Part shown: positions 1 to 64,000 of the stretch, in pieces | How positions within the stretch are numbered: position 1 is the first letter of the stretch | Layout: every line of letters starts with the position of its first letter | NCBI RefSeq assembly: GCF_007830055.1 | Contig: NZ_VLLE01000002.1 | Span: forward strand, 259,953 to 323,952 | Length of the DNA: 64,000 nucleotides | Source: Lacibacter cauensis | Lineage (GTDB): Bacteria > Bacteroidota > Bacteroidia > Chitinophagales > Chitinophagaceae | Direction: 5' to 3' | The notes under the pieces: model-generated | Seen by the model: the letters and a program-made list of their open reading frames with translations, nothing else | Database searches by the model: none | Told to the model about the DNA's origin: nothing | Made by a program: the position numbers and the translations under genes

Positions 1-723
1 GTATATTACATTATTAACAAATTCATTTACGCCTTTTACTTTCGGGTTACGGGTTTTATTGCTGATGTACAAGTTTTTAATGAGGCTCACTTTTCCGCCA
101 TCGGGTGTTTGAATCAAACCACCTGCAGAGTGGTTTTCTCTGTGCAAACCTTGTGCAATTATGGAGTTCTGAATGCTGATGTTGTCGGGCGCTGTGCCTT
201 TACCATCCCAGTTAATTGAAAATACTTCATCCATGCCCCATGAAAACGACATGTGATCCATGATCATATTGTTGCCGTTTGCTAGACCCGAAGCATCTTT
301 TCCAGAATTGCCGGTTGCACCTAATCGGAACCGTAAGTAACGGCAAATGGTATTGCTTGCGCCGGTAAACGTAACTCGTTTATTGAAGATGGTGATACCG
401 TCACCTGGAGCCGTTTGCCCTGCAATTGTACAGTTGGCCGAGACAACCACATCACTTTGTAAGGTGATGATACCGCCAACGGCAAATACGACTATACGAC
501 CAGGCTGGCTTACGGCATCACGAAATGATCCTGCACCTGAATCGTTAAGGTTCGTTACAATGTAAACCTGTCGTGTGGCATTGGCTCTGGCACCTTGTGC
601 ATAGCGACCAAAACCTTCTGCTTCGGGGAAAGCCAGTGTTTGTGCGTTAAGAAATTGATTGGAAAAAAGAGCGCATAGTAATAGCCATATAGGCGCTGCG
701 GTAAGCAGAGTACTTTTTTTCAT
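1..723 (-). CDS. Secreted pectate-lyase-like beta-helix protein, 3' end cut by the window
   Basis: On the minus strand an ATG at 723 opens a frame of 241 codons that runs off base 1 without a stop. It starts with a Sec signal peptide (MKKSTLLTA..., hydrophobic core, ending LNAQ near residue 28), then LAFPEAEGFGRYAQG and segments such as VTNLNDSGAGSFRDAV, IAGQTAPGDGI and MDHMSFSWGMDE, the pattern of right-handed beta-helix pectate lyases of Bacteroidota. It is clearly related to the complete protein at 49613-51004, which shares the FPxAEGFGxYA start and the AGQTAPGDGI turn. Likely role: cutting polygalacturonan outside the cytoplasm. Substrate is inferred from family only; catalytic residues cannot be judged from the part seen. 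Confidence 0.85.
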   Translation of the reverse strand, partial: MKKSTLLTAAPIWLLLCALFSNQFLNAQTLAFPEAEGFGRYAQGARANATRQVYIVTNLNDSGAGSFRDAVSQPGRIVVFAVGGIITLQSDVVVSANCTIAGQTAPGDGITIFNKRVTFTGASNTICRYLRFRLGATGNSGKDASGLANGNNMIMDHMSFSWGMDEVFSINWDGKGTAPDNISIQNSIIAQGLHRENHSAGGLIQTPDGGKVSLIKNLYISNKTRNPKVKGVNEFVNNVIY

Positions 724-894
724 TGTGGCAAGTCAGTTTAGTCCATGAAATTAGTAGAGCAGATGTTTTAACTGTCCTGCACTGTTGACAAATGTGTGTT
801 GTATGTTGAAAGCAGCATGTAATAACGAGCCGCTAATAATGCTTCAGTAAGATTTATAACAATCGATAAGTGTGAACTGAGGGAACAATAAATA

Positions 895-925
895 AACTAA
901 AAAAGCCACTGCTTACACAGTGGCT
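895..925 (-). terminator. Rho-independent terminator of the 950-1981 gene
   Basis: AGCCACTG and CAGTGGCT form an 8-bp stem around a 6-base loop; on the minus strand it is followed by a T run. It lies about 25 bases past the minus-strand stop codon of the secreted protein gene at 950. The rest of 724-949 shows no gene. Confidence 0.8.
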
Positions 926-949
926 CTCAACTAAGATTTATTTTTTACG

Positions 950-1981
950 TTAACTCTTAAACCGAAATACTACACTGCCGTTCTTCTTATCATCGGCACT
1001 CAAAAATACCTTGTAGTAGTGTTCACCATTCTGTACACGCATAATGGCGGTGTTGGGCGGTACACGTCCCTGGTTTTCGGCATACATCGTTAAGGTGTTG
1101 TCTCTTCCTTTAATGGCTTTCAGTTTAAGGGTAATCGGTTTGTCGCTGAGTGTTTTTTGCGAAGCAACCACTTCACCATTGAACAATACGGTAATAACAT
1201 CACCATCAATTTCTGCATTATCATAGAGGTTTACAGTAATCTCTTCTTCTTCAATCGGAATCGTTTCAAATACTTTGCTTTCACGCTTCTCTAAACCATT
1301 AGGAAGTTTAGGTGCAGGAATAGTGGTTGGTTTTACTTCTGTTTTCGTTTGTGGTTCGGTGTTGTTTTCAACTTTTGTAATTGCAGGACCGGTAACAACA
1401 GGCGTTTCTTTTTTAGGTTCTGTTGTTGGTGTTGTTGCCGGTTTTGTTACCGGCTTGGTTACAGGTTTTTCTACAGCCGGTTTGTTCGGTGCAGGGTTTG
1501 CACGGGCTGTTGTGTTTTGCGGTGGAGTGGTAATGGTATTTTTTACCAGCTGCTTGCGCATCAGTGTGGTAGAACCTACACCGCACTTATCAATGTCTCT
1601 TGCACCTTTCCAGGTGCCACTCAATTCTTCTGTTTCGCCTTTGCGGAAATACGTGAGCGTATGCATTTGCAGGCAATCAATCTGATCGGGCGGTGTATTT
1701 TTCTTGATCACTTTTACTTCGGTAGAAGTAAGCGTTTTACTGCCCGGATCGATGGTGCCTTTTATTTCGCAGATGGTATAAAAACGTTTACCTGCATAAT
1801 TAAAGTAGGTCGTGGATGTGCCCGTAAAGCTGTTGCCCCGTGCTTCAATTTCCAGTACATATTCGGTTTGGCTGCCGGGTTCGCTTTTGGAACTGAAGCT
1901 GCCGGTCCACTGACCACTGTATTTCTGGGCAAAGGTCTGAGTAGTGCAAAAAAGGAAAGCAAGTAGTATTATCTGTCTCAT
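950..1981 (-). CDS. Secreted protein of unknown function with Pro/Thr/Lys linker
   Basis: 343 residues. Signal peptide MRQIILLAFLFCTTQTFAQ, cut after AQ. Residues 20-145 form a compact domain (YSGQWTGSFSS..., two cysteines) that could be a beta-barrel or lipocalin-like fold. Residues about 150-235 are a low-complexity Pro/Thr/Lys linker with repeated PVTKP-type units. Residues about 245-343 form a second beta-rich domain (ITVNLYDNAEIDGD...) ending in VVFRFKS. I do not recognise the family beyond its resemblance to two-domain exported Bacteroidota proteins. Probably periplasmic or surface exposed. It is monocistronic with its own terminator and diverges from thrS. Confidence 0.75.
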   Translation of the reverse strand: MRQIILLAFLFCTTQTFAQKYSGQWTGSFSSKSEPGSQTEYVLEIEARGNSFTGTSTTYFNYAGKRFYTICEIKGTIDPGSKTLTSTEVKVIKKNTPPDQIDCLQMHTLTYFRKGETEELSGTWKGARDIDKCGVGSTTLMRKQLVKNTITTPPQNTTARANPAPNKPAVEKPVTKPVTKPATTPTTEPKKETPVVTGPAITKVENNTEPQTKTEVKPTTIPAPKLPNGLEKRESKVFETIPIEEEEITVNLYDNAEIDGDVITVLFNGEVVASQKTLSDKPITLKLKAIKGRDNTLTMYAENQGRVPPNTAIMRVQNGEHYYKVFLSADDKKNGSVVFRFKS

Positions 1982-2072
1982 TGTGTAAGTTCAAAATCAG
2001 CCTGCAAATTACACATTTGAAAAAAAAGGCTTCGGGTAAGGGTTTGTTAATTTTCAAACGGTTAGCTTTTGT

Positions 2073-2080
2073 TACCTTTG
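2073..2080 (+). promoter_or_regulatory. Bacteroidota -7 promoter element for thrS
   Basis: TACCTTTG matches the consensus TAnnTTTG exactly. The expected transcript start near 2086 lies downstream of an in-frame TTG at 2069, so translation must begin at the ATG at 2108. A TTTG at 2043 is a loose -33 candidate, but the spacing is long. Confidence 0.55.
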
Positions 2081-2107
2081 CTATCCAAAAAAAATCAAGA
2101 CAAGTAC

Positions 2108-4039
2108 ATGAAGATCAGTTTTCCGGATGGAGCAGTGCGGGAGTACGAGCAAGGTGCATCGGCTCTTGATATTGCTAAATCAATCAGCGAAGGTTTGGCA
2201 AGAAAAGTATTAGCAGCAAATGTAGATGGCCAGGTGTGGGATCTTACTCGACCCATTACACAGGATGCATCGTTGAAACTGCTGACGTGGGATGATGCTG
2301 ATGGAAAGAATACGTTCTGGCATTCCAGCGCTCACCTTATGGCCGAGGCGGTGGAATCGCTTTTCCCCGGCGTAAAATTCTGGGTGGGACCTGCTTTGGA
2401 TAAAGGATTTTATTACGACATGGATCTCGGTGATCGCAAGATGACCGAAGAGGATCTTGCTGTGCTGGAAAAGAAAATGAACGAACTGGCAAAGAAGAAC
2501 AATCCTTACCAGCGTAAAGAAATTTCCAAGCAGGATGCCATCGCTTATTTCACCGAAAAAGGAGATGAGTATAAGCTTGATCTGTTGCAGAACCTGGAAG
2601 ATGGCGGTATTACGTTCTATACGCAGGGCGATTTTACCGATCTGTGCCGTGGACCACATATTCCGCATACAGGTTTCATCAAAGCCATCAAACTTACTTC
2701 TATTGCAGGTGCGTATTGGAAAGGCGATGAAAAGAACAAACAGTTAACCCGTGTGTACGGTGTAACCTTCCCCTCTCAAAAAGAGCTGGATGAATACCTG
2801 GCAATGCTGGAAGAAGCAAAGAAGCGTGACCATCGTAAACTGGGTAAAGAACTCGGCATTTATACAATGGATGATGACACTGGTCCGGGTTTGCCCTTGT
2901 GGTTACCCAACGGAACCATCATTATTGAAGAGTTGGAAAAGCTGGCCAAAGAAACAGAAGCAGCAGCAGGGTATAAGCGTGTGGTAACACCGCATATTGC
3001 CAAAGAAAGCATGTACCTCACCAGCGGCCATCTGCCTTATTATGCAGATAGTATGTTCCCGCCGATGGAAATGGATGGTGAGAAATATTATCTCAAGGCG
3101 ATGAACTGTCCGCACCATCATAAAATCTTCGATGCAGAACCAAAGAGCTATAAAGATCTTCCGTTCCGTATAGCTGAATATGGTACTTGCTACCGTTATG
3201 AGCAGAGTGGGGAGTTGTTTGGTTTGATGCGTGTACGTTGTCTGCACATGAACGATGCGCATATCTATTGCAACCGTGAGCAGTTTGCCGATGAGTTTCG
3301 TGCAGTGAATGATATGTACCTGAAGTATTTCAAAATCTTCGGTATTGATAAGTATGTGATGCGTTTAAGCTTACACGAACCAAGCAAACTCGGACAGAAA
3401 TATGTGAACGAACCGCAGCTGTGGCAGGAAACAGAAGCGATGGTACGCAAAGTGCTCATCGAATCAAATATTCCGTTTATTGAAGTGCACGATGAGGCTG
3501 CGTTCTATGGTCCGAAAATTGACGTACAGATCTGGAGCGCTATTGGCCGTGAGTTTACACTGGCCACCAACCAGGTTGATTTCAACAGCGGAAACAAGTT
3601 TAAACTGTCGTACACCAATCAAAATAACCAGCCCGAAGTACCGTTGATCATTCACCGTGCTCCATTAGGTACACACGAACGATTCATCGGCTTCCTGTTA
3701 GAACATTATGCCGGTAAGTTCCCGTTATGGCTGGCGCCGGTGCAGGTAAAAATCCTGCCCATCAGCGATAAGTTCATGGATTATGCAAAAACGTTGCGGG
3801 ATAAACTGAAAAAAGCAGATATTCGTGCAGAGATTGACGACCGCAGCGAAAAAATCGGTAAGAAAATCCGTGATACAGAGTTGGCGAAAGTACCTTACAT
3901 GCTGGTAGTTGGTGAAAAAGAAATGAATGAAGGAAAAGTAGCCGTACGTAAACAAGGGAAAGGAGATGCAGGTGTGGTGGATGCCGATGAATTTGTTGCA
4001 GCAGCCGCTCTTGAGATCAGCGAACGTAAATCAGATTAA
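2108..4039 (+). CDS. thrS: Threonine--tRNA ligase
   Basis: 643 residues, the usual ThrRS length. Charges tRNA-Thr with threonine in the cytoplasm. Order: TGS domain (about 1-60), editing domain with HSSAHL near residue 75 and CRGPHI near 185 (the HxxxH/Cys/His editing site), class II catalytic core with zinc ligands in MNCPHHH, LHMNDAHIY and HRAPLGTHERF, then the anticodon-binding domain from about 540. The start is set at the ATG at 2108 because the TGS domain begins there (MKISFPDG) and the promoter motif at 2073-2080 excludes the upstream TTG. It is followed by infC after an 85-base gap with no terminator seen, so the two are probably co-transcribed, the classic thrS-infC-rpmI-rplT order. 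Confidence 0.97.
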   Translation: MKISFPDGAVREYEQGASALDIAKSISEGLARKVLAANVDGQVWDLTRPITQDASLKLLTWDDADGKNTFWHSSAHLMAEAVESLFPGVKFWVGPALDKGFYYDMDLGDRKMTEEDLAVLEKKMNELAKKNNPYQRKEISKQDAIAYFTEKGDEYKLDLLQNLEDGGITFYTQGDFTDLCRGPHIPHTGFIKAIKLTSIAGAYWKGDEKNKQLTRVYGVTFPSQKELDEYLAMLEEAKKRDHRKLGKELGIYTMDDDTGPGLPLWLPNGTIIIEELEKLAKETEAAAGYKRVVTPHIAKESMYLTSGHLPYYADSMFPPMEMDGEKYYLKAMNCPHHHKIFDAEPKSYKDLPFRIAEYGTCYRYEQSGELFGLMRVRCLHMNDAHIYCNREQFADEFRAVNDMYLKYFKIFGIDKYVMRLSLHEPSKLGQKYVNEPQLWQETEAMVRKVLIESNIPFIEVHDEAAFYGPKIDVQIWSAIGREFTLATNQVDFNSGNKFKLSYTNQNNQPEVPLIIHRAPLGTHERFIGFLLEHYAGKFPLWLAPVQVKILPISDKFMDYAKTLRDKLKKADIRAEIDDRSEKIGKKIRDTELAKVPYMLVVGEKEMNEGKVAVRKQGKGDAGVVDADEFVAAAALEISERKSD

Positions 4040-4124
4040 ACAAATTTCTCTTCAATTCCCCGGAAGAGAATTATAAACAAAAAATGAATCATTGCTCTGC
4101 GCAGGGGATGGGAGCAACATTAGT

Positions 4125-4703
4125 ATGGCATTTCCACAAAGACCTCCAAGGGGACGTTTTGTTCCCCGTAAAGAACCAGAACATCGCATCAACCACATGA
4201 TCCGTGTACCGGAAGTACGCCTGGTTGGTGATAACGTAGAGGTGGGTGTTTACCCAACTCAGAAAGCTTTACAGATTGCCCAGGAACTGGGTCTGGATCT
4301 GGTAGAAATTTCTCCGCAGGCAGTTCCGCCTGTTTGTAAAGCAATCGACTACAACAAATTCCTTTACGAAAAGAAGAAGAAAGAAAAGGAAATGAAGGCC
4401 AAGAGTAAATCGGCCGAGTTGAAGGAGATCCGTTTTACACCCAACACCGATGACCATGACTTTGATTTTAAAGCCAAGCATGCCGAAAACTTCCTCAAGG
4501 AGGGTAATAAGGTAAAAGCTTACGTGCAGTTTAAAGGTCGTGCCATTCAGTTTAAAGAAAGGGGAGAACTGGTACTGTTGAAGTTTGCCGAGCGCCTGGC
4601 CGAAATTGGACAGGTAGAAGGCTTACCCAAGCTGGAAGGAAAGCGGATGTTGATGATTATTTCGCCTAAAACAGCGAAGAAGAAAAAAGAGAATGCAGAA
4701 TAA
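4125..4703 (+). CDS. infC: Translation initiation factor IF-3
   Basis: 192 residues from the ATG at 4125. IF-3 binds the 30S subunit, prevents early 50S joining and checks the start codon. The N-domain carries [14 protein letters not shown], a Lys-rich linker ([14 protein letters not shown]) follows, and the C-domain contains [13 protein letters not shown] and QFKGR. An ATT at 4119, two codons upstream and in frame, sits four bases after GGGAG (4110-4114), which recalls the AUU start used for infC autoregulation in enterobacteria; the true start could therefore be 4119. A strong terminator follows, cutting infC off from rpmI. Confidence 0.96.
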
Positions 4704-4709
4704 GTATAG

Positions 4710-4740
4710 AAGCCGCCCCTAAACGAGGCGGCTTTGTTTT
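4710..4740 (+). terminator. Rho-independent terminator after infC
   Basis: AAGCCGCC (4710-4717) pairs with GGCGGCTT (4727-4734), then TGTTTT. It separates thrS-infC from rpmI-rplT, which then need their own promoter. Confidence 0.88.
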
Positions 4741-4761
4741 GTAATTGTGCATCTCAAAAAA

Positions 4762-4840
4762 CGTCACCTCGACGAAGGAGAGGTTTTCTGCATTTCGGTT
4801 TGCATGCAACTTTAGCGATGTCTCGTGCCTCTACATGACG
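4762..4840. repeat. Decayed copy of the inverted-repeat element seen at 17617-17739
   Basis: Left arm CGTCACCTCGACGAAGGAGA (4762-4781) differs at two positions from the left arm at 17617. The right end TCTCGTGCCTCTACATGACG (4821-4840) is a degraded version of the right arm there (about 16 of 20 bases). It lies between the infC terminator and the rpmI promoter. Confidence 0.6.
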
Positions 4841-4910
4841 GTTTTCGGCGTATTTGCCGGTATTCTGCAAAAAAATGGCTCTTATTTCCTTCATTTTCGC
4901 ACTTATTCCC

Positions 4911-4918
4911 TACATTTG
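4911..4918 (+). promoter_or_regulatory. -7 promoter element for rpmI-rplT
   Basis: TACATTTG matches TAnnTTTG exactly. Predicted start near 4924 gives a leader of about 100 bases before rpmI, which contains two hairpins. No clear -33 TTTG was found at the expected distance. Confidence 0.5.
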
Positions 4919-4930
4919 CGCTCCCAAATC

Positions 4931-4991
4931 GGGAAGCTGGAAACAGCTTGGTATTGCCCAAACGGCCCCCTAAGTGTTCTGCCTGTGCAGA
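4931..4991 (+). promoter_or_regulatory. Candidate ribosomal-protein leader (possible L20 autoregulation)
   Basis: The rpmI leader holds AAGCTG-GAAA-CAGCTT (4934-4949), a perfect 6-bp stem closed by a GNRA-type GAAA loop, and TCTGC-CTGT-GCAGA (4978-4991), a second perfect stem. In E. coli and Bacillus, L20 represses its own operon by binding the leader upstream of rpmI. This structure is placed where such a site would be, but it is not a recognisable copy of the known L20 leaders; the role is inference. Confidence 0.4.
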
Positions 4992-5027
4992 GCCGCCAGC
5001 CGGGTATCATTCTTAAAGCGCAGTCAA

Positions 5028-5225
5028 ATGCCAAAGGTAAAAACCAATTCAAGTGCCAAAAAAAGGTTTAAAGTAACCGGCACAGGTAAGATCACTCACC
5101 AAAAGAGTTTCAAACGTCACATCCTCACAAAGAAGTCTAAAAAGCGTAAGCGCAACATGCGTATTGACGGTGAAGTAGCAAAATCACATGTTGACTTTGT
5201 AAAACGTTTATTGCGTCTGAAATAA
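5028..5225 (+). CDS. rpmI: 50S ribosomal protein L35
   Basis: 65 residues, very basic, starting [20 protein letters not shown] and ending FVKRLLRLK, the normal bL35 length and pattern. Part of the large ribosomal subunit. The ATG at 5028 is chosen because bL35 proteins begin MPKxKT; upstream in-frame codons lie in the hairpin leader. Followed 46 bases later by rplT, with which it is co-transcribed. Confidence 0.97.
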
Positions 5226-5271
5226 GAGCCGCACAAACAAACTTCAATTTATCATTCAAAAAAATTAAGAT

Positions 5272-5616
5272 ATGCCCCGTTCAGTAAACGCAGTTGCATC
5301 AAAGCAGCGCCGCAAAAGAATTCTCAAGCAAGCCAAAGGCTTCTATGGCAAACGTAAAAATGTATATACCGTTGCCAAAAACGTTGTAGAAAAAGGTATG
5401 ACCTACTCTTATGTAGGCCGTAAACTCAAAAAGCGTGAATACCGTGCGCTCTGGATTGCACGTATCAACGCTGCAGTAAGAGAAGAAGGTTTAACGTACT
5501 CTCAGTTCATCAACAAACTGAAGGTGAAGAATATTGACCTCGATCGTAAGATCCTTGCTGATCTGGCGATGAACGAACCTGCCAGCTTTAAAAAGTTGGT
5601 AGAATCGGTAAAGTAA
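5272..5616 (+). CDS. rplT: 50S ribosomal protein L20
   Basis: 114 residues, starting [20 protein letters not shown], with the conserved [17 protein letters not shown] and the globular C-domain ([20 protein letters not shown]). bL20 binds 23S rRNA early in 50S assembly and in other bacteria represses its own operon. Last gene of rpmI-rplT; a strong terminator follows within 25 bases. Confidence 0.98.
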
Positions 5617-5637
5617 TATCTGCATACAGATAAAACG

Positions 5638-5667
5638 AAAGCCCCGACAGCAATGTTGGGGCTTTTG
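5638..5667 (+). terminator. Rho-independent terminator of rpmI-rplT
   Basis: GCCCCGACA (5641-5649), loop GCAA, TGTTGGGGC (5654-5662), then a T run; the stem extends with flanking AAA/TTT. Confidence 0.88.
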
Positions 5668-5757
5668 GTTTTTGCAACTTTTCTTCTTTGGAAGACGCTG
5701 AGTCTTGTTGTATGGGTTGTTCAAAAAATCTTCCTGCCCCTGCATTTAAATTTACAA

Positions 5758-5765
5758 TAAGTTTG
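5758..5765 (+). promoter_or_regulatory. Possible -7 element for the decarboxylase gene
   Basis: TAAGTTTG matches TAnnTTTG. It overlaps the GTG at 5765; if it is used, translation would have to start at the next in-frame GTG (5783). No -33 element was found. Confidence 0.35.
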
Positions 5766-7216
5766 TGCAAAATTTCCCAAAGGTGACACAAGACCAACGC
5801 TCGTTTCAACTTAGCAATCAAACCTACAACGACCTCGTACATCAAACATTTAACTTTCCGCAGGAAGGATTTGAATTAAAAGATGGTTACCTCCAGTTTA
5901 ACGGACTTGATGTAAAAGCTTTGATTGACAAATATGGTACCCCCATGAAGCTGACTTATCTGCCCAAAATTGGTATGCAGATCAAGAAAGCAAAAAAGAT
6001 GTTTGACGCTGCATTTAAAAAGCATCGCTACGAGGGTAAATACTTTTATTGTTATTGTACCAAGAGCAGCCATTTCTCATTTGTGGTAGAGGAAGCATTG
6101 AAGCATGAAATTCACCTGGAAACTTCTTATGCTTACGATATCGAGATCATTAATAAACTCTATCAGAAAAAGAAGATCAATAAAGACATTCAGATCATCT
6201 GCAACGGTTATAAGCAAAAGCATTATATCGCACGCATTGCTAAACTGCTCAACAGCGGGTTTAAAAATGTAACGCCCATACTCGATAACAAAGAAGAGTT
6301 ACAGCAATACAAGAAAACCGTAAAAGTTCCTTTTAAGCTTGGTATACGTGTAGCAGCAGAAGAAGAGCCTACATTTCCTTTCTACACATCACGCCTTGGT
6401 ATCCGTGCAAGAGATATTCTTGAGTTTTACGTAGATAAAATCGAAGGCAACGAAGATCGTTTCCAGTTAAAGATGCTGCACATCTTCTTGAACAAAGGCA
6501 TTAAAGATGATATCTACTACTGGAGTGAATTGAATAAGGTAGTAACACTCTATTGCCAGTTGAAGAAAATCTGTCCTGAGCTGGATTCAATTAATATCGG
6601 CGGTGGATTTCCGATTAAGCACTCGCTTGGTTTTGAGTACGATTATCAATTCATGATTCATGAAATTGTGTCTACCATCAAGAAGACCTGTAAAAAAGCA
6701 GGTGTGCCGATGCCGAATATTTATACAGAGTTCGGCAGCTTCACTGTAGGCGAAAGCATGGCGCATATTTATTCTGTACTTGGTCAGAAAACACAGAACG
6801 ACCGGGAGAACTGGTACATGATCGATTCTTCATTCATCACCACCTTACCTGATACATGGGGTATTGGCGAAAAGTTTTTGATGTTGCCCATTAACAAGTG
6901 GGAGAACGATTATCAGCGTGTGGTGTTAGGTGGTATTACCTGCGACAGTCATGATTACTACGATTCGGAAGAGCATATCAATGAAGTGTTTCTTCCCAAA
7001 CTCAACGGTAACGATACACAGGAGCCATTGTATGTAGGTTTCTTCCACACCGGTGCCTACCAGGATCAAATCAGCGGATACGGCGGTATTAAGCACTGTA
7101 TGATTCCTTCGCCCAAGCATATTATTGTAGGGCACGATAAAAACGGCAAGCTGGTCGATTGGGTGTATGCCAAAGAGCAAACCGCACAAAGCATGTTGAA
7201 GATATTGGGATACTGA
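5765..7216 (+). CDS. speA: Biosynthetic arginine decarboxylase family protein (SpeA-like, PLP fold type III)
   Basis: 483 residues from the GTG at 5765; a GTG at 5783 is equally plausible because related proteins begin close to TYNDLVHQTF and a promoter-like motif overlaps 5765. Likely makes agmatine from arginine for polyamine synthesis. Seen: the alanine-racemase-like TIM barrel with the PLP lysine probably in YCYCTKSSHF (about residue 98), the glycine-rich phosphate loop INIGGGFPI (about 278), YTEFGSF, and the second-subunit cysteine motif CDSHDYY (about 395). It is much shorter than E. coli SpeA, as in the short Bacteroidota form. A diaminopimelate or other basic amino-acid decarboxylase is less likely. 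Single gene with its own terminator. Confidence 0.8.
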   Translation: MQNFPKVTQDQRSFQLSNQTYNDLVHQTFNFPQEGFELKDGYLQFNGLDVKALIDKYGTPMKLTYLPKIGMQIKKAKKMFDAAFKKHRYEGKYFYCYCTKSSHFSFVVEEALKHEIHLETSYAYDIEIINKLYQKKKINKDIQIICNGYKQKHYIARIAKLLNSGFKNVTPILDNKEELQQYKKTVKVPFKLGIRVAAEEEPTFPFYTSRLGIRARDILEFYVDKIEGNEDRFQLKMLHIFLNKGIKDDIYYWSELNKVVTLYCQLKKICPELDSINIGGGFPIKHSLGFEYDYQFMIHEIVSTIKKTCKKAGVPMPNIYTEFGSFTVGESMAHIYSVLGQKTQNDRENWYMIDSSFITTLPDTWGIGEKFLMLPINKWENDYQRVVLGGITCDSHDYYDSEEHINEVFLPKLNGNDTQEPLYVGFFHTGAYQDQISGYGGIKHCMIPSPKHIIVGHDKNGKLVDWVYAKEQTAQSMLKILGY

Positions 7217-7234
7217 TCATCTTATCTCAAAAGC

Positions 7235-7266
7235 AAAGCCCCGACACTTACGGTCGGGGCTTTTTT
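7235..7266 (+). terminator. Rho-independent terminator after speA
   Basis: AAAGCCCCGAC pairs with GTCGGGGC followed by six T. It also lies at the 3' end of the convergent gene at 7284. Confidence 0.9.
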
Positions 7267-7283
7267 ATGTTCACTTCTATACC

Positions 7284-7796
7284 TTACAAATTAGGGTTGG
7301 TAGTACGGCTTGGACGTTTACCACCATTTTGAGGCGTGTTGTTCGGGTATTGCGGATACGAAGGATACTGGGGATATTGATTCGGATAGTTTCTTACATT
7401 CCGGTCGTTCCAGTTTCTATCATCGTGATCGCAATCATGTCCTTTCTTGCCTCTGCCTTTCGCATAATCCCTTGCATGACCACCATAAATTTTCTTTGCC
7501 TGTCCGGGAGGCAGGTTGCTGCGGTGGTTGCAGTTATCGTAGTTACGATTGTTACGGGGATAACTCATTGTACCATTCGGATAACGCACTGCACCATCGG
7601 GATAGCGTGTTGTGCCATCGGGGTATTGTATGGTACCGTCGGGCCATTGACGACTACCATCTTGTCGAATTACCGGCCTGTTGGATGTATTGCCGAAAAT
7701 GTTACCATTGCGTGGAAACAATTGTGCCGAAGCTGAAGTGCTCACAACAAGCATCATCAGGGCTATTGACCATTTGTAGAATTTTAAGTTTGCCAT
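7284..7796 (-). CDS. Secreted protein with WPDGT-type tandem repeats
   Basis: 170 residues from the ATG at 7796, where a clear signal peptide begins (MANLKFYKWSIALMM..., ending ASAQ). After it comes a run of five 7-residue units of the form R-[QR]-[WY]-P-D/N-G-T (QWPDGTI, QYPDGTT, RYPDGAV, RYPNGTM), then a conserved LPPGQAKKIYGGHARDYAKG segment and a His/Asp-rich stretch (GHDCDHDDRNWNDRN), and a Tyr/Pro/Gln/Asn-rich tail. The PPGQAKK segment is common in small secreted Bacteroidota proteins, some named quinol oxidase subunit 4 in databases without functional support. Function unknown; possibly a surface or matrix protein. Confidence 0.75.
   Translation of the reverse strand: MANLKFYKWSIALMMLVVSTSASAQLFPRNGNIFGNTSNRPVIRQDGSRQWPDGTIQYPDGTTRYPDGAVRYPNGTMSYPRNNRNYDNCNHRSNLPPGQAKKIYGGHARDYAKGRGKKGHDCDHDDRNWNDRNVRNYPNQYPQYPSYPQYPNNTPQNGGKRPSRTTNPNL
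7558..7662. repeat. Five 21-bp tandem repeats inside the 7284-7796 gene
   Basis: Units at about 7558, 7579, 7600, 7621 and 7642, each 21 bases and encoding one [WY]P[DN]G repeat. Third positions differ while the encoded pattern is kept, so the repeat is under protein-level constraint. Confidence 0.75.
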
Positions 7797-7856
7797 AGTC
7801 GGTAAGTTTTTATCCTTGTAATCCAAACAACCTGCCAAACATTAAAACAACCACAT

Positions 7857-8309
7857 ATGCGCCTTTTTCTTACGCTTTCTTTAACAGTGCTGTACAGTTT
7901 AACGTTCAAAGCACAGAGTACAGAAGATTCTGTAAAAGCTGTTGTTAACAATATGTTTGCAGCCATGAAGAATGCCGATTCTGCCGGATTAAAAAATTCA
8001 TTTTCAGAATGGGCGGTATTGCAAACCATCAGCCGTACAAAAGAGGGGCAAACAATAGTGCGCACCGATAATATTGATGCGTTTGCATCCTTTGTTGGAA
8101 AAACAATGAAAGGCGATGCCGATGAACGCATCACATTTGGAGCTATTCATATTGATGGTGCATTGGCAAGTGTATGGACGCCTTACCAGTTTTATTTGAA
8201 AGGAACATTCAGCCATTGTGGTGTGAACTCGTTCCAGTTAGTAAGGGTGAATGCTGTATGGAAAATTCAATACATTATTGACACAAGAAGAAAAGGCGAT
8301 TGTAATTGA
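7857..8309 (+). CDS. Exported SnoaL/NTF2-like (DUF4440-type) protein
   Basis: 150 residues. Short signal peptide MRLFLTLSLTVLYSLTFKAQ, then a helix-rich start (STEDSVKAVVNNMFAAMKNADSAGLKN, quoted in part as VNNMFAAMKNAD) and a beta-sheet with VNAVWKIQYIIDTR near the end, the layout of small cone-shaped NTF2-like proteins. Many of these are of unknown role; some bind small ligands or act as isomerases. It diverges from the gene at 7796 with a 60-base shared upstream region and ends at a bidirectional terminator. Confidence 0.7.
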   Translation: MRLFLTLSLTVLYSLTFKAQSTEDSVKAVVNNMFAAMKNADSAGLKNSFSEWAVLQTISRTKEGQTIVRTDNIDAFASFVGKTMKGDADERITFGAIHIDGALASVWTPYQFYLKGTFSHCGVNSFQLVRVNAVWKIQYIIDTRRKGDCN

Positions 8310-8330
8310 TTGCAACCTATCACTATAAAC

Positions 8331-8360
8331 AAAAGGCCGATGAAATTTCATCGGCCTTTT
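8331..8360. terminator. Bidirectional terminator between convergent genes
   Basis: A perfect 30-base palindrome, AAAAGGCCGATGAAA and its complement, giving A and T runs on both sides. Serves the plus gene ending at 8309 and the minus gene ending at 8364. Confidence 0.9.
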
Positions 8361-8363
8361 CCA

Positions 8364-9614
8364 TTAATTTTTTCTTGAACGGTATTTGCGGTTTACTTTT
8401 TTGCTTTCAAAGTACTTGGCTGCTTCCTTTGGATCGTCGATATTAATTTCATCTAAAGGAACATCGATCAGCTGTTGTTGAATCTGTTTCAGATCAGCTT
8501 TCATTTTTGCAGTTTTTGCAACTATATCCGGATCCTTCTCACTCAATAACCCATTTTCCTGCAGAATGTATTCCAAACGGCGGATGCTTGTACGCACCAG
8601 TGATACTGAGTTCTGATCGTTTACTTTATTCGGCGAAACGGCTTCCTTCACCGGTACCAATGTTACACCAACTGCCGGTAGTACACGTCCCACGTTTTTT
8701 TGTTCTTCATTCTTTGATGTACTGAGGATTGTTCCCGCCAAAGCAGAGGAAGAAGAAGTCATATCAAACGCAACTCTCGAGTTTCTTGTTTTCTTAATTT
8801 TTCTATCGAGTGTTCTGAACGTAAACTTCAACTGAATAATGTAGCGGTTATAATCGGTTACCAGTTTATCGTATTCCTGTTTTTTGAGTGGATAGTTAAT
8901 TGCGTCTCGTACAACAACACGAACAACTGCAGTGTCTTTGTTACGGAATTTATCAGCACCAACAAATAACAGGCGTACTACTTTTACTTTGCCACTGTCA
9001 TTATCCTTCACAAAATCGTAAGGAACGAACCAAACAAATTCATCTTTACATTTTGAAATCTGGTATTCTGGTTTAATGGGAAGTGAGCTTTCGAAGTTGA
9101 TATATTCGATCGGGAAGTTTCCGTTTTCGCAGTTGAGTGAAATTCTTGCTGTGTCGCCTTCATCCACTGTAATCGATGCAGAAACAGAAGGTCTTATTTT
9201 CGACTGAATAATTTCTGTATTGAAGAATACAATCGTGAACAAGGTATCTGTTTTGTCGGCCGGGTTATCCAGGCTTTGCACACCTAACTGCACTTTGTAT
9301 TCTACATCGTACTTCAACCTGCCCGAAAGGAAATAAGCCTTTTCTGCTTTAAAGGTGAGTGTACCATTGTCTTTGTTAATACGTAAGCCAACAGGCGAAT
9401 TTTTCAGGTACCAGTAATAGTTCTTTTGCTCTTTGTTTATTTCGAGCTTGTAGGAGAGCGAACTGTCTACGTGTACTGTAAAATAAGGATTCAGGTTACG
9501 GATACGCAGAACGGTATCAGTAGCCGGATGCTGGATCGTTGTGTCGGTAACTTCCTGTGCCTGGCTCTGCAGGAAAAGGAATAAAATTGTTACAAGGGTT
9601 AAAAGAGGTTTCAT
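8364..9614 (-). CDS. Secreted protein of unknown function (cadherin/Ig-like N-part, helical C-part)
   Basis: 416 residues. Signal peptide MKPLLTLVTILFLFLQSQAQ. Residues about 35-130 and 135-235 look like two Ig-like or cadherin-like beta-sandwiches (ITVDEGDTARISLNCENG; VRLLFVGADKF). From about 240 the chain becomes charged and helical (YDKLVTDYNRYIIQLKFTF; long K/R/E-rich C-terminus ending NRKYRSRKN). I do not recognise a named family. Probably periplasmic or in the outer envelope. Single gene. Confidence 0.65.
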   Translation of the reverse strand: MKPLLTLVTILFLFLQSQAQEVTDTTIQHPATDTVLRIRNLNPYFTVHVDSSLSYKLEINKEQKNYYWYLKNSPVGLRINKDNGTLTFKAEKAYFLSGRLKYDVEYKVQLGVQSLDNPADKTDTLFTIVFFNTEIIQSKIRPSVSASITVDEGDTARISLNCENGNFPIEYINFESSLPIKPEYQISKCKDEFVWFVPYDFVKDNDSGKVKVVRLLFVGADKFRNKDTAVVRVVVRDAINYPLKKQEYDKLVTDYNRYIIQLKFTFRTLDRKIKKTRNSRVAFDMTSSSSALAGTILSTSKNEEQKNVGRVLPAVGVTLVPVKEAVSPNKVNDQNSVSLVRTSIRRLEYILQENGLLSEKDPDIVAKTAKMKADLKQIQQQLIDVPLDEINIDDPKEAAKYFESKKVNRKYRSRKN

Positions 9615-9670
9615 GCTGATGCGTTGCGAAGATAACCATGTCTGTTGAAACAGCTGTTAAGAGAATGAAA

Positions 9671-9696
9671 AAGCCCGTTGTAAAAACAACGGGCTT
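9671..9696 (-). terminator. Terminator of the hsp20 gene
   Basis: AAGCCCGTTGT-AAAA-ACAACGGGCTT, an 11-bp perfect stem followed by a T run on the minus strand. It lies about 60 bases past the minus-strand stop of the Hsp20 gene. Confidence 0.85.
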
Positions 9697-9699
9697 ACC

Positions 9700-9719
9700 C
9701 CTGCCTGAGGCCAGGCAGG
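9700..9719. repeat. Short CCTGCCTG hairpin repeat
   Basis: CCTGCCTG-AGGC-CAGGCAGG: an 8-bp perfect stem directly beside the hsp20 terminator and with no T run of its own. Similar CTGCCTG hairpins are scattered through Bacteroidota intergenic DNA; only this copy was noticed here. Confidence 0.5.
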
Positions 9720-9756
9720 AAAACCAACTGCTATAAAAACAAGCTTTATGTAGCTA

Positions 9757-10188
9757 TTACTGTATTTGAATTGTTTTTACCGGTTGCTGCACATCTGCTT
9801 TTTTAGGTAAAAACAGTTTCAGCAAACCATTTTCATATTTCGCCTGAATGGCTTCTGTATTAATTTTTTCATCAACAGTAAAGCTGCGTTTGAAACTTTG
9901 TGCGTTAAATTCACGACGAACAACTTTCACATCATCGCTCTTTGTTTCTTCTTTCTTCTCGTAGCTGATCGTGAGTAAACCTTTATCAACCGATACAGTA
10001 AAGTCTTCTTTATTGCGTCCGGGTGCATTTACTTCCAAATGATAGGCATCGTTTGTTTCAAGAATATTTACTGCAGGTGAAAACAGATTATTAACTGTTT
10101 TGCCAAAAGCAGGCAGCTCGTTGAAAAGCTCATCAAAAATGTTATTGATGTGTTTCTGAGCGGGGCTGTGCAATTTTACCATTGTCAT
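9757..10188 (-). CDS. Small heat shock protein, Hsp20/alpha-crystallin family
   Basis: 143 residues. ATP-independent holdase that binds unfolding proteins. The alpha-crystallin domain spans about 35-135: FSPAVNILETNDAYHLEVNAPGR (in part AVNILETNDAYHLEVNAPG), the central GLLTISYEKKEE strand, and the conserved A-x-x-x-N-G-L-L motif AKYENGLLKLFLPKK. The C-terminal IQI (VKTIQIQ) is the IxI motif that docks in oligomers. ATG at 10188 or at 10182. Single gene with terminator. Confidence 0.92.
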   Translation of the reverse strand: MTMVKLHSPAQKHINNIFDELFNELPAFGKTVNNLFSPAVNILETNDAYHLEVNAPGRNKEDFTVSVDKGLLTISYEKKEETKSDDVKVVRREFNAQSFKRSFTVDEKINTEAIQAKYENGLLKLFLPKKADVQQPVKTIQIQ

Positions 10189-10335
10189 AGTATTAAAGTT
10201 TATTTGTTTTTAAATGATGAAAGGGAATGATCAAAGCGTGTTCCAGCAGCAAATTCTACGACTTGATTACAGAATGCGTAAAGTTTTTGCGACAAAAAGT
10301 CTGTTTTCTTGTAATGTGTCTGTCAAAAATTCTTT

Positions 10336-10370
10336 TTTGTTCGATTGGACTTGTCTTTCCTGTAGCTTTG
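10336..10370 (+). promoter_or_regulatory. Promoter of the bacilliredoxin gene
   Basis: -33 TTTG at 10336-10339 and -7 TAGCTTTG at 10363-10370 with 23 bases between. Expected transcript start near 10376, 20 bases before the ATG at 10396. Confidence 0.6.
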
Positions 10371-10395
10371 CAGAAATTTATAAATCAATTCAACT

Positions 10396-10812
10396 ATGTA
10401 TCCAGCAGAAATAGTAATGCCCATGAAGGGAGAGATGACTGAAGGAGGATTCGAAGAATTATTATCGTCCGAAGCAGTAGATAATGCACTTACGCAAAAA
10501 GGTACCAGCCTTGTATTCATCAACTCAGTGTGTGGTTGTGCAGCAGGTAGTGCAAGACCAGGTGTTTTAATGGCTGTCAATAACAGCACAAAGCGTCCTG
10601 ATCATTTATTGACCAGCTTTGCAGGCTTTGATATTGATGCAGTGAAAAAGATTCGTGAGCATTTGTTGCCTTACCCTCCAAGTTCACCTGCAATCGCTTT
10701 GTTTAAAGATGGTCAGTTGGTGCATTTTATTGAGCGCCATAACATCGAAGGTCGTCCTGCACAAATGATTGCGCAGAACCTGATTGGTGCATTTGAAGAG
10801 TTTTGCAATTAA
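10396..10812 (+). CDS. BrxA/BrxB (YphP/YqiW) family bacilliredoxin
   Basis: 138 residues. Family members remove bacillithiol from, or reduce, oxidised protein cysteines. Seen: start MYPAEIVMPMKGEMTEGGFEE (in part MYPAEIVMPMK), thioredoxin-like fold, and the CGC active-site motif in NSVCGCAAGSARPG (about residue 53), plus the conserved PPSSPAIALFKDG strand. The length matches the family. Monocistronic: its promoter is at 10336 and its terminator at 10837. Bacillithiol use by this organism is an assumption; the thiol partner is unknown. Confidence 0.9.
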   Translation: MYPAEIVMPMKGEMTEGGFEELLSSEAVDNALTQKGTSLVFINSVCGCAAGSARPGVLMAVNNSTKRPDHLLTSFAGFDIDAVKKIREHLLPYPPSSPAIALFKDGQLVHFIERHNIEGRPAQMIAQNLIGAFEEFCN

Positions 10813-10836
10813 TTGACTCCATTGAATGTTTATCGT

Positions 10837-10869
10837 ATCCCTCAACTCCGGTTGGGGGATTTTTATTTT
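10837..10869 (+). terminator. Terminator between the bacilliredoxin gene and rnpB
   Basis: ATCCCTCAAC-TCCG-GTTGGGGGAT, a 10-bp stem with one G-T pair and a stable UNCG-like loop, then TTTTATTTT. The rnpB promoter begins directly after it. Confidence 0.88.
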
Positions 10870-10870
10870 G

Positions 10871-10878
10871 TAGCTTTG
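10871..10878 (+). promoter_or_regulatory. -7 promoter element of rnpB
   Basis: TAGCTTTG, identical to the -7 element of the preceding gene. A TTG at 10852 is a possible -33 element. Places the RNA start at about 10881-10884. Confidence 0.55.
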
Positions 10879-10880
10879 CC

Positions 10881-11238
10881 GAACTGTATTCCAAGCTATC
10901 GTTCACGCCTTGGCGTGAGAGGAAAGTCCGGACAGCACAGAGCAACGTACCGGTGAAGAGCCGGGTCCTGCATTTTTTGCGGGAACAGAAAGTGCCACAG
11001 AAAATAACCGCCTTGCTGCAAAGCAGGGTAAGGGTGAAAAAGTAGGGTAAGAGCCTACGGGTTATAGCAGTAATGTTATAGCGGGGTAAACCTTTCGTGC
11101 TGAAATGCCACATAAACCGTCGCTTGAGGGCTGCTCGCCCGATGACGGAGGGTAGGCAGATTGATCCCGAAGGGTAACCTTCGGGACAGATAAATGATAG
11201 CTCTCGACAAAATCCGGCTTACAGGTGTACAGTCTTTT
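10881..11238 (+). ncRNA. rnpB: RNase P RNA, class A
   Basis: The catalytic RNA that matures tRNA 5' ends. Seen: GAGGAAAGTCCGGACA at about 10918 (CR-I), GTGCCACAGAAAATAACCGCC in part as CACAGAAAATAACCGCC (about 10993), GGTAAGGGTGAAAAAG (about 11028) and AGAGCCTACGGG, then the 3' CR-V block CGACAAAATCCGGCTTACAG near 11205-11224. The ends pair as P1: ACTGTA at 10883 with TACAGT at 11228. Exact ends are by eye. It is flanked by its own promoter and terminator. Apparent reading frames across it on both strands are artefacts of this RNA. Confidence 0.95.
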
Positions 11239-11244
11239 AAAACA

Positions 11245-11279
11245 TCAGGCCCCGCTTAGAAACGGGGCCTGACCTTTTT
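11245..11279 (+). terminator. Terminator of rnpB
   Basis: TCAGGCCCCG (11245-11254) pairs perfectly with CGGGGCCTGA (11263-11272), followed by CCTTTTT. The T run overlaps the stop codon of the convergent gene at 11278. Confidence 0.9.
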
Positions 11280-11787
11280 AGAGATATCGTTCTTCCATAA
11301 TTTTTTTATGGTGCAGAAAGTGCCCGAGTGTTACAAAGCCTATTGCATTAACAGTAATTGAATTGTTATTGGCAATGCCGCTTGTCATGAGCTCTTTTTG
11401 CGAAAAGCTGTTGTAAAGAAGTTCGCTGCTTTTGCGAACAGCCATAAACTCGTCGCAAAGCGATTGCAGGCTGCGTTTACTTACATCGGCAATAGCTGCA
11501 TATTCATTTTCATCAAAGCCGCTTAATGGAGCAGGGCTTTGCCGTGCAAACCATAAAGCACGGTGTGTAAAGATGCGCTCGGCATCAATCATATGTTGGA
11601 GTAACTGCTTCACCGTCCACTTGCCTTCGGCATAAGCATAATCGGCTTTTGCTTCCGGTATTGAACGCAGAAAGGATTCCAATATACGTTCCTGTTGTTG
11701 TATGGCTGCAGACAGATCATCTTCCTGTACCTGCATTACATAGTTGTGGTAAAATGAAGCATAGTCGTTGGTGGTTGGTCTTGGCAT
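11278..11787 (-). CDS. DinB-like / YfiT-like metal-dependent protein
   Basis: 169 residues from the ATG at 11787 (MPRPTTNDYASFYHNYV); upstream codons look non-coding. Four-helix DinB fold, with metal-binding histidines likely in LLQHMIDAERIF (about residue 69) and GHFLHHKKIMEERYL near the C-terminus. Family members are often thiol- or bacillithiol-S-transferases; the substrate here is unknown. It ends in the rnpB terminator and shares no promoter with its neighbours. Confidence 0.85.
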   Translation of the reverse strand: MPRPTTNDYASFYHNYVMQVQEDDLSAAIQQQERILESFLRSIPEAKADYAYAEGKWTVKQLLQHMIDAERIFTHRALWFARQSPAPLSGFDENEYAAIADVSKRSLQSLCDEFMAVRKSSELLYNSFSQKELMTSGIANNNSITVNAIGFVTLGHFLHHKKIMEERYL

Positions 11788-11857
11788 GATAAAAGGTTTT
11801 TTGTGGAGCAGATAACGCAGTATGCCTGCGTACATTGCCCGTATAAAATGTAAACAT

Positions 11858-11883
11858 AAAAGAAATCCCGCTTTTCAGCGGGA
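11858..11883 (-). terminator. Terminator of the subtilase gene
   Basis: TCCCGCT (11866-11872) pairs with AGCGGGA (11877-11883); on the minus strand TTTCTTTT follows. About 16 bases past the minus-strand stop at 11899. Confidence 0.8.
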
Positions 11884-11898
11884 CTTGATTTTTATCGG

Positions 11899-13599
11899 TT
11901 AACCTTTTTTCGTTTTCTTAACTTTTGGTTTGGGCTGAGGTTTAGGCGTTGGTTTGCTTTCCTCTTTGCGTTCGCCTTTAAGCGTAGCTGCAACCTTCAC
12001 CGCTTCGTACGCATTAATTAAACCACCAGTTCGGCTGAAGTTTGCAAAATCTTCTTTTTCATTTTCAGTGCCAGGCTTGGTAACCTGCATATGTGGATTT
12101 TGTGCACCTTTTTCAATACAATATTTTACCTGCTCCGGAGTAAGATCGGGGTAGTATGAAAGAATGAACGCAGCTAAACCTGCCACGACAGGACTGGCCA
12201 TACTGGTGCCTTGTGCAAAGCCATACGTGTTACCACCGGGAATGGTTGAATAAATTTTTACACCGGGTGCAAATACATCCACTTCATTTTTGCCATAGTT
12301 ACTAAAGTCAGCTGCAAGGCCACCTGTTTTCGGATCGCCGCTTGCACCAACAGTAATAAAATTACTGGCTTTCATTTTTGTATCGGCAAAGTTGGGGTTG
12401 GGGTAGTTTTCTGTGCTGTCAACATTCTTACCATCGTTACCTGCTGCATGCACCAGTAATACACCTTTGCTTTGTGCATAGCGTACAGCATCATCAACCC
12501 ACTTCTTTTGTGGTGAAAAACTTTTACCAAAACTCATGTTGATGATTTTTGCACCATTGTCAACTGCATAGCGAATCGCTAATGCAATGTCTTTATCGTG
12601 CTCATCGCCATCGGGTACTGCACGAATGCTCATGATGCGAACGTTGTTGGCAACACCATCTACACCTATACCGTTGTTACGTGCAGCAGCAATAATGCCG
12701 CTTACATGTGTACCATGAAAAGGTGTGCTGGCCATTACATCGCCGTTGCCATAAAACCGATCATTGAAATCGTAATAATTATCCTTTACAATTTCGCCAC
12801 GGTAATCTTTAGGAGCAGATACCGATGCTTCGGCTTTCTTTTCCTGGCCTTTGTAGTAACTGCTGAATTCTTCTACGATGGTAGTGTTGGTTGCATCCAT
12901 CATATCAAAGCCTTTAAACAAAGAAAACATGGTTGATTTTGCATCGGCTTCTTTAGAATTTGCTGGCTTGAATGTAATGAGGTCGTTACCTGTATACTCC
13001 GGTTTAAAGCGCAGCTTTAAAATACTGTCGGAAGGAATTGTTTTGGTGTACAGTCCACGCAGAAACAGCACTTGCTGTTGTGCTTCGGTTGAACCATGCT
13101 CAATATCACCTTGTGCTTTTTTGAAAATGCGGTACTCTTCTTTTTCAATAGGAGAGAGTTTACTTTCATCTACTTCGCCACTATATTTCTTCTTCAATGC
13201 GTGGTATAAGCGTGCTGCTTCGTAGGAATCTTCTTTTACGTTACGGCCATCTTTACCGCCCAGGAAGTTCCAGCCATAAATATCATCTACATAACCATTC
13301 TTGTCATCATCAATACCGTTACCCGGTATTTCTTTTGGATTACGCCACAAAACCGGTTTCAGGTCTTCGTGCAAGGTATCGATACCGCTGTCGATCACCG
13401 CTACAATCACGGTTGTGCTTTTACGGTTCTTTACAAATTCAAATGCTTTATCCATACTGATGCCGTAGAAGCCATCAGTTTGCTGGTCTTTTAAATGCCA
13501 GCCTTTCAGCTGATCGTCTTTTACGGAAGTTTGTGCAAACGTAAAGGCAGATGTTAGGGCGAATACGGACGAAACAAGCAACACTTTTTTTAACTGCAT
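11899..13599 (-). CDS. Secreted S8 family serine protease (subtilase)
   Basis: 566 residues from the ATG at 13599. Signal peptide MQLKKVLLVSSVFALTSAFTFAQ (in part LLVSSVFALTSAFTFAQ). The catalytic triad is visible: Asp in VIVAVIDSGIDTLHEDL (about 70), His in FHGTHVSGIIAAARN (about 295) and Ser in QGTSMASPVVAGLAAF (about 468). Between Asp and His lies an insert of about 170 residues, longer than in classical subtilisins and typical of Bacteroidota members. The C-terminus is a Pro/Lys tail (KPTPKPQPKPKVKKTKKG). Likely a periplasmic or exported general protease. Single gene. Confidence 0.93.
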   Translation of the reverse strand: MQLKKVLLVSSVFALTSAFTFAQTSVKDDQLKGWHLKDQQTDGFYGISMDKAFEFVKNRKSTTVIVAVIDSGIDTLHEDLKPVLWRNPKEIPGNGIDDDKNGYVDDIYGWNFLGGKDGRNVKEDSYEAARLYHALKKKYSGEVDESKLSPIEKEEYRIFKKAQGDIEHGSTEAQQQVLFLRGLYTKTIPSDSILKLRFKPEYTGNDLITFKPANSKEADAKSTMFSLFKGFDMMDATNTTIVEEFSSYYKGQEKKAEASVSAPKDYRGEIVKDNYYDFNDRFYGNGDVMASTPFHGTHVSGIIAAARNNGIGVDGVANNVRIMSIRAVPDGDEHDKDIALAIRYAVDNGAKIINMSFGKSFSPQKKWVDDAVRYAQSKGVLLVHAAGNDGKNVDSTENYPNPNFADTKMKASNFITVGASGDPKTGGLAADFSNYGKNEVDVFAPGVKIYSTIPGGNTYGFAQGTSMASPVVAGLAAFILSYYPDLTPEQVKYCIEKGAQNPHMQVTKPGTENEKEDFANFSRTGGLINAYEAVKVAATLKGERKEESKPTPKPQPKPKVKKTKKG

Positions 13600-13766
13600 A
13601 ATCAATATCTGTTTGTTTTTTCGAAACGGTAAAATTGCAACATGCGGCGCAGAAAAACATACCGTCTGACCACATTTTACTGCATTTTACAATATTTGGC
13701 GCTGTCAGTTCTTTACCTGACTCTTTTTAGTCGTTTTATACGCTTGGATGGGTTGTTAATACTTGC

Positions 13767-15293
13767 TTAAAGATCGAATTTAATACCCTGTGCCAACGGC
13801 AGATTATTGGAATAGTTGATGGTATTGGTTTGGCGGCGCATGTAATTCTTCCATGCATCGCTGCCGCTTTCACGACCACCACCGGTTTCTTTTTCACCAC
13901 CAAATGCGCCGCCAATTTCGGCACCGCTTGTACCAATGTTTACATTGGCTATGCCGCAATCGCTGCCTGCTGCAGACAAAAACTGTTCTGCTTCACGCAG
14001 GTTCAGCGTCATGATCGATGATGATAAACCCTGCGGCACTCCATTTTGAATGGCAATGGCTTCATCAACTGTTTTGTATTTCAGCAAATACAAAATAGGA
14101 GCAAAGGTTTCGTGCTGTACAATGTTGTAATGGGGTTGTGCTTCGGCAATACAAGGTTTTACATAACAACCGCTTTCGTAACCTGCACCTTCGAGTACGC
14201 CGCCTTCTACAATAAAATGACCGCCTTCTACCTTGCATTGTTCAATGGCATGCAGATAATTTTTTACTGCATCTGTATCAATGAGCGGACCAACATGGTT
14301 GCTTTCATTCAGCGGATCACCAATGCTCAACTGCTTATAAGCAGCCACTAATTTTTCTTTTACTGTATTGTAAATGCTTTCGTGAATAATCAACCGACGG
14401 GTGGTGGTGCAACGTTGTCCGGCTGTACCAACTGCACCAAACAATGCACCACGGATAGCAATATTCAGATCAGCATGTTCGCTGATGATGATGGCGTTGT
14501 TACCGCCGAGCTCCAATAAACTTCTGCCCAAACGTTCGCCTACAGCTGCACCTACCGCTTTGCCCATGCGTGTGCTTCCTGTTGCAGAAACCAACGGCAC
14601 TCTTGCATCATGGCTCATCCATTCACCAATTTCTCTGCCGCCCTGTATCAGGCAACTCACACCTTCGGGCACATTGTTCTTTGCAAACACTTCGGCAACG
14701 ATATGCTGACAGGCAATGCCGCACAACGGTGTTTTTTCCGATGGCTTCCAGATGCACACATCGCCACAGATCCAGGCCAGCATGGTATTCCAGCTCCATA
14801 CAGCCACCGGAAAGTTAAAGGCCGAAATGATGCCCACAATGCCCAATGGATGCCATTGCTCGTACATGCGATGGCCGGGACGTTCGCTGTGCATGGTTAA
14901 GCCATGCAGTTGGCGGGAGAGGCCCACCGCAAAATCGCAGATATCGATCATTTCCTGCACTTCGCCATAGCCTTCCTGTAAACTCTTGCCCATTTCGTAC
15001 GAAACTAAACGGCCGAGCGGTTCTTTTTTTGCACGCAAAGCTTCGCCAATCTGCCGCACCACTTCACCACGCTTTGGTGCAGGCCAGCTGCGCCATTCGG
15101 TAAATGCCTGTTGTGCTTTTGCAATTACCGCTTCGTACGAAGCTTTATCGGCTGCGGTTACGGCTGCAATTTGTTTTCCATCAACGGGAGAGGAGGAGGT
15201 GATTTTTTCGCCGGCAGAAGCAAGCCAGTTGATTCCTGTAGAAACACCCTGGTTCATTTCTTTAATGCCAAGCTGCTGAATGAAGTTATGCAT
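13767..15293 (-). CDS. ALDH7-type aldehyde dehydrogenase (aminoadipate semialdehyde/piperideine-6-carboxylate type)
   Basis: 508 residues from the ATG at 15293 (MHNFIQQLGIKEMNQG). NAD(P)-dependent oxidation of an aldehyde to the acid. Seen: SAFNFPVAVWSWN, cofactor motif KPSEKTPL, STRMGKAVG, general base Glu in LELGGNN, nucleophile Cys in GTAGQRCTTTRRL, and the ALDH7 C-terminus GGEKETGGGRESGSDAWK. The last motif and length point to the ALDH7 family that acts on alpha-aminoadipic semialdehyde in lysine degradation. No other lysine gene is nearby, so the substrate remains inferred. Confidence 0.88.
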   Translation of the reverse strand: MHNFIQQLGIKEMNQGVSTGINWLASAGEKITSSSPVDGKQIAAVTAADKASYEAVIAKAQQAFTEWRSWPAPKRGEVVRQIGEALRAKKEPLGRLVSYEMGKSLQEGYGEVQEMIDICDFAVGLSRQLHGLTMHSERPGHRMYEQWHPLGIVGIISAFNFPVAVWSWNTMLAWICGDVCIWKPSEKTPLCGIACQHIVAEVFAKNNVPEGVSCLIQGGREIGEWMSHDARVPLVSATGSTRMGKAVGAAVGERLGRSLLELGGNNAIIISEHADLNIAIRGALFGAVGTAGQRCTTTRRLIIHESIYNTVKEKLVAAYKQLSIGDPLNESNHVGPLIDTDAVKNYLHAIEQCKVEGGHFIVEGGVLEGAGYESGCYVKPCIAEAQPHYNIVQHETFAPILYLLKYKTVDEAIAIQNGVPQGLSSSIMTLNLREAEQFLSAAGSDCGIANVNIGTSGAEIGGAFGGEKETGGGRESGSDAWKNYMRRQTNTINYSNNLPLAQGIKFDL

Positions 15294-15360
15294 ACGATCA
15301 ATCGTTTTTGTGGCTGCAAATATCCAGAAAATACTTTGCAAAACAGGAAAGGGGCGGATT

Positions 15361-15427
15361 ATTAACCCACCCCTTTCAAAGAGTTACTCATATGTAAGAT
15401 GCTTCAGCCCATCCCCGGAGGGGATAA
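15361..15427. repeat. Dispersed repeat, TTATCCCCTC...GGGGTGGGTTAAT family
   Basis: Between the ALDH and TonB-receptor genes. Read on the minus strand it begins TTATCCCCTCCGGGGA and ends GGGGTGGGTTAAT; the plus-strand copy at about 45194-45254 has the same two ends, and a shorter copy lies at about 58478-58512. The CCCCTCCGGGG part can fold as a small hairpin. Confidence 0.55.
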
Positions 15428-15439
15428 ACATGCAGAAGT

Positions 15440-17365
15440 TTATAAATTCACTTTTACACCACCCATTACCCAACGTTGCGGCATAACGCTTCCCAACAGA
15501 TCGCTGTAACGTTTGTTGAAAATATTATCGACCTGCACAAACACTGCCAGTTTATTTTTCAGCAAAAACAAATCAACACGGGTGCTGAGTAAGAAATAAT
15601 CTTTACTGATGGGAACAAAAGGTGAAGCAATCGGCTGTGCTCTTCTGTTTTTGTATAAACCATTTACGCTAAATCCAAGTTTCTTATAACGGTAGATGAC
15701 GTTGAAGTTGATTAACTCTCTTGCATGGTTCGAAACATACAAGGATGGAACAGTGTCGCTGCTGCGGCTGCGCATCCAGATGAAACCAAGTCCGCCTGCC
15801 AACGAATGGTCATCTGTGAACTGGTGTGTATACTGCACATCGGTTTCAATACCGGTTGTATTTACTTTGTTGATGTTACTTGTCAGCAGGTAAGTGCCGC
15901 CTGGTGTAAGATTAACCTGGCGTGGCATCGTAGCGTACGGAGTAGTCACATAATCGATCAAATCGTCCTGGAAACGTTCGAACCAGGTTGTAGAAAGTTT
16001 GAATGAAGGTGTAATAAAATAATCTGCACCAAATTCATAACTGAACGATGTTTCGGATGTAAGATCGGGATTTCCGATGCGTTGGCCTGATGGAACAGGA
16101 TTACGCTGGTAGTTATTGAAACGTTCGGTGAAATCGGCATCTCTGGTAGTACGTCCTAAACTTCCTCGGAATAAAATTGATTCCATGCGGTACGAAGCAT
16201 TCAGTTGCGGAATAATTTCCCAGCCGGAACGCTCATTCCAGTCTACACGAAGAGCAGGATTCAATTGTAAATTCTCCCCGATTTTTTGATTGAGTACTAC
16301 AAATGCACCGGCGTTTGATACTTCATGATTGCCACGATCGTTTGAAGTAATCTTGCGGCTGATGAACTGTACACCACTGGTGATACTGCTTTTATCGTTG
16401 ATGGTATAATCGTGTATGGCTAAACTCTGGAATAGCGATGAGTTGTTGACGTTTGGACTAACAGCTTTGCGAAAGCGATACACATCATCGGCCTGTTTAT
16501 AACCTGCATCAAACGAAAAGCGGTGTTTGTTTTTTTGATATTGCAGTTTGAAGTGATGCCAACGGCTTACCACTGCTTCTGTTGCACTATCGCTCAGGAA
16601 AGTAGTATAAAAATTCTGTGCATTGAAAGCACGGTCATCGTAACCAAAGCGATAAGCTACGCTTGTGTTTTCGTTCAATTGTTGTTTGATGGATGCAGAG
16701 ATGGTTGTAAGATTGAAATAACCTTTGGTACCACGCAATGGCTGGCCTTTTGCATTATTGGTTAACACACCAACAGAAGCTGTTGTGTTTTCTTGATGCA
16801 TGGAAATGCCGGCCTGCGTATTAAACAAACCATAATCACCCGCAGTAAGTTGAGCATTTATTTTATGTCCGTTGCTTTGTTTTTTTGCTGCAAAGGTTTT
16901 GCTGATGATGTGTACAACTCCACCAACTGCTTCTGTACCATAGATAGCAGATGAAGCGCCTTTTAAAATTTCAATACGGTCAATTTCAGCAGGAGAGATG
17001 GGGATGTACGAATTGAAATGCCCAGTCAGCGGATCGTTTAAACGGATGCCGTCGAGTATAACAAGCACTTGTTGAAACGTACCACCACGAATAGTAATAT
17101 CGCCTTGTGCGCCCATGGGCCCACGGCTTTGTACTTCCACACCCGGAACATAACGCAACAGTTCATCAATAGACTGTACCGGTAATTTCTGCAAAGCATC
17201 GCCTTTAATAATTAAAATGTTGCGACCGGTTTTCGATGCGCTTACCGGCGTAAGTGAAGCAGTAATGGTAATTGGATCTAATTCAATTTCTTTTTCCTGC
17301 GCAGTACTGTTGGAAAAAACACCCAGGAGTGCGAGACTCATGAGTGAAAGTTTTTGAAAGTTCAT
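15440..17365 (-). CDS. TonB-dependent outer membrane receptor (BtuB-like)
   Basis: 641 residues from the ATG at 17365. Signal peptide MNFQKLSLMSLALLGVF...TAQ; a TonB-box-like ELDPITITAS; plug domain with SIDELLRYVPGVEVQSRG, GDITIRGGTFQQV and IEILKGASSAIYGTEAVGGVV; then a beta-barrel of about 500 residues ending in VMPQRWVMGGVKVNL (terminal aromatic-rich strand). Imports a large ligand across the outer membrane using TonB energy. It resembles the BtuB/CirA group and not SusC (no CarboxypepD_reg-like N-domain, too short). No cobalamin riboswitch was found upstream, so the ligand is unknown. Confidence 0.88.
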   Translation of the reverse strand: MNFQKLSLMSLALLGVFSNSTAQEKEIELDPITITASLTPVSASKTGRNILIIKGDALQKLPVQSIDELLRYVPGVEVQSRGPMGAQGDITIRGGTFQQVLVILDGIRLNDPLTGHFNSYIPISPAEIDRIEILKGASSAIYGTEAVGGVVHIISKTFAAKKQSNGHKINAQLTAGDYGLFNTQAGISMHQENTTASVGVLTNNAKGQPLRGTKGYFNLTTISASIKQQLNENTSVAYRFGYDDRAFNAQNFYTTFLSDSATEAVVSRWHHFKLQYQKNKHRFSFDAGYKQADDVYRFRKAVSPNVNNSSLFQSLAIHDYTINDKSSITSGVQFISRKITSNDRGNHEVSNAGAFVVLNQKIGENLQLNPALRVDWNERSGWEIIPQLNASYRMESILFRGSLGRTTRDADFTERFNNYQRNPVPSGQRIGNPDLTSETSFSYEFGADYFITPSFKLSTTWFERFQDDLIDYVTTPYATMPRQVNLTPGGTYLLTSNINKVNTTGIETDVQYTHQFTDDHSLAGGLGFIWMRSRSSDTVPSLYVSNHARELINFNVIYRYKKLGFSVNGLYKNRRAQPIASPFVPISKDYFLLSTRVDLFLLKNKLAVFVQVDNIFNKRYSDLLGSVMPQRWVMGGVKVNL

Positions 17366-17390
17366 TTCGTTAGTAGGTTGATAATCGGCG

Positions 17391-17398
17391 CAAAGATA
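17391..17398 (-). promoter_or_regulatory. -7 promoter element for the TonB-dependent receptor
   Basis: On the minus strand TATCTTTG matches TAnnTTTG, placing the transcript start near 17385, about 20 bases before the ATG at 17365. This rules out the longer reading frame starting at 17434. No clear -33 was seen. Confidence 0.5.
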
Positions 17399-17616
17399 TA
17401 GGCAGGACGAATGGAAATGACTGTTTTTTCGCAATGAAAAGTTATACCCAAAATGATGTTCGCAACTAATGAATGAGTGTTATTGCAAATGCAAATTGTA
17501 TATTCTGTTAGTGCAATCGGTTGAATGTTTAATGCGGTTCAACTTTAATCACACAAAGGGAAATTCAGTATTGCATATGCTGTTGTTTGTTTAGTAAAAC
17601 AGTGAAAAATAATTCT

Positions 17617-17739
17617 CGTCATATCGACGAAGGAGATATCTCTTTGCACTTCGTTGTTTAAGACGAAAAGGTATAATTGATCACTCTTTAAATAGTTGCT
17701 GAGATAATTTTTGGAGTTGTCTCCTTCGTCGACATGACG
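17617..17739. repeat. 123-bp intergenic element with 20-bp inverted ends
   Basis: Left arm CGTCATATCGACGAAGGAGA (17617-17636) and right arm TCTCCTTCGTCGACATGACG (17720-17739) are inverted repeats matching at 19 of 20 positions, around an AT-rich core with no coding capacity. A decayed relative is at 4762-4840. This is the layout of a non-autonomous mobile element or a folded intergenic repeat. The rest of 17399-17616 shows nothing recognisable. Confidence 0.7.
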
Positions 17740-17741
17740 GC

Positions 17742-17775
17742 AAAAAAAAGCCCCGATTTAATCGGGGCTTTTTTT
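17742..17775 (-). terminator. Terminator of topA
   Basis: AAAAAAAGCCCCGAT-TTA-ATCGGGGCTTTTTTT: a perfect stem of more than 12 bp with A and T runs on both sides. It touches the topA stop codon on the minus strand. Confidence 0.88.
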
Positions 17776-20386
17776 ATTTCTTCTTAGCTGCTTTCTTCGG
17801 CGCCGCTTTTTTCCCTGCAGCCTTCTTTGGTGCTGCTGCTTTCTTTTTTGTAGCTGCTTTTTTTGCTGCGGCTTTTACCTGTTTGGTAAAGGCGCCCGGC
17901 ACCTGTGCTTCAATCATCTTCTTAATATCTTCAACCGGCATGTTGGCTACTTCTTCGGTTGTATATTTTTCGCCGTCTTTCTTCTTGTCAATCTTCAGCA
18001 TCTTTTTGCCAAATCGGATAAACGGACCCCAGCGTCCATTCTCCACAGCAATATTTTCATCGGGCCAACGTACAATAAAACGATTGGCTTCTTTCTCCAC
18101 TTTTGCTTCAATCAACTCATTAATATCACTCTGCGAAAGATTATCAAAATCGTAACGCTTTGGTACATTAATAAATAAGCCATCCCATTTAATAAACGGA
18201 CCAAAACGTCCTTTGCCTTTTGTTACCGGTTTGTTTTCAAACATCGCAACAGGTGCATCGGCAGTTTGTTTTTCTTTGATGAGTTCAATGGCACGATCCA
18301 TGGTTACATCCAATGGCTCTTCGCCACGTGGAATAGAAATAAACTGTTCGCCAAATTTTACATAAGGTCCAAAACGTCCCACATTCACACTTACTTCTTC
18401 GCCTTCGTATTCACCAAGTGTCAACGGAAGCTTGAAGAGATCCATGGCTTCTTCGTACGTAATGGTTTCAATACTTTGGTTTTTGCGTAAGGCAGCAAAA
18501 CGAGGTTTCTCTTCTTCACTTGCATCGCCAATCTGGACCATGGGTCCAAAGCGACCCATACGGGCAACTACTTTTTTACCACTTACAGGATCGGCTCCCA
18601 GTTCACGCTCACCTTTAATCCGTTCTGCAGTTTCAATGGTATTATCTACATCTTTTTTAAACGGCTTGTAAAACTCCTGCAGCATTTTATTCCACTTCAG
18701 CTTGCCTTCGGCCACATCATCAAACTCACTTTCAATTTTGGCGGTGAAGCCATAATCCATAATATCATCAAAGTGCTGCTTCAAAAAGTCGGTCACAACC
18801 AAACCTAAATCACTCGGGAAGAGTTTCGATTTTTCTGCACCGGTGTTTTCACGTTCCATGCTTTTATTTACTGTATCATTCTTCAGTTGCAGTACACGAA
18901 AATCACGAACGGTTCCTTCTTTATCACGCTTTTCTACATAACCTCTTTTTAAAATCGTAGAAATCGTAGGAGCGTAGGTTGAAGGTCGGCCAATACCCAA
19001 CTCTTCTAATTTTTTTACAAGTGAAGCTTCTGTATAACGGGGAGCAGGACGGGTAAAGCGCTCTACCGCATTCATTTCAGTCAAAGGTAAAACCTGGCCC
19101 ACCGTTAATGGAGGCAACATACCTTCCTGTGTTTCGTCTTCGCTTACTTCGTCATCGTCTTTATCTTCACGGTATACTTTTAAAAAGCCATCAAACTTCA
19201 GCACTTCACCTTCGGCTTTTAATTCTTCTTTATTGGTAGAAATGGAAATGTTTGCTGTGGTGCGTTCCAGTTCTGCATCTGCCATTTGGCTGGCCATGGT
19301 CCGTTTCCAGATGAGTTCGTACAAACGCTTCAGATCCGCATCATCCACTGTTGTGTTCTCCATGTAGGTTGGGCGGATGGCTTCGTGTGCTTCCTGCGCA
19401 CTTTCGTTTTTGTTTTTGTATTTGCGGAACTGGTGATACCTGTCGCCATACATGCCTTTGATCGTCTTTGTAAGATCAGCCAACGCTGTATCGCTCAAAT
19501 TCACACTGTCGGTACGCATGTAGGTGATCTTACCGCTTTCGTACAGCTTCTGCGCCAACTGCATGGTTCGGCTAACACTATAACCCAGTTTACGGCTTGC
19601 TTCCTGTTGCAGGGTAGATGTGGTAAACGGAGGTGCCGGTGATTTTTTACCCGGACGCACCTGTATATCGGCCACTTTATAAGTAGCGCCTTTACAGCTG
19701 TTCAAAAATTTTTCTGCATCTTCTGCAGCATTTTGTTTCTTGCCTTCAGCCTTAAAGGTTACGTTCCGGTTACTGAGATCTTTTGCTGTAAACAGCGCTT
19801 CAATTTTAAAAGTAGAAGTGGCAGCAAATGCATTGATCTCCCGTTCACGTTCTGCAATTAAACGCACAGCCACACTCTGCACACGGCCTGCGCTGAGGTT
19901 GTTGCGCATGCTCATCTTACGCCACAATACCGGGCTGAGTTCGAAACCCACAATACGGTCGAGGATGCGGCGTGCCTGCTGGGCATTCACCAGATCCATG
20001 TTTACGGTACGTGGGTTCTGCACCGCTTTCTGAATAGCGGGCTTGGTAATTTCGTGGAAAACGATACGTTTTGTTTTATACGGATCGAGGCCCAACACTT
20101 CGCACAAATGCCAACTGATGGCTTCTCCTTCACGGTCCTCATCCGTTGCCAGCCATACTTCGTCACTTTTTTTGGCCAGCGATTTCAGGTCTTTTACCAC
20201 CTTTTCTTTTTCGTCGGGGACAATATAACGGGGTTCGAAATTGTTGTTTACATCAATGCCCATCTCGTCTTTTTCCAGGTCACGGATATGACCATAGCAA
20301 CTCTTTACCTCAAAGTCTTTCCCGAGGATTTTTTCAATCGTTTTTGCTTTGGCAGGGCTCTCTACTATCAATAAATTCTTCGCCAT
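17774..20386 (-). CDS. topA: DNA topoisomerase I (type IA)
   Basis: 870 residues from the ATG at 20386 (MAKNLLIVESPAKAKT). Relaxes negative supercoils by single-strand passage. Seen: TOPRIM domain with LLIVESPAKAKTIEKIL and DEDREGEAISWHL, the catalytic tyrosine in ITYMRTDSVNLS (about 300), and RPSTYAPTI. The C-terminal part has four GR[FW]GP repeats (MGRFGPMVQIG, VGRFGPYVKFG, KGRFGPFIKWD, NGRWGPFIRFG), no cysteine zinc fingers, and ends in a Lys/Ala-rich histone-H1-like tail of about 35 residues. Upstream in-frame codons to 20569 lie in repeat-like intergenic DNA and are not used. Confidence 0.96.
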   Translation of the reverse strand: MAKNLLIVESPAKAKTIEKILGKDFEVKSCYGHIRDLEKDEMGIDVNNNFEPRYIVPDEKEKVVKDLKSLAKKSDEVWLATDEDREGEAISWHLCEVLGLDPYKTKRIVFHEITKPAIQKAVQNPRTVNMDLVNAQQARRILDRIVGFELSPVLWRKMSMRNNLSAGRVQSVAVRLIAEREREINAFAATSTFKIEALFTAKDLSNRNVTFKAEGKKQNAAEDAEKFLNSCKGATYKVADIQVRPGKKSPAPPFTTSTLQQEASRKLGYSVSRTMQLAQKLYESGKITYMRTDSVNLSDTALADLTKTIKGMYGDRYHQFRKYKNKNESAQEAHEAIRPTYMENTTVDDADLKRLYELIWKRTMASQMADAELERTTANISISTNKEELKAEGEVLKFDGFLKVYREDKDDDEVSEDETQEGMLPPLTVGQVLPLTEMNAVERFTRPAPRYTEASLVKKLEELGIGRPSTYAPTISTILKRGYVEKRDKEGTVRDFRVLQLKNDTVNKSMERENTGAEKSKLFPSDLGLVVTDFLKQHFDDIMDYGFTAKIESEFDDVAEGKLKWNKMLQEFYKPFKKDVDNTIETAERIKGERELGADPVSGKKVVARMGRFGPMVQIGDASEEEKPRFAALRKNQSIETITYEEAMDLFKLPLTLGEYEGEEVSVNVGRFGPYVKFGEQFISIPRGEEPLDVTMDRAIELIKEKQTADAPVAMFENKPVTKGKGRFGPFIKWDGLFINVPKRYDFDNLSQSDINELIEAKVEKEANRFIVRWPDENIAVENGRWGPFIRFGKKMLKIDKKKDGEKYTTEEVANMPVEDIKKMIEAQVPGAFTKQVKAAAKKAATKKKAAAPKKAAGKKAAPKKAAKKK

Positions 20387-20454
20387 AATTAGGTTCCACA
20401 AGCCGGTTTTTAGCGGACATCGGCGGCACAATATTATAAAATGATTGATAAATG

Positions 20455-20500
20455 CAAGAAAAGAAGGAAATAATGGATAAGGGATAATGGATAATGAATA
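20455..20500. repeat. GGATAATG-type intergenic repeat
   Basis: AATGGATAAGGGATAATGGATAATGAATAATTG, in part GGATAATGGATAATGAATAA, upstream of topA. The same words recur at about 45255-45325. Such runs are common between genes in Bacteroidota. The stretch 20387-20576 otherwise holds only the upstream region of topA. Confidence 0.45.
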
Positions 20501-20576
20501 ATTGAAAATCAGGTGAAAAACTGAACTTAATTGCTTGAACGACACAACAAATGATGTGGAAATGGTCACTTATCCA

Positions 20577-21419
20577 TTACAAAAACTCCATAATCGCCTT
20601 CTTCACTTTATTATCCCTGTAAATCCGTCGGTGGCCTAAACCTTTGGTGAGCATGAACTGAAAATTGGGGTGATTATCCTGCTTTACTTTTTCTGCATCA
20701 GTCCATGGGGTTACGTCATCGTCTTCATCGTGAATCCACAATACGTCTGCTTTAATTTTATTCGCTGCGTGTCGAACAGAAATTTTATCGCTGGTATGTC
20801 CGCTCTTTTCAAAAATGATTTTGCGCATTTCTTCTTTCACCTCTTCATCAATGTTCAACACCGCAGCAAAACTGTTCAATGCACTTTCTGTTTCAGTAGC
20901 AGGAGCAATTAACACCAGTTTCTTATTTTCCTGGTAAGGTTGTTCTTCCATAAATAAAGAAAGGGCCAGTCCGCCAAATGAATGTGCAATAAACGAATGA
21001 ATGGGACCAAAGCGTTCGTACACTTTTTTAATGGTATCACGGTATTGGTACACGTTAATGGTTTTACCATTGCTGTCGCCATGTGCGGGCGCATCAAACG
21101 CAATTACTTCATACCCTTTCTTCACCAACGGCATTACAAAATGATCGAACTTTTTTACGGTAGATGAAAAACCATGCAGGATCAGCGCCTTCTTTGGTTG
21201 CGGATGATTCCAGCGGTAACCAACCAGGTTGTACTGTTCCACTTTTAAATGCAGTTTCTCCGCTTTTTCAAAAAGGGCGGGCGCCTTCTTTTTATTGGAA
21301 GTGTAAGGTGTGCAGAATAATTCAAATGCTTTTTCTGCTGCTTTGCGTTTCGATAATTTCGCAAAGATGTTGAGTTTGGTGCGGTAATAACCAATTACTA
21401 ATTTCTGGGCGAGTTTCAT
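20577..21419 (-). CDS. Alpha/beta hydrolase
   Basis: 280 residues. Seen: oxyanion-hole motif LILHGFSSTVKKFD (about 82), FDAPAHGDSNGK (about 112), nucleophile elbow IAHSFGGLALSLF (Ser about 146), acid in IHDEDDDVTPWTDA (about 232) and the catalytic His in GLGHRRIYRD (about 263). The order Ser-Asp-His and spacing fit the alpha/beta hydrolase fold. No signal peptide, so probably cytoplasmic. Substrate unknown (esterase or lipase-like). It diverges from the DUF2520 gene with about 65 bases between. Confidence 0.88.
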   Translation of the reverse strand: MKLAQKLVIGYYRTKLNIFAKLSKRKAAEKAFELFCTPYTSNKKKAPALFEKAEKLHLKVEQYNLVGYRWNHPQPKKALILHGFSSTVKKFDHFVMPLVKKGYEVIAFDAPAHGDSNGKTINVYQYRDTIKKVYERFGPIHSFIAHSFGGLALSLFMEEQPYQENKKLVLIAPATETESALNSFAAVLNIDEEVKEEMRKIIFEKSGHTSDKISVRHAANKIKADVLWIHDEDDDVTPWTDAEKVKQDNHPNFQFMLTKGLGHRRIYRDNKVKKAIMEFL

Positions 21420-21484
21420 TTTTTTGCAGAGGATGGTTTACTTTGTTGCAAATTACTTCTTCCTTACCACTAACGCTTAATTGT

Positions 21485-22252
21485 ATGAAAGTAATCCTGC
21501 TCGGATCGGGTAATACTGCCACTGTACTGGCTAAAATGATTGTAAAAGCCGAACATGAAGTCGTGCAGGTGTGGAGCCGCAACTTCGATCATGCCAAAGC
21601 GTTAGCTGCCAAAGTACATGCACAGGCTATTGCAAGTTTAGATGAGCTTACCAGCGAAGCTGATATCTGCATTATGGCCGTTTCCGACGCCGCCATACCA
21701 CAGCTGGCCAAGCAATTACACCTGCGCAGAAAAATTTTGTTGCACACTGCCGGTTCGGTCAATAAAGATGTGCTGCGCAACAGTTCGCCCAACTATGGAG
21801 TGCTGTATCCGCTGCAGAGTTTGCGCAAAGAAATGCTGGTAATGCCGCAGTTGCCTTTTTTAATTGATGGTAATTCGGATGAAGTAAATGCACTGTTGGA
21901 AGATTTTGCCCATTCGCTTTCAGATAATGTGGAGTTTGCCGATGATGCTGCAAGACTGAACATGCACCTGGCGGCAGTAATGGTGAGCAACTTCACCAAT
22001 CATTTATATGCATTAACCGAAGATTATTGCAACGACCGTGGTCTCGATTTTAAGCTGCTGCATCCGTTGATTATTGAAGTGGCCTGCCGTTTAACGCAGG
22101 GCCATGCAGTAGATATGCAAACGGGTCCGGCACGCAGGGGCGATGAAGAAACGATCCAAAAGCATTTGCTCTTGCTGGAAATTGATGAACACCTACAGGA
22201 TCTGTACCGGGAACTTTCAGAAAGTATTCAGAAACTGTACCGGAAAAAATAA
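21485..22252 (+). CDS. Rossmann-fold and DUF2520 domain protein
   Basis: 255 residues from the ATG at 21485 (MKVILLGSGNTATVLAKM), where the dinucleotide-binding motif GSGNTA begins; upstream in-frame codons to 21443 add no conserved sequence. Residues 1-125 are an F420/NADP-oxidoreductase-like Rossmann domain (WSRNFDHA, ICIMAVSDAAIP, LLHTAGSV); residues about 130-250 are the helical DUF2520 domain (AVMVSNFTNHLYALTEDY; TGPARRGD). Probably an NAD(P)-dependent oxidoreductase of unknown substrate. First of a plus-strand set with the KdsC-like gene 24 bases downstream. Confidence 0.87.
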   Translation: MKVILLGSGNTATVLAKMIVKAEHEVVQVWSRNFDHAKALAAKVHAQAIASLDELTSEADICIMAVSDAAIPQLAKQLHLRRKILLHTAGSVNKDVLRNSSPNYGVLYPLQSLRKEMLVMPQLPFLIDGNSDEVNALLEDFAHSLSDNVEFADDAARLNMHLAAVMVSNFTNHLYALTEDYCNDRGLDFKLLHPLIIEVACRLTQGHAVDMQTGPARRGDEETIQKHLLLLEIDEHLQDLYRELSESIQKLYRKK

Positions 22253-22276
22253 CTTCTTCTGCCGTAACATTGTGGT

Positions 22277-22801
22277 ATGAATTTGCTTGAACGTTTTGCC
22301 CGCATCAACACTTTTGTGTTTGATATGGATGGTGTGCTTACCGATGGCTCACTCATCATCATGCCCGGTAACGAACACATCCGCACCATGAACATTAAAG
22401 ACGGTTATGCTTTGCAGTTAGCTGTAAAGAAAGGGTATAACGTGGCTATTATTTCGGGCAGCATCAGCAAGCCTTGTGCAGAGCGCTTCGAATACCTCGG
22501 CATCCGCAATGTATTTATGAAAGTGAAGGATAAGGAAGAAGTGCTGGCACAATTTCTTTTGGCCAATCACTTACAGTGGGAAGAAACTTTGTTTATGGGC
22601 GATGATATACCCGACCTGGAAGTAATGAAGCTGGTAGGTTTATCGGCTTGCCCGGCTGATGCCGTGCCGGAGATCAAAGCAGTTTCTACATTTATCTCCT
22701 CCATCGACGGTGGTAAAGGTTGTGTGCGTGAAGTAATTGAAAAAGTACTGAAGCTGAATAACGATTGGGTGGTGGACGCACAAAGTGTAAGTGCAAAGTA
22801 A
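22277..22801 (+). CDS. kdsC: KdsC/YrbI-type HAD phosphatase
   Basis: 174 residues. Probably 3-deoxy-D-manno-octulosonate-8-phosphate phosphatase in Kdo and lipopolysaccharide synthesis. HAD motifs: I = VFDMDGVLTDG (about residue 15), II = IISGS (about 60), III = lysine in KVKDKEEVL, IV = FMGDDIPDLEVM (about 112), then DAVPEIKAVSTFIS. No cap domain, as in KdsC tetramers. Some Bacteroidota homologues act on related keto-acid phosphates, so the substrate is not proven. Confidence 0.85.
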   Translation: MNLLERFARINTFVFDMDGVLTDGSLIIMPGNEHIRTMNIKDGYALQLAVKKGYNVAIISGSISKPCAERFEYLGIRNVFMKVKDKEEVLAQFLLANHLQWEETLFMGDDIPDLEVMKLVGLSACPADAVPEIKAVSTFISSIDGGKGCVREVIEKVLKLNNDWVVDAQSVSAK

Positions 22802-22818
22802 ATCAAACAAAATGCAGG

Positions 22819-22889
22819 TTACGGGTTAAGTGTTATGCGTTGAAAGTAAACGCACCCGTAACACTTAACTTTTAACGCATAACTTAATT
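22819..22889. repeat. Nested inverted repeat between kdsC and the UbiA-like gene
   Basis: GTTAAGTGTTA (22825-22835) is inverted at TAACACTTAAC (22859-22869), and GTTATGCGTT (22832-22841) is inverted at AACGCATAAC (22874-22883). The word GTTATGCGT also occurs near 45150. Fits a dispersed intergenic repeat; no T run, so not a terminator. Confidence 0.5.
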
Positions 22890-22927
22890 CCCCGATTCCG
22901 ACCTATCTTCACAGTACAAATAAACAG

Positions 22928-23872
22928 ATGCAAAAGCTCGCCGATTTTTTTAAACTTGTCCGTTGGCCCAATCTTGTTTTTATTGCCTTAACCCAGGTGT
23001 TGTTTTTCTATTGCGTGGTGGAGCCGGTGTTGTTTGGCGATCTGCACATGGCAAGAGAATATCATACGTTGTTCTGGATTTTATGTGTATCGTCGGTATT
23101 TATTGCTGCTGCCGGTTATGTGATCAATGATTATTTTGATTTGAATATTGATCTTGTAAACAAGCCGGGCAAAATGGTGGTAGATAAAACCATCAGCCGC
23201 CGCTGGGCTATTTTCTTTCATATGTTTTTTTCGTTTGCAGGTGTGCTGATGGGTTTTTATATTGGTCTGCAAAACGGCAACTGGCTCATCGGCTTTGCCA
23301 ACATGGGCTGTGTGTTTGTATTATGGTTTTACAGTACTACGTTTAAAAAGAAACTGCTTACAGGTAATATTCTTATTTCGTTGTTAACTGCCTGGGTGGT
23401 GTTTGTGGTGTATCTCCTAACTGTTCATCAGCAGATCGATCTGTTGCATCCGGTTCAGCCGGGTTCACATCAAAAATTATTACGTCTTGCATTACTGTAC
23501 TCCAGCTTTGCATTTATTATTACGCTTATTCGTGAAGTAGTAAAAGATATTGAAGACATGGAAGGCGATGCAAAATATGGTTGTAAAACCATGCCAATTG
23601 TGTGGGGTGTTTCGTTTTCGAAAGTGTTTGTAAGTATCTGGCTGGTTATTTTACTGGTGTTGTTGATTGTGGTATTGTTTTACGTTCTGCAGTTTGGAAT
23701 GTGGGTGGCTGCTGCGTATAACCTGCTGTTGATTATACTACCTTCTGCATATGTGATGAAGCAATTGCTGAAAGCAAATAAAACAGCCGATTTTAGCAGC
23801 CTCAGCAAATGGATCAAAGCCATCATCTTTACCGGTATTCTTTCCATGATTCTGTTTAAATTTTTTGCCTGA
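22928..23872 (+). CDS. UbiA-family prenyltransferase
   Basis: 314 residues, about eight or nine membrane helices. Transfers a prenyl chain to an acceptor in the inner membrane. Seen: first Asp-rich motif NDYFDLNIDLVNKPGK (about 73) and the second motif VKDIEDMEGDAKYGCKTMPI (about 202). The NKPGK and DMEGD signatures match the group annotated as geranylgeranylglycerol-phosphate geranylgeranyltransferase-like in Bacteroidota; the real acceptor is uncertain. It overlaps maf by one base (TGATG), so the two are translated together. Confidence 0.88.
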   Translation: MQKLADFFKLVRWPNLVFIALTQVLFFYCVVEPVLFGDLHMAREYHTLFWILCVSSVFIAAAGYVINDYFDLNIDLVNKPGKMVVDKTISRRWAIFFHMFFSFAGVLMGFYIGLQNGNWLIGFANMGCVFVLWFYSTTFKKKLLTGNILISLLTAWVVFVVYLLTVHQQIDLLHPVQPGSHQKLLRLALLYSSFAFIITLIREVVKDIEDMEGDAKYGCKTMPIVWGVSFSKVFVSIWLVILLVLLIVVLFYVLQFGMWVAAAYNLLLIILPSAYVMKQLLKANKTADFSSLSKWIKAIIFTGILSMILFKFFA

Positions 23873-24438
23873 TGGAACGGATAATCCTTGCATCAAAATC
23901 GCCAAGACGAAAACAATTGCTCGAATGGGCTGAAATTCCTTTTGATGTAATGGTAAAGGATACAGATGAAATGTATCCTGCATCACTGTCAATAGACCAG
24001 GTGCCGGTGTACATTGCCCGCAACAAAGCACTGGCGGTAAAAGAAGAGCTGAGCCACGACCGGTTAATTCTTGCTGCCGATACAGTGGTTGTATTGAATG
24101 GCAAAGTGATTGGTAAACCCGTGAGCAAAGAAAATGCAATTGCAATCTTATCGGAGCTGTCGGGACAAACACACGAAGTAATTACGGGGGTGGTGCTGAT
24201 GCGGGATGATGCTGAAATTGCTTTTGCTGATATAACAGAAGTGGAGTTTCACAAACTATCGCTGCAGCAGATAGAGTTTTATGTAAACAAATACAAACCC
24301 TACGATAAAGCCGGTGCGTACGCCATTCAGGAATGGATTGGTGTGGTGGGTATTAAACGGGTAAAAGGTGATTTTTATAATGTGATGGGATTGCCGGTGA
24401 GCAGGGTAATGAAGGCGATAATGGAATTTGAAAATTAG
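23872..24438 (+). CDS. maf: Maf family nucleoside triphosphate pyrophosphatase
   Basis: 188 residues. Hydrolyses non-canonical or modified NTPs. Conserved blocks: LASKSPRRKQLL at the N-terminus, IARNKALAV, LILAADTVVVL (catalytic Asp, about 69), GKPVSKENAI, and YDKAGAYAIQEWIGV (about 145). Length is normal for YhdE/YceF-type proteins. The start codon overlaps the stop of the UbiA-like gene. Confidence 0.93.
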   Translation: MERIILASKSPRRKQLLEWAEIPFDVMVKDTDEMYPASLSIDQVPVYIARNKALAVKEELSHDRLILAADTVVVLNGKVIGKPVSKENAIAILSELSGQTHEVITGVVLMRDDAEIAFADITEVEFHKLSLQQIEFYVNKYKPYDKAGAYAIQEWIGVVGIKRVKGDFYNVMGLPVSRVMKAIMEFEN

Positions 24439-24455
24439 TTCAATTTAAAAATTTG

Positions 24456-24494
24456 AAAATGGGGGGCTGTCTATTTCAGCCTCCCATTTTGTTT
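24456..24494 (+). terminator. Terminator after maf
   Basis: AAAATGGGGGGCTG pairs with CAGCCTCCCATTTT (one G-T pair) around a 7-base loop, followed by GTTT. Ends the UbiA-maf unit. Confidence 0.75.
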
Positions 24495-24570
24495 ATAGAA
24501 GTATTGACGAAACGGAAGAGTTTTTCTAATTTTCAAATGATCAAATTCGCACATTCTCAAATTGCTGCTA

Positions 24571-25839
24571 ATGAACGAACACCTCCTCCAATACATTTGG
24601 CAACATTTGTACTTCAACAAAGAAGAACTGCAAACTCTACAAAACGAACCGGTACAGATTATCTACCAGGGCAGCCGCAACAGCAATCAGGGGCCCGATT
24701 TTTTAGAAGCAAAAATCACTATCGGCACGGTTACATGGGCGGGTAATGTGGAGCTGCATATTAAAACCAGCGACTGGATAAAACATGGCCATACAGGCGA
24801 TGCACATTACAACAATGTGGTATTGCACGTGGTATATGAAAATGATACAACAATCAACAACAACGTACCGGTGCTGGAATTAAAGAACCGTATCTCCAAT
24901 AACCTGCTTGGGTATTACAAACAGTTGATGGAACAAAACAGTTTTGTTCCCTGCAGTAAGCAACTGCAACATGTCAACGAACTGGTTTGGCAAAGCTGGA
25001 AGGAGCGAATGCTGGCAGACAGGTTACAGCAGAAAAGTGATCGTATTCAACAACTGCTGCAGCAAACCAACCGGCATTGGGAAGAAACCTTTTGGCTATT
25101 GCTTGCACGCAATTTCGGCGGACCGTTAAATGCTGATGCGTTTGAACTGATTGCGCAAAGCCTGCCGGTAACACTGCTCGCCAAACGCAAAAATCAAATT
25201 CACCAACTGGAGGCATTGTTGCTGGGGCAGGCTGGTTTACTCAACGGGGCTTTTACAGAAGATTATGCCATCATGCTGCAGAAGGAATATCGTTTTCTGC
25301 AAGCAAAACACAAGCTGCAATCCGTAATAAGGCCCTTACAGTTTTTGCGGATGCGTCCATCCAATTTTCCAACCGTCCGGTTGGCACAGCTGGCCATGCT
25401 AATTCATCAGTCCAGTCATCTCTTTTCAAAAGTAACAGAAGCGAAAACCGTGGAGCAATTACGAGCTATGTTCGATGTTACGGCAAACGATTACTGGCAT
25501 TATCATTATGTCCTTAACGAAGCAGCTTCTTTCAGGAAAAAACATGTGGGCGAAGTAATGGTTACGAACCTGCTCATTAATACGATTATACCATTACTGT
25601 TTGTGTATGCACAGGAGCAACACAACAATCCATTAAAGGAAAAAGCAGTGCAATGGCTGCAGCAATTACCAAAAGAAAAAAACAGTATTACAACGAAGTG
25701 GGAAGCCGTTCATGTGCAGCATCAATCTGCCTTCGATTCACAAGCGTTGTTGTATCTCAAAAAGACGTATTGCGATAGCAGGCATTGTTTGCAATGTGCC
25801 ATCGGCAACAGCTTGTTGAAAAAACAAGTTACCAGTTAA
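24571..25839 (+). CDS. DUF2851 family protein
   Basis: 422 residues from the ATG at 24571 (MNEHLLQYIWQHLYFN). Characteristic N-terminal block: GSRNSNQGPDFLEAKITIG, WAGNVELHIKTSDWIKHGH and HYNNVVLHVVYEND (histidine- and acid-rich, nuclease-like in look). The C-terminus has a cysteine cluster YCDSRHCLQCAIGNSLL that could bind metal. Function unknown across Bacteroidota. Its 3' end overlaps the convergent OsmC gene by 11 bases. Confidence 0.82.
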   Translation: MNEHLLQYIWQHLYFNKEELQTLQNEPVQIIYQGSRNSNQGPDFLEAKITIGTVTWAGNVELHIKTSDWIKHGHTGDAHYNNVVLHVVYENDTTINNNVPVLELKNRISNNLLGYYKQLMEQNSFVPCSKQLQHVNELVWQSWKERMLADRLQQKSDRIQQLLQQTNRHWEETFWLLLARNFGGPLNADAFELIAQSLPVTLLAKRKNQIHQLEALLLGQAGLLNGAFTEDYAIMLQKEYRFLQAKHKLQSVIRPLQFLRMRPSNFPTVRLAQLAMLIHQSSHLFSKVTEAKTVEQLRAMFDVTANDYWHYHYVLNEAASFRKKHVGEVMVTNLLINTIIPLLFVYAQEQHNNPLKEKAVQWLQQLPKEKNSITTKWEAVHVQHQSAFDSQALLYLKKTYCDSRHCLQCAIGNSLLKKQVTS

Positions 25840-26233
25840 ATACTACGTTTTGTTCAATTGCAGGATCGAGGCTTTTTGCAACAGGGCAGGTGAGTGCTGC
25901 ATTTTGTAAAATGGTCCGTTGCTTATCATCGAGCTGTAAACCCGCTGGTAAAATAAACTTAACATCAACTGCACCAATACGGCGTGGCTCCGATTTCATG
26001 TGCTTCAGAATTTCGATTTTCGTTCCTGTTAAATCGATCTGCATATCCCTTGCTTTAATGCCCATAATCGTCATCATGCAACTGCCGAGTGCGGTTGCTA
26101 CAAGGTCGGTAGGTGAAAAGCGTTGTGCCATTCCCTGGTTATCGAGCGGAGCATCAGTTTCAACAACCGATTGGCTGTATAAATGGGTTGCTTCAGTACG
26201 TAATTCGCCTTTATAAACAATAGAGGAAGTCAT
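25829..26233 (-). CDS. OsmC-like family protein
   Basis: 134 residues. OsmC/Ohr-fold proteins reduce organic peroxides through a cysteine pair. The two cysteines are here: ALGSCMMTIMGI (about 52) and AALTCPVAKSLDP (about 115), with the conserved FSPTDLVATALGSC helix. This arrangement fits the general OsmC or YhfA-like group more than Ohr. The gene is convergent with and overlaps the DUF2851 gene by 11 bases, with no room for a terminator. Confidence 0.88.
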   Translation of the reverse strand: MTSSIVYKGELRTEATHLYSQSVVETDAPLDNQGMAQRFSPTDLVATALGSCMMTIMGIKARDMQIDLTGTKIEILKHMKSEPRRIGAVDVKFILPAGLQLDDKQRTILQNAALTCPVAKSLDPAIEQNVVFNW

Positions 26234-26334
26234 CTGTTATTAAATTATTGGTAAAGAAAACCTGCGCAAGATACCATAATGCGTTGGTATTCGTTTAAAG
26301 TGTAAATTTACGTTGAAACAATAAATTCAGGCTT

Positions 26335-27156
26335 GTGAAAAAAGTAGTCCTCAGTTGCTCATTCCTGTTAGCTGTCCTCGTTTCGTTTGCTCAAAATACC
26401 GACCGTCGTACAGAGCGTGATGCTAAAAAAGAAGCACGCCGCCAGAAAATAGATAATCTCATTCGTCAGCAGGAAGAAGGTGCGTTGATTTTTAATAAAC
26501 AAAGTGTGTTTGGCTTACGCCTTAATACTGATGGCTGGGGATTGCTGTACGAAAAAGGTTATATGAAAGACGCCAACACGGCGAACCTCTTTGCTCTTGA
26601 GTTCAACGAAAAAAAACATCCCAAAGAAAAAAAGCTCAACAACGTTTTAAATAACAACGGTTTTTTACAGTTAGGTAATCCCTATGTGTATGGAAAGCGC
26701 AACAGCTTTTACCAGGTAAAACTTTCTTATGGTCAACAACGCATGCTGGGTGCAAAAGCCAATAAAAACGGGGTAGCTGTACATGCCATTTATGGCGGCG
26801 GATTTTCAGCCGGCCTGGAACGTCCGTACTATGTGCGTATACAGGATCCGGGTCCCAATGGATCAAGAGATATTAAATACTCCAAGGCCGATAGCGCTTC
26901 TTTCCTGGAGCCCGGTAATATCATCATGGGCACAGGTTTGCGTCATGGGTGGAACGAGCTGAAATTCGTGCCCGGCGTGCATGCAAAAGCTGCTCTTCGG
27001 TTCGATTATGGCCGCTTTAACGAAACTGTTGCCGCTATTGAAATTGGCATGAACCTCGAAGCCTACAGCCGCAAAGTAGAAATTATGCTGTTGAACCCTG
27101 CACAGCAGGTGTTTTTCAACGGTTATATTGCTATCCTGTTTGGTAAACGAAAGTAG
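26335..27156 (+). CDS. Exported protein of unknown function, possibly an outer membrane barrel
   Basis: 273 residues from a GTG at 26335, the only start that gives the full signal peptide (MKKVVLSCSFLLAVLVSFAQ). A charged helical segment (RRTERDAKKEARRQKIDNLI) is followed by repeated alternating hydrophobic strands: FGLRLNTDGWGLLYEKGYM, NSFYQVKLSYGQQRML, HAIYGGGFSAGLERPYYV, GIGMNLEAY-like VAAIEIGMNLEAYSRK and a terminal aromatic strand NGYIAILFGKRK. This resembles a conserved Bacteroidota family of small outer-membrane barrels. No function known to me. A weak -7-like TAAATTTA lies at 26303. Confidence 0.7.
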   Translation: MKKVVLSCSFLLAVLVSFAQNTDRRTERDAKKEARRQKIDNLIRQQEEGALIFNKQSVFGLRLNTDGWGLLYEKGYMKDANTANLFALEFNEKKHPKEKKLNNVLNNNGFLQLGNPYVYGKRNSFYQVKLSYGQQRMLGAKANKNGVAVHAIYGGGFSAGLERPYYVRIQDPGPNGSRDIKYSKADSASFLEPGNIIMGTGLRHGWNELKFVPGVHAKAALRFDYGRFNETVAAIEIGMNLEAYSRKVEIMLLNPAQQVFFNGYIAILFGKRK

Positions 27157-27166
27157 CCTAACTTTG
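27139..27166 (+). promoter_or_regulatory. Promoter of lipA
   Basis: TTTG at 27139-27142 and TAACTTTG at 27159-27166 (exact TAnnTTTG), 16 bases apart. The -33 part lies inside the 3' end of the preceding gene. Transcript start near 27172, 15 bases before the lipA ATG. Confidence 0.6.
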
Positions 27167-27186
27167 CCCCTCATTTAGTTGAAATT

Positions 27187-28116
27187 ATGCAGGAAAGTAT
27201 TGTGAATGATGCTGCCGCAGAGCAGAAGCCGAAAAAGCCGGATTGGTTACGGGTACGTTTACCCATAGGCGAAAGTTACCGTCATGTACGTAACCTGGTT
27301 GATAAGAATAAACTACACACTATTTGCGAAAGCGGTAACTGTCCGAACATGGGCGAATGCTGGGGCGAAGGCACCGCAACGTTTATGATTTTGGGCAATA
27401 CCTGTACCCGCAGCTGTGGTTTTTGTGCCGTGGCAACAGGCCGTCCCGACCCCATTGACTGGGATGAACCGCAACGTGTAGCAGAAGCCATTCATTTAAT
27501 GAAGGTGAAGCACGCCGTACTTACATCGGTTGACCGTGATGAAATCAAAGATGGGGGCAGTATTATCTGGTACAACACCATCCGTGCAGTAAAAGCATTG
27601 AACCCCGATACAACACTGGAGACATTGATTCCTGATTTTAAAGGACAGATGGAGAACGTGCAGCGCATTGTAGAAGCACACCCGGAAGTTGTATCGCATA
27701 ACATTGAAACGGTAGAGCGTTTAACACGCCAGGTGCGCATCCAGGCAAAGTACTGGCGCAGTATGGATGTGTTGCGTTACCTGAAAGAAAATGGTATGCG
27801 GGTGAAGAGCGGTATCATGTTGGGTTTGGGCGAAACAAAAGAAGAAGTGGTACAAACATTACACGATTTAAAGAATAACGGGGTAGATGTGGTAACAATT
27901 GGCCAGTATCTGCAACCCACCAAAAAGCATTTGGCGGTACAACGTTTTGTACATCCTGATGAGTTTGCGGAGTACCGTGAAATCGGGTACACGATCGGAT
28001 TGGATTATGTGGAGAGTGGTCCGCTGGTGCGTTCAAGCTATCACAGCGAAAAGCATGTGATCCCCGGATTTGGTAAAGCCAAATGGGAAGAAGAGAAGGC
28101 GAATTTTATAGCTTAG
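27187..28116 (+). CDS. lipA: Lipoyl synthase
   Basis: 309 residues. Radical SAM enzyme that inserts two sulfurs into octanoyl groups on E2 and H proteins. Both iron-sulfur sites are visible: the auxiliary cluster cysteines in [17 protein letters not shown] (CxxxxxCxxxxxC) and the radical SAM motif [10 protein letters not shown] (CxxxCxxC). Also [22 protein letters not shown], and the C-terminal RSSYHSEK. Normal length. The next gene starts 7 bases downstream. Confidence 0.97.
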
Positions 28117-28123
28117 ATCTTTT

Positions 28124-29074
28124 ATGAAGAAAATAATTCTCGGAGCAGTGTTGTACACCATCACTGCTCCTTTTTGTTTAGGGCAAGTGAAATGGACGAA
28201 TGTTGATTCCCTGTTTGGCGCATTGCCTTCATCTGTGCATGTATTTACAACAACAGATTTAATTGAAGGCAAGCCGAATATTGCTTACTATGTTCTTGCC
28301 GATTTGAAAAATCGAAAACTAAACTTTACCACCGACACAACCTATCAACGTCGGTTTACACCGCAACAGTTTTATGAAAAGAACCAACAGCCCTTGCTGG
28401 TGGTGAACGGAACTTTTTTTGATTTTGCAACGAACAGGAATTTGAATGCAGTGATCAAAAATGGCAAACTGGTTTCATACAATGTGCATTCAACAGCATT
28501 GAAAGGAAAAGATACCATGCTGTACATGCATACGTTTCGTTCGGCTATAGGTATTACTAAAAAGCGGAAAGCTGATGTGGCGTGGTTGTATACGGATTCA
28601 TCGGCAAGGTTTGCAAAGGCCTTTCAACAAGTGCCCGGCTTTTACAAAGATTATTTACCTGCAGTAATGAATAAAACCTTGCAAAACCAATCTGTTAAAT
28701 GGAAGATGCAATCAGCCATTGCCGGTGGTCCTGTATTAATTCAAAATGGGAAAGTTGATGTGAGTAATAACGAAGAATATATGTTTATCGGCAAAGCCAT
28801 CGACGATCAACATCCCCGCACAGCCATGGGTTATACGGCTGATGGTAAACTTATCATTTTAGTTGTGCAAGGCCGCATGCCTGGTATAGCAGAAGGCGCT
28901 TCTCTAACACAACTTGCAAAACTTTTGCTCGATTTGGGTTGCGTGGAAGCATTGAATCTTGATGGTGGCGGTAGCAGTTGCATGCTGGTTAACGGCAAAG
29001 AAACCATCAAACCCAGCGATAAGGAAGGACAGCGTGCCGTGCCTGCCGTGTTTATCATCGAAAACAAAAAATAA
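28124..29074 (+). CDS. Phosphodiester glycosidase family (NAGPA/DUF2233) secreted protein
   Basis: 316 residues with a signal peptide (MKKIILGAVLYTITAPFCLG). NAGPA-type domains remove GlcNAc from phosphodiester-linked glycans in animals; bacterial members are poorly defined. Seen: LLVVNGTFFDF (about 93), AIAGGPVLIQNGK (about 203), HPRTAMGYTADGKLIILVV (about 235) and the signature LNLDGGGSSCMLVNG (about 283). Probably acts in the periplasm on a sugar-phosphate diester. It follows lipA by 7 bases, so is likely co-transcribed; no functional link is evident. Confidence 0.85.
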   Translation: MKKIILGAVLYTITAPFCLGQVKWTNVDSLFGALPSSVHVFTTTDLIEGKPNIAYYVLADLKNRKLNFTTDTTYQRRFTPQQFYEKNQQPLLVVNGTFFDFATNRNLNAVIKNGKLVSYNVHSTALKGKDTMLYMHTFRSAIGITKKRKADVAWLYTDSSARFAKAFQQVPGFYKDYLPAVMNKTLQNQSVKWKMQSAIAGGPVLIQNGKVDVSNNEEYMFIGKAIDDQHPRTAMGYTADGKLIILVVQGRMPGIAEGASLTQLAKLLLDLGCVEALNLDGGGSSCMLVNGKETIKPSDKEGQRAVPAVFIIENKK

Positions 29075-29092
29075 ATAATTTTATTCCTCATT

Positions 29093-29166
29093 CGGGATGT
29101 AGCGCAGCCCGGTAGCGTGCTTCGTTCGGGACGAAGAGGTCGCTGGTTCGAATCCAGTCATCCCGA
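29093..29166 (+). tRNA. tRNA-Pro (anticodon CGG)
   Basis: 74 bases. Acceptor CGGGATG pairs with CATCCCG, discriminator A; anticodon arm CTTCG-TTCGGGA-CGAAG places CGG at 34-36, reading CCG; T arm with GGTTCGAATCC. CCA is not encoded. A terminator follows 10 bases later. Confidence 0.95.
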
Positions 29167-29175
29167 CAACTATTT

Positions 29176-29201
29176 GCCCCTTAAATGGGGCTTTTTATTT
29201 T
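29176..29201 (+). terminator. Terminator of tRNA-Pro
   Basis: GCCCC-TTAAAT-GGGGC followed by TTTTTATTTT. Confidence 0.8.
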
Positions 29202-29217
29202 GGTTTACTTACGTTGA

Positions 29218-29270
29218 TTTTCGTTTATTTTCGATTTCTTTTGATTTTTTACCAATTTTCGCTAATCTTG
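29218..29270 (+). promoter_or_regulatory. Promoter and possible operator of the DeoR-regulated operon
   Basis: -33 TTTG (29240-29243), 19-base spacer, -7 TAATCTTG (29263-29270, one mismatch to TAnnTTTG). TTTTCG occurs three times, at 29218, 29228 and 29256, on both sides of and within the promoter, a possible binding pattern for the regulator encoded just downstream. The operator role is inference. Confidence 0.45.
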
Positions 29271-29287
29271 TTGCGTAAAACAGGATT

Positions 29288-30052
29288 ATGCTCGCCAATC
29301 ATCGCCGGGAAAAGATCATCGAATTACTGCAGGAAGACGGTTCGGCCAAGGTACTGAACCTGGCTAAACTGTTTAAAGTAACCGAAGTAACCATCCGCCA
29401 GGATCTCGAAAAACTGGAGAAGGACGGTCTCATCATCCGTGAACATGGCGGTGCCTATCTCAAAAATGTAAAAGACCAGGTGCAGGCCTTTTCGCTGGCG
29501 CACCAGGAGCATCTCGATAAAAAAGAATTGATCGCTCTCAAATGCTTAGACTTTATTGAAAGCGGCGATACCATCATCCTAGATTCCGGTTCTACCACCA
29601 CAGAAGTAGCTAAGAAGTTAAAGGGCATGAAAAATCTCACCGTCATCACCAATGCATTAAACATTGCATTGATGTTGGGTGCAGAGCCGGGCATTGAAGT
29701 AATTGTAACGGGCGGCGAATTCAAACCGCCAACACTTTCACTAACCGGACAAAAAGCCGCTGATTTTTTTAAAGGATTGCATGTGCAGAAACTGTTCCTT
29801 GCAACAGCCGGCATTTCACTCAAAGCCGGTTTAACTTATCCCAGCATCAGCGATATCGTGGTAAAGAAGGCCATGATCGAAGCAGCTGAAACAACTTATC
29901 TCGTTGCCGATTCAACAAAGATGGGTAAGGCGGCATTTGCAAGCCTCGGTGCATTATCGCTCATTGATTACATCATTACCGATAACGGCATTGAAGACAA
30001 ACACAAACAAGTATTTCAAGACAACGATATTGAATTAATCATCGCAAGTTAA
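29288..30052 (+). CDS. DeoR/GlpR family transcriptional regulator
   Basis: 254 residues. N-terminal winged helix (NHRREKIIELLQEDGSAKV; VTEVTIRQDLEKLEKDGLI, the DeoR recognition helix) followed by the DeoRC sugar-phosphate-binding domain with DSGSTTTEVAKKL (about 97), VITNALNIA, VTGGEFKP and ADSTKMGK. Family members usually repress sugar operons and release DNA on binding a phosphorylated sugar. It is the first gene of the catabolic block, 4 bases before the isomerase, so it probably controls that block and itself. The inducer would be a ketose phosphate of the pathway (inference). Confidence 0.93.
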   Translation: MLANHRREKIIELLQEDGSAKVLNLAKLFKVTEVTIRQDLEKLEKDGLIIREHGGAYLKNVKDQVQAFSLAHQEHLDKKELIALKCLDFIESGDTIILDSGSTTTEVAKKLKGMKNLTVITNALNIALMLGAEPGIEVIVTGGEFKPPTLSLTGQKAADFFKGLHVQKLFLATAGISLKAGLTYPSISDIVVKKAMIEAAETTYLVADSTKMGKAAFASLGALSLIDYIITDNGIEDKHKQVFQDNDIELIIAS

Positions 30053-30056
30053 AATT

Positions 30057-31475
30057 ATGAGCACAACAAATTATAAAACAGCAACGCTTGGCGTCATCAT
30101 CGGTAACCGTGATTTCTTTCCCGATAAACTGGTGGCCGAAGCAAGAACACAGATCATTGATCTGTTTAAACAACTCAACATTACTCCGGTGATGTTGAGT
30201 GATGCCGATACAAAACTCGGTGGTGTAGAAACATTTGCAGAAGCACAGAAGTGTGCAGCCTTGTTTAAACAACATGCAGAAGCCATTGATGGTATCCTTG
30301 TTGTGTTGCCCAACTTTGGTGATGAGAAAGGTGTGGCTGAAACAATTAAATGGTCCGGCTTGAATGTACCGGTGCTTATACAGGCTTATCCCGATGATTT
30401 GGGTAAGATGGATGTGGTGAACAGGAGAGATGCCTGGTGCGGAAAGATTTCTGTTTGCAACAACCTCTATCAGTTTGGTATTAAGTATTCGCTTACAACA
30501 AAGCATGTGGTAAGTCCAACAGATGAAAGTTTTATTACTGATCTGAAAAATTTCATTGCTGTCTGCAGAGTAGTAAAGGGGATGCGCAAAGTGCGCATTG
30601 GTGCAGTGGGTGCAAGGCCTGGTGCTTTCAACACTGTTCGTTACAGCGAAAAAATTCTGCAACGCAACGGCATCTCTGTTACAACTGTTGATCTCTCTGA
30701 AATTTTAGGTAATGCCAATAAGTTAACGGCTGATGATAAAGCAGTAAAAGAAAAGCTGGAAAAAATTCATGCCTACACCAGCACAGGTTTAACACCTCCT
30801 GATAAATTAGTACAGATCGCAAAGCTCGACGTGGTGCTTGCAAATTTTATGGAAGAAAACAGCCTTGATGCTACAGCTATTCAATGCTGGACATCTATAC
30901 AGAAAAATTATGGCTGTAATGTTTGTACCAGCATGAGTATGATGAGTGAAAACATGTTGCCATCTGCCTGTGAAGTAGATGTAACAGGTACGCTCAGCAT
31001 GTATGCGATGCAGTTAGCGAGTGGCTCACCTTCTGCGTTGGTTGACTGGAATAACAACTATGCAGATGATGATACGAAGTGCGTGTTGTTCCATTGTGGT
31101 AACTGGGCAAAATCATTTTTACCCGATATCAGCATCAGCACAGCGCCCATCTTAGGTACAAGTGTTGGTACAGAAAATACTTATGGTGCATTGGATGGCC
31201 GCACACCTGCAATGCCGTTAACCTTCGGTCGCATCAGCACCGATGATTGCAAAGGCATCATCAAAGCATACATTGGCGAAGGTGAATTAACCAACGATGC
31301 GTTGAACACATTTGGTAACCGTGCTGTGGCACAGATCAATAACCTGCAGGGCTTAATGAACTATGTATGCCGTAACGGTTTTGAACACCACGTGGTGATG
31401 AATGCCAGCAAAACCGCAGGCATCTTAAAAGAAGCATTTGAAAATTACCTTGGTTGGGAAACGTATTGTCATTAA
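30057..31475 (+). CDS. L-fucose/L-arabinose isomerase family protein (candidate D-apiose or other aldose isomerase)
   Basis: 472 residues, cytoplasmic. Fold and motifs of the FucI/AraA family, which use Mn2+ to convert aldoses to ketoses: N-domain GVIIGNRDFFPDKL, then GARPGAFNTVRYSEKIL (about 184), metal-site region LANFMEENSLDATAIQCW (about 261) with the acid pair, EVDVTGTLSMYAMQL, and LFHCGNWAKSF (about 340, likely metal His). Its neighbours are an FGGY kinase, a split transketolase and a pentose-type ABC importer, so it probably supplies the ketose that the kinase phosphorylates. Substrate is unproven: apiose, arabinose and fucose are all possible, but no araB/araD or fucK/fucA is present. 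Confidence 0.85.
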   Translation: MSTTNYKTATLGVIIGNRDFFPDKLVAEARTQIIDLFKQLNITPVMLSDADTKLGGVETFAEAQKCAALFKQHAEAIDGILVVLPNFGDEKGVAETIKWSGLNVPVLIQAYPDDLGKMDVVNRRDAWCGKISVCNNLYQFGIKYSLTTKHVVSPTDESFITDLKNFIAVCRVVKGMRKVRIGAVGARPGAFNTVRYSEKILQRNGISVTTVDLSEILGNANKLTADDKAVKEKLEKIHAYTSTGLTPPDKLVQIAKLDVVLANFMEENSLDATAIQCWTSIQKNYGCNVCTSMSMMSENMLPSACEVDVTGTLSMYAMQLASGSPSALVDWNNNYADDDTKCVLFHCGNWAKSFLPDISISTAPILGTSVGTENTYGALDGRTPAMPLTFGRISTDDCKGIIKAYIGEGELTNDALNTFGNRAVAQINNLQGLMNYVCRNGFEHHVVMNASKTAGILKEAFENYLGWETYCH

Positions 31476-31485
31476 AAAAACAAGA

Positions 31486-32943
31486 ATGAAAAAAACAACA
31501 ACGGTAAACGTTATTATTTTTCTTTTTACTTTTTTGAATTTACAGTTTGTATGCAGCCCCGTTTCCGGTCAGGCTAAACCAAAGCATAGATTGATTGTGC
31601 TGACAGATATTGAAGCCGATCCTGATGACACTCAATCAATGGTTCGGCTTCTTTTGTATGCTAATCAAATTGATATAAAAGGATTGATTGCTACAACTTC
31701 CGTTTGGCAAAAAACAAGAGTAGCTCCCGAATCAATCAAAAAAATTGTAAATGCTTACGGTAAGGTGCAAGTCAATCTTGATCTGCATGAGCCCGGCTTT
31801 CCTCTTGCAAGTGACCTGATGTCTTTAGTAAAGCAAGGTCCCGAAAAATATGGCATGACCGCAGTTGGAAAAGATCAGGATTCTGAAGGATCAGAATGGA
31901 TAATAAAAAATCTGGATGAAAACGATCAACGTCCGTTATACATTTCTGTATGGGGTGGAGTTAATACGTTGGCACAGGCCTTATATAAAATCAAACAAAC
32001 AAGGCCTCCTGCAGAAGTAAAGCGGCTTGTTTCTAAATTAAGAGTGTATACAATTTCCGATCAGGATGATAGCGGTATATGGCTGCGAAATAATTTTCCG
32101 GATCTTTTTTTTATTATAAGTCCGGGGGATGATTATGGCAGTTCAACATGGGTTGCTATTAATTCGCAAATAAAGGGCATAACCAATGAAGAGATCAGCA
32201 ACAGCTGGCTTACTCAAAATATTCAACAGGGACATGGTCCGTTGGGAGCAGTTTATCCTGATGTGTCATGGGGTATGGAAGGCGATACACCATCATGGCT
32301 TTCATTAATTCCAAATGGAATCAATGAGCCCGAGCATCCTGATTGGGGTGGATGGGGTGGACGCTATAAATTATACGTGCCGGATTTTGCTAAACAAAAG
32401 AAAGGATCATCGGGTGTGCCGCACCAACAGGAAACCCGTGCAATATGGACAGATGATGCAGATGCATACACGCCATTTATTTATTCCAATTTTGGTCGTG
32501 TTGTAAAACCAGATACGCTTCGTTATAACGATAATAAAGCTACTCTCTGGCGTTGGAGACAGGATTTTCAAAACGATTTTGCTGCCCGCATGGATTGGTG
32601 TTTGGCAGATTACAAGAAGGCGAATCATCCGCCTGTTCCTGTATTGAAGCAGTCTGCAGATTTCACTGTAAGATCCGGAGAAAAGTTTACGTTAGATGCA
32701 TCCGCATCTTATGATCCCGATGGAGATAGTTTCAGTATTTTATGGTTCAATTACCCAGAAGCAGGTTCTTATAAAGATGAGATAAAAGTTTTGCCGGAAA
32801 ATTATCCCCAGATTTCCATTACAGCACCGGTTGTCGATAAAACGGAAACGCTTCATTTTATTTTGAAAGTAACTGATAAAGGAACTCCGGTTTTATCAAG
32901 GTATAAAAGAATAATTGTGACAGTATTGCCTCCAAAAAAATAA
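31486..32943 (+). CDS. Secreted DUF1593 / Sde182-type nucleoside hydrolase-like protein
   Basis: 485 residues from the ATG at 31486 (MKKTTTVNVIIFLFTFLNLQ); a signal peptide ends near residue 30 (SGQA). The N-terminal domain has the nucleoside-hydrolase-like LIVLTDIEADPDDTQSMVR (DxDxDD metal site) and ISVWGGVNTLAQAL; a C-terminal Sde182-like beta-sandwich with SYDPDGDSFSILWFNYPEAG closes the protein. Sde182 domains are known from polysaccharide-degrading bacteria and were described as cellulose-binding; the catalytic role is unknown. Inside the operon 10 bases after the isomerase, so it may act on the same glycan. Confidence 0.83.
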   Translation: MKKTTTVNVIIFLFTFLNLQFVCSPVSGQAKPKHRLIVLTDIEADPDDTQSMVRLLLYANQIDIKGLIATTSVWQKTRVAPESIKKIVNAYGKVQVNLDLHEPGFPLASDLMSLVKQGPEKYGMTAVGKDQDSEGSEWIIKNLDENDQRPLYISVWGGVNTLAQALYKIKQTRPPAEVKRLVSKLRVYTISDQDDSGIWLRNNFPDLFFIISPGDDYGSSTWVAINSQIKGITNEEISNSWLTQNIQQGHGPLGAVYPDVSWGMEGDTPSWLSLIPNGINEPEHPDWGGWGGRYKLYVPDFAKQKKGSSGVPHQQETRAIWTDDADAYTPFIYSNFGRVVKPDTLRYNDNKATLWRWRQDFQNDFAARMDWCLADYKKANHPPVPVLKQSADFTVRSGEKFTLDASASYDPDGDSFSILWFNYPEAGSYKDEIKVLPENYPQISITAPVVDKTETLHFILKVTDKGTPVLSRYKRIIVTVLPPKK

Positions 32944-32968
32944 TAGAACCATTTGTGATTGAAAGAGT

Positions 32969-33799
32969 ATGACAACAAAAGAATTAAAAATAAAATCCAT
33001 TGAATACCGCAAGAAAATACTCAAGTACATCTTGCAGGCAAAGGCGGGACATACCGGTGGCAGTTTATCGTGTACCGATATATTGAACGTATTGTACAAC
33101 GATGTGATGAATATTTCTCCGGCAAACTTTTCATCGCCTGACCGTGACCGTTACGTACAAAGTAAAGGACATAGTGTGGAAGCATTGTTTGTGGTGTTGG
33201 CCGATAAAGGATTCTTTCCCGAAGAGGAATTGAATACACTTTGCCGCTATCAATCGCATTACATTGGTCACCCAACACGAAAAGTAAAAGGTGTTGAACA
33301 GAATACCGGTGCATTAGGTCATGGTTTGCCGATTTGTGTAGGCACGGCCATTGCAGCTAAACTCGACAATAAAGATTACCGTGTGTTTACATTGATGGGC
33401 GATGGAGAATTACCCGAAGGCAGCAACTGGGAAGCGGCCTTGAGTGCAGCGCATTACAAACTCGATAATCTCTGTGCCATTGTTGATAAAAACAGTCTGC
33501 AGATTACTGCACCCACAGCTGATGTAATGAATACCGATCCGTTGGATGAAAAATGGAAAGCATTTGGCTGGGCGGTGAAAGAAGTGAATGGAAATGATAT
33601 TGATGAGCTGCGTGCAGCGTTCAAAAGTCTGCCGTTTGAAGAAGGGAAGCCTTCTGTCATCATTGCACATACAACAAAGGGAAAGGGCGTGAGCTTTATG
33701 GAGAATGAATTGAAGTGGCATCACGGTGTGCCGAGCGAAGAACAGTATGAACAGGCACTGGAAGAATTAAATGGATTACTCACCGATATCTCAGATTAA
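32969..33799 (+). CDS. Transketolase, N-terminal (thiamine pyrophosphate) subunit
   Basis: 276 residues. Carries only the first half of transketolase: KAGHTGGSLSCTDIL, LGHGLPICVGTAIA, and the ThDP/Mg motif GDGELPEGSNWEAALSAAHY (GDG...N, about 145), IVDKNSLQ, TTKGKGVSFMEN. The second half is the next gene; the two must pair to form the active site. Split transketolases of this size are known, including the apulose-4-phosphate transketolase described for D-apiose use. Separate starts, stops and a 61-base gap show it is not a frameshifted single gene. Confidence 0.92.
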   Translation: MTTKELKIKSIEYRKKILKYILQAKAGHTGGSLSCTDILNVLYNDVMNISPANFSSPDRDRYVQSKGHSVEALFVVLADKGFFPEEELNTLCRYQSHYIGHPTRKVKGVEQNTGALGHGLPICVGTAIAAKLDNKDYRVFTLMGDGELPEGSNWEAALSAAHYKLDNLCAIVDKNSLQITAPTADVMNTDPLDEKWKAFGWAVKEVNGNDIDELRAAFKSLPFEEGKPSVIIAHTTKGKGVSFMENELKWHHGVPSEEQYEQALEELNGLLTDISD

Positions 33800-33860
33800 C
33801 ACGGATAAAATCCGTGTCAATCCGTGTGTTCTGTGAGAAAATAAAATCAGATAGAAAAAA
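33799..33860. repeat. TCCGTGT/CTGTGAG dispersed repeat before the second transketolase gene
   Basis: ACACGGATAAAATCCGTGT folds as a hairpin and is followed by CAATCCGTGTG and TTCTGTGAGAAAATAAAA, ending just before the ATG at 33861. Same family as 40603-40672 and 53662-53722. Confidence 0.6.
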
Positions 33861-34826
33861 ATGGCTGAACAAATAATTATACAACCGGGTGCAGATAAAC
33901 CCAACCAGGATGTTTTTGCTGAAACGTTACAACGTTTGGCAGAAACAGACCGCAACATCATTGCTGTTACCAGCGATTCAAGAGGCTCGGGTAAACTGGT
34001 TCCTTTCGGAAAAAAGTTTCCCAACCAAATTGTGGAAGTAGGTATTGCTGAACAAAATCTTGTTGGTGTGGCTGCAGGGTTAGGTTCCTGCGATAAAAAA
34101 GTATTTGCTGTTTCACCTGCATGTTTTTTAACAGCACGTTCATTGGAGCAAATCAAGAACGATATCTGCTACAGCGATCATCCGGTTACAGTAGTGGGCA
34201 TCAGTGCTGGTGTAAGCTATGGTGCATTGGGCAGTACGCATCACAGTCTGCACGATTTTGCTGTGCTGCGTGCCATCAACAACATCACTATTGTTGTTCC
34301 TGCAGATAATTACGAAACAGAAAAAGCAACCGAGCTGGCTGCTGCAAGTGATAAACCGGTGTACCTGCGTTTCGGTAAAAAAGTTATGCCATCACTGAAA
34401 ACAGATAACAGCGATGATTTCATGTTTGGCAAAGGAAGAGTGATTGCAGAAGGAAATGATGTAGCCATTATAGCAAACGGCGAAACAGTTTATCCGGCTG
34501 TGCAGGCTGCTGAAGTTTTAAAAGAACAAGGCATTCATGCAACAGTGGTAAGCATGCATACAATCAAACCATTGGACACGGCATTGCTTGCTGCATTGGC
34601 TGCAAAATGCAACGCCATCATCACCGTTGAAGAACACAGTGTAAATGGCGGCTTGGGCGAAGCCTGTGCATCATGGCTGTTGCAAAACGGTTATGCAAAG
34701 CCTTTTAAGATCATGGGTATTCCCGATGAATACACCGTCACCGGTTCGCAGGTAGAAATATTGAATCATTATGGTATAAGCAAAGAGGGTATAGCAAAAG
34801 AAGTGATGCATCTCATCAGCAAATAA
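33861..34826 (+). CDS. Transketolase, C-terminal (pyrimidine-binding) subunit
   Basis: 321 residues. Contains the pyrimidine-binding domain with the catalytic glutamate in VEVGIAEQNLVGVAAGL (about 61), the FLTARSLEQIKNDICY segment, SYGALGSTHHSLHDFAV and the C-terminal transketolase domain (HTIKPLDTALLAAL; VEEHSVNGGLGEAC). Partner of 32969-33799. Together they would move a two-carbon unit from a ketose phosphate, for example cleaving apulose 4-phosphate if the apiose hypothesis holds. Confidence 0.92.
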   Translation: MAEQIIIQPGADKPNQDVFAETLQRLAETDRNIIAVTSDSRGSGKLVPFGKKFPNQIVEVGIAEQNLVGVAAGLGSCDKKVFAVSPACFLTARSLEQIKNDICYSDHPVTVVGISAGVSYGALGSTHHSLHDFAVLRAINNITIVVPADNYETEKATELAAASDKPVYLRFGKKVMPSLKTDNSDDFMFGKGRVIAEGNDVAIIANGETVYPAVQAAEVLKEQGIHATVVSMHTIKPLDTALLAALAAKCNAIITVEEHSVNGGLGEACASWLLQNGYAKPFKIMGIPDEYTVTGSQVEILNHYGISKEGIAKEVMHLISK

Positions 34827-34872
34827 GTAAGTTCAGCAATATTTTTTTCGATTACGCCAAAATAAAAAACAA

Positions 34873-36474
34873 ATGATTGCCCAACGTATCATGTTCAGCT
34901 GCATGGCAGTGCTGTTCGCTGTCTGCTCTTTTGCTCAAACACAGGTAGAGCAATGGGGAAGGTTTGAAACTGTTTTACATTACAAAGCAAACGGTAATGC
35001 ATTTACAGATGTTCGCTTAACTGCTACGTTCAGCAATGGCGATACTTCGATCAATGTATCCGGCTTTTACGACGGTGCCGATGTGTTCCGTATCCGTTTT
35101 ATGCCGCCGGCAACAGGCAACTGGTCGTATCAAACCAGCAGCAACATCCGTTTACTCAATAATCAAAAAGGAAGTTTTCAATGCATTCAACCCGCTGCTG
35201 CCAATCATGGCCCGGTGAAAGTGCACAAGCAATATCATTTCAGTTTTGCAGATGGTAAATTGTTTTATCCAGTTGGTACAACAGCTTATGCATGGAACCA
35301 CATGGGGCAGGCCTTGCAGCAACAAACACTGCAATCGTTAAAGCAAAGTGGTTTCAATAAACTACGTATGTGTGTATTTCCTAAAAACTACGATCTCGTT
35401 ATTGAAGAGCCGGAATTATTTCCGTACGAAGTGAAACAACAAGCAACTTCAAAAACAGATAAATGGGATCTTACCCGTTTCAATCCGGCTTTCTTTCGGC
35501 AACTCGAACAACAGATCGATGCATTGCAGCAACTGGGTATTGAAGTTGATCTCATCGTTTTCCATCCTTACGACAAAGGAAGGTGGGGGTTCGATGCCAT
35601 GGCGCAGGAGGCCAACTTCAGATATATTCATTACCTCACAGCCAGGTTAGCAGCGTTCAGGAATATCTGGTGGTCTGTTGCCAACGAGTGGGACTTAGTG
35701 AAACCAAAAACACATGATGATTGGGTGGCATTAACAAAAGAGATCAGTAAGAACGATCCATATAAACATCTTTTGTCGATACACGGAAGCACAGCTAAAT
35801 ATTTTGAATACTGGATGCCCGAGATCACACATGTGAGTGTGCAGGATGAAGCACCGGTGATGCATTGGGGGGCAGCTTCTATTTTGCGTAACGTCTATTA
35901 CAAACCTGTTGTGTATGATGAAGTGGGTTATGAAGGAAATCTGCAGCACCGTTGGGGACGATACAGTGCAGAAGAAATGACGTACTTGATGTGGATGGCA
36001 ACGATTGGTGGCACCTATGTAACGCATGGTGAAACCTATCGCTACAAAGATAATACTGATACCATCTTTTGGGCGAAAGGTGGAACATGGAAAGGTAAAA
36101 GCTGGATGCGTGCAGCATTTATGCGAAAGATATTGGAAGAAGGTGGTGGTCCATTGGAGCCTGCAGATATAAGTCGTGATATGCACACGGCAACTGCTGG
36201 TAAGGGTTATTACCTGTTGTATTTCGGTAAAGAGATCAATGAATATTGGGTGTTTAATCTGCCAACAAAAAACGGACAGTTTGAACGGGCAAAGCCTGGT
36301 GATCGGTTTAAAGCAGAGATCATCGACACATGGGAGATGACGGTAACACCTATTGCAGAAGAGTTTGTTTTGGGCGAACAAAACGATTACCGCTACTATG
36401 ATAAAGCGATGAAGAAGATAAAGCTGCCCATGAAACCTTATCTGGCCTTACGAATAACAGCAATCAAAAAATAA
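34873..36474 (+). CDS. Secreted DUF5060/DUF4038 glycoside hydrolase-like protein (candidate apiosidase)
   Basis: 533 residues. Signal peptide ending FAVCSFAQ; residues about 25-110 are a DUF5060 beta-sandwich (FETVLHYKANGNAFTDV); about 115-440 a DUF4038 TIM barrel with LFYPVGTTAYAWNHM, NKLRMCVFPKNYD, IVFHPYDKGRWGFD, IWWSVANEWDL (NE acid/base, about 277) and VVYDEVGYEGN (candidate nucleophile Glu, about 350); then a C-terminal beta domain. DUF4038 barrels include GH140, the beta-D-apiosidase family acting on rhamnogalacturonan II. Its position amid an isomerase, split transketolase and pentose importer supports an apiose-releasing role, but other arabinofuranosidase-like activities remain possible. 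Confidence 0.78.
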   Translation: MIAQRIMFSCMAVLFAVCSFAQTQVEQWGRFETVLHYKANGNAFTDVRLTATFSNGDTSINVSGFYDGADVFRIRFMPPATGNWSYQTSSNIRLLNNQKGSFQCIQPAAANHGPVKVHKQYHFSFADGKLFYPVGTTAYAWNHMGQALQQQTLQSLKQSGFNKLRMCVFPKNYDLVIEEPELFPYEVKQQATSKTDKWDLTRFNPAFFRQLEQQIDALQQLGIEVDLIVFHPYDKGRWGFDAMAQEANFRYIHYLTARLAAFRNIWWSVANEWDLVKPKTHDDWVALTKEISKNDPYKHLLSIHGSTAKYFEYWMPEITHVSVQDEAPVMHWGAASILRNVYYKPVVYDEVGYEGNLQHRWGRYSAEEMTYLMWMATIGGTYVTHGETYRYKDNTDTIFWAKGGTWKGKSWMRAAFMRKILEEGGGPLEPADISRDMHTATAGKGYYLLYFGKEINEYWVFNLPTKNGQFERAKPGDRFKAEIIDTWEMTVTPIAEEFVLGEQNDYRYYDKAMKKIKLPMKPYLALRITAIKK

Positions 36475-36505
36475 TCAACAATAACGATTCACATACGATT
36501 GCAAT

Positions 36506-37450
36506 ATGAAGCCCAAAAGCATTTTTTATTCAGTGATGGTGCTGCTGCTGTTTGTAGCTGCCTGTAATAACAAAACGGAGAAGACAGGTAGTAAACGCAT
36601 TGCCGTTGTTGTTTCAACACTCAACAATCCATGGTTTGTATTTCTAGCAGAAACGGCCGCAGCAAAAGCAAGGGCACTGGGTTATGAAGCAAGAATATTT
36701 GATTCGCAAAATAACACTGCACTTGAAAGTGATCATTTCGAAAATATTATCGTTGCAGGTTTTGATGCTATCCTGTTCAACTCAACTGATGCAGATGGTT
36801 CTGTTGCCAATGTGCAGAAAGCGAAGGATGCAGGTATTCCTGTTTTTTGCATGGACAGGGAGATCAATTCGCTCAATGCAGCTACTTCACAAATTTTAAG
36901 CGACAGTTATTCAGGGGCTGTTTCCATTGGTAAATACTTCACACAAGAATTAAATAAAAAAGGAGCATACGTGGAGTTGCTTGGTCTTGTTGGCGATAAT
37001 AACACATGGGCTCGTTCAAAAGGTTTTCACAGTGTGGTAGATCAATACAAAGGATTGAAGATGGTCGCTCAACAAAGTGCTGACTTCGACCGCAACAAAG
37101 CAATGGAAGTGATGGAATCGATCCTGCAGGCACATCCAAATATTGATGGCGTGTTTTGCGGGAATGATGCAATGGCCATGGGTGCATACCAGGCATTAGT
37201 GAATGCAGGTAAGGCCGATAAAGTAAAAGTGTTTGGTTTTGACGGGGCAGAAGATGCCATTGTTTCCATCGGCGAAAATAAAGTGGCAGCAACAGGAATG
37301 CAATTTCCGAAAGTAATGGCCGAAACGGCTGCTGCGTATGCAGATGAATATATTAAAGGCCGTAGAGATTTTCCGCAGAAAGTACCTGTGGCAGTTGAGC
37401 TCGTTACCAGCAGAAATATCAAAGACTATATCGCTTACGGTAAAAAATAA
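36506..37450 (+). CDS. Sugar ABC transporter substrate-binding lipoprotein
   Basis: 314 residues. Lipobox [10 protein letters not shown]: Cys 20 would carry the lipid anchor. Type I periplasmic binding protein of the ribose/xylose/AI-2 group (Peripla_BP_4): [72 protein letters not shown]. Captures a monosaccharide in the periplasm for the permease encoded at 39599. High-affinity sugar ABC importers are unusual in Bacteroidota, which mostly use TonB receptors and symporters. Confidence 0.92.
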
Positions 37451-37455
37451 GATAC

Positions 37456-38085
37456 GTGAAAAAATACCTGAAATATATCATCACCATTGCAGCAGTTGGA
37501 TTACTAGCCTACAAATCGGTTTACTTTAAAAAGCTGAGTGAAGTAAAGGCGAAAACAGCAACTGCATTTGATGCAGCAGGCTTTACACAAAAAATCTGGA
37601 GCGAACAATTGAATACAAAGCTCGACAGCGCTATTGAATTAACTACATTGATCAAAGCCATTGAAGCTGCACCTGCAGATGCATTCAACAGGCATACCAA
37701 TGCCTTGGCGATTGGTAACTATCGTAATGCTATGGTAAAGCTGAATGCGGAAGTGAAGCAGGTAAATGAAGATGACGTTCTTGTGCAATTGCCTTTTGCT
37801 GATTCGATGCTGACTGTAAAAGTTGCTACGGAATTTGTGTATGGCAATGCCATTCGTGATGCATCAAGATTAGTGGATGTAAAAGATTTTCCCAATACCA
37901 ATGATCTGAACAGCATTTCTGAAGAACTGAACAAAACTGTTCGTACGACAATATTGAAGCCATTCAAACAAGCTGTGAAAGCAGGCGATAAAGTGGTGGT
38001 TACCGGGGCAATTGAAATCAACAAAGCACATCTTAACTGGAGTGAGCCGGAAATAATTCCTGTTCGTCTGCAAATTGTAAACTGA
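37456..38085 (+). CDS. DUF2291 family membrane-anchored protein
   Basis: 209 residues from a GTG at 37456. One N-terminal membrane anchor (YIITIAAVGLLAYKSVYF), then a periplasmic domain (FNRHTNALAIGNYRNAMVK; VVVTGAIEINKAHLNW) typical of DUF2291. Genes of this family are usually found beside pentose ABC importers, as here, between the binding protein (5 bases upstream) and the ATPase (1-base overlap). Role unknown, perhaps an accessory of the transporter. Confidence 0.85.
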   Translation: MKKYLKYIITIAAVGLLAYKSVYFKKLSEVKAKTATAFDAAGFTQKIWSEQLNTKLDSAIELTTLIKAIEAAPADAFNRHTNALAIGNYRNAMVKLNAEVKQVNEDDVLVQLPFADSMLTVKVATEFVYGNAIRDASRLVDVKDFPNTNDLNSISEELNKTVRTTILKPFKQAVKAGDKVVVTGAIEINKAHLNWSEPEIIPVRLQIVN

Positions 38086-39602
38086 TGTTGGTTGCAAAAA
38101 ACATATCGAAAAAGTTTTCGGGTGTAACGGCCTTGTCGAATGTGAACCTGGAGTTGCGTCCCGGCAAAGTAAATGCGATCATTGGTGAGAATGGTGCAGG
38201 CAAATCCACGCTCATGAAAATCCTTTCCGGCGTACATACACAGTACGAAGGCGAAATTGTTTTCAAAGATAAAGTGGTGAAGTTTACCAATACCAAAGAG
38301 GCGGAAGAAGCAGGCATTGCTATTATTCACCAGGAGTTAAATCTTGTTCCTTATTTATCTGTTGCCGAAAATATTTTTCTTGGTCGTGAGTTGATCAACT
38401 GGCTCAATATGGTGGACAGAAAACAGATGCGTGAAAAAGCAAACGCATTGCTGCAACGCCTCAACCTGAATATCGATCCCGATACAAAAATTGCAGAACT
38501 GAAAGTTGGTCAGCAGCAGTTGGTGGAAATTGCAAAAGCATTGTACACAAATGCAGAAGTGATCATTATGGATGAACCCACTTCGGCCATCAGCGATAAG
38601 GAAGTGGAGCAGCTGTTTGCCATCATCAACCAGTTAAAAGCAGACGGGAAAACCATCGCTTATATTTCGCACAAACTGAAAGAGCTGTTTTCCATAGCCG
38701 ATCGATTTGTTGTACTGCGAGATGGCACTACCGTTGATGCAGGTGATATGAACAGCGTTACACAAGACGAACTGATACAAAAAATGACGGGTCGCCAACT
38801 CAATTTGCAGAAGAGTGGTAAACTCATCAGCAATGCAGAAGAATTAATGACGGTAAAAAATATCAGCCTCAAACATCCCTTGCTGCGTTTTACCAATATT
38901 CTTACCAATGTTTCTTTTACGTTGCATAAAGGAGAGATACTTGGTGTGTATGGTTTAATGGGTGCAGGGCGTACCGAATTGATGGAATGTATTTTCGGCT
39001 TGCATCCGAAGAATTCATCAGGAGAAATAAAGATGAAAGGTAAAAGCTGCAAAATAAAAACACCTGCCGATGCCATTGCTGCAGGCATTGCGTTGGTGCC
39101 CGAAGATCGTAAACTGCACGGGCTTATCCTCAACCAGAACATCAAAACAAATATCAGCTTAACGGTTTTGAAGCAGATCGAGAAGTGGGGATTGCTGTTG
39201 AGTACGAAGAAAGAAAAAAACTTAGCCGATAATTATATCAGCCGCCTTGCCATAAAAACATCATCGGATAAAAACCTGGCAAAGAATCTCAGCGGTGGCA
39301 ATCAACAAAAAATTGTATTGGCGAAATGGCTGGCTACACATCCGCAGATTTTATTGCTTGACGAACCTACACGTGGTATTGACATCAATGCCAAAGCAGA
39401 GATTTATAAACTGATGAAAACATTGGCCGATGAAGGTATGGGTATCATCATGGTATCGTCTGAATTGCCGGAAATACTCGCCGTATCGGATCGTGTATTA
39501 GTGATGTGCGAAGGCGAACTCACCGCATCCATACCTATTGATGAGGCAACCGAAGCTGGAATATTGACATACGCCATCTACAAAAACGAACTAACAGCAT
39601 GA
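38085..39602 (+). CDS. Sugar ABC transporter ATP-binding protein (RbsA/XylG-like)
   Basis: 505 residues, two nucleotide-binding domains in one chain. Domain 1: Walker A GENGAGKSTLMKIL (about 36), signature LKVGQQQLVEIAKAL, Walker B VIIMDEPTSAIS. Domain 2: degenerate Walker A YGLMGAGRTELME (about 290), signature LSGGNQQKIVLAKWLA, Walker B ILLLDEPTRGID. The degenerate second loop is normal for RbsA-type proteins. The start ATG overlaps the DUF2291 stop (TGATG) and its stop overlaps the permease start (ATGA), so the three are translationally coupled. Confidence 0.96.
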   Translation: MLVAKNISKKFSGVTALSNVNLELRPGKVNAIIGENGAGKSTLMKILSGVHTQYEGEIVFKDKVVKFTNTKEAEEAGIAIIHQELNLVPYLSVAENIFLGRELINWLNMVDRKQMREKANALLQRLNLNIDPDTKIAELKVGQQQLVEIAKALYTNAEVIIMDEPTSAISDKEVEQLFAIINQLKADGKTIAYISHKLKELFSIADRFVVLRDGTTVDAGDMNSVTQDELIQKMTGRQLNLQKSGKLISNAEELMTVKNISLKHPLLRFTNILTNVSFTLHKGEILGVYGLMGAGRTELMECIFGLHPKNSSGEIKMKGKSCKIKTPADAIAAGIALVPEDRKLHGLILNQNIKTNISLTVLKQIEKWGLLLSTKKEKNLADNYISRLAIKTSSDKNLAKNLSGGNQQKIVLAKWLATHPQILLLDEPTRGIDINAKAEIYKLMKTLADEGMGIIMVSSELPEILAVSDRVLVMCEGELTASIPIDEATEAGILTYAIYKNELTA

Positions 39603-40579
39603 TAGCTCAACTCAAGATCGGATCTGATACGCTTAAACGGTTTCAATCGCTCATTGCCTTGCTCATTCTGTGCACGATTCTGAGCTTTATGACCGATAAA
39701 TTCTTTACAGCTGATAATGGCTTAAACGTTTTACGCCAGATAGCTGTGAACATTTGTATTGCTACAGGTATGACGCTGATTGTACTTACAGCAGGTATTG
39801 ATCTGTCTGTTGGTTCGGTGTTAGCTTTGTGCGGAGCAGTTACAGTAGGTTTGCTGCGAAACGGTGTTGAAATCCCCGCAGGCGATTTATTTGTTGGCTT
39901 TACATTGTTAGGTGCTATTCTTGGTGGATTACTTTGCGGCTGGCTGCTTGGTTGGTTCAATGGCTTTGCTATTACAAAGTTTAATGTGCCGCCGTTTGTT
40001 GCAACGCTTGCCATGCTTACCATTGCAAGAGGGTTTACCATGTTGTACACAAAAGGTCATCCCATCAGTAACCTCGGAAAAGAATTTGCATTTATTGGTT
40101 CGGGTTCTTTCCTGGGTATTCCTGTTCCGGTATGGATCGCAGCTATTGTTGTATTGCTTGCTGTTTTCATTACGCAGAAAACAAAAATGGGTCGTTACAT
40201 TTATGCTATTGGCGGTAACGAACAGGCGGCCAAACTATCAGGCATCAATATCAACAGAGTAAAAATTACCGTGTATTCCTTTGCAGGTGCATTGGCTGCA
40301 TTAGGCGGAATTATTGTTACAGCACGTTTGGATTCTGCTCAACCCAATGCGGGCATGAGTTACGAACTTGATGCCATTGCAGCAGTGGTGATTGGTGGTA
40401 CATCGTTAAGCGGTGGCAAAGGAAGTGTGTGGGGCACCGTTATGGGCGCAGTTATTATTGGTGTGCTCAACAATGGCTTGGTGTTGCTAAATGTATCTCC
40501 GTTCTGGCAGCAGGTAGTAAAAGGTGGGGTGATTTTGTTAGCGGTGATCATTGATAAAGCCGGAGAGAGGAGGGATTGA
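39599..40579 (+). CDS. Sugar ABC transporter permease (RbsC/XylH-like)
   Basis: 326 residues with about eight to ten membrane helices. Family motifs: VNICIATGMTLIVLTAGIDLSVGSVLALCGA, in part GMTLIVLTAGIDLSVG (about 60), FNVPPFVATLAMLTIARG, the EAA-like AIGGNEQAAKLSGININ loop (about 205), and AAVVIGGTSLSGGKGSVWGT. Forms the inner-membrane channel of the pentose-type importer. Overlaps the ATPase gene by four bases. Confidence 0.96.
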   Translation: MIAQLKIGSDTLKRFQSLIALLILCTILSFMTDKFFTADNGLNVLRQIAVNICIATGMTLIVLTAGIDLSVGSVLALCGAVTVGLLRNGVEIPAGDLFVGFTLLGAILGGLLCGWLLGWFNGFAITKFNVPPFVATLAMLTIARGFTMLYTKGHPISNLGKEFAFIGSGSFLGIPVPVWIAAIVVLLAVFITQKTKMGRYIYAIGGNEQAAKLSGININRVKITVYSFAGALAALGGIIVTARLDSAQPNAGMSYELDAIAAVVIGGTSLSGGKGSVWGTVMGAVIIGVLNNGLVLLNVSPFWQQVVKGGVILLAVIIDKAGERRD

Positions 40580-40602
40580 TTTGACAAATACAATAATAGT
40601 GT

Positions 40603-40672
40603 CGCACAGATAACACCGATTTGCACAGTATGAAAATCTGGATTCATCTGCGCAATCTGTGAGGAAAAATAA
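40603..40672. repeat. CTGTGAG dispersed repeat before the FGGY kinase gene
   Basis: CGCACAGATAACACCGAT, then ATTCATCTGCGCAATCTGTGAG in part ATCTGCGCAATCTGTGAG, then GAAAAATAAAAA directly before the ATG at 40676. Related to 33799-33860 and 53662-53722. Confidence 0.6.
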
Positions 40673-40675
40673 AAA

Positions 40676-42160
40676 ATGGCTATGAAATTTATACTTGCAA
40701 TTGATCAGGGAACCAGCTCTACCAAATCACTCATCTTCGATGAACAAGGACAGGCTGTTGCCAAAGGTTCCGAAAATTTACATACGCATTATTTCGGCGA
40801 TGGTTTTGTTGAACAGGAACCGGAAGTCATCTATCAAAATGTATTGGCTTCGGTTGCAAAATGTTTGCAGGACTTTACAGGCAAAGGTCATGAGACAACT
40901 GCAATTACAGGCATTGGTATTTCCAACCAGCGGGAAACATTTGTAGTGTGGGATAAAAGCGGAAAGCCATTGCATAACGCCGTGGTATGGCAATGCAAAC
41001 GTTCGGTGCAGATTTGTGAAGAGCTGAAACAACAAGGTTTGTCTCAACTGGTGAATGCGAAAACAGGTCTGGTGATCGACCCTTATTTCTCAGCAACCAA
41101 ACTCATCTGGCTTAATCAGAATAACGAAGCTGTAAAGAATGCTATTGCAAAAGGCGAAGCCTGTTTCGGCACAGTTGATACCTGGTTGTTGTACAAAATG
41201 ACCAATGGAAAAAGCTATGCAACTGATTATACCAATGCATCAAGAACCTTGCTGTTCAATCTGCATTCACTTGAGTGGGATGAAGAGCTGATCAATGCAT
41301 TCGGTTTAACAGGAATACAACTGCCGGAAGTAGAATCATCTGCTGCAGTATTTGGTGAAACAACATTGGGTGGGTTGTTTGCACAGCCTGTTCCCGTTGC
41401 AGCTATGATCGGCGATTCGCATGCAGCAGCATTTGGCGAAGGTTGTTTTGAAGCTGGTACAGCCAAGGCAACTTTGGGTACGGGCTGCAGTATTCTCATG
41501 AACATTGGTGATAAACCGGTGCAATCGAAAAACGGAATGGTCACTACTATTTGCTGGAGTATCGATGGACGTATTGATTACGCATTGGAAGGCGTAATCG
41601 TAAGCTGCGGTGCAACCATCGAGTGGTTAAAGAATGAACTGAGCTTATTTGGCGACAGTAAAGAAACAGAAGCCATGGCAACAGCTGTTGCTGATAATGG
41701 TGGCGTGTACCTTATTCCGGCCTTCAGCGGATTAGGTTCACCACATTGGCAAATGGATCGTAAAGCGTCCATCGAGGGCATTAGTTTCGGTACAACAAAA
41801 AATCATATCGTAAGAGCAGCACTGGAATCAATTCCTTACCAAATAAAAGATGTGATGAGTGCTATGCAAGCCGATGCAACAGTGAATTTAAAAAGCATCA
41901 ACATCAACGGTGGAATTTCAGGAAATCGTTTTGTGATGCAAATGATTGCCGATCTGCTGCAGATTAATATTACCCGTTCGGCAGTAGCCGATGCATCTGC
42001 ATTGGGGGCTGCTTTTTTAGCCGGACTCGGAACCGGGCTGTTCAACGGTCTTGATAGGTTGAAAGCGTCTATCGCTGTTGATACAACCTATCAACCCAAC
42101 GCCGAAACAAAATTGCAGGACTTTTATCAGCAATGGCAAACGATCATTCAGCATTCCTGA
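40676..42160 (+). CDS. FGGY family carbohydrate kinase (candidate apulose kinase)
   Basis: 494 residues. Phosphorylates a sugar with ATP. Seen: phosphate-1 motif ILAIDQGTSSTKSLIFDEQG (N-terminus), GISNQRETFVVWDK and VWQCKR (glycerol kinase/xylulokinase-like), GDSHAAAFGEGCFEAGTAKATLGTGCS in part GTAKATLGTGCSILMN, and the FGGY signature region NINGGISGNRFVMQMIADLL with ADASALGAAFLAGLGTG. Sequence looks between glycerol kinase and xylulokinase. As last gene of the isomerase block it likely acts on the ketose made by the isomerase. Substrate not proven. Confidence 0.88.
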   Translation: MAMKFILAIDQGTSSTKSLIFDEQGQAVAKGSENLHTHYFGDGFVEQEPEVIYQNVLASVAKCLQDFTGKGHETTAITGIGISNQRETFVVWDKSGKPLHNAVVWQCKRSVQICEELKQQGLSQLVNAKTGLVIDPYFSATKLIWLNQNNEAVKNAIAKGEACFGTVDTWLLYKMTNGKSYATDYTNASRTLLFNLHSLEWDEELINAFGLTGIQLPEVESSAAVFGETTLGGLFAQPVPVAAMIGDSHAAAFGEGCFEAGTAKATLGTGCSILMNIGDKPVQSKNGMVTTICWSIDGRIDYALEGVIVSCGATIEWLKNELSLFGDSKETEAMATAVADNGGVYLIPAFSGLGSPHWQMDRKASIEGISFGTTKNHIVRAALESIPYQIKDVMSAMQADATVNLKSININGGISGNRFVMQMIADLLQINITRSAVADASALGAAFLAGLGTGLFNGLDRLKASIAVDTTYQPNAETKLQDFYQQWQTIIQHS

Positions 42161-42170
42161 TACGCCTCGC

Positions 42171-42356
42171 TTAATCCTTCAACACAAACTCCCTGTTTGC
42201 TGTCTTAACCAGTCGGATTGCCTTCGTATTCCTGTCTGTTGGAAAATAATCCATCAAATCAGTAAAACCTTCCATTGAACGCCCCGACGGCCTGTTATAC
42301 CTTGAACTTCGGAATAAACAGTCGGATTCGGCATAAGAACCATCTGTTTGATGCAT
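42171..42356 (-). CDS. Small doubtful open reading frame, possible gene remnant
   Basis: 61 codons on the minus strand in the 216-base gap between the kinase and MaoC genes. The product (MHQTDGSYAESDCLF..., ending TANREFVLKD) has balanced composition and could be the tail of a larger protein, but I recognise no family and no promoter. It may equally be chance. Otherwise this gap holds the upstream region of the MaoC gene; I see no clear promoter or terminator. Confidence 0.25.
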   Translation of the reverse strand: MHQTDGSYAESDCLFRSSRYNRPSGRSMEGFTDLMDYFPTDRNTKAIRLVKTANREFVLKD

Positions 42357-42376
42357 AAAACTGATTGCAGCCAGCT

Positions 42377-42820
42377 ATGTTTATACAGAAGTATTTCGAG
42401 GAGTTTCAATTAAACGATGTTCGCCAAACCAAGGGTCGAACCATCACCGAAACCGATATTGTGATTCACGCCGGTCAGTCAGGCGATTTCTTTCCCCATC
42501 ATATGGATGAAGAGTGGTGCAAAAGCCAGCCGTTTAAAAAGCGCATTGCACATGGCACCCTCATTTTTACAGTAGCCATTGGTTTAACCGCCGATTTTGT
42601 AAACGAGGTAAGCATGACCTATGGTTACGAACGGTTACGATTTATTAAACCTGTATTTATTAACGATACCATTAAGGTAACGGTAACCATAAAAGATTTG
42701 AAAGACCACAAAAAGCCGGAGTACGGTTTAGTAACGGAGTTAGTGGAATGTTTTAACCAGCACAACGAATTGGTGATGTTGTGCGAACATATTCTCATGG
42801 TTAAAAAAGGAAACAGTTAA
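42377..42820 (+). CDS. MaoC-like hot-dog dehydratase/hydratase
   Basis: 147 residues from the ATG at 42377 ([14 protein letters not shown]); an upstream TTG at 42365 is less likely. Single hot-dog fold with the R-hydratase active-site pattern: [28 protein letters not shown] (D and H in [12 protein letters not shown], about 40) and [15 protein letters not shown]. Such enzymes add or remove water on acyl-CoA thioesters. Next gene starts after 2 bases. With two CoA-transferases in the same operon it likely handles a CoA ester of the pathway's acid; the substrate is unknown. Confidence 0.88.
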
Positions 42821-42822
42821 GA

Positions 42823-43974
42823 ATGGAACGAATTATTCTGAATGGTATTACATGGGGACACAGCAGGGGTATAACGCCTCTGCTTGCTGTTTCCCAACGT
42901 TATTCCGAATTACACCCCAATGTGGAGATACACTGGAAAAAACGTACACTCCAGGAGTTTGCTGATTTTCCGATTGAAGAATTGACGAAGGAATATGATC
43001 TGCTCATCATCGATCATCCCTGGGTGGGCTGTGCCGATGCCACAAATTGTGTTCTGCCGCTGAACGAATATTTATCAGATATTTATTTAAGAGATCAACA
43101 GGAAAATTCTGTTGGTCTTTCGCATAACAGCTACAACTACAACAATAAACAATGGGCCTTGGCCATTGATGCAGCAACACCCGCAGCCAGTTACCGGAAA
43201 GATTTGTTGAATGATGTGCCGCAAACATGGAGCGATGTGCTGTCGTTAGCGAACGAAGGAAAAGTAGCAGTACCTGCTATTCCTATCGATCTGCTCATGA
43301 ACTTTTATACGTTTTGTATTGCACATGGTACAGAGCCTTTTCAGAGTGAAGAGGAGGTGATTGATGCAGCAACAGGCATCCTTGCCATTGAAACCATGAA
43401 GGAGTTGTACAGTGTGGTAGATGAAAAGATGTTCAGCTGTAACCCTATTGCAGTGGCAGAGTTAATGAGTACAACCAACGATTATGTCTATTGTCCGTTT
43501 GCGTATGGTTATTCTAATTATGCACGCAAAGGATATGCACCACATTTATTGCATTATGCCGATGTGGTTACGTTCAACGAAAAAAAACTGCGGACAACAA
43601 TTGGCGGAACAGGGCTTTCTGTTTCTGCCTTTGGTAAGCACAAAGATGTAGCGGTAGATTTTGCTGCGATGGTTGTATCGGGCGAATGTCAAAGTACCAT
43701 GTATGTGCAACACGGCGGCCAACCAGGTCATCGCAGTGCATGGACAGATCCGACAGCCAATCATTTAACCAATTACTTTTTTACGCAGGTGTTACCGGTA
43801 ATGGAGAATGGGTATATGCGTCCACGTTACAATGGTTATCTGCATTTTCAGGATCATGCAGGCGATCCCTTGCAGCATTGTTTGCTGCACGATACCGATC
43901 CGCAAAAAGCACTCGATGCTATGAACACTATTTACGAACAGAGTTTAGCTAAACAAACAGCTTTCACCGCATGA
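42823..43974 (+). CDS. Solute-binding-protein-fold protein without signal peptide
   Basis: 383 residues. It resembles family 1 extracellular solute-binding proteins: NGITWGHSRGITPLLAVSQR, YDLLIIDHPWVGCAD, LNEYLSDIYLRDQQ, WALAIDAATPAASYRKDLL, PQTWSDVLSLANEGK, QHGGQPGHRSAWTD. Yet the N-terminus (MERIILNGITWGHSRG) goes straight into the first beta strand, with no signal peptide, no lipobox and no membrane segment; no upstream in-frame start exists because MaoC ends 2 bases before. No permease or ATPase is adjacent. It may be a cytoplasmic binding protein or an enzyme on this fold, as in MqnA, MqnD and porphobilinogen deaminase. Its stop overlaps the next start by 4 bases. Confidence 0.8.
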   Translation: MERIILNGITWGHSRGITPLLAVSQRYSELHPNVEIHWKKRTLQEFADFPIEELTKEYDLLIIDHPWVGCADATNCVLPLNEYLSDIYLRDQQENSVGLSHNSYNYNNKQWALAIDAATPAASYRKDLLNDVPQTWSDVLSLANEGKVAVPAIPIDLLMNFYTFCIAHGTEPFQSEEEVIDAATGILAIETMKELYSVVDEKMFSCNPIAVAELMSTTNDYVYCPFAYGYSNYARKGYAPHLLHYADVVTFNEKKLRTTIGGTGLSVSAFGKHKDVAVDFAAMVVSGECQSTMYVQHGGQPGHRSAWTDPTANHLTNYFFTQVLPVMENGYMRPRYNGYLHFQDHAGDPLQHCLLHDTDPQKALDAMNTIYEQSLAKQTAFTA

Positions 43975-45116
43975 TGAACTTACCCTTACAAGGAATTGTA
44001 GTGCTGGAGTTTTGCCAATATTTATCCGGTCCATCGGCATCCTTGCGTTTGGCCGATCTTGGTGCACGTGTCATCAAAATTGAACGGCCGGGCACAGGCG
44101 ATGCTGGTCGTAAACTGGCCATTAAAGATTTGTGGGTGGATGACAGTTCGTTGTTGTTTCATACCATCAACCGGAATAAAGAAAGTTTTACAGCCGATCT
44201 GAAGAACGAAGAAGATAAGGCTGTGTTGTATAAATTAATTGCAAAGGCCGATGTGCTCATTCATAATTTCCGTCCGGATGTGATGGGGAAAAACGGATTG
44301 GATTATGCAACAGTGCAGCAGCTTAATCCAAAGTTGGTGTATGCAGAAATTTCCGGCTATGGTAAGAAAGGACCGTGGAAAAATAAGCCTGGTCAGGATT
44401 TGTTGGTACAATCAATGGCAGGGCTTGCATATACAACTGGTAACGGCAGTAACGGTCCGGTGCCTTTTGGTATTTCCATTACCGATATTATGGCGGGTTC
44501 GCAATTGGTGCAGGGAATATTAGGTGCACTCATCCGCAGACAAAAAACAGGAAAAGGAGCGTTGATTGAAGTGAGCCTGCTGGAATCGTTACTCGATTTT
44601 CAATTTGAATTACTCACAACCTATTTTACCAGCAAACAGCAACCAAAGCGGAGTGTACTTGCAAATGGTCAGCCATTGTTAGGTGCTCCCTACGGCATTT
44701 ATCAAACAGCTGATGGATACCTGGCTTTGGCTATGATGGATCTTCATCAGTTAGCCGATACCATTGGTTGTGCCGGTTTGAAAAATTTTGCAAAAGAAGA
44801 TGCATTTGCAAAGCGAGATGACATCAAACGACTGTTGGTCGATCATCTTGTAACGAAGGAAACAAACTTTTGGTTGGGCTTATTACAGGATGCAGGTTTG
44901 TGGGCAATGGAAGTAATGAACTGGGACGAATTGACAGAACATGAAGCCTACCGTGTATTGCAAATGGAGCAGGAGATAACAGTAAACAACCGTGCAATCA
45001 GCACAACACGTTGTCCCATCCGTATTGATGGCGAATTGTTGTTAAGTACAAAACCTGCACCGCAGTTGGGGGAACAGAATGAGGCGATACGGAGAGAGTT
45101 GGTAGCCGGTAGTTGA
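43971..45116 (+). CDS. CaiB/BaiF family (class III) CoA-transferase, copy 1
   Basis: 381 residues. Moves CoA between acyl groups. Seen: LEFCQYLSGPSASLRLADLGARVIKIERPG in part LRLADLGARVIKIERPG, HTINRNKESFTADLKN, LIHNFRPDVMGKNGLDY, EISGYGKKGPWKNKPGQDLLVQS with the likely catalytic Asp in PGQD (about 142), and a closing STTRCPIRIDGELLLS. Translation is coupled to the preceding gene by an ATGATG overlap. Paralogue of the next gene. Could work alone or as a pair with it. Confidence 0.92.
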   Translation: MMNLPLQGIVVLEFCQYLSGPSASLRLADLGARVIKIERPGTGDAGRKLAIKDLWVDDSSLLFHTINRNKESFTADLKNEEDKAVLYKLIAKADVLIHNFRPDVMGKNGLDYATVQQLNPKLVYAEISGYGKKGPWKNKPGQDLLVQSMAGLAYTTGNGSNGPVPFGISITDIMAGSQLVQGILGALIRRQKTGKGALIEVSLLESLLDFQFELLTTYFTSKQQPKRSVLANGQPLLGAPYGIYQTADGYLALAMMDLHQLADTIGCAGLKNFAKEDAFAKRDDIKRLLVDHLVTKETNFWLGLLQDAGLWAMEVMNWDELTEHEAYRVLQMEQEITVNNRAISTTRCPIRIDGELLLSTKPAPQLGEQNEAIRRELVAGS

Positions 45117-45127
45117 TAGTGTTTAGT

Positions 45128-45325
45128 TTGATGTTTATGATTTATAGTTAAATGTTATGCGTAATGGGTTACGAGTGGATCAGCATCGTTATCCCCTCTT
45201 GGGAGGTGCGCAAACTGCAACACAGAGGAGTGATAAACAGGGGTGGGTTAATTGATGAGTAATGAATAATGGATAGTGAGCGTGTTCTTCATTCACAATT
45301 AACCATTGACCATTCACAAAAAAAC
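45128..45325. repeat. Mosaic of dispersed repeats between the two CoA-transferase genes
   Basis: Contains GTTATGCGTAATGGGTTACG (family of 22819), the TTATCCCCTCTTGGGAGG...ACAGGGGTGGGTTAAT unit at about 45194-45254 (family of 15361), and GAGTAATGAATAATGGATAG with ATTAACCATTGACCATTCAC at 45257-45320. Stop-to-start distance is 212 bases in an operon where other junctions are a few bases, so the mosaic looks inserted. Confidence 0.55.
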
Positions 45326-45328
45326 AAA

Positions 45329-46498
45329 ATGAAACTTTTAGAAGATATATTGATCATTGATTTCAGCCAGTTCCTTTCGGGGCCATCTGCAGCATTACGT
45401 TTGGCCGATATGGGAGCAGAGGTGATCAAAGTGGAGCGTCCGGGTACCGGCGATATTTGCCGGGAGCTGTATGTGAGTGATGTGATGATCGAAGGCGAAT
45501 CAACCATTTTTCATGCCATCAACCGCAACAAAGAAAGTTATGCGGCCGATCTGAAAAATCCGGATGATCTGTTTAAAATAAAACAACTTATTGCAAAGGC
45601 CGATGTGGTGATGCACAATTTCCGTCCGGGAGTAATGGAACGCATCGGGCTCGATTATGCAAGTGTAAAACAGATCAAACCCGATATTGTATATGCAGAG
45701 ATCAGCGGTTATGGCACCGAAGGTCCGTGGAAAGATTTACCCGGACAGGATCTGTTGTTGCAATCAGCGTCGGGTTTAACATGGCTCAGCAATAACATTC
45801 ATGAAAGCCCTACACCCATGGGTGTGGCTGTGGTAGATATTATGGCCGGTACACATGTGGCACAGGGAATTTTAGCCGCATTGTTCCGCAAAGGACAAAC
45901 AGGCGAAGGTGCGTTGGTGCAGGTAAGTATGCTGGAAAGTATTTTAGATTTTCAGTTTGAAGTATTGACCTGTTATTACAACGACGGACGGCAGTTACCC
46001 GTTCGTGGGGCGGTAAACAGTGCGCATGCTTACATTGCGGCGCCCTATGGTATTTATAAAACAAATGATGATTACATTGCATTGGCAATGACCAATATTC
46101 CAACATTGGCCGGATTACTGCAGTGTGAACCGTTGAAGCTATTTTCGAACAGCAACGATTGGTTTGCTAAGCGTGATGAGATCAAAGCCATACTGGCAAA
46201 ACATCTTTCAACACAATCGGCACAACATTGGCTGGCAGTATTGGAAAGTGCAGATGTTTGGTGTGCTCCCGTAATGGATTATGATGCATTGGTAAAACAG
46301 GAAGGCTACCGTGTGCTGGAAATGGAGATCAATGTAAAAACAGGCAACGGACTAACGGTAAGCACCACCCGCTGTCCGATAAGAGTAGACGGAGAATTGT
46401 TGGTATCAGAAAAAGGTGCGCCAACATTGGGCGAGCATAACGAACAGATCGAACAACAGTTTGGATTAACTTCTCACTTAGAAAGTGTAAGTAAATAA
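45329..46498 (+). CDS. CaiB/BaiF family (class III) CoA-transferase, copy 2
   Basis: 389 residues from the ATG at 45329 (MKLLEDILIIDFSQFLSG); upstream in-frame codons are repeat DNA. Same motif order as copy 1: FLSGPSAALRLADMGAEVIK, HAINRNKESYAADLKN, MHNFRPGVMERIGLDY, GPWKDLPGQDLLLQS (Asp in PGQD, about 142), AAPYGIYKTNDDYIALAM, STTRCPIRVDGELLVS. The two copies align end to end without large gaps. Either homologous subunits of a heteromer or two transferases with different acyl donors. Confidence 0.92.
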   Translation: MKLLEDILIIDFSQFLSGPSAALRLADMGAEVIKVERPGTGDICRELYVSDVMIEGESTIFHAINRNKESYAADLKNPDDLFKIKQLIAKADVVMHNFRPGVMERIGLDYASVKQIKPDIVYAEISGYGTEGPWKDLPGQDLLLQSASGLTWLSNNIHESPTPMGVAVVDIMAGTHVAQGILAALFRKGQTGEGALVQVSMLESILDFQFEVLTCYYNDGRQLPVRGAVNSAHAYIAAPYGIYKTNDDYIALAMTNIPTLAGLLQCEPLKLFSNSNDWFAKRDEIKAILAKHLSTQSAQHWLAVLESADVWCAPVMDYDALVKQEGYRVLEMEINVKTGNGLTVSTTRCPIRVDGELLVSEKGAPTLGEHNEQIEQQFGLTSHLESVSK

Positions 46499-46508
46499 GG
46501 CTTTGCCA

Positions 46509-47363
46509 ATGACACAGATGATTGCGGATACACATGTTCATATATGGGACTTTCACCGTGCGGAATATGCATGGCTGAAAAATAATACCAGTATTCTCAA
46601 TCGTACTTACGCAATAGAAGAACTCGAAACGTCGAGGATAGCAGCCGGAGTAACTACAGGCATACTCGTTCAGGCCGCTAATAATTTTGAAGATACAGAC
46701 TGGATGTTGCATGTGGCAGATAACACATCATGGATCGCCGCTATTGTGGGATGGTTGCCTTTAACCGATCCGGATGCAACATTAAAAGCACTGCAAAAAA
46801 AATACGGCAAAGAAAATTATTTCAAAGGCGTTCGTCATTTAATACATGATGAACCTGATGCACAATGGTTGTTGCAACCGGAAGTGATCAACAGTTTGCA
46901 CATCTTAGCCGACCATAATATTCCTTACGATGTAGTAGGCATTTTGCCCGAACATATTGAAACAGCATTGGAAGTTGCCAATAAAGTACCGCATTTGAAA
47001 ATGGTGTTCGATCATCTCAATCAACCACCCATTGCAACAAACGAACAGTTTGGACGATGGGGTGATCTGATGAAAGAAGCGGCACAACACGCAAACTTTT
47101 ATGCAAAGATTTCCGGTTTGGGTACCACTTCGCAAAAAGGCGAGAGCTGGGCGGCAGACGATATAAAACCGTATGTAGCTTTTGTGTTGGAGCTTTTCGG
47201 CACCGATCGTTGTTTTCTTGGTGGCGATTGGCCCGTGTCGTTGCTTGCAGGCAGTTACACCGGCGCCTGGAAAAATTACCGCACTGTTATTGATGAATTG
47301 TTGCCTGCAGAGGAACGTTCAAAAATTTATTATCATAACGCAGCAAACTTTTATTCGTTTTAA
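46509..47363 (+). CDS. Amidohydrolase, COG3618 (sugar lactonase-like)
   Basis: 284 residues from the ATG at 46509. TIM-barrel metal hydrolase: ADTHVHIWDF (HxH, residue about 7), YFKGVRHLIHDEPD, LKMVFDHLNQPP (His about 178), FYAKISGLGT, and CFLGGDWPVSLLAGSY (Asp about 242). Close in pattern to L-rhamnono-, L-fucono- and galactaro-lactonases, which open sugar lactones to acids. The oxidoreductase at 48524 could make the lactone and RhaT could import the sugar, which fits an oxidative sugar route. Substrate unproven. Confidence 0.85.
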   Translation: MTQMIADTHVHIWDFHRAEYAWLKNNTSILNRTYAIEELETSRIAAGVTTGILVQAANNFEDTDWMLHVADNTSWIAAIVGWLPLTDPDATLKALQKKYGKENYFKGVRHLIHDEPDAQWLLQPEVINSLHILADHNIPYDVVGILPEHIETALEVANKVPHLKMVFDHLNQPPIATNEQFGRWGDLMKEAAQHANFYAKISGLGTTSQKGESWAADDIKPYVAFVLELFGTDRCFLGGDWPVSLLAGSYTGAWKNYRTVIDELLPAEERSKIYYHNAANFYSF

Positions 47364-47380
47364 ACCATCTGCAAAAGTGT

Positions 47381-48418
47381 ATGGAAGTAATTAACGGCGT
47401 TTTGTTTCATGCAGTAGGTGCTTCCAGCGCTTCACTCTGCTATACTCCACAGAAAAAAGTTAAAGGCTGGAGCTGGCAAACCTATTGGCTGGCGCAGGCA
47501 GCGGTATGCTGGTTGTTGTTACCATTGTTTGTTGCATGGTTAACCATACCGCAGCTGGCAACGGTGTTGAAAGAGGCACCGGTAAGCGCTATGCAGCGTA
47601 GCTTCTTTTTAGGGATGGCTTATGGTATTGGTGGCACTGCATTTGGTATTGCTATCCGTTATGTTGGGTTCTCATTAACGTACGCCATTTCAGTAGGCAT
47701 CAGTTGTGTGTTGGGTACGTTGTTACCTCCATTGGTTAGCGGTACTTTGGGCGATGTGTTATCGGGTACTGGTGCCGGCTATCTCATCAGCGGTGTAAGC
47801 ATGGGCGCATTTGGTATTGCAGTATGCGGCTTAGCCGGGCGCAGTAAAGAAAAAGATATTGAGCAGCAGGAGAAGAAAGAATCCGTTTTTTCATTGGCAA
47901 AAGGATTACCGCTTTGTTTGCTGGCAGGTGTATTATCCGCATTGTATGGTTATTCGTTAAACCAGGGACAGCCCATTGCCGATGTTGCAGCAAAATATGG
48001 TGCAGGAAGTTTTCAGGGAAATGTGATCTATATTTTTTCCAACACAGGTGCTTTTATCACAACAATGATCTATTGCATCTACCTGCATCGAAAAGAAAAA
48101 ACTTTTGCAGAGTATGCATCAACAGGTGAAGCCGGTTTAGGGTTGAATTATGTAATGGCTATTTTAACCGGTCTGTTGTGGTATGGACAGTTTTTCTTTT
48201 ACGGGCTTGGCCACGTACGCATGGGGAAGTTTGAATTCAGCAGCTGGGCTATTCACATGATCATGCTCGTGTTGTTAAGTGCTCTAACAGGATTGTTATT
48301 GAAAGAATGGAAAAGCAGCAGCAGTAAAACAATCCGTTTACTTTCTGTTGCCATTGTGATATTGATTACAGCCGTATTGCTGTTAACCTACGGAAATAAA
48401 TTAGGAGCGGAAGTTTAA
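47381..48418 (+). CDS. rhaT: RhaT-like sugar/proton symporter
   Basis: 345 residues, about ten membrane helices. Sequence pattern of the L-rhamnose/H+ symporter: ASSASLCYTPQKKVKGWSWQ near the N-terminus (RhaT SF..PxKKVKxWSWE), FLGMAYGIGGTAFGIAIRYVG, VGISCVLGTLLPPLVSG, and ANTGAF-like IYIFSNTGAFITTMIYC. Inner membrane. Suggests import of L-rhamnose or a similar 6-deoxy or methylated sugar released by the GH78 rhamnosidase downstream. No rhaA, rhaB or rhaD is seen in the window. Confidence 0.88.
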   Translation: MEVINGVLFHAVGASSASLCYTPQKKVKGWSWQTYWLAQAAVCWLLLPLFVAWLTIPQLATVLKEAPVSAMQRSFFLGMAYGIGGTAFGIAIRYVGFSLTYAISVGISCVLGTLLPPLVSGTLGDVLSGTGAGYLISGVSMGAFGIAVCGLAGRSKEKDIEQQEKKESVFSLAKGLPLCLLAGVLSALYGYSLNQGQPIADVAAKYGAGSFQGNVIYIFSNTGAFITTMIYCIYLHRKEKTFAEYASTGEAGLGLNYVMAILTGLLWYGQFFFYGLGHVRMGKFEFSSWAIHMIMLVLLSALTGLLLKEWKSSSSKTIRLLSVAIVILITAVLLLTYGNKLGAEV

Positions 48419-48427
48419 AATAATACT

Positions 48428-48512
48428 TCGTGAACTTTGTGTGTTTTCTCTTTGTGTCCTTTGTGTTATAAAGAACACAAGGAACACAAAGACTTCACAA
48501 AGACCACAAGCG
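48428..48512. repeat. CTTTGTG inverted repeat before the Gfo/Idh/MocA gene
   Basis: CTTTGTGTCCTTTGTGTT (from about 48450) and AACACAAGGAACACAAAG (to about 48491) form a long hairpin with a 6-base loop; further ACTTTGTG and CACAAAGACC words flank it. The same CTTTGTG words appear inside 58545-58590. Confidence 0.65.
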
Positions 48513-48523
48513 ATTAAGAAAAT

Positions 48524-49594
48524 ATGTCAATGCACGAACGGGATATCGCCTCTGCACAATTGCCCATTTACATTATCGGGGCAGGCGGCATTGTGAATGC
48601 TGCACATTTACCTGCCTATATGCTGGCAGGTTTTCATGTGCAGGGTATTTGCGATCTCGATCCGGAGAAAGCAAAAACAACAGCTGAGCGTTTTGGTATT
48701 AAACAAGTATTTGCAAGTCCCGAAGAGTTGTTGAAGGATTTACCTGCAAATGCAGTTATCGATATTGCAGTGCCCGGACCAGCATTGATTCCATTGCTGG
48801 AACAATTACCCGATGGAGCTCCGGTGTTATTGCAAAAGCCGATGGGTGAGGATATGGATGCAGCAAAGAAAATACTTGCGATCTGTAAACGAAAAAACCT
48901 AAAAGCAGCAGTCAACTTTCAACTACGTTATGCTCCCTTCATTCTCGAAGTAAAACGGATGATGAATGAAGGATTGTTAGGTGAGATTAATGATATAGAA
49001 GTAAACGTGAATGTATACACGCCCTGGCATCTGTGGGATTTTTTAATGGCCTCGCCTCGTGTAGAAATTTTGTACCACAGCATTCATTATATCGATCTGG
49101 TACGGCATATACTCGGCAATCCGAAATCGGTGTATGCGAAATCGACCAAACATCCGAGCATGCCTGCACTGGCATCGGTACGCAGTAATATCATTATGGA
49201 TTATGGTGATATGATCAGGGCAAATATTCTCACCAATCATTGTCACAATTACGGTACACCCAAACAACAATCCTACATCAAGTTCGAAGGAACAAAAGGT
49301 GCTGTCATTATCAACTTTGGGGCACTCATCAATTATCCCCGTGGCGAAGCCGATAGTTTTGAATATGTGTTTTTAGAAGAAGGCAAAGAGCCGCAATGGC
49401 AGGAAAAGAAAATCGAAGGCAGCTGGTTTCCCCATGCGTTTATCGGAACCATGGAGCAGGTAATGCTGGCAGCTGCAGGAAAAATTGAAAAACCGGATAA
49501 TGCAGTGGAAGATTGTTTGTACACGATGGCATGCACAGAAGCCGCCTACATGAGTTGCCAGCAGGGCGGTATTCAACTCAACCAACTCGTTTGA
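48524..49594 (+). CDS. Gfo/Idh/MocA family oxidoreductase
   Basis: 356 residues. NAD(P)-dependent sugar oxidoreductase: Rossmann motif IYIIGAGGIVNAAHLPAY (about 14), VICDL-like GICDLDPEKAKTTAERFGI, LLQKPMGEDMDAAKKIL (the family EKP lysine motif, here QKP, about 105), and the catalytic-helix HSIHYIDLVRHILGNP (about 188). No export signal. In this operon it may oxidise the imported sugar to a lactone for the COG3618 protein. D-apiose dehydrogenase of published apiose routes also belongs to this family, so apiose is an alternative substrate. Confidence 0.9.
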   Translation: MSMHERDIASAQLPIYIIGAGGIVNAAHLPAYMLAGFHVQGICDLDPEKAKTTAERFGIKQVFASPEELLKDLPANAVIDIAVPGPALIPLLEQLPDGAPVLLQKPMGEDMDAAKKILAICKRKNLKAAVNFQLRYAPFILEVKRMMNEGLLGEINDIEVNVNVYTPWHLWDFLMASPRVEILYHSIHYIDLVRHILGNPKSVYAKSTKHPSMPALASVRSNIIMDYGDMIRANILTNHCHNYGTPKQQSYIKFEGTKGAVIINFGALINYPRGEADSFEYVFLEEGKEPQWQEKKIEGSWFPHAFIGTMEQVMLAAAGKIEKPDNAVEDCLYTMACTEAAYMSCQQGGIQLNQLV

Positions 49595-49612
49595 TCTTTT
49601 GAATCAATTACA

Positions 49613-51004
49613 ATGAACAAGCACTTATACATTTTACTTACCTTTTTTATTTTTTCGCAGCAGTTATTTGCACAGCAGGTTGCGTTTCCCGGTGCCGAAG
49701 GTTTTGGGAAATATGCAACAGGTGGAAGAGGAGGAAAAGTAATTGCCGTTACAAATCTGCATGATAGTGGTGAAGGAAGTTTCCGCTGGGCATTGGAACA
49801 ATATCCCGGCGAACCGTTGACGGTTGTATTTGCAGTATCAGGAATTATCGAACTGCAATCAAAAATTCAGATCAAACGTTCCAACTTAACCATTGCCGGA
49901 CAAACAGCTCCCGGCGATGGCATCTGTTTAAAAAATCAATCACTCATTTTAAATGGTGCTTCTTCAAAAGGTAATCATGGTAATATCATTATCCGTTTCA
50001 TTCGTTCACGTCCCGGTGGTACGTTGAAAACAGGATTGTATGGTTTTGATATGGAGAACTGTCATGATGTAATTGTTGATCATTGCAGTTTCAGCTGGGC
50101 CAATGAAGAATGTGCGGCGATGTACGATACAAAGAATGTAACGGTACAATGGTGTATAGTGAGTGAAGGTTTGTACGAAGCCGGTCATCAGAAAGGACAT
50201 CGTTCGTATGGCGGTGTATGGGGCGGGCAATATGCTTCTTATCATCATAATTTATTAGCACACCTTAATAGTCGTGCTGTTCGGTTCAATGGAGCAAGAG
50301 CACATGATACCATTGCGTTGATCGATTACCGCAATAATGTTATTTACAACTGGGGCAATGCCAATGCAGCTTATGGCGGCGAAGTGAATATTGCAGGCGG
50401 AGTATCGCAAGTGAATATCGTTAACAACTATTACAAACCCGGTCCTGCAACTGCTGCTGAATTAAAATTTGTCAATGCTTCTTATCAAAAAGAAAACGGC
50501 AAAGGAACAGGACAATGGTTTGTGGAGGGTAATATCATGGAAGGCGATAAGGGATTAACGAAAAAAAATACGAATGGTGTTGACCTGCAGGCACAGGGTT
50601 ATCCTACAGGAGCAATTGCTGATAAGGCGTTTGCTGTAAGTATCGCATTACCTGTTGAAACAGCAAAAGAATCATACGAGAAAGTGTTGCGTTATGCAGG
50701 TGCAATCTTCCCCAAGCGTGATGCAACTGATGAACGTGTGGTAAACGAAACAAAAACGGGAACTGCAATGGGCAAAGGTGTATTTGGTAAGCCCGGCATT
50801 ATTGATAGTCCGTTAGCAGTTGGAGGCTGGGCCGAGTATAAAACTGCAGTTGTACCAGTTGATACAGATAAGGATGGCATGCCCGATGCATGGGAAATAA
50901 AAAAAGGATTGAATCCAAATGATGCCAACGACCGCAACAAAGTGGACGCAAGCGGTTATACCATGCTGGAAATTTATTTAAACGAATTAGTGGAAGTGAA
51001 ATAA
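49613..51004 (+). CDS. Secreted pectate-lyase-like protein with C-terminal calcium motif
   Basis: 463 residues. Signal peptide MNKHLYILLTFFIFSQQLFAQ (in part LLTFFIFSQQLFAQ). Right-handed beta-helix from about 22 to 330: AFPGAEGFGKYATGGRGG, VTNLHDSGEGSFRWALEQ, IAGQTAPGDGICLKN, RFIRSRPGG, VDHCSFSWANEE, AHLNSRAVRFNGARAHD. The C-terminus holds DTDKDGMPDAWEIKKGLNP, a thrombospondin-type-3 or dockerin-like calcium repeat. Probably cleaves homogalacturonan or a related pectin backbone. First enzyme of the pectin block, 18 bases after the oxidoreductase, and related to the partial gene at 1-723. Confidence 0.88.
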   Translation: MNKHLYILLTFFIFSQQLFAQQVAFPGAEGFGKYATGGRGGKVIAVTNLHDSGEGSFRWALEQYPGEPLTVVFAVSGIIELQSKIQIKRSNLTIAGQTAPGDGICLKNQSLILNGASSKGNHGNIIIRFIRSRPGGTLKTGLYGFDMENCHDVIVDHCSFSWANEECAAMYDTKNVTVQWCIVSEGLYEAGHQKGHRSYGGVWGGQYASYHHNLLAHLNSRAVRFNGARAHDTIALIDYRNNVIYNWGNANAAYGGEVNIAGGVSQVNIVNNYYKPGPATAAELKFVNASYQKENGKGTGQWFVEGNIMEGDKGLTKKNTNGVDLQAQGYPTGAIADKAFAVSIALPVETAKESYEKVLRYAGAIFPKRDATDERVVNETKTGTAMGKGVFGKPGIIDSPLAVGGWAEYKTAVVPVDTDKDGMPDAWEIKKGLNPNDANDRNKVDASGYTMLEIYLNELVEVK

Positions 51005-51005
51005 C

Positions 51006-53657
51006 ATGAAGCAGTTTTTTTTCATCATATCATTATTTGTTTGTTCAATCCTGTCAGCGCAAGTGAAGATTGAGAACAAACAAGTTTCATCAAGAACAAA
51101 GTTTGGTGAACAGCGATTGAATGCAACCATTGCACAGTTAAAACTGAATACGGTAAAGCACAGCATTGTTCTCAGTAAACAGGCAACCGGTAAGAAAGAA
51201 GGGTTCTCAATTGAAACAAAAAATAACAGCACTACTATTATAGGTAATGATGAGTCAGGAATTTTATACGGCTGTTTAGCTTTTGCTGATGAATTAAAGA
51301 AAACAAAAAAGTTTCCTGTTACTTATTCATTCAGCGATGCACCCGAAATGGTCTTGCGTGGTGCATGTATCGGTGTACAGAAACCGTACTACCTCCCCGG
51401 AAGAAATGTGTATGAATATCCTTACACACCCGAAACCTTTCCCTGGTTTTACGATAAAAAATTATGGATACAATATCTCGATTCAATGGTAGCGAATCGC
51501 ATGAACTCTTTGTATCTCTGGAATGGTCATCCATTTGCATCGTTAGTGAAGCTGAAAGATTATCCGTATGCAGTGGAAGTAGATGAAGCAACATTCAAAA
51601 AGAATGAAGAGATCTATCGCTTTTTAACAACAGAAGCAGATAAGCGTGGCATCTGGGTGATCCAGATGTTTTATAATATCATCGTCTCCAAACCTTTTGC
51701 TGAACATCATAAGATCAAAACACAGGAACGTGAACGTCCCATCATTCCTCTCATTGCTGATTATACACGTAAATCCATTGCAGCATTCGTAGAAAAATAT
51801 CCAAACGTTGGCTTAATGGTTTGTTTGGGTGAAGCAATGGAAGGTGTGGGTAATGATGATATAGAATGGTTCACTAAAACAATTATTCCCGGCGTAAAAG
51901 ATGGTTTGAAAGCATTGAATAAAATAGAGGAGCCGCCCATCGTTCTGCGTGCACATGATACGGATGCACCTGCTGTGATGCGTGCTTCCTTACCACTCTA
52001 TAAAAATTTATATACCGAAGCAAAGTTCAATGGTGAAGCCTTGACCTATGCACGGCCAAGAGGGACATGGGCAGAGTTGCATCAAACATTGAGCAGACTC
52101 GGCAGTGTGCAAATTGAGAACGTACATATCCTTGCCAATCTTGAACCGTTTCGTTATGGCTCACCTGATTTTATTCAGCAGAGTGTAATTGGTATGCATG
52201 AAGTGATGGGCGGTAACGGTTTACATTTATATCCGCAGGCATCTTATTGGGATTGGCCTTACAGTGCTGATAGTGTAAAAGGCAAACGTTTATTGCAAAT
52301 AGAAAGAGACTGGATCTGGTACAGCGCCTGGAGCCGTTATGCATGGAAAGCAAAACGTAACCGTGATGAAGAGATCGTTTACTGGAGTAAACAATTCGCA
52401 GCAAAGTTTGGTTGCAGTGAAGCAGATGGCAGAAGAATATTAACAGCATATGAAGAGAGTGGTGAGATTGCTCCAAAGCTGTTGCGTCGTTTTGGTATTA
52501 CGGATGGTAACCGTCAAACATTGACATTGGGTATGTTGATGACGCAACTCATCAATCCATTCCGTTATGGATTATTCACTTTGTTGTATGATGCGGAAGC
52601 ACCGGAAGGAGAAATGATATTGGATTATGCAGACAAACAACAGAAAGGAATAAAGCATATTGGTGAAACACCACCACAAGTCGCTAATGAAGTGGTGTTA
52701 CATGGTAACAAAGCTGTTGCAGCTATCATGGAAGTATCGAGAAGAGTGACGAAAAATAAAGAAGAGTTCAACCGCATTGTCAACGATATGTACTGTTACA
52801 AAGCAATGGCCGATCATTTCAGCAGTAAAGTAAATGCTGCAGTGCAATTGCTGAAATACAAATACAGCGGTAATGTTGCTGATCTTGAGTTGGCAGTACC
52901 CATGCTGGAAAAAAGTGTAAACGATTACAAAGAACTGGCTGCTTTAACTGCAGGTTCATACCTCTATGCCAACAGCATGCAAACACAGCAGCGGAAAATT
53001 CCTATGCGTGGTTCAAACGCAACGTTTAAACATTGGACAGAGATGGTGCCGGTATTTGAAACCGAGCTAAAGACGTTTAAATACAAGATTGATTCTCTCA
53101 CAAACAGGTCCAACACAAAGGTGCAGGATCGTAAGCCATTTTTACAGGTGGATGCAAAGTTGAATCATGTTCCGGTTGTATTGAACGAAGGTGCACAACT
53201 TTTCAGCGATACAGGTTTTCGCATTAAACAACTTCCGTCTGAATTGAAGGGAATGAAAGCTGTACAGTTAAGTTACAGACAACAGTTGCGAAGCGCTACC
53301 GAAATTGATTTTTATACCGATAAGCCGGTAAAAATATTGGTGGGATATTTCAGAACACAGCGTGCAGCTTTCACGACAGATACTGTATTCGCCAAAGCAC
53401 CTGAGTTGGAAACAAATGCCAGTGCTGATGATTACGGCCAGGCCGAAATAAAAATTTCCAATGCTATAGCGATTGACGGTATGCCACCGGTGAACATTCA
53501 CAGTTATACATTCAAAGCGGGTTCACATACATTAAAGTTACCCAAAGGAGTTTGCTTAGTGTTGGGATTTGTTGATGGTACACAAATTATTCCTGTGTAC
53601 GATGCGATGCTGATGAGCGATGCAAAGAATAAAAATATTGATTGGTTATTTGAATAG
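51006..53657 (+). CDS. Secreted GH67/GH115-like glycoside hydrolase (alpha-uronidase type)
   Basis: 883 residues. Signal peptide MKQFFFIISLFVCSILSAQ (in part FFFIISLFVCSILSAQ). Residues 20-115 look like the N-terminal beta/alpha domain of GH67, GH115 and GH20 enzymes (IIGNDESGILYGCLAFADEL). From 120 to about 450 a TIM barrel: LRGACIGVQKPYYLPG, NRMNSLYLWNGHPFASLV, GIWVIQMFYNIIVSKPFAEHH, VGLMVCLGEAMEGVGNDD, ANLEPFRYGSPDF, YPQASYWDWPYS. A helical region and a C-terminal beta-sandwich follow. Likely removes an alpha-linked uronic acid (galacturonic or glucuronic) from pectin; the exact family is not certain from sequence reading alone. Confidence 0.7.
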   Translation: MKQFFFIISLFVCSILSAQVKIENKQVSSRTKFGEQRLNATIAQLKLNTVKHSIVLSKQATGKKEGFSIETKNNSTTIIGNDESGILYGCLAFADELKKTKKFPVTYSFSDAPEMVLRGACIGVQKPYYLPGRNVYEYPYTPETFPWFYDKKLWIQYLDSMVANRMNSLYLWNGHPFASLVKLKDYPYAVEVDEATFKKNEEIYRFLTTEADKRGIWVIQMFYNIIVSKPFAEHHKIKTQERERPIIPLIADYTRKSIAAFVEKYPNVGLMVCLGEAMEGVGNDDIEWFTKTIIPGVKDGLKALNKIEEPPIVLRAHDTDAPAVMRASLPLYKNLYTEAKFNGEALTYARPRGTWAELHQTLSRLGSVQIENVHILANLEPFRYGSPDFIQQSVIGMHEVMGGNGLHLYPQASYWDWPYSADSVKGKRLLQIERDWIWYSAWSRYAWKAKRNRDEEIVYWSKQFAAKFGCSEADGRRILTAYEESGEIAPKLLRRFGITDGNRQTLTLGMLMTQLINPFRYGLFTLLYDAEAPEGEMILDYADKQQKGIKHIGETPPQVANEVVLHGNKAVAAIMEVSRRVTKNKEEFNRIVNDMYCYKAMADHFSSKVNAAVQLLKYKYSGNVADLELAVPMLEKSVNDYKELAALTAGSYLYANSMQTQQRKIPMRGSNATFKHWTEMVPVFETELKTFKYKIDSLTNRSNTKVQDRKPFLQVDAKLNHVPVVLNEGAQLFSDTGFRIKQLPSELKGMKAVQLSYRQQLRSATEIDFYTDKPVKILVGYFRTQRAAFTTDTVFAKAPELETNASADDYGQAEIKISNAIAIDGMPPVNIHSYTFKAGSHTLKLPKGVCLVLGFVDGTQIIPVYDAMLMSDAKNKNIDWLFE

Positions 53658-53661
53658 TCTC

Positions 53662-53722
53662 TTACAGATTTCATAGAGCAGCACAGAAAAAATCTGTGTA
53701 TATCAGTGGCATCTGTGAGCAA
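53662..53722. repeat. CTGTGAG dispersed repeat before the GH28 gene
   Basis: CTTACAGATTTCATAGAGCA, AAAATCTGTGTATATCAGTG and CATCTGTGAGCAAAAATGAA; the ATG of the GH28 gene lies within or right after the last A run. Related to 33799-33860 and 40603-40672. Confidence 0.6.
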
Positions 53723-53724
53723 AA

Positions 53725-55281
53725 ATGAAATACATGAAAAAACTGATTCTCATTGTTTTTGTTACAGCCGTTTGCTTTGCCGCAACGGCTCAACGTTTTT
53801 ATGATGTGACCAAATACGGTGCAAAGAACGACAGCAGCAAGCTGGCAACAAAGCCCATTGCTGATGCTATTGCTGCAGCATCAAAAGCAGGTGGCGGCAC
53901 GGTGTATTTTCCTGCGGGTAAATATTTAACCGGGCCGATTCATCTCAAAAGCAAAATCACCATTTTGATTGATGCAGGTGCAGAGCTGCACTTCTCTGAT
54001 AACTTTGATGATTACCTGCCGATGGTGCAAAGCCGTTACGAAGGAGTGGATGTGATGAGTTTTTCTCCATTGTTTTATGCATACAAAGCAGAGAATATTG
54101 CTATCACCGGAAGAGGTACAATTAACGGACATGGACAAAAGTGGTGGAACTATGCATTGACGTTTTATAAAAACCAAACGGAACGTAACAAGTATCAACT
54201 CTTGTTCGACAGTTTAAATAAAGACATTCTGTTGCCCGATGACCCCACACAAATGAAACGAGGATTTCTTCGTCCACCGTTTATACAACCGTTGTATTGC
54301 AAGAATGTATTGATCGAAGGTGTTACCATCACCAATTCTCCTTTCTGGACAGTAACACCGGAGTTCTGCGAAAACGTAACGATCAAAGCAGTAACCATCA
54401 ACAATCCACCATCACCAAATACTGACGGAATCAATCCATCGAGTTGCAGGTATGTGCATATTTCCGATTGCCATATCAGTGTGGGTGATGATTGCATTAC
54501 CATCAAATCAGGTAAAGATTTGCCGGGCAGAACAAAAGCAACGCCTGCTGAAAATTATACCATCACCAATTGCACCATGCTCAGCGGACATGGTGGTGTG
54601 GTGATTGGTAGTGAAATGAGCGGTGATGTAAAGAAGATCGTCATCAGCAATTGTGTGTTTGATGGAACTGATCGAGGCATCCGTATTAAAACTGCAAGGG
54701 GAAGAGGTGGTGTGGTGGAAGATATTCGTGTAGATAATATTGTGATGAAGAATATCAAAGCACAAGCGATTGTGTTAGATATGGAATACGCAAAAACACA
54801 ACCTGCGCCGGTGAGTGAACGTACGCCACAGTTTCGCAATATCCGTTTGAGCAATATCACAGCCTATACCAAACAAGCGATGTTTATTAATGGTCTTGAT
54901 GAAATGCCGGTTAGCGAGATCAGTTTGAATGATTGTGTGTTTGAAGCTGAAACAGGCATCACTATCCGCAATGCAAAAGATATAGAACTGCACAATGTAC
55001 GGGTGAATACCAAAACGGGATCACCATTGTCTGTTGAAAAAGCAGAACGTATAACGGTGAATGGTTTTGTTTCGGCTAAACCATTAACAACTGCTCCGTT
55101 GATCCGCTTAACAAATGTGCAGGATGTATTGCTGATGAATAACTGGCCTTTCAGCGGAACAAAAACATTTGCAGAGATCAAGGGAGCGAGCACAAAAAAT
55201 ATTTTGTTTAAGAACAATATGCTTGGTGAAGCAGCAATGGTTGTTGCGGATGATGTGAAGAAGGATGAGGTGAAGCAGTGA
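53725..55281 (+). CDS. Secreted GH28 polygalacturonase-family glycosidase
   Basis: 518 residues; signal peptide MKYMKKLILIVFVTAVCFAATAQ (in part LILIVFVTAVCFAATAQ). Beta-helix with all GH28 motifs: NTDGINPSSC (about 232), VGDDCITIKSG (paired catalytic Asp, about 253), SGHGGVVIGSEMSG (His about 288) and DRGIRIKTARGRGG (RIK, about 318). Hydrolyses galacturonic acid linkages in homogalacturonan or rhamnogalacturonan. Follows the GH67/GH115-like gene after a short repeat-bearing gap. Confidence 0.95.
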   Translation: MKYMKKLILIVFVTAVCFAATAQRFYDVTKYGAKNDSSKLATKPIADAIAAASKAGGGTVYFPAGKYLTGPIHLKSKITILIDAGAELHFSDNFDDYLPMVQSRYEGVDVMSFSPLFYAYKAENIAITGRGTINGHGQKWWNYALTFYKNQTERNKYQLLFDSLNKDILLPDDPTQMKRGFLRPPFIQPLYCKNVLIEGVTITNSPFWTVTPEFCENVTIKAVTINNPPSPNTDGINPSSCRYVHISDCHISVGDDCITIKSGKDLPGRTKATPAENYTITNCTMLSGHGGVVIGSEMSGDVKKIVISNCVFDGTDRGIRIKTARGRGGVVEDIRVDNIVMKNIKAQAIVLDMEYAKTQPAPVSERTPQFRNIRLSNITAYTKQAMFINGLDEMPVSEISLNDCVFEAETGITIRNAKDIELHNVRVNTKTGSPLSVEKAERITVNGFVSAKPLTTAPLIRLTNVQDVLLMNNWPFSGTKTFAEIKGASTKNILFKNNMLGEAAMVVADDVKKDEVKQ

Positions 55282-55283
55282 TG

Positions 55284-55500
55284 AGTAATGAGTGATAAGT
55301 GATAGAAGTTTTGGGTGATGCAGGATACAACCACGAAGTGGTTTCATTTGGATAACCTGAATGATGCACATGAAAGTAACTCCACAGGGGTTCAATGAAA
55401 TGACAAACCTGTTCCGTAGGAACATCTGATCGGTTGAACAAAAATGAATGGAAGGTTTTGCGTGCCGTAGGTACGCTTGGTAAATGATGAATAGAATTGT
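55284..55500. repeat. Mosaic of small hairpin repeats upstream of the GH95 gene
   Basis: GATGAGTAATGAGTGATAAG direct words; CCACGAAGTGG hairpin (about 55331); GAAAGTAACTCCACAGGGGTT; TTCCGTAGGAAC hairpin (about 55412); CCGATCAG-type word CATCTGATCGGTTGAAC; GTGCCGTAGGTAC hairpin (about 55463). Small stems with CGTAGG-like centres recur in Bacteroidota intergenic regions. No open frame of credible length. Confidence 0.6.
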
Positions 55501-55548
55501 TGCAGTACAAGAGTGCGACGCAACAAAAGTTTAATAGCAGCAATAACA

Positions 55549-58335
55549 ATGATACAAAAATTAAAATTCACGGCTTTTGCAACAGCAATCTGTTGCTTAC
55601 AAATTTTACACGCACAGGATTTAAAACTCTGGTACAAGCAACCTGCTGTTAAATGGACAGAGGCATTGCCGGTTGGTAATGGTCGCATCGGCGCAATGAT
55701 ATTTGGCGGCGTGGAAAACGACCGCATACAATTCAACGAAGAAACATTGTGGAGTGGTGCGCCTAGAAATTACAGCAGACCAGGTGCCTACAACTATTTA
55801 GACAGCATCAGGCAATTGTTGTTTGCAGGCAAACAAAAAGAAGCAGAAGCGTTGGCCGAAAGAGAATTCATGGGATTGAAAAGTTTTGAAGCAGAACGCA
55901 GCGGCTGGATCGCAACAGTTACTGCCGATAAAAAATATGCAGCAGCAAATTTTGATGACAGCGATTGGAAAACAATGACGGTTCCGCATTGGGATGGTTG
56001 GGAAACAGTTGGCTTTGAAGCATTGGATGGTGCAGTGTGGTTACGCACAAGTTTTGTGTTACCCGAAAACTGGAAAGAAGAGGATATGGTTTTTGATTTC
56101 AACCGTATTCGTGATTGGGATTATACGTATGTAAACGGGCAACTGGTAGGCTCGCAGCAAAATGCAGAAGGAAGAAAATACACCGTTGCAAAAAATCTTT
56201 TGCAAAAGGGAAAAAATACAATTGCCATTTTGGTGTTAAATTTTTCGAACAAAGGTGGTGTGTATGGTTATAAGGATACAGCTATTCATACTGGTGTTTA
56301 TCCTAAGGGCAGAGAAACAGAAAAAATATCGTTGAACGGGCAATGGAAATATTTTGTGTTGAATGATAATCCGCCACCTGTTGGTACATACCAGGCCGAT
56401 TATCAACCATTTGGCGATTTGAATTTGCAGTTTGCAAATACAACAGGCTTTAGCAATTATAAACGTGAGCTGAATATTGCTGATGCGATAGCTTCAACTT
56501 CTTACTCACTTGCAGGTGTTGAGTATAAACGTGAATATTTTGTATCGGCTCCTAACCAGGCATTGGTAACAAGGATTACTGCAAATAGAAAAGCAAGTAT
56601 CAGTTTTAGTGCAGTACTCACCAGTCCGCACAGAAGTTATACGGTTGAAAAATTAAATGCCAATACGGTAGTGCTTTCAGTGAAAGTACGTGTGGGAGAG
56701 TTGAAAGGAAAAAGTTATCTGCAGGTGAAGACGGTTGGAGGAACTGTTATAATTGATAATGGAAAATTGATCATTACAAACGCTGATGAAGCAACAGTAT
56801 TTCTGACAGTGGGAACGAACTATAAAAATTACAAAGACATCACGGCTGATCCGTCGCAACCATGTGTTGCTGCATTGAAATCGCTGGAAGGAAAAACATA
56901 TCAGCAAGTCAAAGCTGCACATGTTGCAGAGTATAAAAAATGGTTCAACACATTTTCCATAACAATGGGCGATAGTAAGAAAGCTGTATTGCCCACAGAT
57001 GAACGCCTCGCCAATTTTGCGAATGGCGATGACCCATCTTTCGCAGCTTTGTACACACAATACGGGAGATATTTATTGATCTCATCTTCACGCCCGGGTA
57101 CAAGACCAGCGAATCTGCAAGGCATCTGGAATGATTTAACAAATCCACCTTGGGGCAGTAAGTACACCACCAACATCAATGCGGAAATGAATTACTGGCC
57201 TGCAGAGTTACTCAACTTATCTCCTATGCATGAGCCGTTGTTTGATATGATCAGTGAACTGGCAGTAACAGGAAAGCAAACAGCAAAAGATCATTACAAT
57301 GCACCGGGTTGGGTACTGCATCACAACACTGATTTGTGGAGAGGTACAGCGCCGATCAATGCCGCCAATCATGGTATTTGGGTAACAGGTGGTGCATGGT
57401 TGTGTCAGCATTTGTGGGAACGTTATTTATTTACACAGGATAAAAATTTTTTACGCAACAGGGCTTATCCCATTATGAAAGAAGCGGCCCTGTTCTTTAA
57501 CAGCTTTCTTATAAAAGATCCTAAGACAGGTTATCTCATCAGCACACCATCCAACTCACCTGAGCAAGGCGGATTGGTTGCAGGGCCAACAATGGATCAC
57601 CAGATCATTCGTGCATTGCTGCAACATGTAATTGAAGCAAGTGAAATTTTGAATGTAGATGTAGCGTTGCGTGCAACATTAAAAGAAAAATACAAACAGA
57701 TTGCGCCGAACATGATCGGTAAACATGGCCAGTTGCAGGAGTGGATGCAGGATGTTGATAATCCAAACAACAAGCATCGTCATATTTCGCATTTGTGGGG
57801 CATGTATCCCGGCAATGAAATTAATTATGATGAAACGCCTGCGATGATGAATGCTGCAAAGCAATCGCTCATCTTCCGTGGCGATGAAGCAACAGGATGG
57901 AGTTTGGGTTGGAAGATCAACTGCTGGGCACGTTTCAAAGATGCTGAACATGCATTTACAATGGTGAAAATGTTACTTAGCCCGGTAAAAGGTGGCGCAG
58001 GCAGTTATCCGAATTTATTTGATGCACATCCACCGTTCCAGATCGATGGCAACTTTGGCGGTGCTGCCGGTATTGCTGAAATGCTTGTGCAAAGTCATAC
58101 AAAGTATATTGATATACTTCCTGCCTTGCCTGCTGCTTTTGCAAATGGCGAAGTAAAAGGAATTTGTGTGCGTGGTGGATTTGTAATGGATATGCAATGG
58201 AGTAATGGAAAGTTAACCAAACTGAAAGTATTATCTAAAGCAGGAACTGAGTTGCGTTTGCGTTACAATGGCAAAACAAAAACAATTAAAACAAGCAAGA
58301 ACGGAGTGTATACGTTTGATGGAGAGCTTAAATAA
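55549..58335 (+). CDS. Secreted GH95 glycoside hydrolase with inserted sugar-binding domain
   Basis: 928 residues from the ATG at 55549 (signal peptide ending LQILHAQ). GH95 enzymes are inverting alpha-L-fucosidases or alpha-L-galactosidases. Seen: DLKLWYKQPAVKWTEALPVGNGRIGAM (in part WTEALPVGNGRIGAMIFGG), NEETLWSGAPRNY, YQPFGDLNLQF, ISSSRPGTRPANLQGIWND, NINAEMNYWPAELLN, HHNTDLWRGTAP, RHISHLWGMYPGNEI and IDGNFGGAAGIAEMLVQS. Between EREFMG (about 105) and YQPFGDL (about 283) lies an extra beta-sandwich (WIATVTADKKYAAANFDDSD; VWLRTSFVLPENW; TIAILVLNFSNKGG) like GH2 sugar-binding domains, splitting the N-domain. Last codons overlap an alternative long frame of the next gene. Confidence 0.92.
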   Translation: MIQKLKFTAFATAICCLQILHAQDLKLWYKQPAVKWTEALPVGNGRIGAMIFGGVENDRIQFNEETLWSGAPRNYSRPGAYNYLDSIRQLLFAGKQKEAEALAEREFMGLKSFEAERSGWIATVTADKKYAAANFDDSDWKTMTVPHWDGWETVGFEALDGAVWLRTSFVLPENWKEEDMVFDFNRIRDWDYTYVNGQLVGSQQNAEGRKYTVAKNLLQKGKNTIAILVLNFSNKGGVYGYKDTAIHTGVYPKGRETEKISLNGQWKYFVLNDNPPPVGTYQADYQPFGDLNLQFANTTGFSNYKRELNIADAIASTSYSLAGVEYKREYFVSAPNQALVTRITANRKASISFSAVLTSPHRSYTVEKLNANTVVLSVKVRVGELKGKSYLQVKTVGGTVIIDNGKLIITNADEATVFLTVGTNYKNYKDITADPSQPCVAALKSLEGKTYQQVKAAHVAEYKKWFNTFSITMGDSKKAVLPTDERLANFANGDDPSFAALYTQYGRYLLISSSRPGTRPANLQGIWNDLTNPPWGSKYTTNINAEMNYWPAELLNLSPMHEPLFDMISELAVTGKQTAKDHYNAPGWVLHHNTDLWRGTAPINAANHGIWVTGGAWLCQHLWERYLFTQDKNFLRNRAYPIMKEAALFFNSFLIKDPKTGYLISTPSNSPEQGGLVAGPTMDHQIIRALLQHVIEASEILNVDVALRATLKEKYKQIAPNMIGKHGQLQEWMQDVDNPNNKHRHISHLWGMYPGNEINYDETPAMMNAAKQSLIFRGDEATGWSLGWKINCWARFKDAEHAFTMVKMLLSPVKGGAGSYPNLFDAHPPFQIDGNFGGAAGIAEMLVQSHTKYIDILPALPAAFANGEVKGICVRGGFVMDMQWSNGKLTKLKVLSKAGTELRLRYNGKTKTIKTSKNGVYTFDGELK

Positions 58336-58429
58336 ATTTTATACCATTGGTGATGTTTCCTACAACAGTATTTCAATGAAGCTTCTGTTGCGTCGCAGTC
58401 TTGTGGCACATAATATAAATGAACATTTT

Positions 58430-58600
58430 TGTGGCACCCCGCTGCAAGCGGTGGTACGTTCTTGTCAATTTTCTGCAACCCACCCCTTAGTCCCCTCCAG
58501 GGAGGGGATGCTCACTCACAGCCCTCGCTTGTGTAAGAGCTTGCTTTTCTTTGTGCTTCTTTGTGCATTTGTGTCTTCGTGGCAAAAAACGAATGCACAA
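58430..58600. repeat. Dispersed repeats spanning the start of the GH2 gene
   Basis: CCGCTGCAAGCGG hairpin (about 58439), the CCCACCCCTTAGTCCCCTCC...GGGAGGGG unit (about 58482-58507, family of 15361 and 45194), and CTTTGTGCTTCTTTGTGC with TTTGTGTCTTCGTGGC (about 58550-58587, family of 48428). The last two flank and enter the coding sequence. Confidence 0.65.
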
Positions 58601-61600
58601 CGCCAGGATATTTCATTAAACGAAAACTGGCTGACCATTGCAACAAGTAACGATCAGCAATTACCTGCCGATACTTACCAGGCAACCATCAACAGCAACT
58701 GGAAGAAAGTAAATGTTCCGCATAACTGGGATCAATACGAAGGTTACAGAAGATTGCTGCACGGCAACCGGCATGGCGACTCCTGGTACCGCAAAACATT
58801 TGCAGCGAAACAATCAACTAAAGGCAAACGTTTCTTTTTGTTTTTTGAAGGAGTGGGATCCTATGCAACAGTTTATCTCAATAATAAAAAAGTAGGCGAG
58901 CATAGCGGCGGACGAACAACGTTTACATTGGATGTAACCGATGTGATCAAAACGGATGGAACCGCAAATCAACTGGCAGTACGGGCCTATCATCCATCCA
59001 ATATTCAAAACCTGCCCTGGGTTTGTGGCGGTTGCAGTGATGAACGTGGCTTTAGTGAAGGTTCGCAGCCGATGGGTATTTTTCGTCCTGTGCATTTAAT
59101 TGTTACAAATGATGTGCGCATTGAACCCTTTGGTGTGCATGCATGGGCTGATATTACAGAGAAAAATGTTCAATTGAATATTGCGACTACATTCAAAAAC
59201 TATTCGAAGAAGAAACGAAATATTGTAGTTGAACACAGGTTGATAGATGCCAATGGTAAAGAAGTAAAAAAGATAGTTGAACAAGGGATAACAGTTGACA
59301 AGAATGTTGCTGTTGAAAATAAATCCGACGTCATACATCCTACATCAGCCATCAATCTCTGGTCAGTTGAAAATCCTTATCTCTACAAGATTATTTCAGT
59401 CGTAAACGAGAACAATATTGTGCTGGATAAAGTTGAAACAGCATTTGGTTTCCGCACCATCAATTGGAAAAACCCAACCAGTCAATTCATCTTAAACGGA
59501 AAACCTGTTTTCATCAACGGTATTGCCGAGTATGAACATTTGTTGGGGCAAAGTCATGCGTTCAGCAAGGAGCAGATCTTTTCCCGTTTTAAATGGATAC
59601 AGTCAGCAGGCTTCAATGCTTTTCGTGATGGTCATCAGCCCCATCATTTATTTTACGGACAATTGTGCGATGAAAAAGGAATTCTTTGGTGGACACAACT
59701 CTCTGCACATGTATGGTACGATACCCAAGAGTTCAGAGAAAATTTCAAACAGCTGTTAAGAGAGTGGGTGATCGAACGACGCAACAGTCCATCCATTATT
59801 TTATGGGGCTTGCAGAATGAAAGTAAACTGCCGGAAGATTTCGCTAAAGAATGTACAGAGCTGATCCGCTCACTTGATCCAACTGTATCAACACAACGGT
59901 TGGTAACAACCTGTAACGGTGGAAGCGGAACCGATTGGGATGTGCCGCAAAACTGGACCGGCACTTATGGTGGTAATCCTGCAACCTATGGCGATGATGT
60001 AAAGAAGCAAGTATTGATCGGTGAGTATGGTGCATGGCGCACAATTGATCTGCATACGGAAGGTGGCTTTGTGCAAAATGGAATTTTGAGTGAAGACAGA
60101 ATGGTGCAGTTGATGGAACAGAAAGTTCGTTTGGCAGAATCGGTGAAAGACAGCAGTGCAGGACATTTCTTTTGGTTATTGACATCGCATGATAATCCCG
60201 GTCGTGTACAAGGCGGTGAAGGTTTGCGTGAACTGGATCGTATTGGTCCGGTGAATTACAAAGGATTACTTACACCTTGGGAAGAACCAACAGATGCCTA
60301 TTATATGTTTCGCAGCAATTATGCGGATAAGAACAAAGAACCGATGGTTTACATTGTTTCTCATACATGGCCCAACAGATGGATGAAGCCCGGCATCAAA
60401 GACAGTATTTATGTGTACAGCAATTGCGATGAAGTGGAATTGTTTAATGATGTGAATGGTTCTTCGCTGGGTAAACGAAAGAAGAATGGCATTGGTACGC
60501 ATTTTCAATGGGACAATGTCAACATTCAATACAATCTGTTGTATGCAGTGGGATATGTGAATGGAAAGGCAGTTGCGAGAGATACCATTGTGTTAAATCA
60601 TTTACCGCAATCACCCAATTTTAAGCAGTTGTATGCAAATGCGAAAGCGTTAACCAAAGCAACAGCAGGTTATAATTATATCTATCGCATCAATTGTGGT
60701 GGACCTTCTTATAAAGATGACAATGGAATTACATGGGCTGCAGATAAAGGATTTGCTACATCATGGACAAAAGATTTTTCTGAAGTGCCAACCAATTTTG
60801 CAAGTCAACGCAGAATATTTTCTCCCATCAAGCATACAAAAGACTGGAAATTGTTTCAAAGCTTCCGTTTCGGGAAAGATAAACTCATGTACGAGTTCCC
60901 CTTACCCGATGGCGAATACATCGTTGAATTGTATTTCATTGAACCTTGGTTAGGAATTGGCGGTGGCATTAATGCCAAAGGGATGCGCTTATTTGATGTT
61001 GCTATCAATGGGAAAACTGTTATTAACGATTTAGACATCTGGAGTGAAGCAGGTACGAACACAGCGCTGAAGAAAACGGTAAAAGCAAAGATCAACGGTG
61101 GTAAGATGATCATCTCATTTCCGGAAAGTAAATCCGGACAAGCGGTTATCTCAGCTATTGCCATTGCTTCAATAAAGAGCGGAATTAAACCGGCAGCAGC
61201 GTCTTCGCTTATCAGTAATCTTGTTTGTGGTAATTGTACAGAACAAAGCTGGCTGGATATTGGAGATAAAAATTATACCTATTCAAATACTACTATCAAT
61301 AGCCTGCCTTCAAATTTATTTGGGGCTGACTGGATACGATTGGATCAGAATAAAGAAACCAGTCCGGTATCATTTACAACAAATGCCGAACTGGATCTTT
61401 TTTTTGCGGTGAATGAGAATCGATCTTTCGCTGATGCCGAGGCTCTGCATACGCAACTGATTACAGATGGAATTGGAGGAACAGAATATAAAATATACCG
61501 TAGAAGATATGCTGCAAACACAGAGGTCGGACTGATGATCGATCCATTCACTTTGCTGTTTTATCTTCCTGTCAACAAAATGCAACCCGCCTACGATCTG

Positions 61601-61990
61601 AAACCAATCACTGCTTATCGCACAAACGTTGCAATAGTTCGAGATGGTGTAACAAAAGATTCTGTCAACGGAAGATTATGCGCCGTGGTAAAAACAAATG
61701 CAGCCGCAAACATGCAATGGCCAGTGCAAACAGGAGTGGCCGATATTTATTCCATCACTGTAAAATATTATTATCCGAAAGAACAAATCGTAAAAGCGAA
61801 ATTGCAGTTGTTTGATGCAGGTGGCAACAGGATGATGGATGAAGCTGTGCAGTTTACATTTACACGGGTAGGTAAATGGAACCAGTTCACCGTAAACACA
61901 GGGTCGCAGATTAACGCAGGAAACTATGTGGTGAAACTGGAATTGGAGAATGGGGAGCAGGTAGCGGTGTCGGGGATAGAAATACAATAG
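58508..61990 (+). CDS. Secreted GH2-family glycosidase with malectin and C-terminal domains
   Basis: 1160 residues from the ATG at 58508 (MLTHSPRLCKSLLFFVLLCA, cleavage after TNAQ). An in-frame start at 58268 would add 80 non-secretory residues and overlap the GH95 gene, so it is rejected. Order: sugar-binding domain (VPHNWDQYEGYRRLLHGNRH, about 45), Ig-like domain, GH2 TIM barrel with KPVFINGIAEYEHLLGQSH, IILWGLQNESKLP (NE acid/base, about 437) and VLIGEYGAWRTI (nucleophile Glu, about 505), a malectin domain (YRINCGGPSYKDDNGITWAA, about 722), and a final beta domain (VQTGVADIYSITVKYYYP). Beta-galactosidase or beta-glucuronidase type; exact sugar unknown. Confidence 0.9.
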   Translation: MLTHSPRLCKSLLFFVLLCAFVSSWQKTNAQRQDISLNENWLTIATSNDQQLPADTYQATINSNWKKVNVPHNWDQYEGYRRLLHGNRHGDSWYRKTFAAKQSTKGKRFFLFFEGVGSYATVYLNNKKVGEHSGGRTTFTLDVTDVIKTDGTANQLAVRAYHPSNIQNLPWVCGGCSDERGFSEGSQPMGIFRPVHLIVTNDVRIEPFGVHAWADITEKNVQLNIATTFKNYSKKKRNIVVEHRLIDANGKEVKKIVEQGITVDKNVAVENKSDVIHPTSAINLWSVENPYLYKIISVVNENNIVLDKVETAFGFRTINWKNPTSQFILNGKPVFINGIAEYEHLLGQSHAFSKEQIFSRFKWIQSAGFNAFRDGHQPHHLFYGQLCDEKGILWWTQLSAHVWYDTQEFRENFKQLLREWVIERRNSPSIILWGLQNESKLPEDFAKECTELIRSLDPTVSTQRLVTTCNGGSGTDWDVPQNWTGTYGGNPATYGDDVKKQVLIGEYGAWRTIDLHTEGGFVQNGILSEDRMVQLMEQKVRLAESVKDSSAGHFFWLLTSHDNPGRVQGGEGLRELDRIGPVNYKGLLTPWEEPTDAYYMFRSNYADKNKEPMVYIVSHTWPNRWMKPGIKDSIYVYSNCDEVELFNDVNGSSLGKRKKNGIGTHFQWDNVNIQYNLLYAVGYVNGKAVARDTIVLNHLPQSPNFKQLYANAKALTKATAGYNYIYRINCGGPSYKDDNGITWAADKGFATSWTKDFSEVPTNFASQRRIFSPIKHTKDWKLFQSFRFGKDKLMYEFPLPDGEYIVELYFIEPWLGIGGGINAKGMRLFDVAINGKTVINDLDIWSEAGTNTALKKTVKAKINGGKMIISFPESKSGQAVISAIAIASIKSGIKPAAASSLISNLVCGNCTEQSWLDIGDKNYTYSNTTINSLPSNLFGADWIRLDQNKETSPVSFTTNAELDLFFAVNENRSFADAEALHTQLITDGIGGTEYKIYRRRYAANTEVGLMIDPFTLLFYLPVNKMQPAYDLKPITAYRTNVAIVRDGVTKDSVNGRLCAVVKTNAAANMQWPVQTGVADIYSITVKYYYPKEQIVKAKLQLFDAGGNRMMDEAVQFTFTRVGKWNQFTVNTGSQINAGNYVVKLELENGEQVAVSGIEIQ

Positions 61991-62009
61991 TCAATATTAA
62001 AAGCTAAGA

Positions 62010-64000
62010 TGAGAATGAAACGATACTTGTTGATAGTTATGGTTGTTTTGCTGGGCTTTCAGTTAAACGCTCAGCAATTAACTGTTGTCAATCTTCGTTG
62101 CGAAAGCAGAACTAATCCATTAGGCGTTGATGTAACGAAACCCAAACTCAGCTGGCAGTTACATTCAACTCAGCAAAATGTAGCACAAACTGCTTATCGT
62201 ATTCTTGTTGCAGATGATGCGGCGTTATTGAAAAAGAATATCGGTAACGTGTGGGATTCGAAGCAGATCAAATCTTCAGCATCCATACAGGTTGCTTATG
62301 CTGGTAAAGCATTACAATCAGCAAAAAAATATTACTGGAAAGTACAGGTGTGTGATAATAAGGGTGCCGTATCAGCATGGAGCAGCGGTTCGTATTGGCA
62401 AATGGGTTTGTTGCAAACAAACAATTGGGGCAATGCAAAGTGGATCGGTTATGAAGAGATCAACGATACAGCCATCATTGCGCCGCACGTGCATCTGAGC
62501 GGAAAAAAAGCATGGGGACCACGCAAAGATATTCTGCCGCTGCTGCGTAAGGAATTTGTTGTTGCAAAGAAAATCAAACAGGCGACAATGTTCATCTGTG
62601 GGCTTGGTCATTTTGAAGTAAGCATCAACGGAGAAAAGATCGGCGATCATTTTCTGGCACCGGGCTGGACCAACTACAGTAAACATGCACAGTATGTAAC
62701 CTTTGATGTAACAAAGAATATAAAGGAGGGGAAGAATGCGATTGGTGTAATGCTCGGTAATGGTTTTTATTATATTCCTTCGGAACGTTACCGCAAGATG
62801 ACCGGTGCTTATGGCTATCCCAAGCTCATTACAAAAACAGTGATAGAGTTTACGGATGGAACTACACAGCAGATTAGTAGTGATGAAAGCTGGAAGACCG
62901 ATCAGTCGCCCATTATTTATTCAAGCATCTTCGGTGGTGAGGATTATGATGCGAATCTTTTTCAGCAAGGATGGAACGAGCCGGGATTTAATGATGCGAA
63001 ATGGAAACAGGCAGTCGTTACCAACGGTCCGGCTTTGCTTGAATCGCAAATGAATGAGCCCGTGAAAGTGATGCAGCAATTACCTATACAAACAAAACGG
63101 GAATTAAAATCGGGCGTTACGTTGTATGATCTTGGACAAAATTTTTCCGGTGTTCCTTCCATTACGGTAAAAGGTAACAAAGGCGATACCGTGAAATTGA
63201 TCTGTGGCGAATTGATTAATGAAGATGGCACAGCCAATCAAAAAGCAACAGGCAGCCCGTCTTACTTTACATACATTTTAAAGGGGGATGGCGAAGAAAG
63301 CTGGCATCCTTTGTTTACATACACTGGCTTCCGCTATGTAGAAGTGCATTGCAATACGAAAGAAACGAATCAATCACTTCCGCAAGTAATAAAATTAGAA
63401 GGACTGCATATCCGTAATTCAGCAAATACGGTTGGCTCATTCAGTTGTTCGAACGATTTATTTAACCGCACACATACCTTGATTGACTGGGCCATTAAAA
63501 GCAATATGGTGAGTGTGTTCACCGATTGTCCGCACCGGGAGAAACTTGGCTGGCTCGAAGAAACACATTTAGTGGGCACTTCTGTTCATTACAGGTATGA
63601 TGTGGCAGCGTTGAATAAGAAAGTGATCAACGACATGAAGAATGCACAGTATGCCAACGGAAAAATTCCGGAGATTGCTCCTGAGTTTACGGTGTTTACG
63701 CCGCCGTTTGATGAATCACCAGAGTGGGGCAGTGCAGCCATAATTTATTCCTGGTATAATTATCAATGGTATGGCGATAAAGAAACCTTGCTGCAGTCGT
63801 ATGATATGATGAAGGCTTATGTGCTGTATTTAAAAGGCAAAGCGAAAAATAATATTCTGTCGCATGGGTTGGGCGATTGGTTTGATATTGGTCCGAACAA
63901 ATCAGGCTTTGCACAAATGACGAAGATGGGTGTAACAGCAACGGCCACGTTTTATTATGATCTCAAGATCATGATCAAAATTGCAACGATGCTGAAGAAG
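62010..64000 (+). CDS. Alpha-L-rhamnosidase, GH78, 3' end cut by the window
   Basis: Open from the ATG at 62010 (or 62016) to the right edge, 663 codons seen. Signal peptide MRMKRYLLIVMVVLLGFQLNAQ (in part LLIVMVVLLGFQLNAQ). N-domain VNLRCESRTNPLGVDVTKPK and SYWQMGLLQ; sugar-binding domain KKIKQATMFICGLGHFEVSI; then the catalytic alpha/alpha barrel beginning with SVFTDCPHREKLGWLEETHL (GH78 acid region, about 510) and DESPEWGSAAIIYSWYNYQW. Removes terminal alpha-L-rhamnose from rhamnogalacturonan; RhaT at 47381 could import the product. The C-terminal part lies outside the window. Confidence 0.92.

Follow-up and report, generated by a model that had tools for sequence, protein, structure and literature searches.

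A conserved gene module in Lacibacter cauensis suggests a CoA-dependent route for a plant cell-wall aldose

A run of seven genes in Lacibacter cauensis raises the question of why enzymes of CoA thioester chemistry are encoded together with a homologue of solute-binding proteins (SBP) and with genes for sugar oxidation. These genes (Table 1) lie in a window of 64,000 nucleotides, the whole stretch of DNA analysed, and belong to a pectin-digesting region of this soil bacterium; an operon with apiosidase-like and split-transketolase genes is located just upstream. As originally predicted, all seven are present on the plus strand, with Pfam matches over cut-off. Our best explanation, to which we give a probability of about 45%, is that the module would form a CoA-dependent side route by which a single aldose of plant cell walls is broken down. 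A search of titles and the opening of abstracts retrieved no paper describing the module.

Table 1. Genes of the module and its right-hand neighbours (positions within the window).
Product	Position	Strand	Start and supporting matches
MaoC-type hydratase/dehydratase	42377..42820	+	ATG 42377 (mechanical ORF from 42365); PF01575 83.9 bits; GDFFPHH motif
Signal-less SBP-fold protein, cluster-D type	42823..43974	+	PF01547 (SBP_bac_1) 38 bits
CaiB1, family III CoA-transferase	43971..45116	+	PF02515 (CoA_transf_3) 322 bits
CaiB2, family III CoA-transferase	45329..46498	+	likely ATG 45329 (mechanical ORF from 45269); PF02515 324 bits
COG3618-type lactonase	46503..47363	+	PF04909 (Amidohydro_2) 140.9 bits
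RhaT-family sugar/proton symporter	47381..48418	+	PF06379 (RhaT) 193.8 bits
Gfo/Idh/MocA oxidoreductase, probable aldose 1-dehydrogenase	48524..49594	+	PF01408 (GFO_IDH_MocA 46.7 bits)/PF02894
Pectate-lyase-like gene	49613	+	judged by eye; no Pfam match
Alpha-D-galacturonidase	51006-53657	+	NF049878 1438.9 bits (cut-off 1300)
GH28	53725-55281	+	PF00295 174 bits

The tight packing of the first three genes, with a 2-base gap between MaoC and SBP and a 4-base overlap between SBP and CaiB1, agrees with the original prediction, and since the same overlap recurs in 51 of 81 same-strand SBP–CaiB neighbours at other loci, it is not due to chance. The predicted operon is less compact further on, CaiB1 and CaiB2 being separated by about 210 bases if ATG 45329 is the start. 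The highest-scoring promoter-like site hereabouts (45113-45141, 10/12) is found at the left edge of this gap, so that CaiB2 and the genes to its right may be under a separate promoter, an arrangement that had been named beforehand as an argument against a common pathway; no terminator-like site was listed in the gap. Overall, the scan returned 16 promoter-like sites against 24.3 in shuffled sequences, and 11 terminator-like sites against 9.8 expected, which makes it of little informative value, and this for a promoter type that may not be that of the host, as promoters of Bacteroidota are of another type than the one scanned for.

In one scan, the SBP had at least 509 relatives. Among 98 loci, with matches counted anywhere in the locus on either strand and two genomes included twice, the SBP is present in 98, CaiB in 88, Gfo in 77, MaoC in 74, the lactonase in 61, RhaT in 40, a FucP-like gene in 33, a second signal-less SBP (SBP2) in 31 and the galacturonidase cluster in 22. 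The SBP–CaiB–MaoC–Gfo set recurs in Bacteroidota and Bacillota, and related sets occur in Pseudomonadota, Actinomycetota and Acidobacteriota, in most cases with sugar genes as neighbours. The CoA genes are thus tied to oxidative sugar genes in several lineages, and a core regularly devoid of sugar genes, which would have spoken against the original prediction, is not what the loci display, Gfo being present in 65 of 74 CaiB loci. A strict partnership of SBP and CaiB is weakened by ten tabulated loci with SBP and no CaiB in the available sequence (L038, L075, L076, L078, L080, L081, L085, L089, L097 and L111), which in several cases is short or stops close to the SBP.

The composition of these loci points to replacements. 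The 65 loci with CaiB and Gfo comprise 40 with lactonase only, 21 with SBP2 only, none with both and four with neither, Croceibacterium being scored in the last class solely because its SBP2-like gene has the opposite orientation. With regard to the 74 CaiB loci, 63 carry MaoC only, six a crotonase only, two both and three neither, and three have an aldehyde dehydrogenase (ALDH) without Gfo; L039, which carries both ECH/ALDH and MaoC/Gfo, was left out of these counts. Such exchanges fit the conversion of an aldose to an aldonate by Gfo with lactonase, by Gfo with SBP2 or by ALDH, followed by a (de)hydratase acting at the CoA level. On the SBP tree, the mutual exclusion of lactonase and SBP2 comes down to only three independent switches (sign test, p 0.25), which counts against our best explanation.

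No member of the module is more constant than the SBP, which is ahead of MaoC and Gfo in the 98 loci, these having been found through it. Its predicted lack of a signal is borne out by a greatest 11-residue mean hydropathy near the N-terminus of 1.68 over the ORFs of 103 relatives (a few genomes being included twice), whereas the exported RbsB-type protein at 36506 reaches 3.16. With no hydrophobic N-terminus in the 103 relatives and no permease in the operon, this protein, the only PF01547 match of the whole genome (E 0.001), departs from the SBPs of ABC transporters. Its AlphaFold2 model (pLDDT 90.1) has MalE3 as best Foldseek match (TM 0.82; 0.76-0.84 over the 16 best matches), and the best 50 of 1710 matches (E up to 10), like 35 sequence matches of its profile in the PDB, bear names of binding proteins or transporter parts, maltose-binding-protein fusions aside. 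These names, and a fold in common with the cluster-D sugar-binding proteins, would suit a non-enzymatic binder of a sugar acid in the cytosol, serving as a carrier, as a sensor or in an allosteric partnership with CaiB. We regard this as doubtful, given the constancy of the protein and a mean column identity of 66% with 98 invariant columns, including several His, Arg, Asp and Trp, among 14 relatives, which we judge unusual for a transport SBP. Moreover, cytosolic enzymes with the PBP fold exist, namely, MqnA/MqnD, prephenate dehydratase and dihydroxyphthalate decarboxylase. The SBP may be a transport-type binding protein kept inside the cell, possibly as an enzyme, and the module would provide a function for a large set of proteins that currently carry annotations as transporter subunits.

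CaiB1 and CaiB2, the only two PF02515 matches of the genome, belong to family III CoA-transferases by their Pfam scores and by the P[GA][QFY]D motif, the Asp of which is presumably catalytic. This motif is kept in 175 of 177 CaiB proteins; for CaiB1 its form is PGQD, found in 59 of 59 relatives. MaoC is placed in the (R)-hydratase superfamily by its PF01575 match and D/H motif; GDF[FY]PHH is found in 76 of 86 homologues, the remainder including MaoC' paralogues. Its nearest PDB entry, 4ffu (E 8.8e-48), is near-identical to a MaoC encoded in a Sinorhizobium meliloti cluster, which may be SMb21101-SMb21113 with an L-fucose ABC transporter, and the module would supply a function for this solved structure, deposited as 'oxidase'. 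Mesaconate, too, is activated and hydrated by a CoA-transferase combined with a hydratase (PMC5592240), and the module could be an unrelated pathway for a small acid, of the itaconate, mesaconate, oxalate or carnitine kind, lying beside sugar genes by accident. This we hold to be highly improbable, as sugar genes accompany the module in several phyla and the matched NCBIfam equivalogs score well under cut-off for CaiB1/CaiB2 (succinate-glutarate, 218/201 of 750 bits; oxalate, 205/194 of 522; mesaconate, 159/176 of 700; carnitine, 94/79 of 413) and for RipB/Ich of RipABC-type itaconate degradation (49.1 bits, cut-off 340). Furthermore, PF03328, the HpcH/CitE-type lyase family, has no match in the genome, the control search matching 10 of 14 genomes. 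The itaconate, mesaconate, oxalate and carnitine routes were rejected on these grounds; all but the oxalate route had been named in the original prediction as possible refutations.

The lactonase and RhaT also stay below the cut-offs of named equivalogs. The lactonase scores 151 bits against NF052480, L-fucono-1,5-lactonase of the same superfamily (cut-off 400), and has 4dlf as its only PDB match at E 1e-10, while RhaT reaches at best 319 bits against the L-rhamnose/proton symporter equivalog NF010024 (cut-off 468). GxDWP is kept in 66 of 67 lactonases and KP in 79 of 82 Gfo proteins. Gfo has no PDB match at E 1e-15 and is 42.5% identical to that of the S. meliloti cluster, itself disfavoured as the sole L-fucose system because PMC3454389 gives SMc02774 as the L-fucose-binding protein.

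As regards the substrate, L-rhamnose and L-fucose had been among the candidates, but both are apparently served by separate loci of the host genome (L158/L159), which weakens either as an obligate substrate. The L-fucose-type locus contains a UxaA-type dehydratase. The original prediction is right that the operon has no aldolase or sugar-acid dehydratase, but this does not extend to the whole genome. Neither the S. meliloti-type L-fuconate dehydratase nor L-fucose isomerase (PF07881) was found in the host genome, and among 395 Bacteroidota no clear link with the SBP emerged in either direction for the dehydratase (E up to 1e-60; 3 of 19 SBP genomes, 16 of 376 others) or the isomerase (1 of 19 and 15 of 376). 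Glycosidases or lyases for plant polysaccharides are present in 17 of 20 module regions and 3 of 20 controls, with queries taken mostly from module neighbourhoods, which favours the module regions. GH29 is equally frequent in both (2 of 20), which makes the neighbours weak evidence for an L-fuco assignment. Judging from sequence, the pathway probably acts on a pectin-derived sugar that is either of L-fuco type or modified. To our knowledge, the intracellular breakdown of the rarest pectic sugars (2-O-methyl-fucose, 2-O-methyl-xylose, aceric acid, L-galactose) is largely open, a question that the spread and defined enzymes of the module make testable.

From these elements we infer a sequence of reactions. 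RhaT would bring the sugar in, and Gfo, by oxidation at C1, would turn it into a lactone. Opening of the lactone by the COG3618-type protein, a step perhaps performed in other lineages by SBP2, would give an aldonate. CaiB, here the CaiB1/CaiB2 pair, would then put CoA on the aldonate, probably from the CoA ester of the product, and the thioester would acidify the C2 proton, enabling MaoC to eliminate the C3 hydroxyl. MaoC would thus be the counterpart, on a CoA ester, of the enolase-, IlvD- and UxaA-type dehydratases acting on the free acid. The original prediction of a CoA-activated sugar acid is supported in its tie to sugar genes and not in the proposed hydration, since a saturated aldonyl-CoA first needs dehydration, the more likely reaction for MaoC or a crotonase. 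Accordingly arranged is L023, a single same-strand run of MaoC-SBP-CaiB1-CaiB2-Lact-RhaT-Gfo-MaoC'-SDR-FAH without dehydratase. The 2-keto-3-deoxy-type acid released would enter the last steps of an L-fucose-type route, those of its SDR dehydrogenase and FAH-type hydrolase. The cytosolic SBP would bind the sugar acid, either free or as CoA ester, and would probably catalyse one step, and the substrate could be an L-fuco/galacto-configured or O-methylated pectic sugar beyond the reach of ordinary dehydratases, e.g. 2-O-methyl-L-fucose.

Within the window, no acceptor for the pathway product was found, a point against this scheme; SDR and FAH genes of the L-fucose-type route are located at ~680 kb on the same contig, ~360 kb from the module. 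In S. meliloti (ml66), Gfo, MaoC, SDR and FAH are contiguous, with L-fuconate dehydratase alongside, and in Streptomyces and Variovorax, a CoA-transferase, a crotonase and FAH are contiguous with an SBP of only 30-33% identity. L-fuconate dehydratase is annotated in four alphaproteobacterial records with the module, which argues against the CoA steps being a simple substitute for it. FAH was detected in 8 of 20 module regions and 0 of 20 controls, seven of the eight being from one genus, from one of which the query was taken. Among 14 genomes of this genus, FAH occurs in exactly the seven with SBP, and RhaI in the same seven and two more; this co-occurrence may be a lifestyle effect.

A different order of events would have the C2–C3 bond of the CoA ester cleaved in the manner of hydroxycinnamoyl-CoA hydratase/lyase, giving a small hydroxyacyl-CoA and an aldehyde, which Gfo with lactonase or ALDH would then oxidise; CaiB would recycle CoA, with the SBP-fold protein as a possible lyase. 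L030, L032, L121 and L126, where a crotonase and an aldehyde dehydrogenase adjoin SBP-CaiB-CaiB, resemble known CoA-lyase/ALDH pairs. This scheme seems unlikely to us, as the sets of transporter, dehydrogenase and lactonase, and the mutarotase-family gene adjoining Gfo in several module loci, indicate that the imported sugar itself is oxidised, and the terminal FAH and SDR suit a 2-keto-3-deoxy product better.

The apiosidase-like operon of the window also invites the proposal that the module is a D-apiose/D-apionate branch supplying 3-oxo-isoapionate to OiaK and OiaX. Genes resembling oiaX and oiaK accompany the module, with a PF01177-type protein, in six loci of three lineages (L098, L104, L109, L119, L122 and L128), and in L104 an apiosidase-like gene (PF13204, 54 bits) precedes the SBP. 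These loci are a minority, their scores (OiaX, 454 and 517 bits; OiaK, 470 bits) remain below cut-offs of 700, and the known apionate oxidoisomerase route has no need for CoA, which makes such a branch quite improbable; the linkage is possibly one of habitat, since pectin contains several rare sugars.

Returning to the CoA-dependent aldose pathway, a broader form of it, which we put forward tentatively and with more doubt, is that an SBP fold has turned into a cytosolic sugar-acid enzyme whose gene is coupled to a CoA-transferase gene, and that in at least five phyla the module offers a general CoA-dependent way around the metal-dependent dehydratases of sugar acids, with SBP2 replacing the lactonase elsewhere, opening modified pectic sugars such as O-methylated fucose.

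Several known systems share parts of this arrangement. The cluster-D sugar SBPs of ABC transporters (MalE3, LpqY, SmoF) have the fold of the module SBP, which differs in lacking a signal sequence and a cognate permease and in the overlap of its gene with a CoA-transferase gene. The itaconate and mesaconate CoA routes follow the same logic of CoA-transferase and hydratase, whereas the module reaches none of their family cut-offs, its genome lacks CitE/HpcH, and it is tied to sugar oxidation. D-apiose/D-apionate routes with OiaK and OiaX, reportedly described by Carter in 2018, have the Gfo dehydrogenase and lactonase front in common with it and proceed without a CoA step. The oxidative L-fucose route, composed of a dehydrogenase, the COG3618 L-fucono-1,5-lactonase, fuconate dehydratase, an SDR and a FAH-type hydrolase, shares lactonase and transporter families with the module, and its SDR and FAH end lies beside the module in several genomes, whereas L023 has CoA-transferases, MaoC and SBP and no dehydratase. 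Finally, the activation of a sugar acid as a CoA ester, presented in the original prediction as an unfamiliar route, had already been proposed, with a CoA-transferase, for deoxyribonate in Klebsiella michiganensis (PMC6365646), which makes the module a variant of a known idea. As far as the main text of that paper goes, the deoxyribonate route differs from the module in using a CoA-synthetase, a beta-hydroxyacyl-CoA dehydrogenase and a thiolase, and the terms 'MaoC' and 'solute-binding' are absent from it.

The seven genes of the module, encoding a MaoC-type protein, a solute-binding-protein homologue lacking a signal (SBP), two family III CoA-transferases (CaiB1 and CaiB2), a COG3618-type lactonase, RhaT and a Gfo/Idh/MocA oxidoreductase (Gfo), lie on one strand with a 2-base gap and a 4-base overlap, all of which had been claimed in the original prediction and was verified. 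The SBP (383 residues) has the predicted fold of cluster-D solute-binding proteins (AF2 pLDDT 90.1, pTM 0.87), and the top PDB match of the model is MalE3 (TM 0.82). Among 103 ORFs with the GITWxH motif, no signal sequence was found, the maximal N-terminal hydropathy being 1.68 versus 3.16 for an exported protein. In 14 diverse relatives, mean column identity is 66% and 98 columns are invariant. Since the SBP is the only PF01547 match, and CaiB1 and CaiB2 the only PF02515 matches, in the whole genome (4.95 Mb, Bacteroidota), the SBP is not a stray piece of another transporter of the same family. Its gene is coupled to CaiB, and an overlap of exactly 4 bases is present in 51 of the 81 same-strand SBP–CaiB neighbours. 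At the left edge of the CaiB1–CaiB2 gap (about 210 bases) lies a promoter-like site; the window scan revealed no terminator-like site in the gap. As measured from mechanical starts, 57 of the 82 CaiB–CaiB neighbours in other loci are at most 30 bases apart or overlap, and 25 are separated by 54–322 bases. This cytosolic SBP could be a component with potential for new biochemistry.

Features of the module region and its surroundings
Feature	Position	Content or match	Basis
Upstream genes	29288-42160	DeoR regulator; gene with fucose-isomerase C-terminal domain; Sde182-type protein; split transketolase halves; apiosidase-like glycosidase (PF13204); ribose-type ABC transporter; FGGY kinase
Module operon	42377-49594 (+)	seven genes
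CaiB1–CaiB2 gap	45117-45328
Downstream cluster	49613-61990	alpha-galacturonidase, GH28, GH95, GH2
Downstream gene		pectate-lyase-like	by eye; no Pfam match
Downstream gene		alpha-D-galacturonidase	NF049878, 1438.9 (above cut-off of 1300)
Downstream genes		GH28, GH95
Downstream gene		GH2	top match NF049877, 1414.9 (below cut-off of 1800)

With regard to the surroundings, the downstream cluster is probably devoted to rhamnogalacturonan II (RG-II) degradation, NF049877 and NF049878 being families of RG-II chain-A enzymes. The upstream genes are probably an operon of the D-apiose type reported by Carter 2018; their FGGY kinase scores above a GlpK subfamily cut-off. This operon is partly common to L. 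luteus (L051) and was not seen adjoining the module in four other members of the genus (L047-L050).

The SBP is present in 19 of 395 Bacteroidota genomes and in 7 of the 14 of its own genus. A scan of genome contigs yielded at least 509 relatives, the best 80 of which were taken further; these include Chitinophagaceae, Flavobacterium, Mucilaginibacter, Paenibacillus, Cohnella, Alicyclobacillus, Microbulbifer and Acidobacteriota, Lacibacter luteus being the closest named relative among them (91% SBP identity). Remoter relatives occur on 145 of 72,556 plasmid records, from Sinorhizobium, Shinella, Azospirillum, Streptomyces and others.

ORFs were clustered in 98 loci (L022-L039 and L051-L130, leaving out own-genus L046-L050), including the duplicate genomes L024/L090 and L026/L125. 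Counted wherever they stand in a locus, CaiB is found in 88, Gfo in 77, MaoC in 74, lactonase in 61, RhaT in 40, FucP-like proteins in 33, a second signal-less SBP (SBP2) in 31 and galacturonidase in 22. Ten tabulated loci, several of them short, have the SBP and no CaiB within the DNA examined. In L076 (also L075, L085 and the short L078 and L080), the SBP is near an SSF transporter, without CaiB or MaoC within the DNA examined; Pfam additionally identifies enolase-superfamily, UxuA-type, RraA-type and PhyH-type genes in L076. Next to the module, three lineages (L098, L104, L109, L119, L122, L128) carry a set of genes that stays together, coding for an OiaX-like RuBisCO-like protein, a PF01177-type protein and an OiaK-like kinase; PF01177 is not known to have a role in apionate-type catabolism.

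In alphaproteobacteria, relatives of Gfo and MaoC (42.5% and 53%, respectively, in the S. meliloti record ml66) belong to an IclR-linked cluster that also encodes a sugar ABC transporter and a protein of the L-rhamnose-mutarotase family. Except in Thalassospira, an SDR dehydrogenase comes next and then L-fuconate dehydratase, a FAH-type hydrolase, or both. The CaiB–SBP pair adjoins the IclR or lactonase gene, and is 12 kb away in S. meliloti. PDB 4ffu, deposited as 'oxidase', is of MaoC type and almost identical to the S. meliloti cluster MaoC (L147:14768-15229), so that its name is probably misleading. In the paralogue MaoC' (L091:7243-7749 and relatives), MDLHPYV stands against GDFFPHH and the catalytic His position appears replaced; MaoC' could be a partner of MaoC that lacks activity.

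The REPLACEMENTS comparison covered 78 loci with enough flank, excluding 10 short loci and leaving out 6 alphaproteobacterial and 23 other loci. CaiB and Gfo occur together in 65 of the 78, and on the same strand 40 of these carry lactonase without SBP2 and 21 SBP2 without lactonase; no locus combines the two and 4 lack both. Among the last, Croceibacterium carries an SBP2-like gene on the opposite strand. The 74 CaiB loci comprise 63 with MaoC without crotonase, 6 with crotonase without MaoC, 2 with both and 3 with neither. At the thresholds applied, 65 have Gfo, 3 an aldehyde dehydrogenase (ALDH) without Gfo and 6 neither, a remoter annotated Gfo being nearby in two of these six. L039, outside the tally, has crotonase, ALDH, MaoC and Gfo. 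The lactonase/SBP2 replacement is a consistent pattern short of proof, as only 3 changes occur on the tree of 118 SBPs and the independent-pairs test (p 0.25) cannot reach significance. Read as analogous enzymes, the replacements suggest one logic, in which an aldose would be converted into an aldonate (by Gfo and lactonase, Gfo and SBP2, or ALDH), then into a CoA ester serving a hydratase or dehydratase. In Microbulbifer (L121, L126), the crotonase/ALDH version is near enolase-superfamily genes, and in L121 also a sulfatase (PF00884), suggesting a galactan-derived sugar there.

As for the fate of the product, the same-strand run of L023 extends into SDR and FAH and includes no dehydratase, the FAH run is divergent in Flavobacterium-type loci, and CoA-transferase, SBP, crotonase and FAH stand in a row in Streptomyces and Variovorax. 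Apart from the module, the host genome has a cluster in which FAH (64-65% identity to the query) and SDR (61%) are accompanied by a lactonase, a homologue of FucP, a mutarotase of RhaM type, an alpha-L-fucosidase and a UxaA-type dehydratase, which appears to be an L-fucose-type oxidative route; it adjoins an L-rhamnose-type locus (RhaI 67%, aldolase/dehydrogenase 41%, RhaT 35%, FGGY kinase). Within the genus, FAH is found in exactly the 7 SBP-bearing members, and RhaI in those and 2 more. When 20 module regions were compared with 20 hand-placed control regions of the same genomes, FAH was present in 8 versus 0, SDR in 9 versus 1, GH28 in 10 versus 0 and any listed glycosidase or lyase in 17 versus 3, contrasts that are flattering, since a single genus supplies 9 of the 20 regions and the queries were mostly drawn from the neighbourhoods of the module. 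GH29 was not enriched (2 versus 2).

The motifs of the module enzymes are conserved, and we propose that Gfo, lactonase and CaiB would act in that order, followed by dehydration by MaoC and a 2-keto-3-deoxy, diketo and FAH end, the SBP being a cytosolic binder or an enzyme within the CoA part. The CoA ester had been predicted to be hydrated; dehydration is preferred instead, given the saturation of an aldonyl-CoA and the gene order in L023. The substrate can be judged only by the neighbouring genes. As separate loci appear to serve L-fucose and L-rhamnose, a modified or related pectic sugar is more likely, 2-O-methyl-L-fucose being the best, if weak, single guess.

Among known systems, the itaconate, mesaconate, oxalate, succinate-glutarate and carnitine routes were compared, and every family cut-off was missed; CitE/HpcH has no match in the host genome. 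The module is real and conserved, and apparently represents an undescribed form of oxidative sugar catabolism, no published description having been found in the open-access literature at listing level. The only CoA-activated sugar acid proposal found is deoxyribonyl-CoA in K. michiganensis, involving a synthetase, a dehydrogenase and a thiolase; the enzyme families proposed to act after activation in this deoxyribonate route differ from those of the module (PMC6365646).
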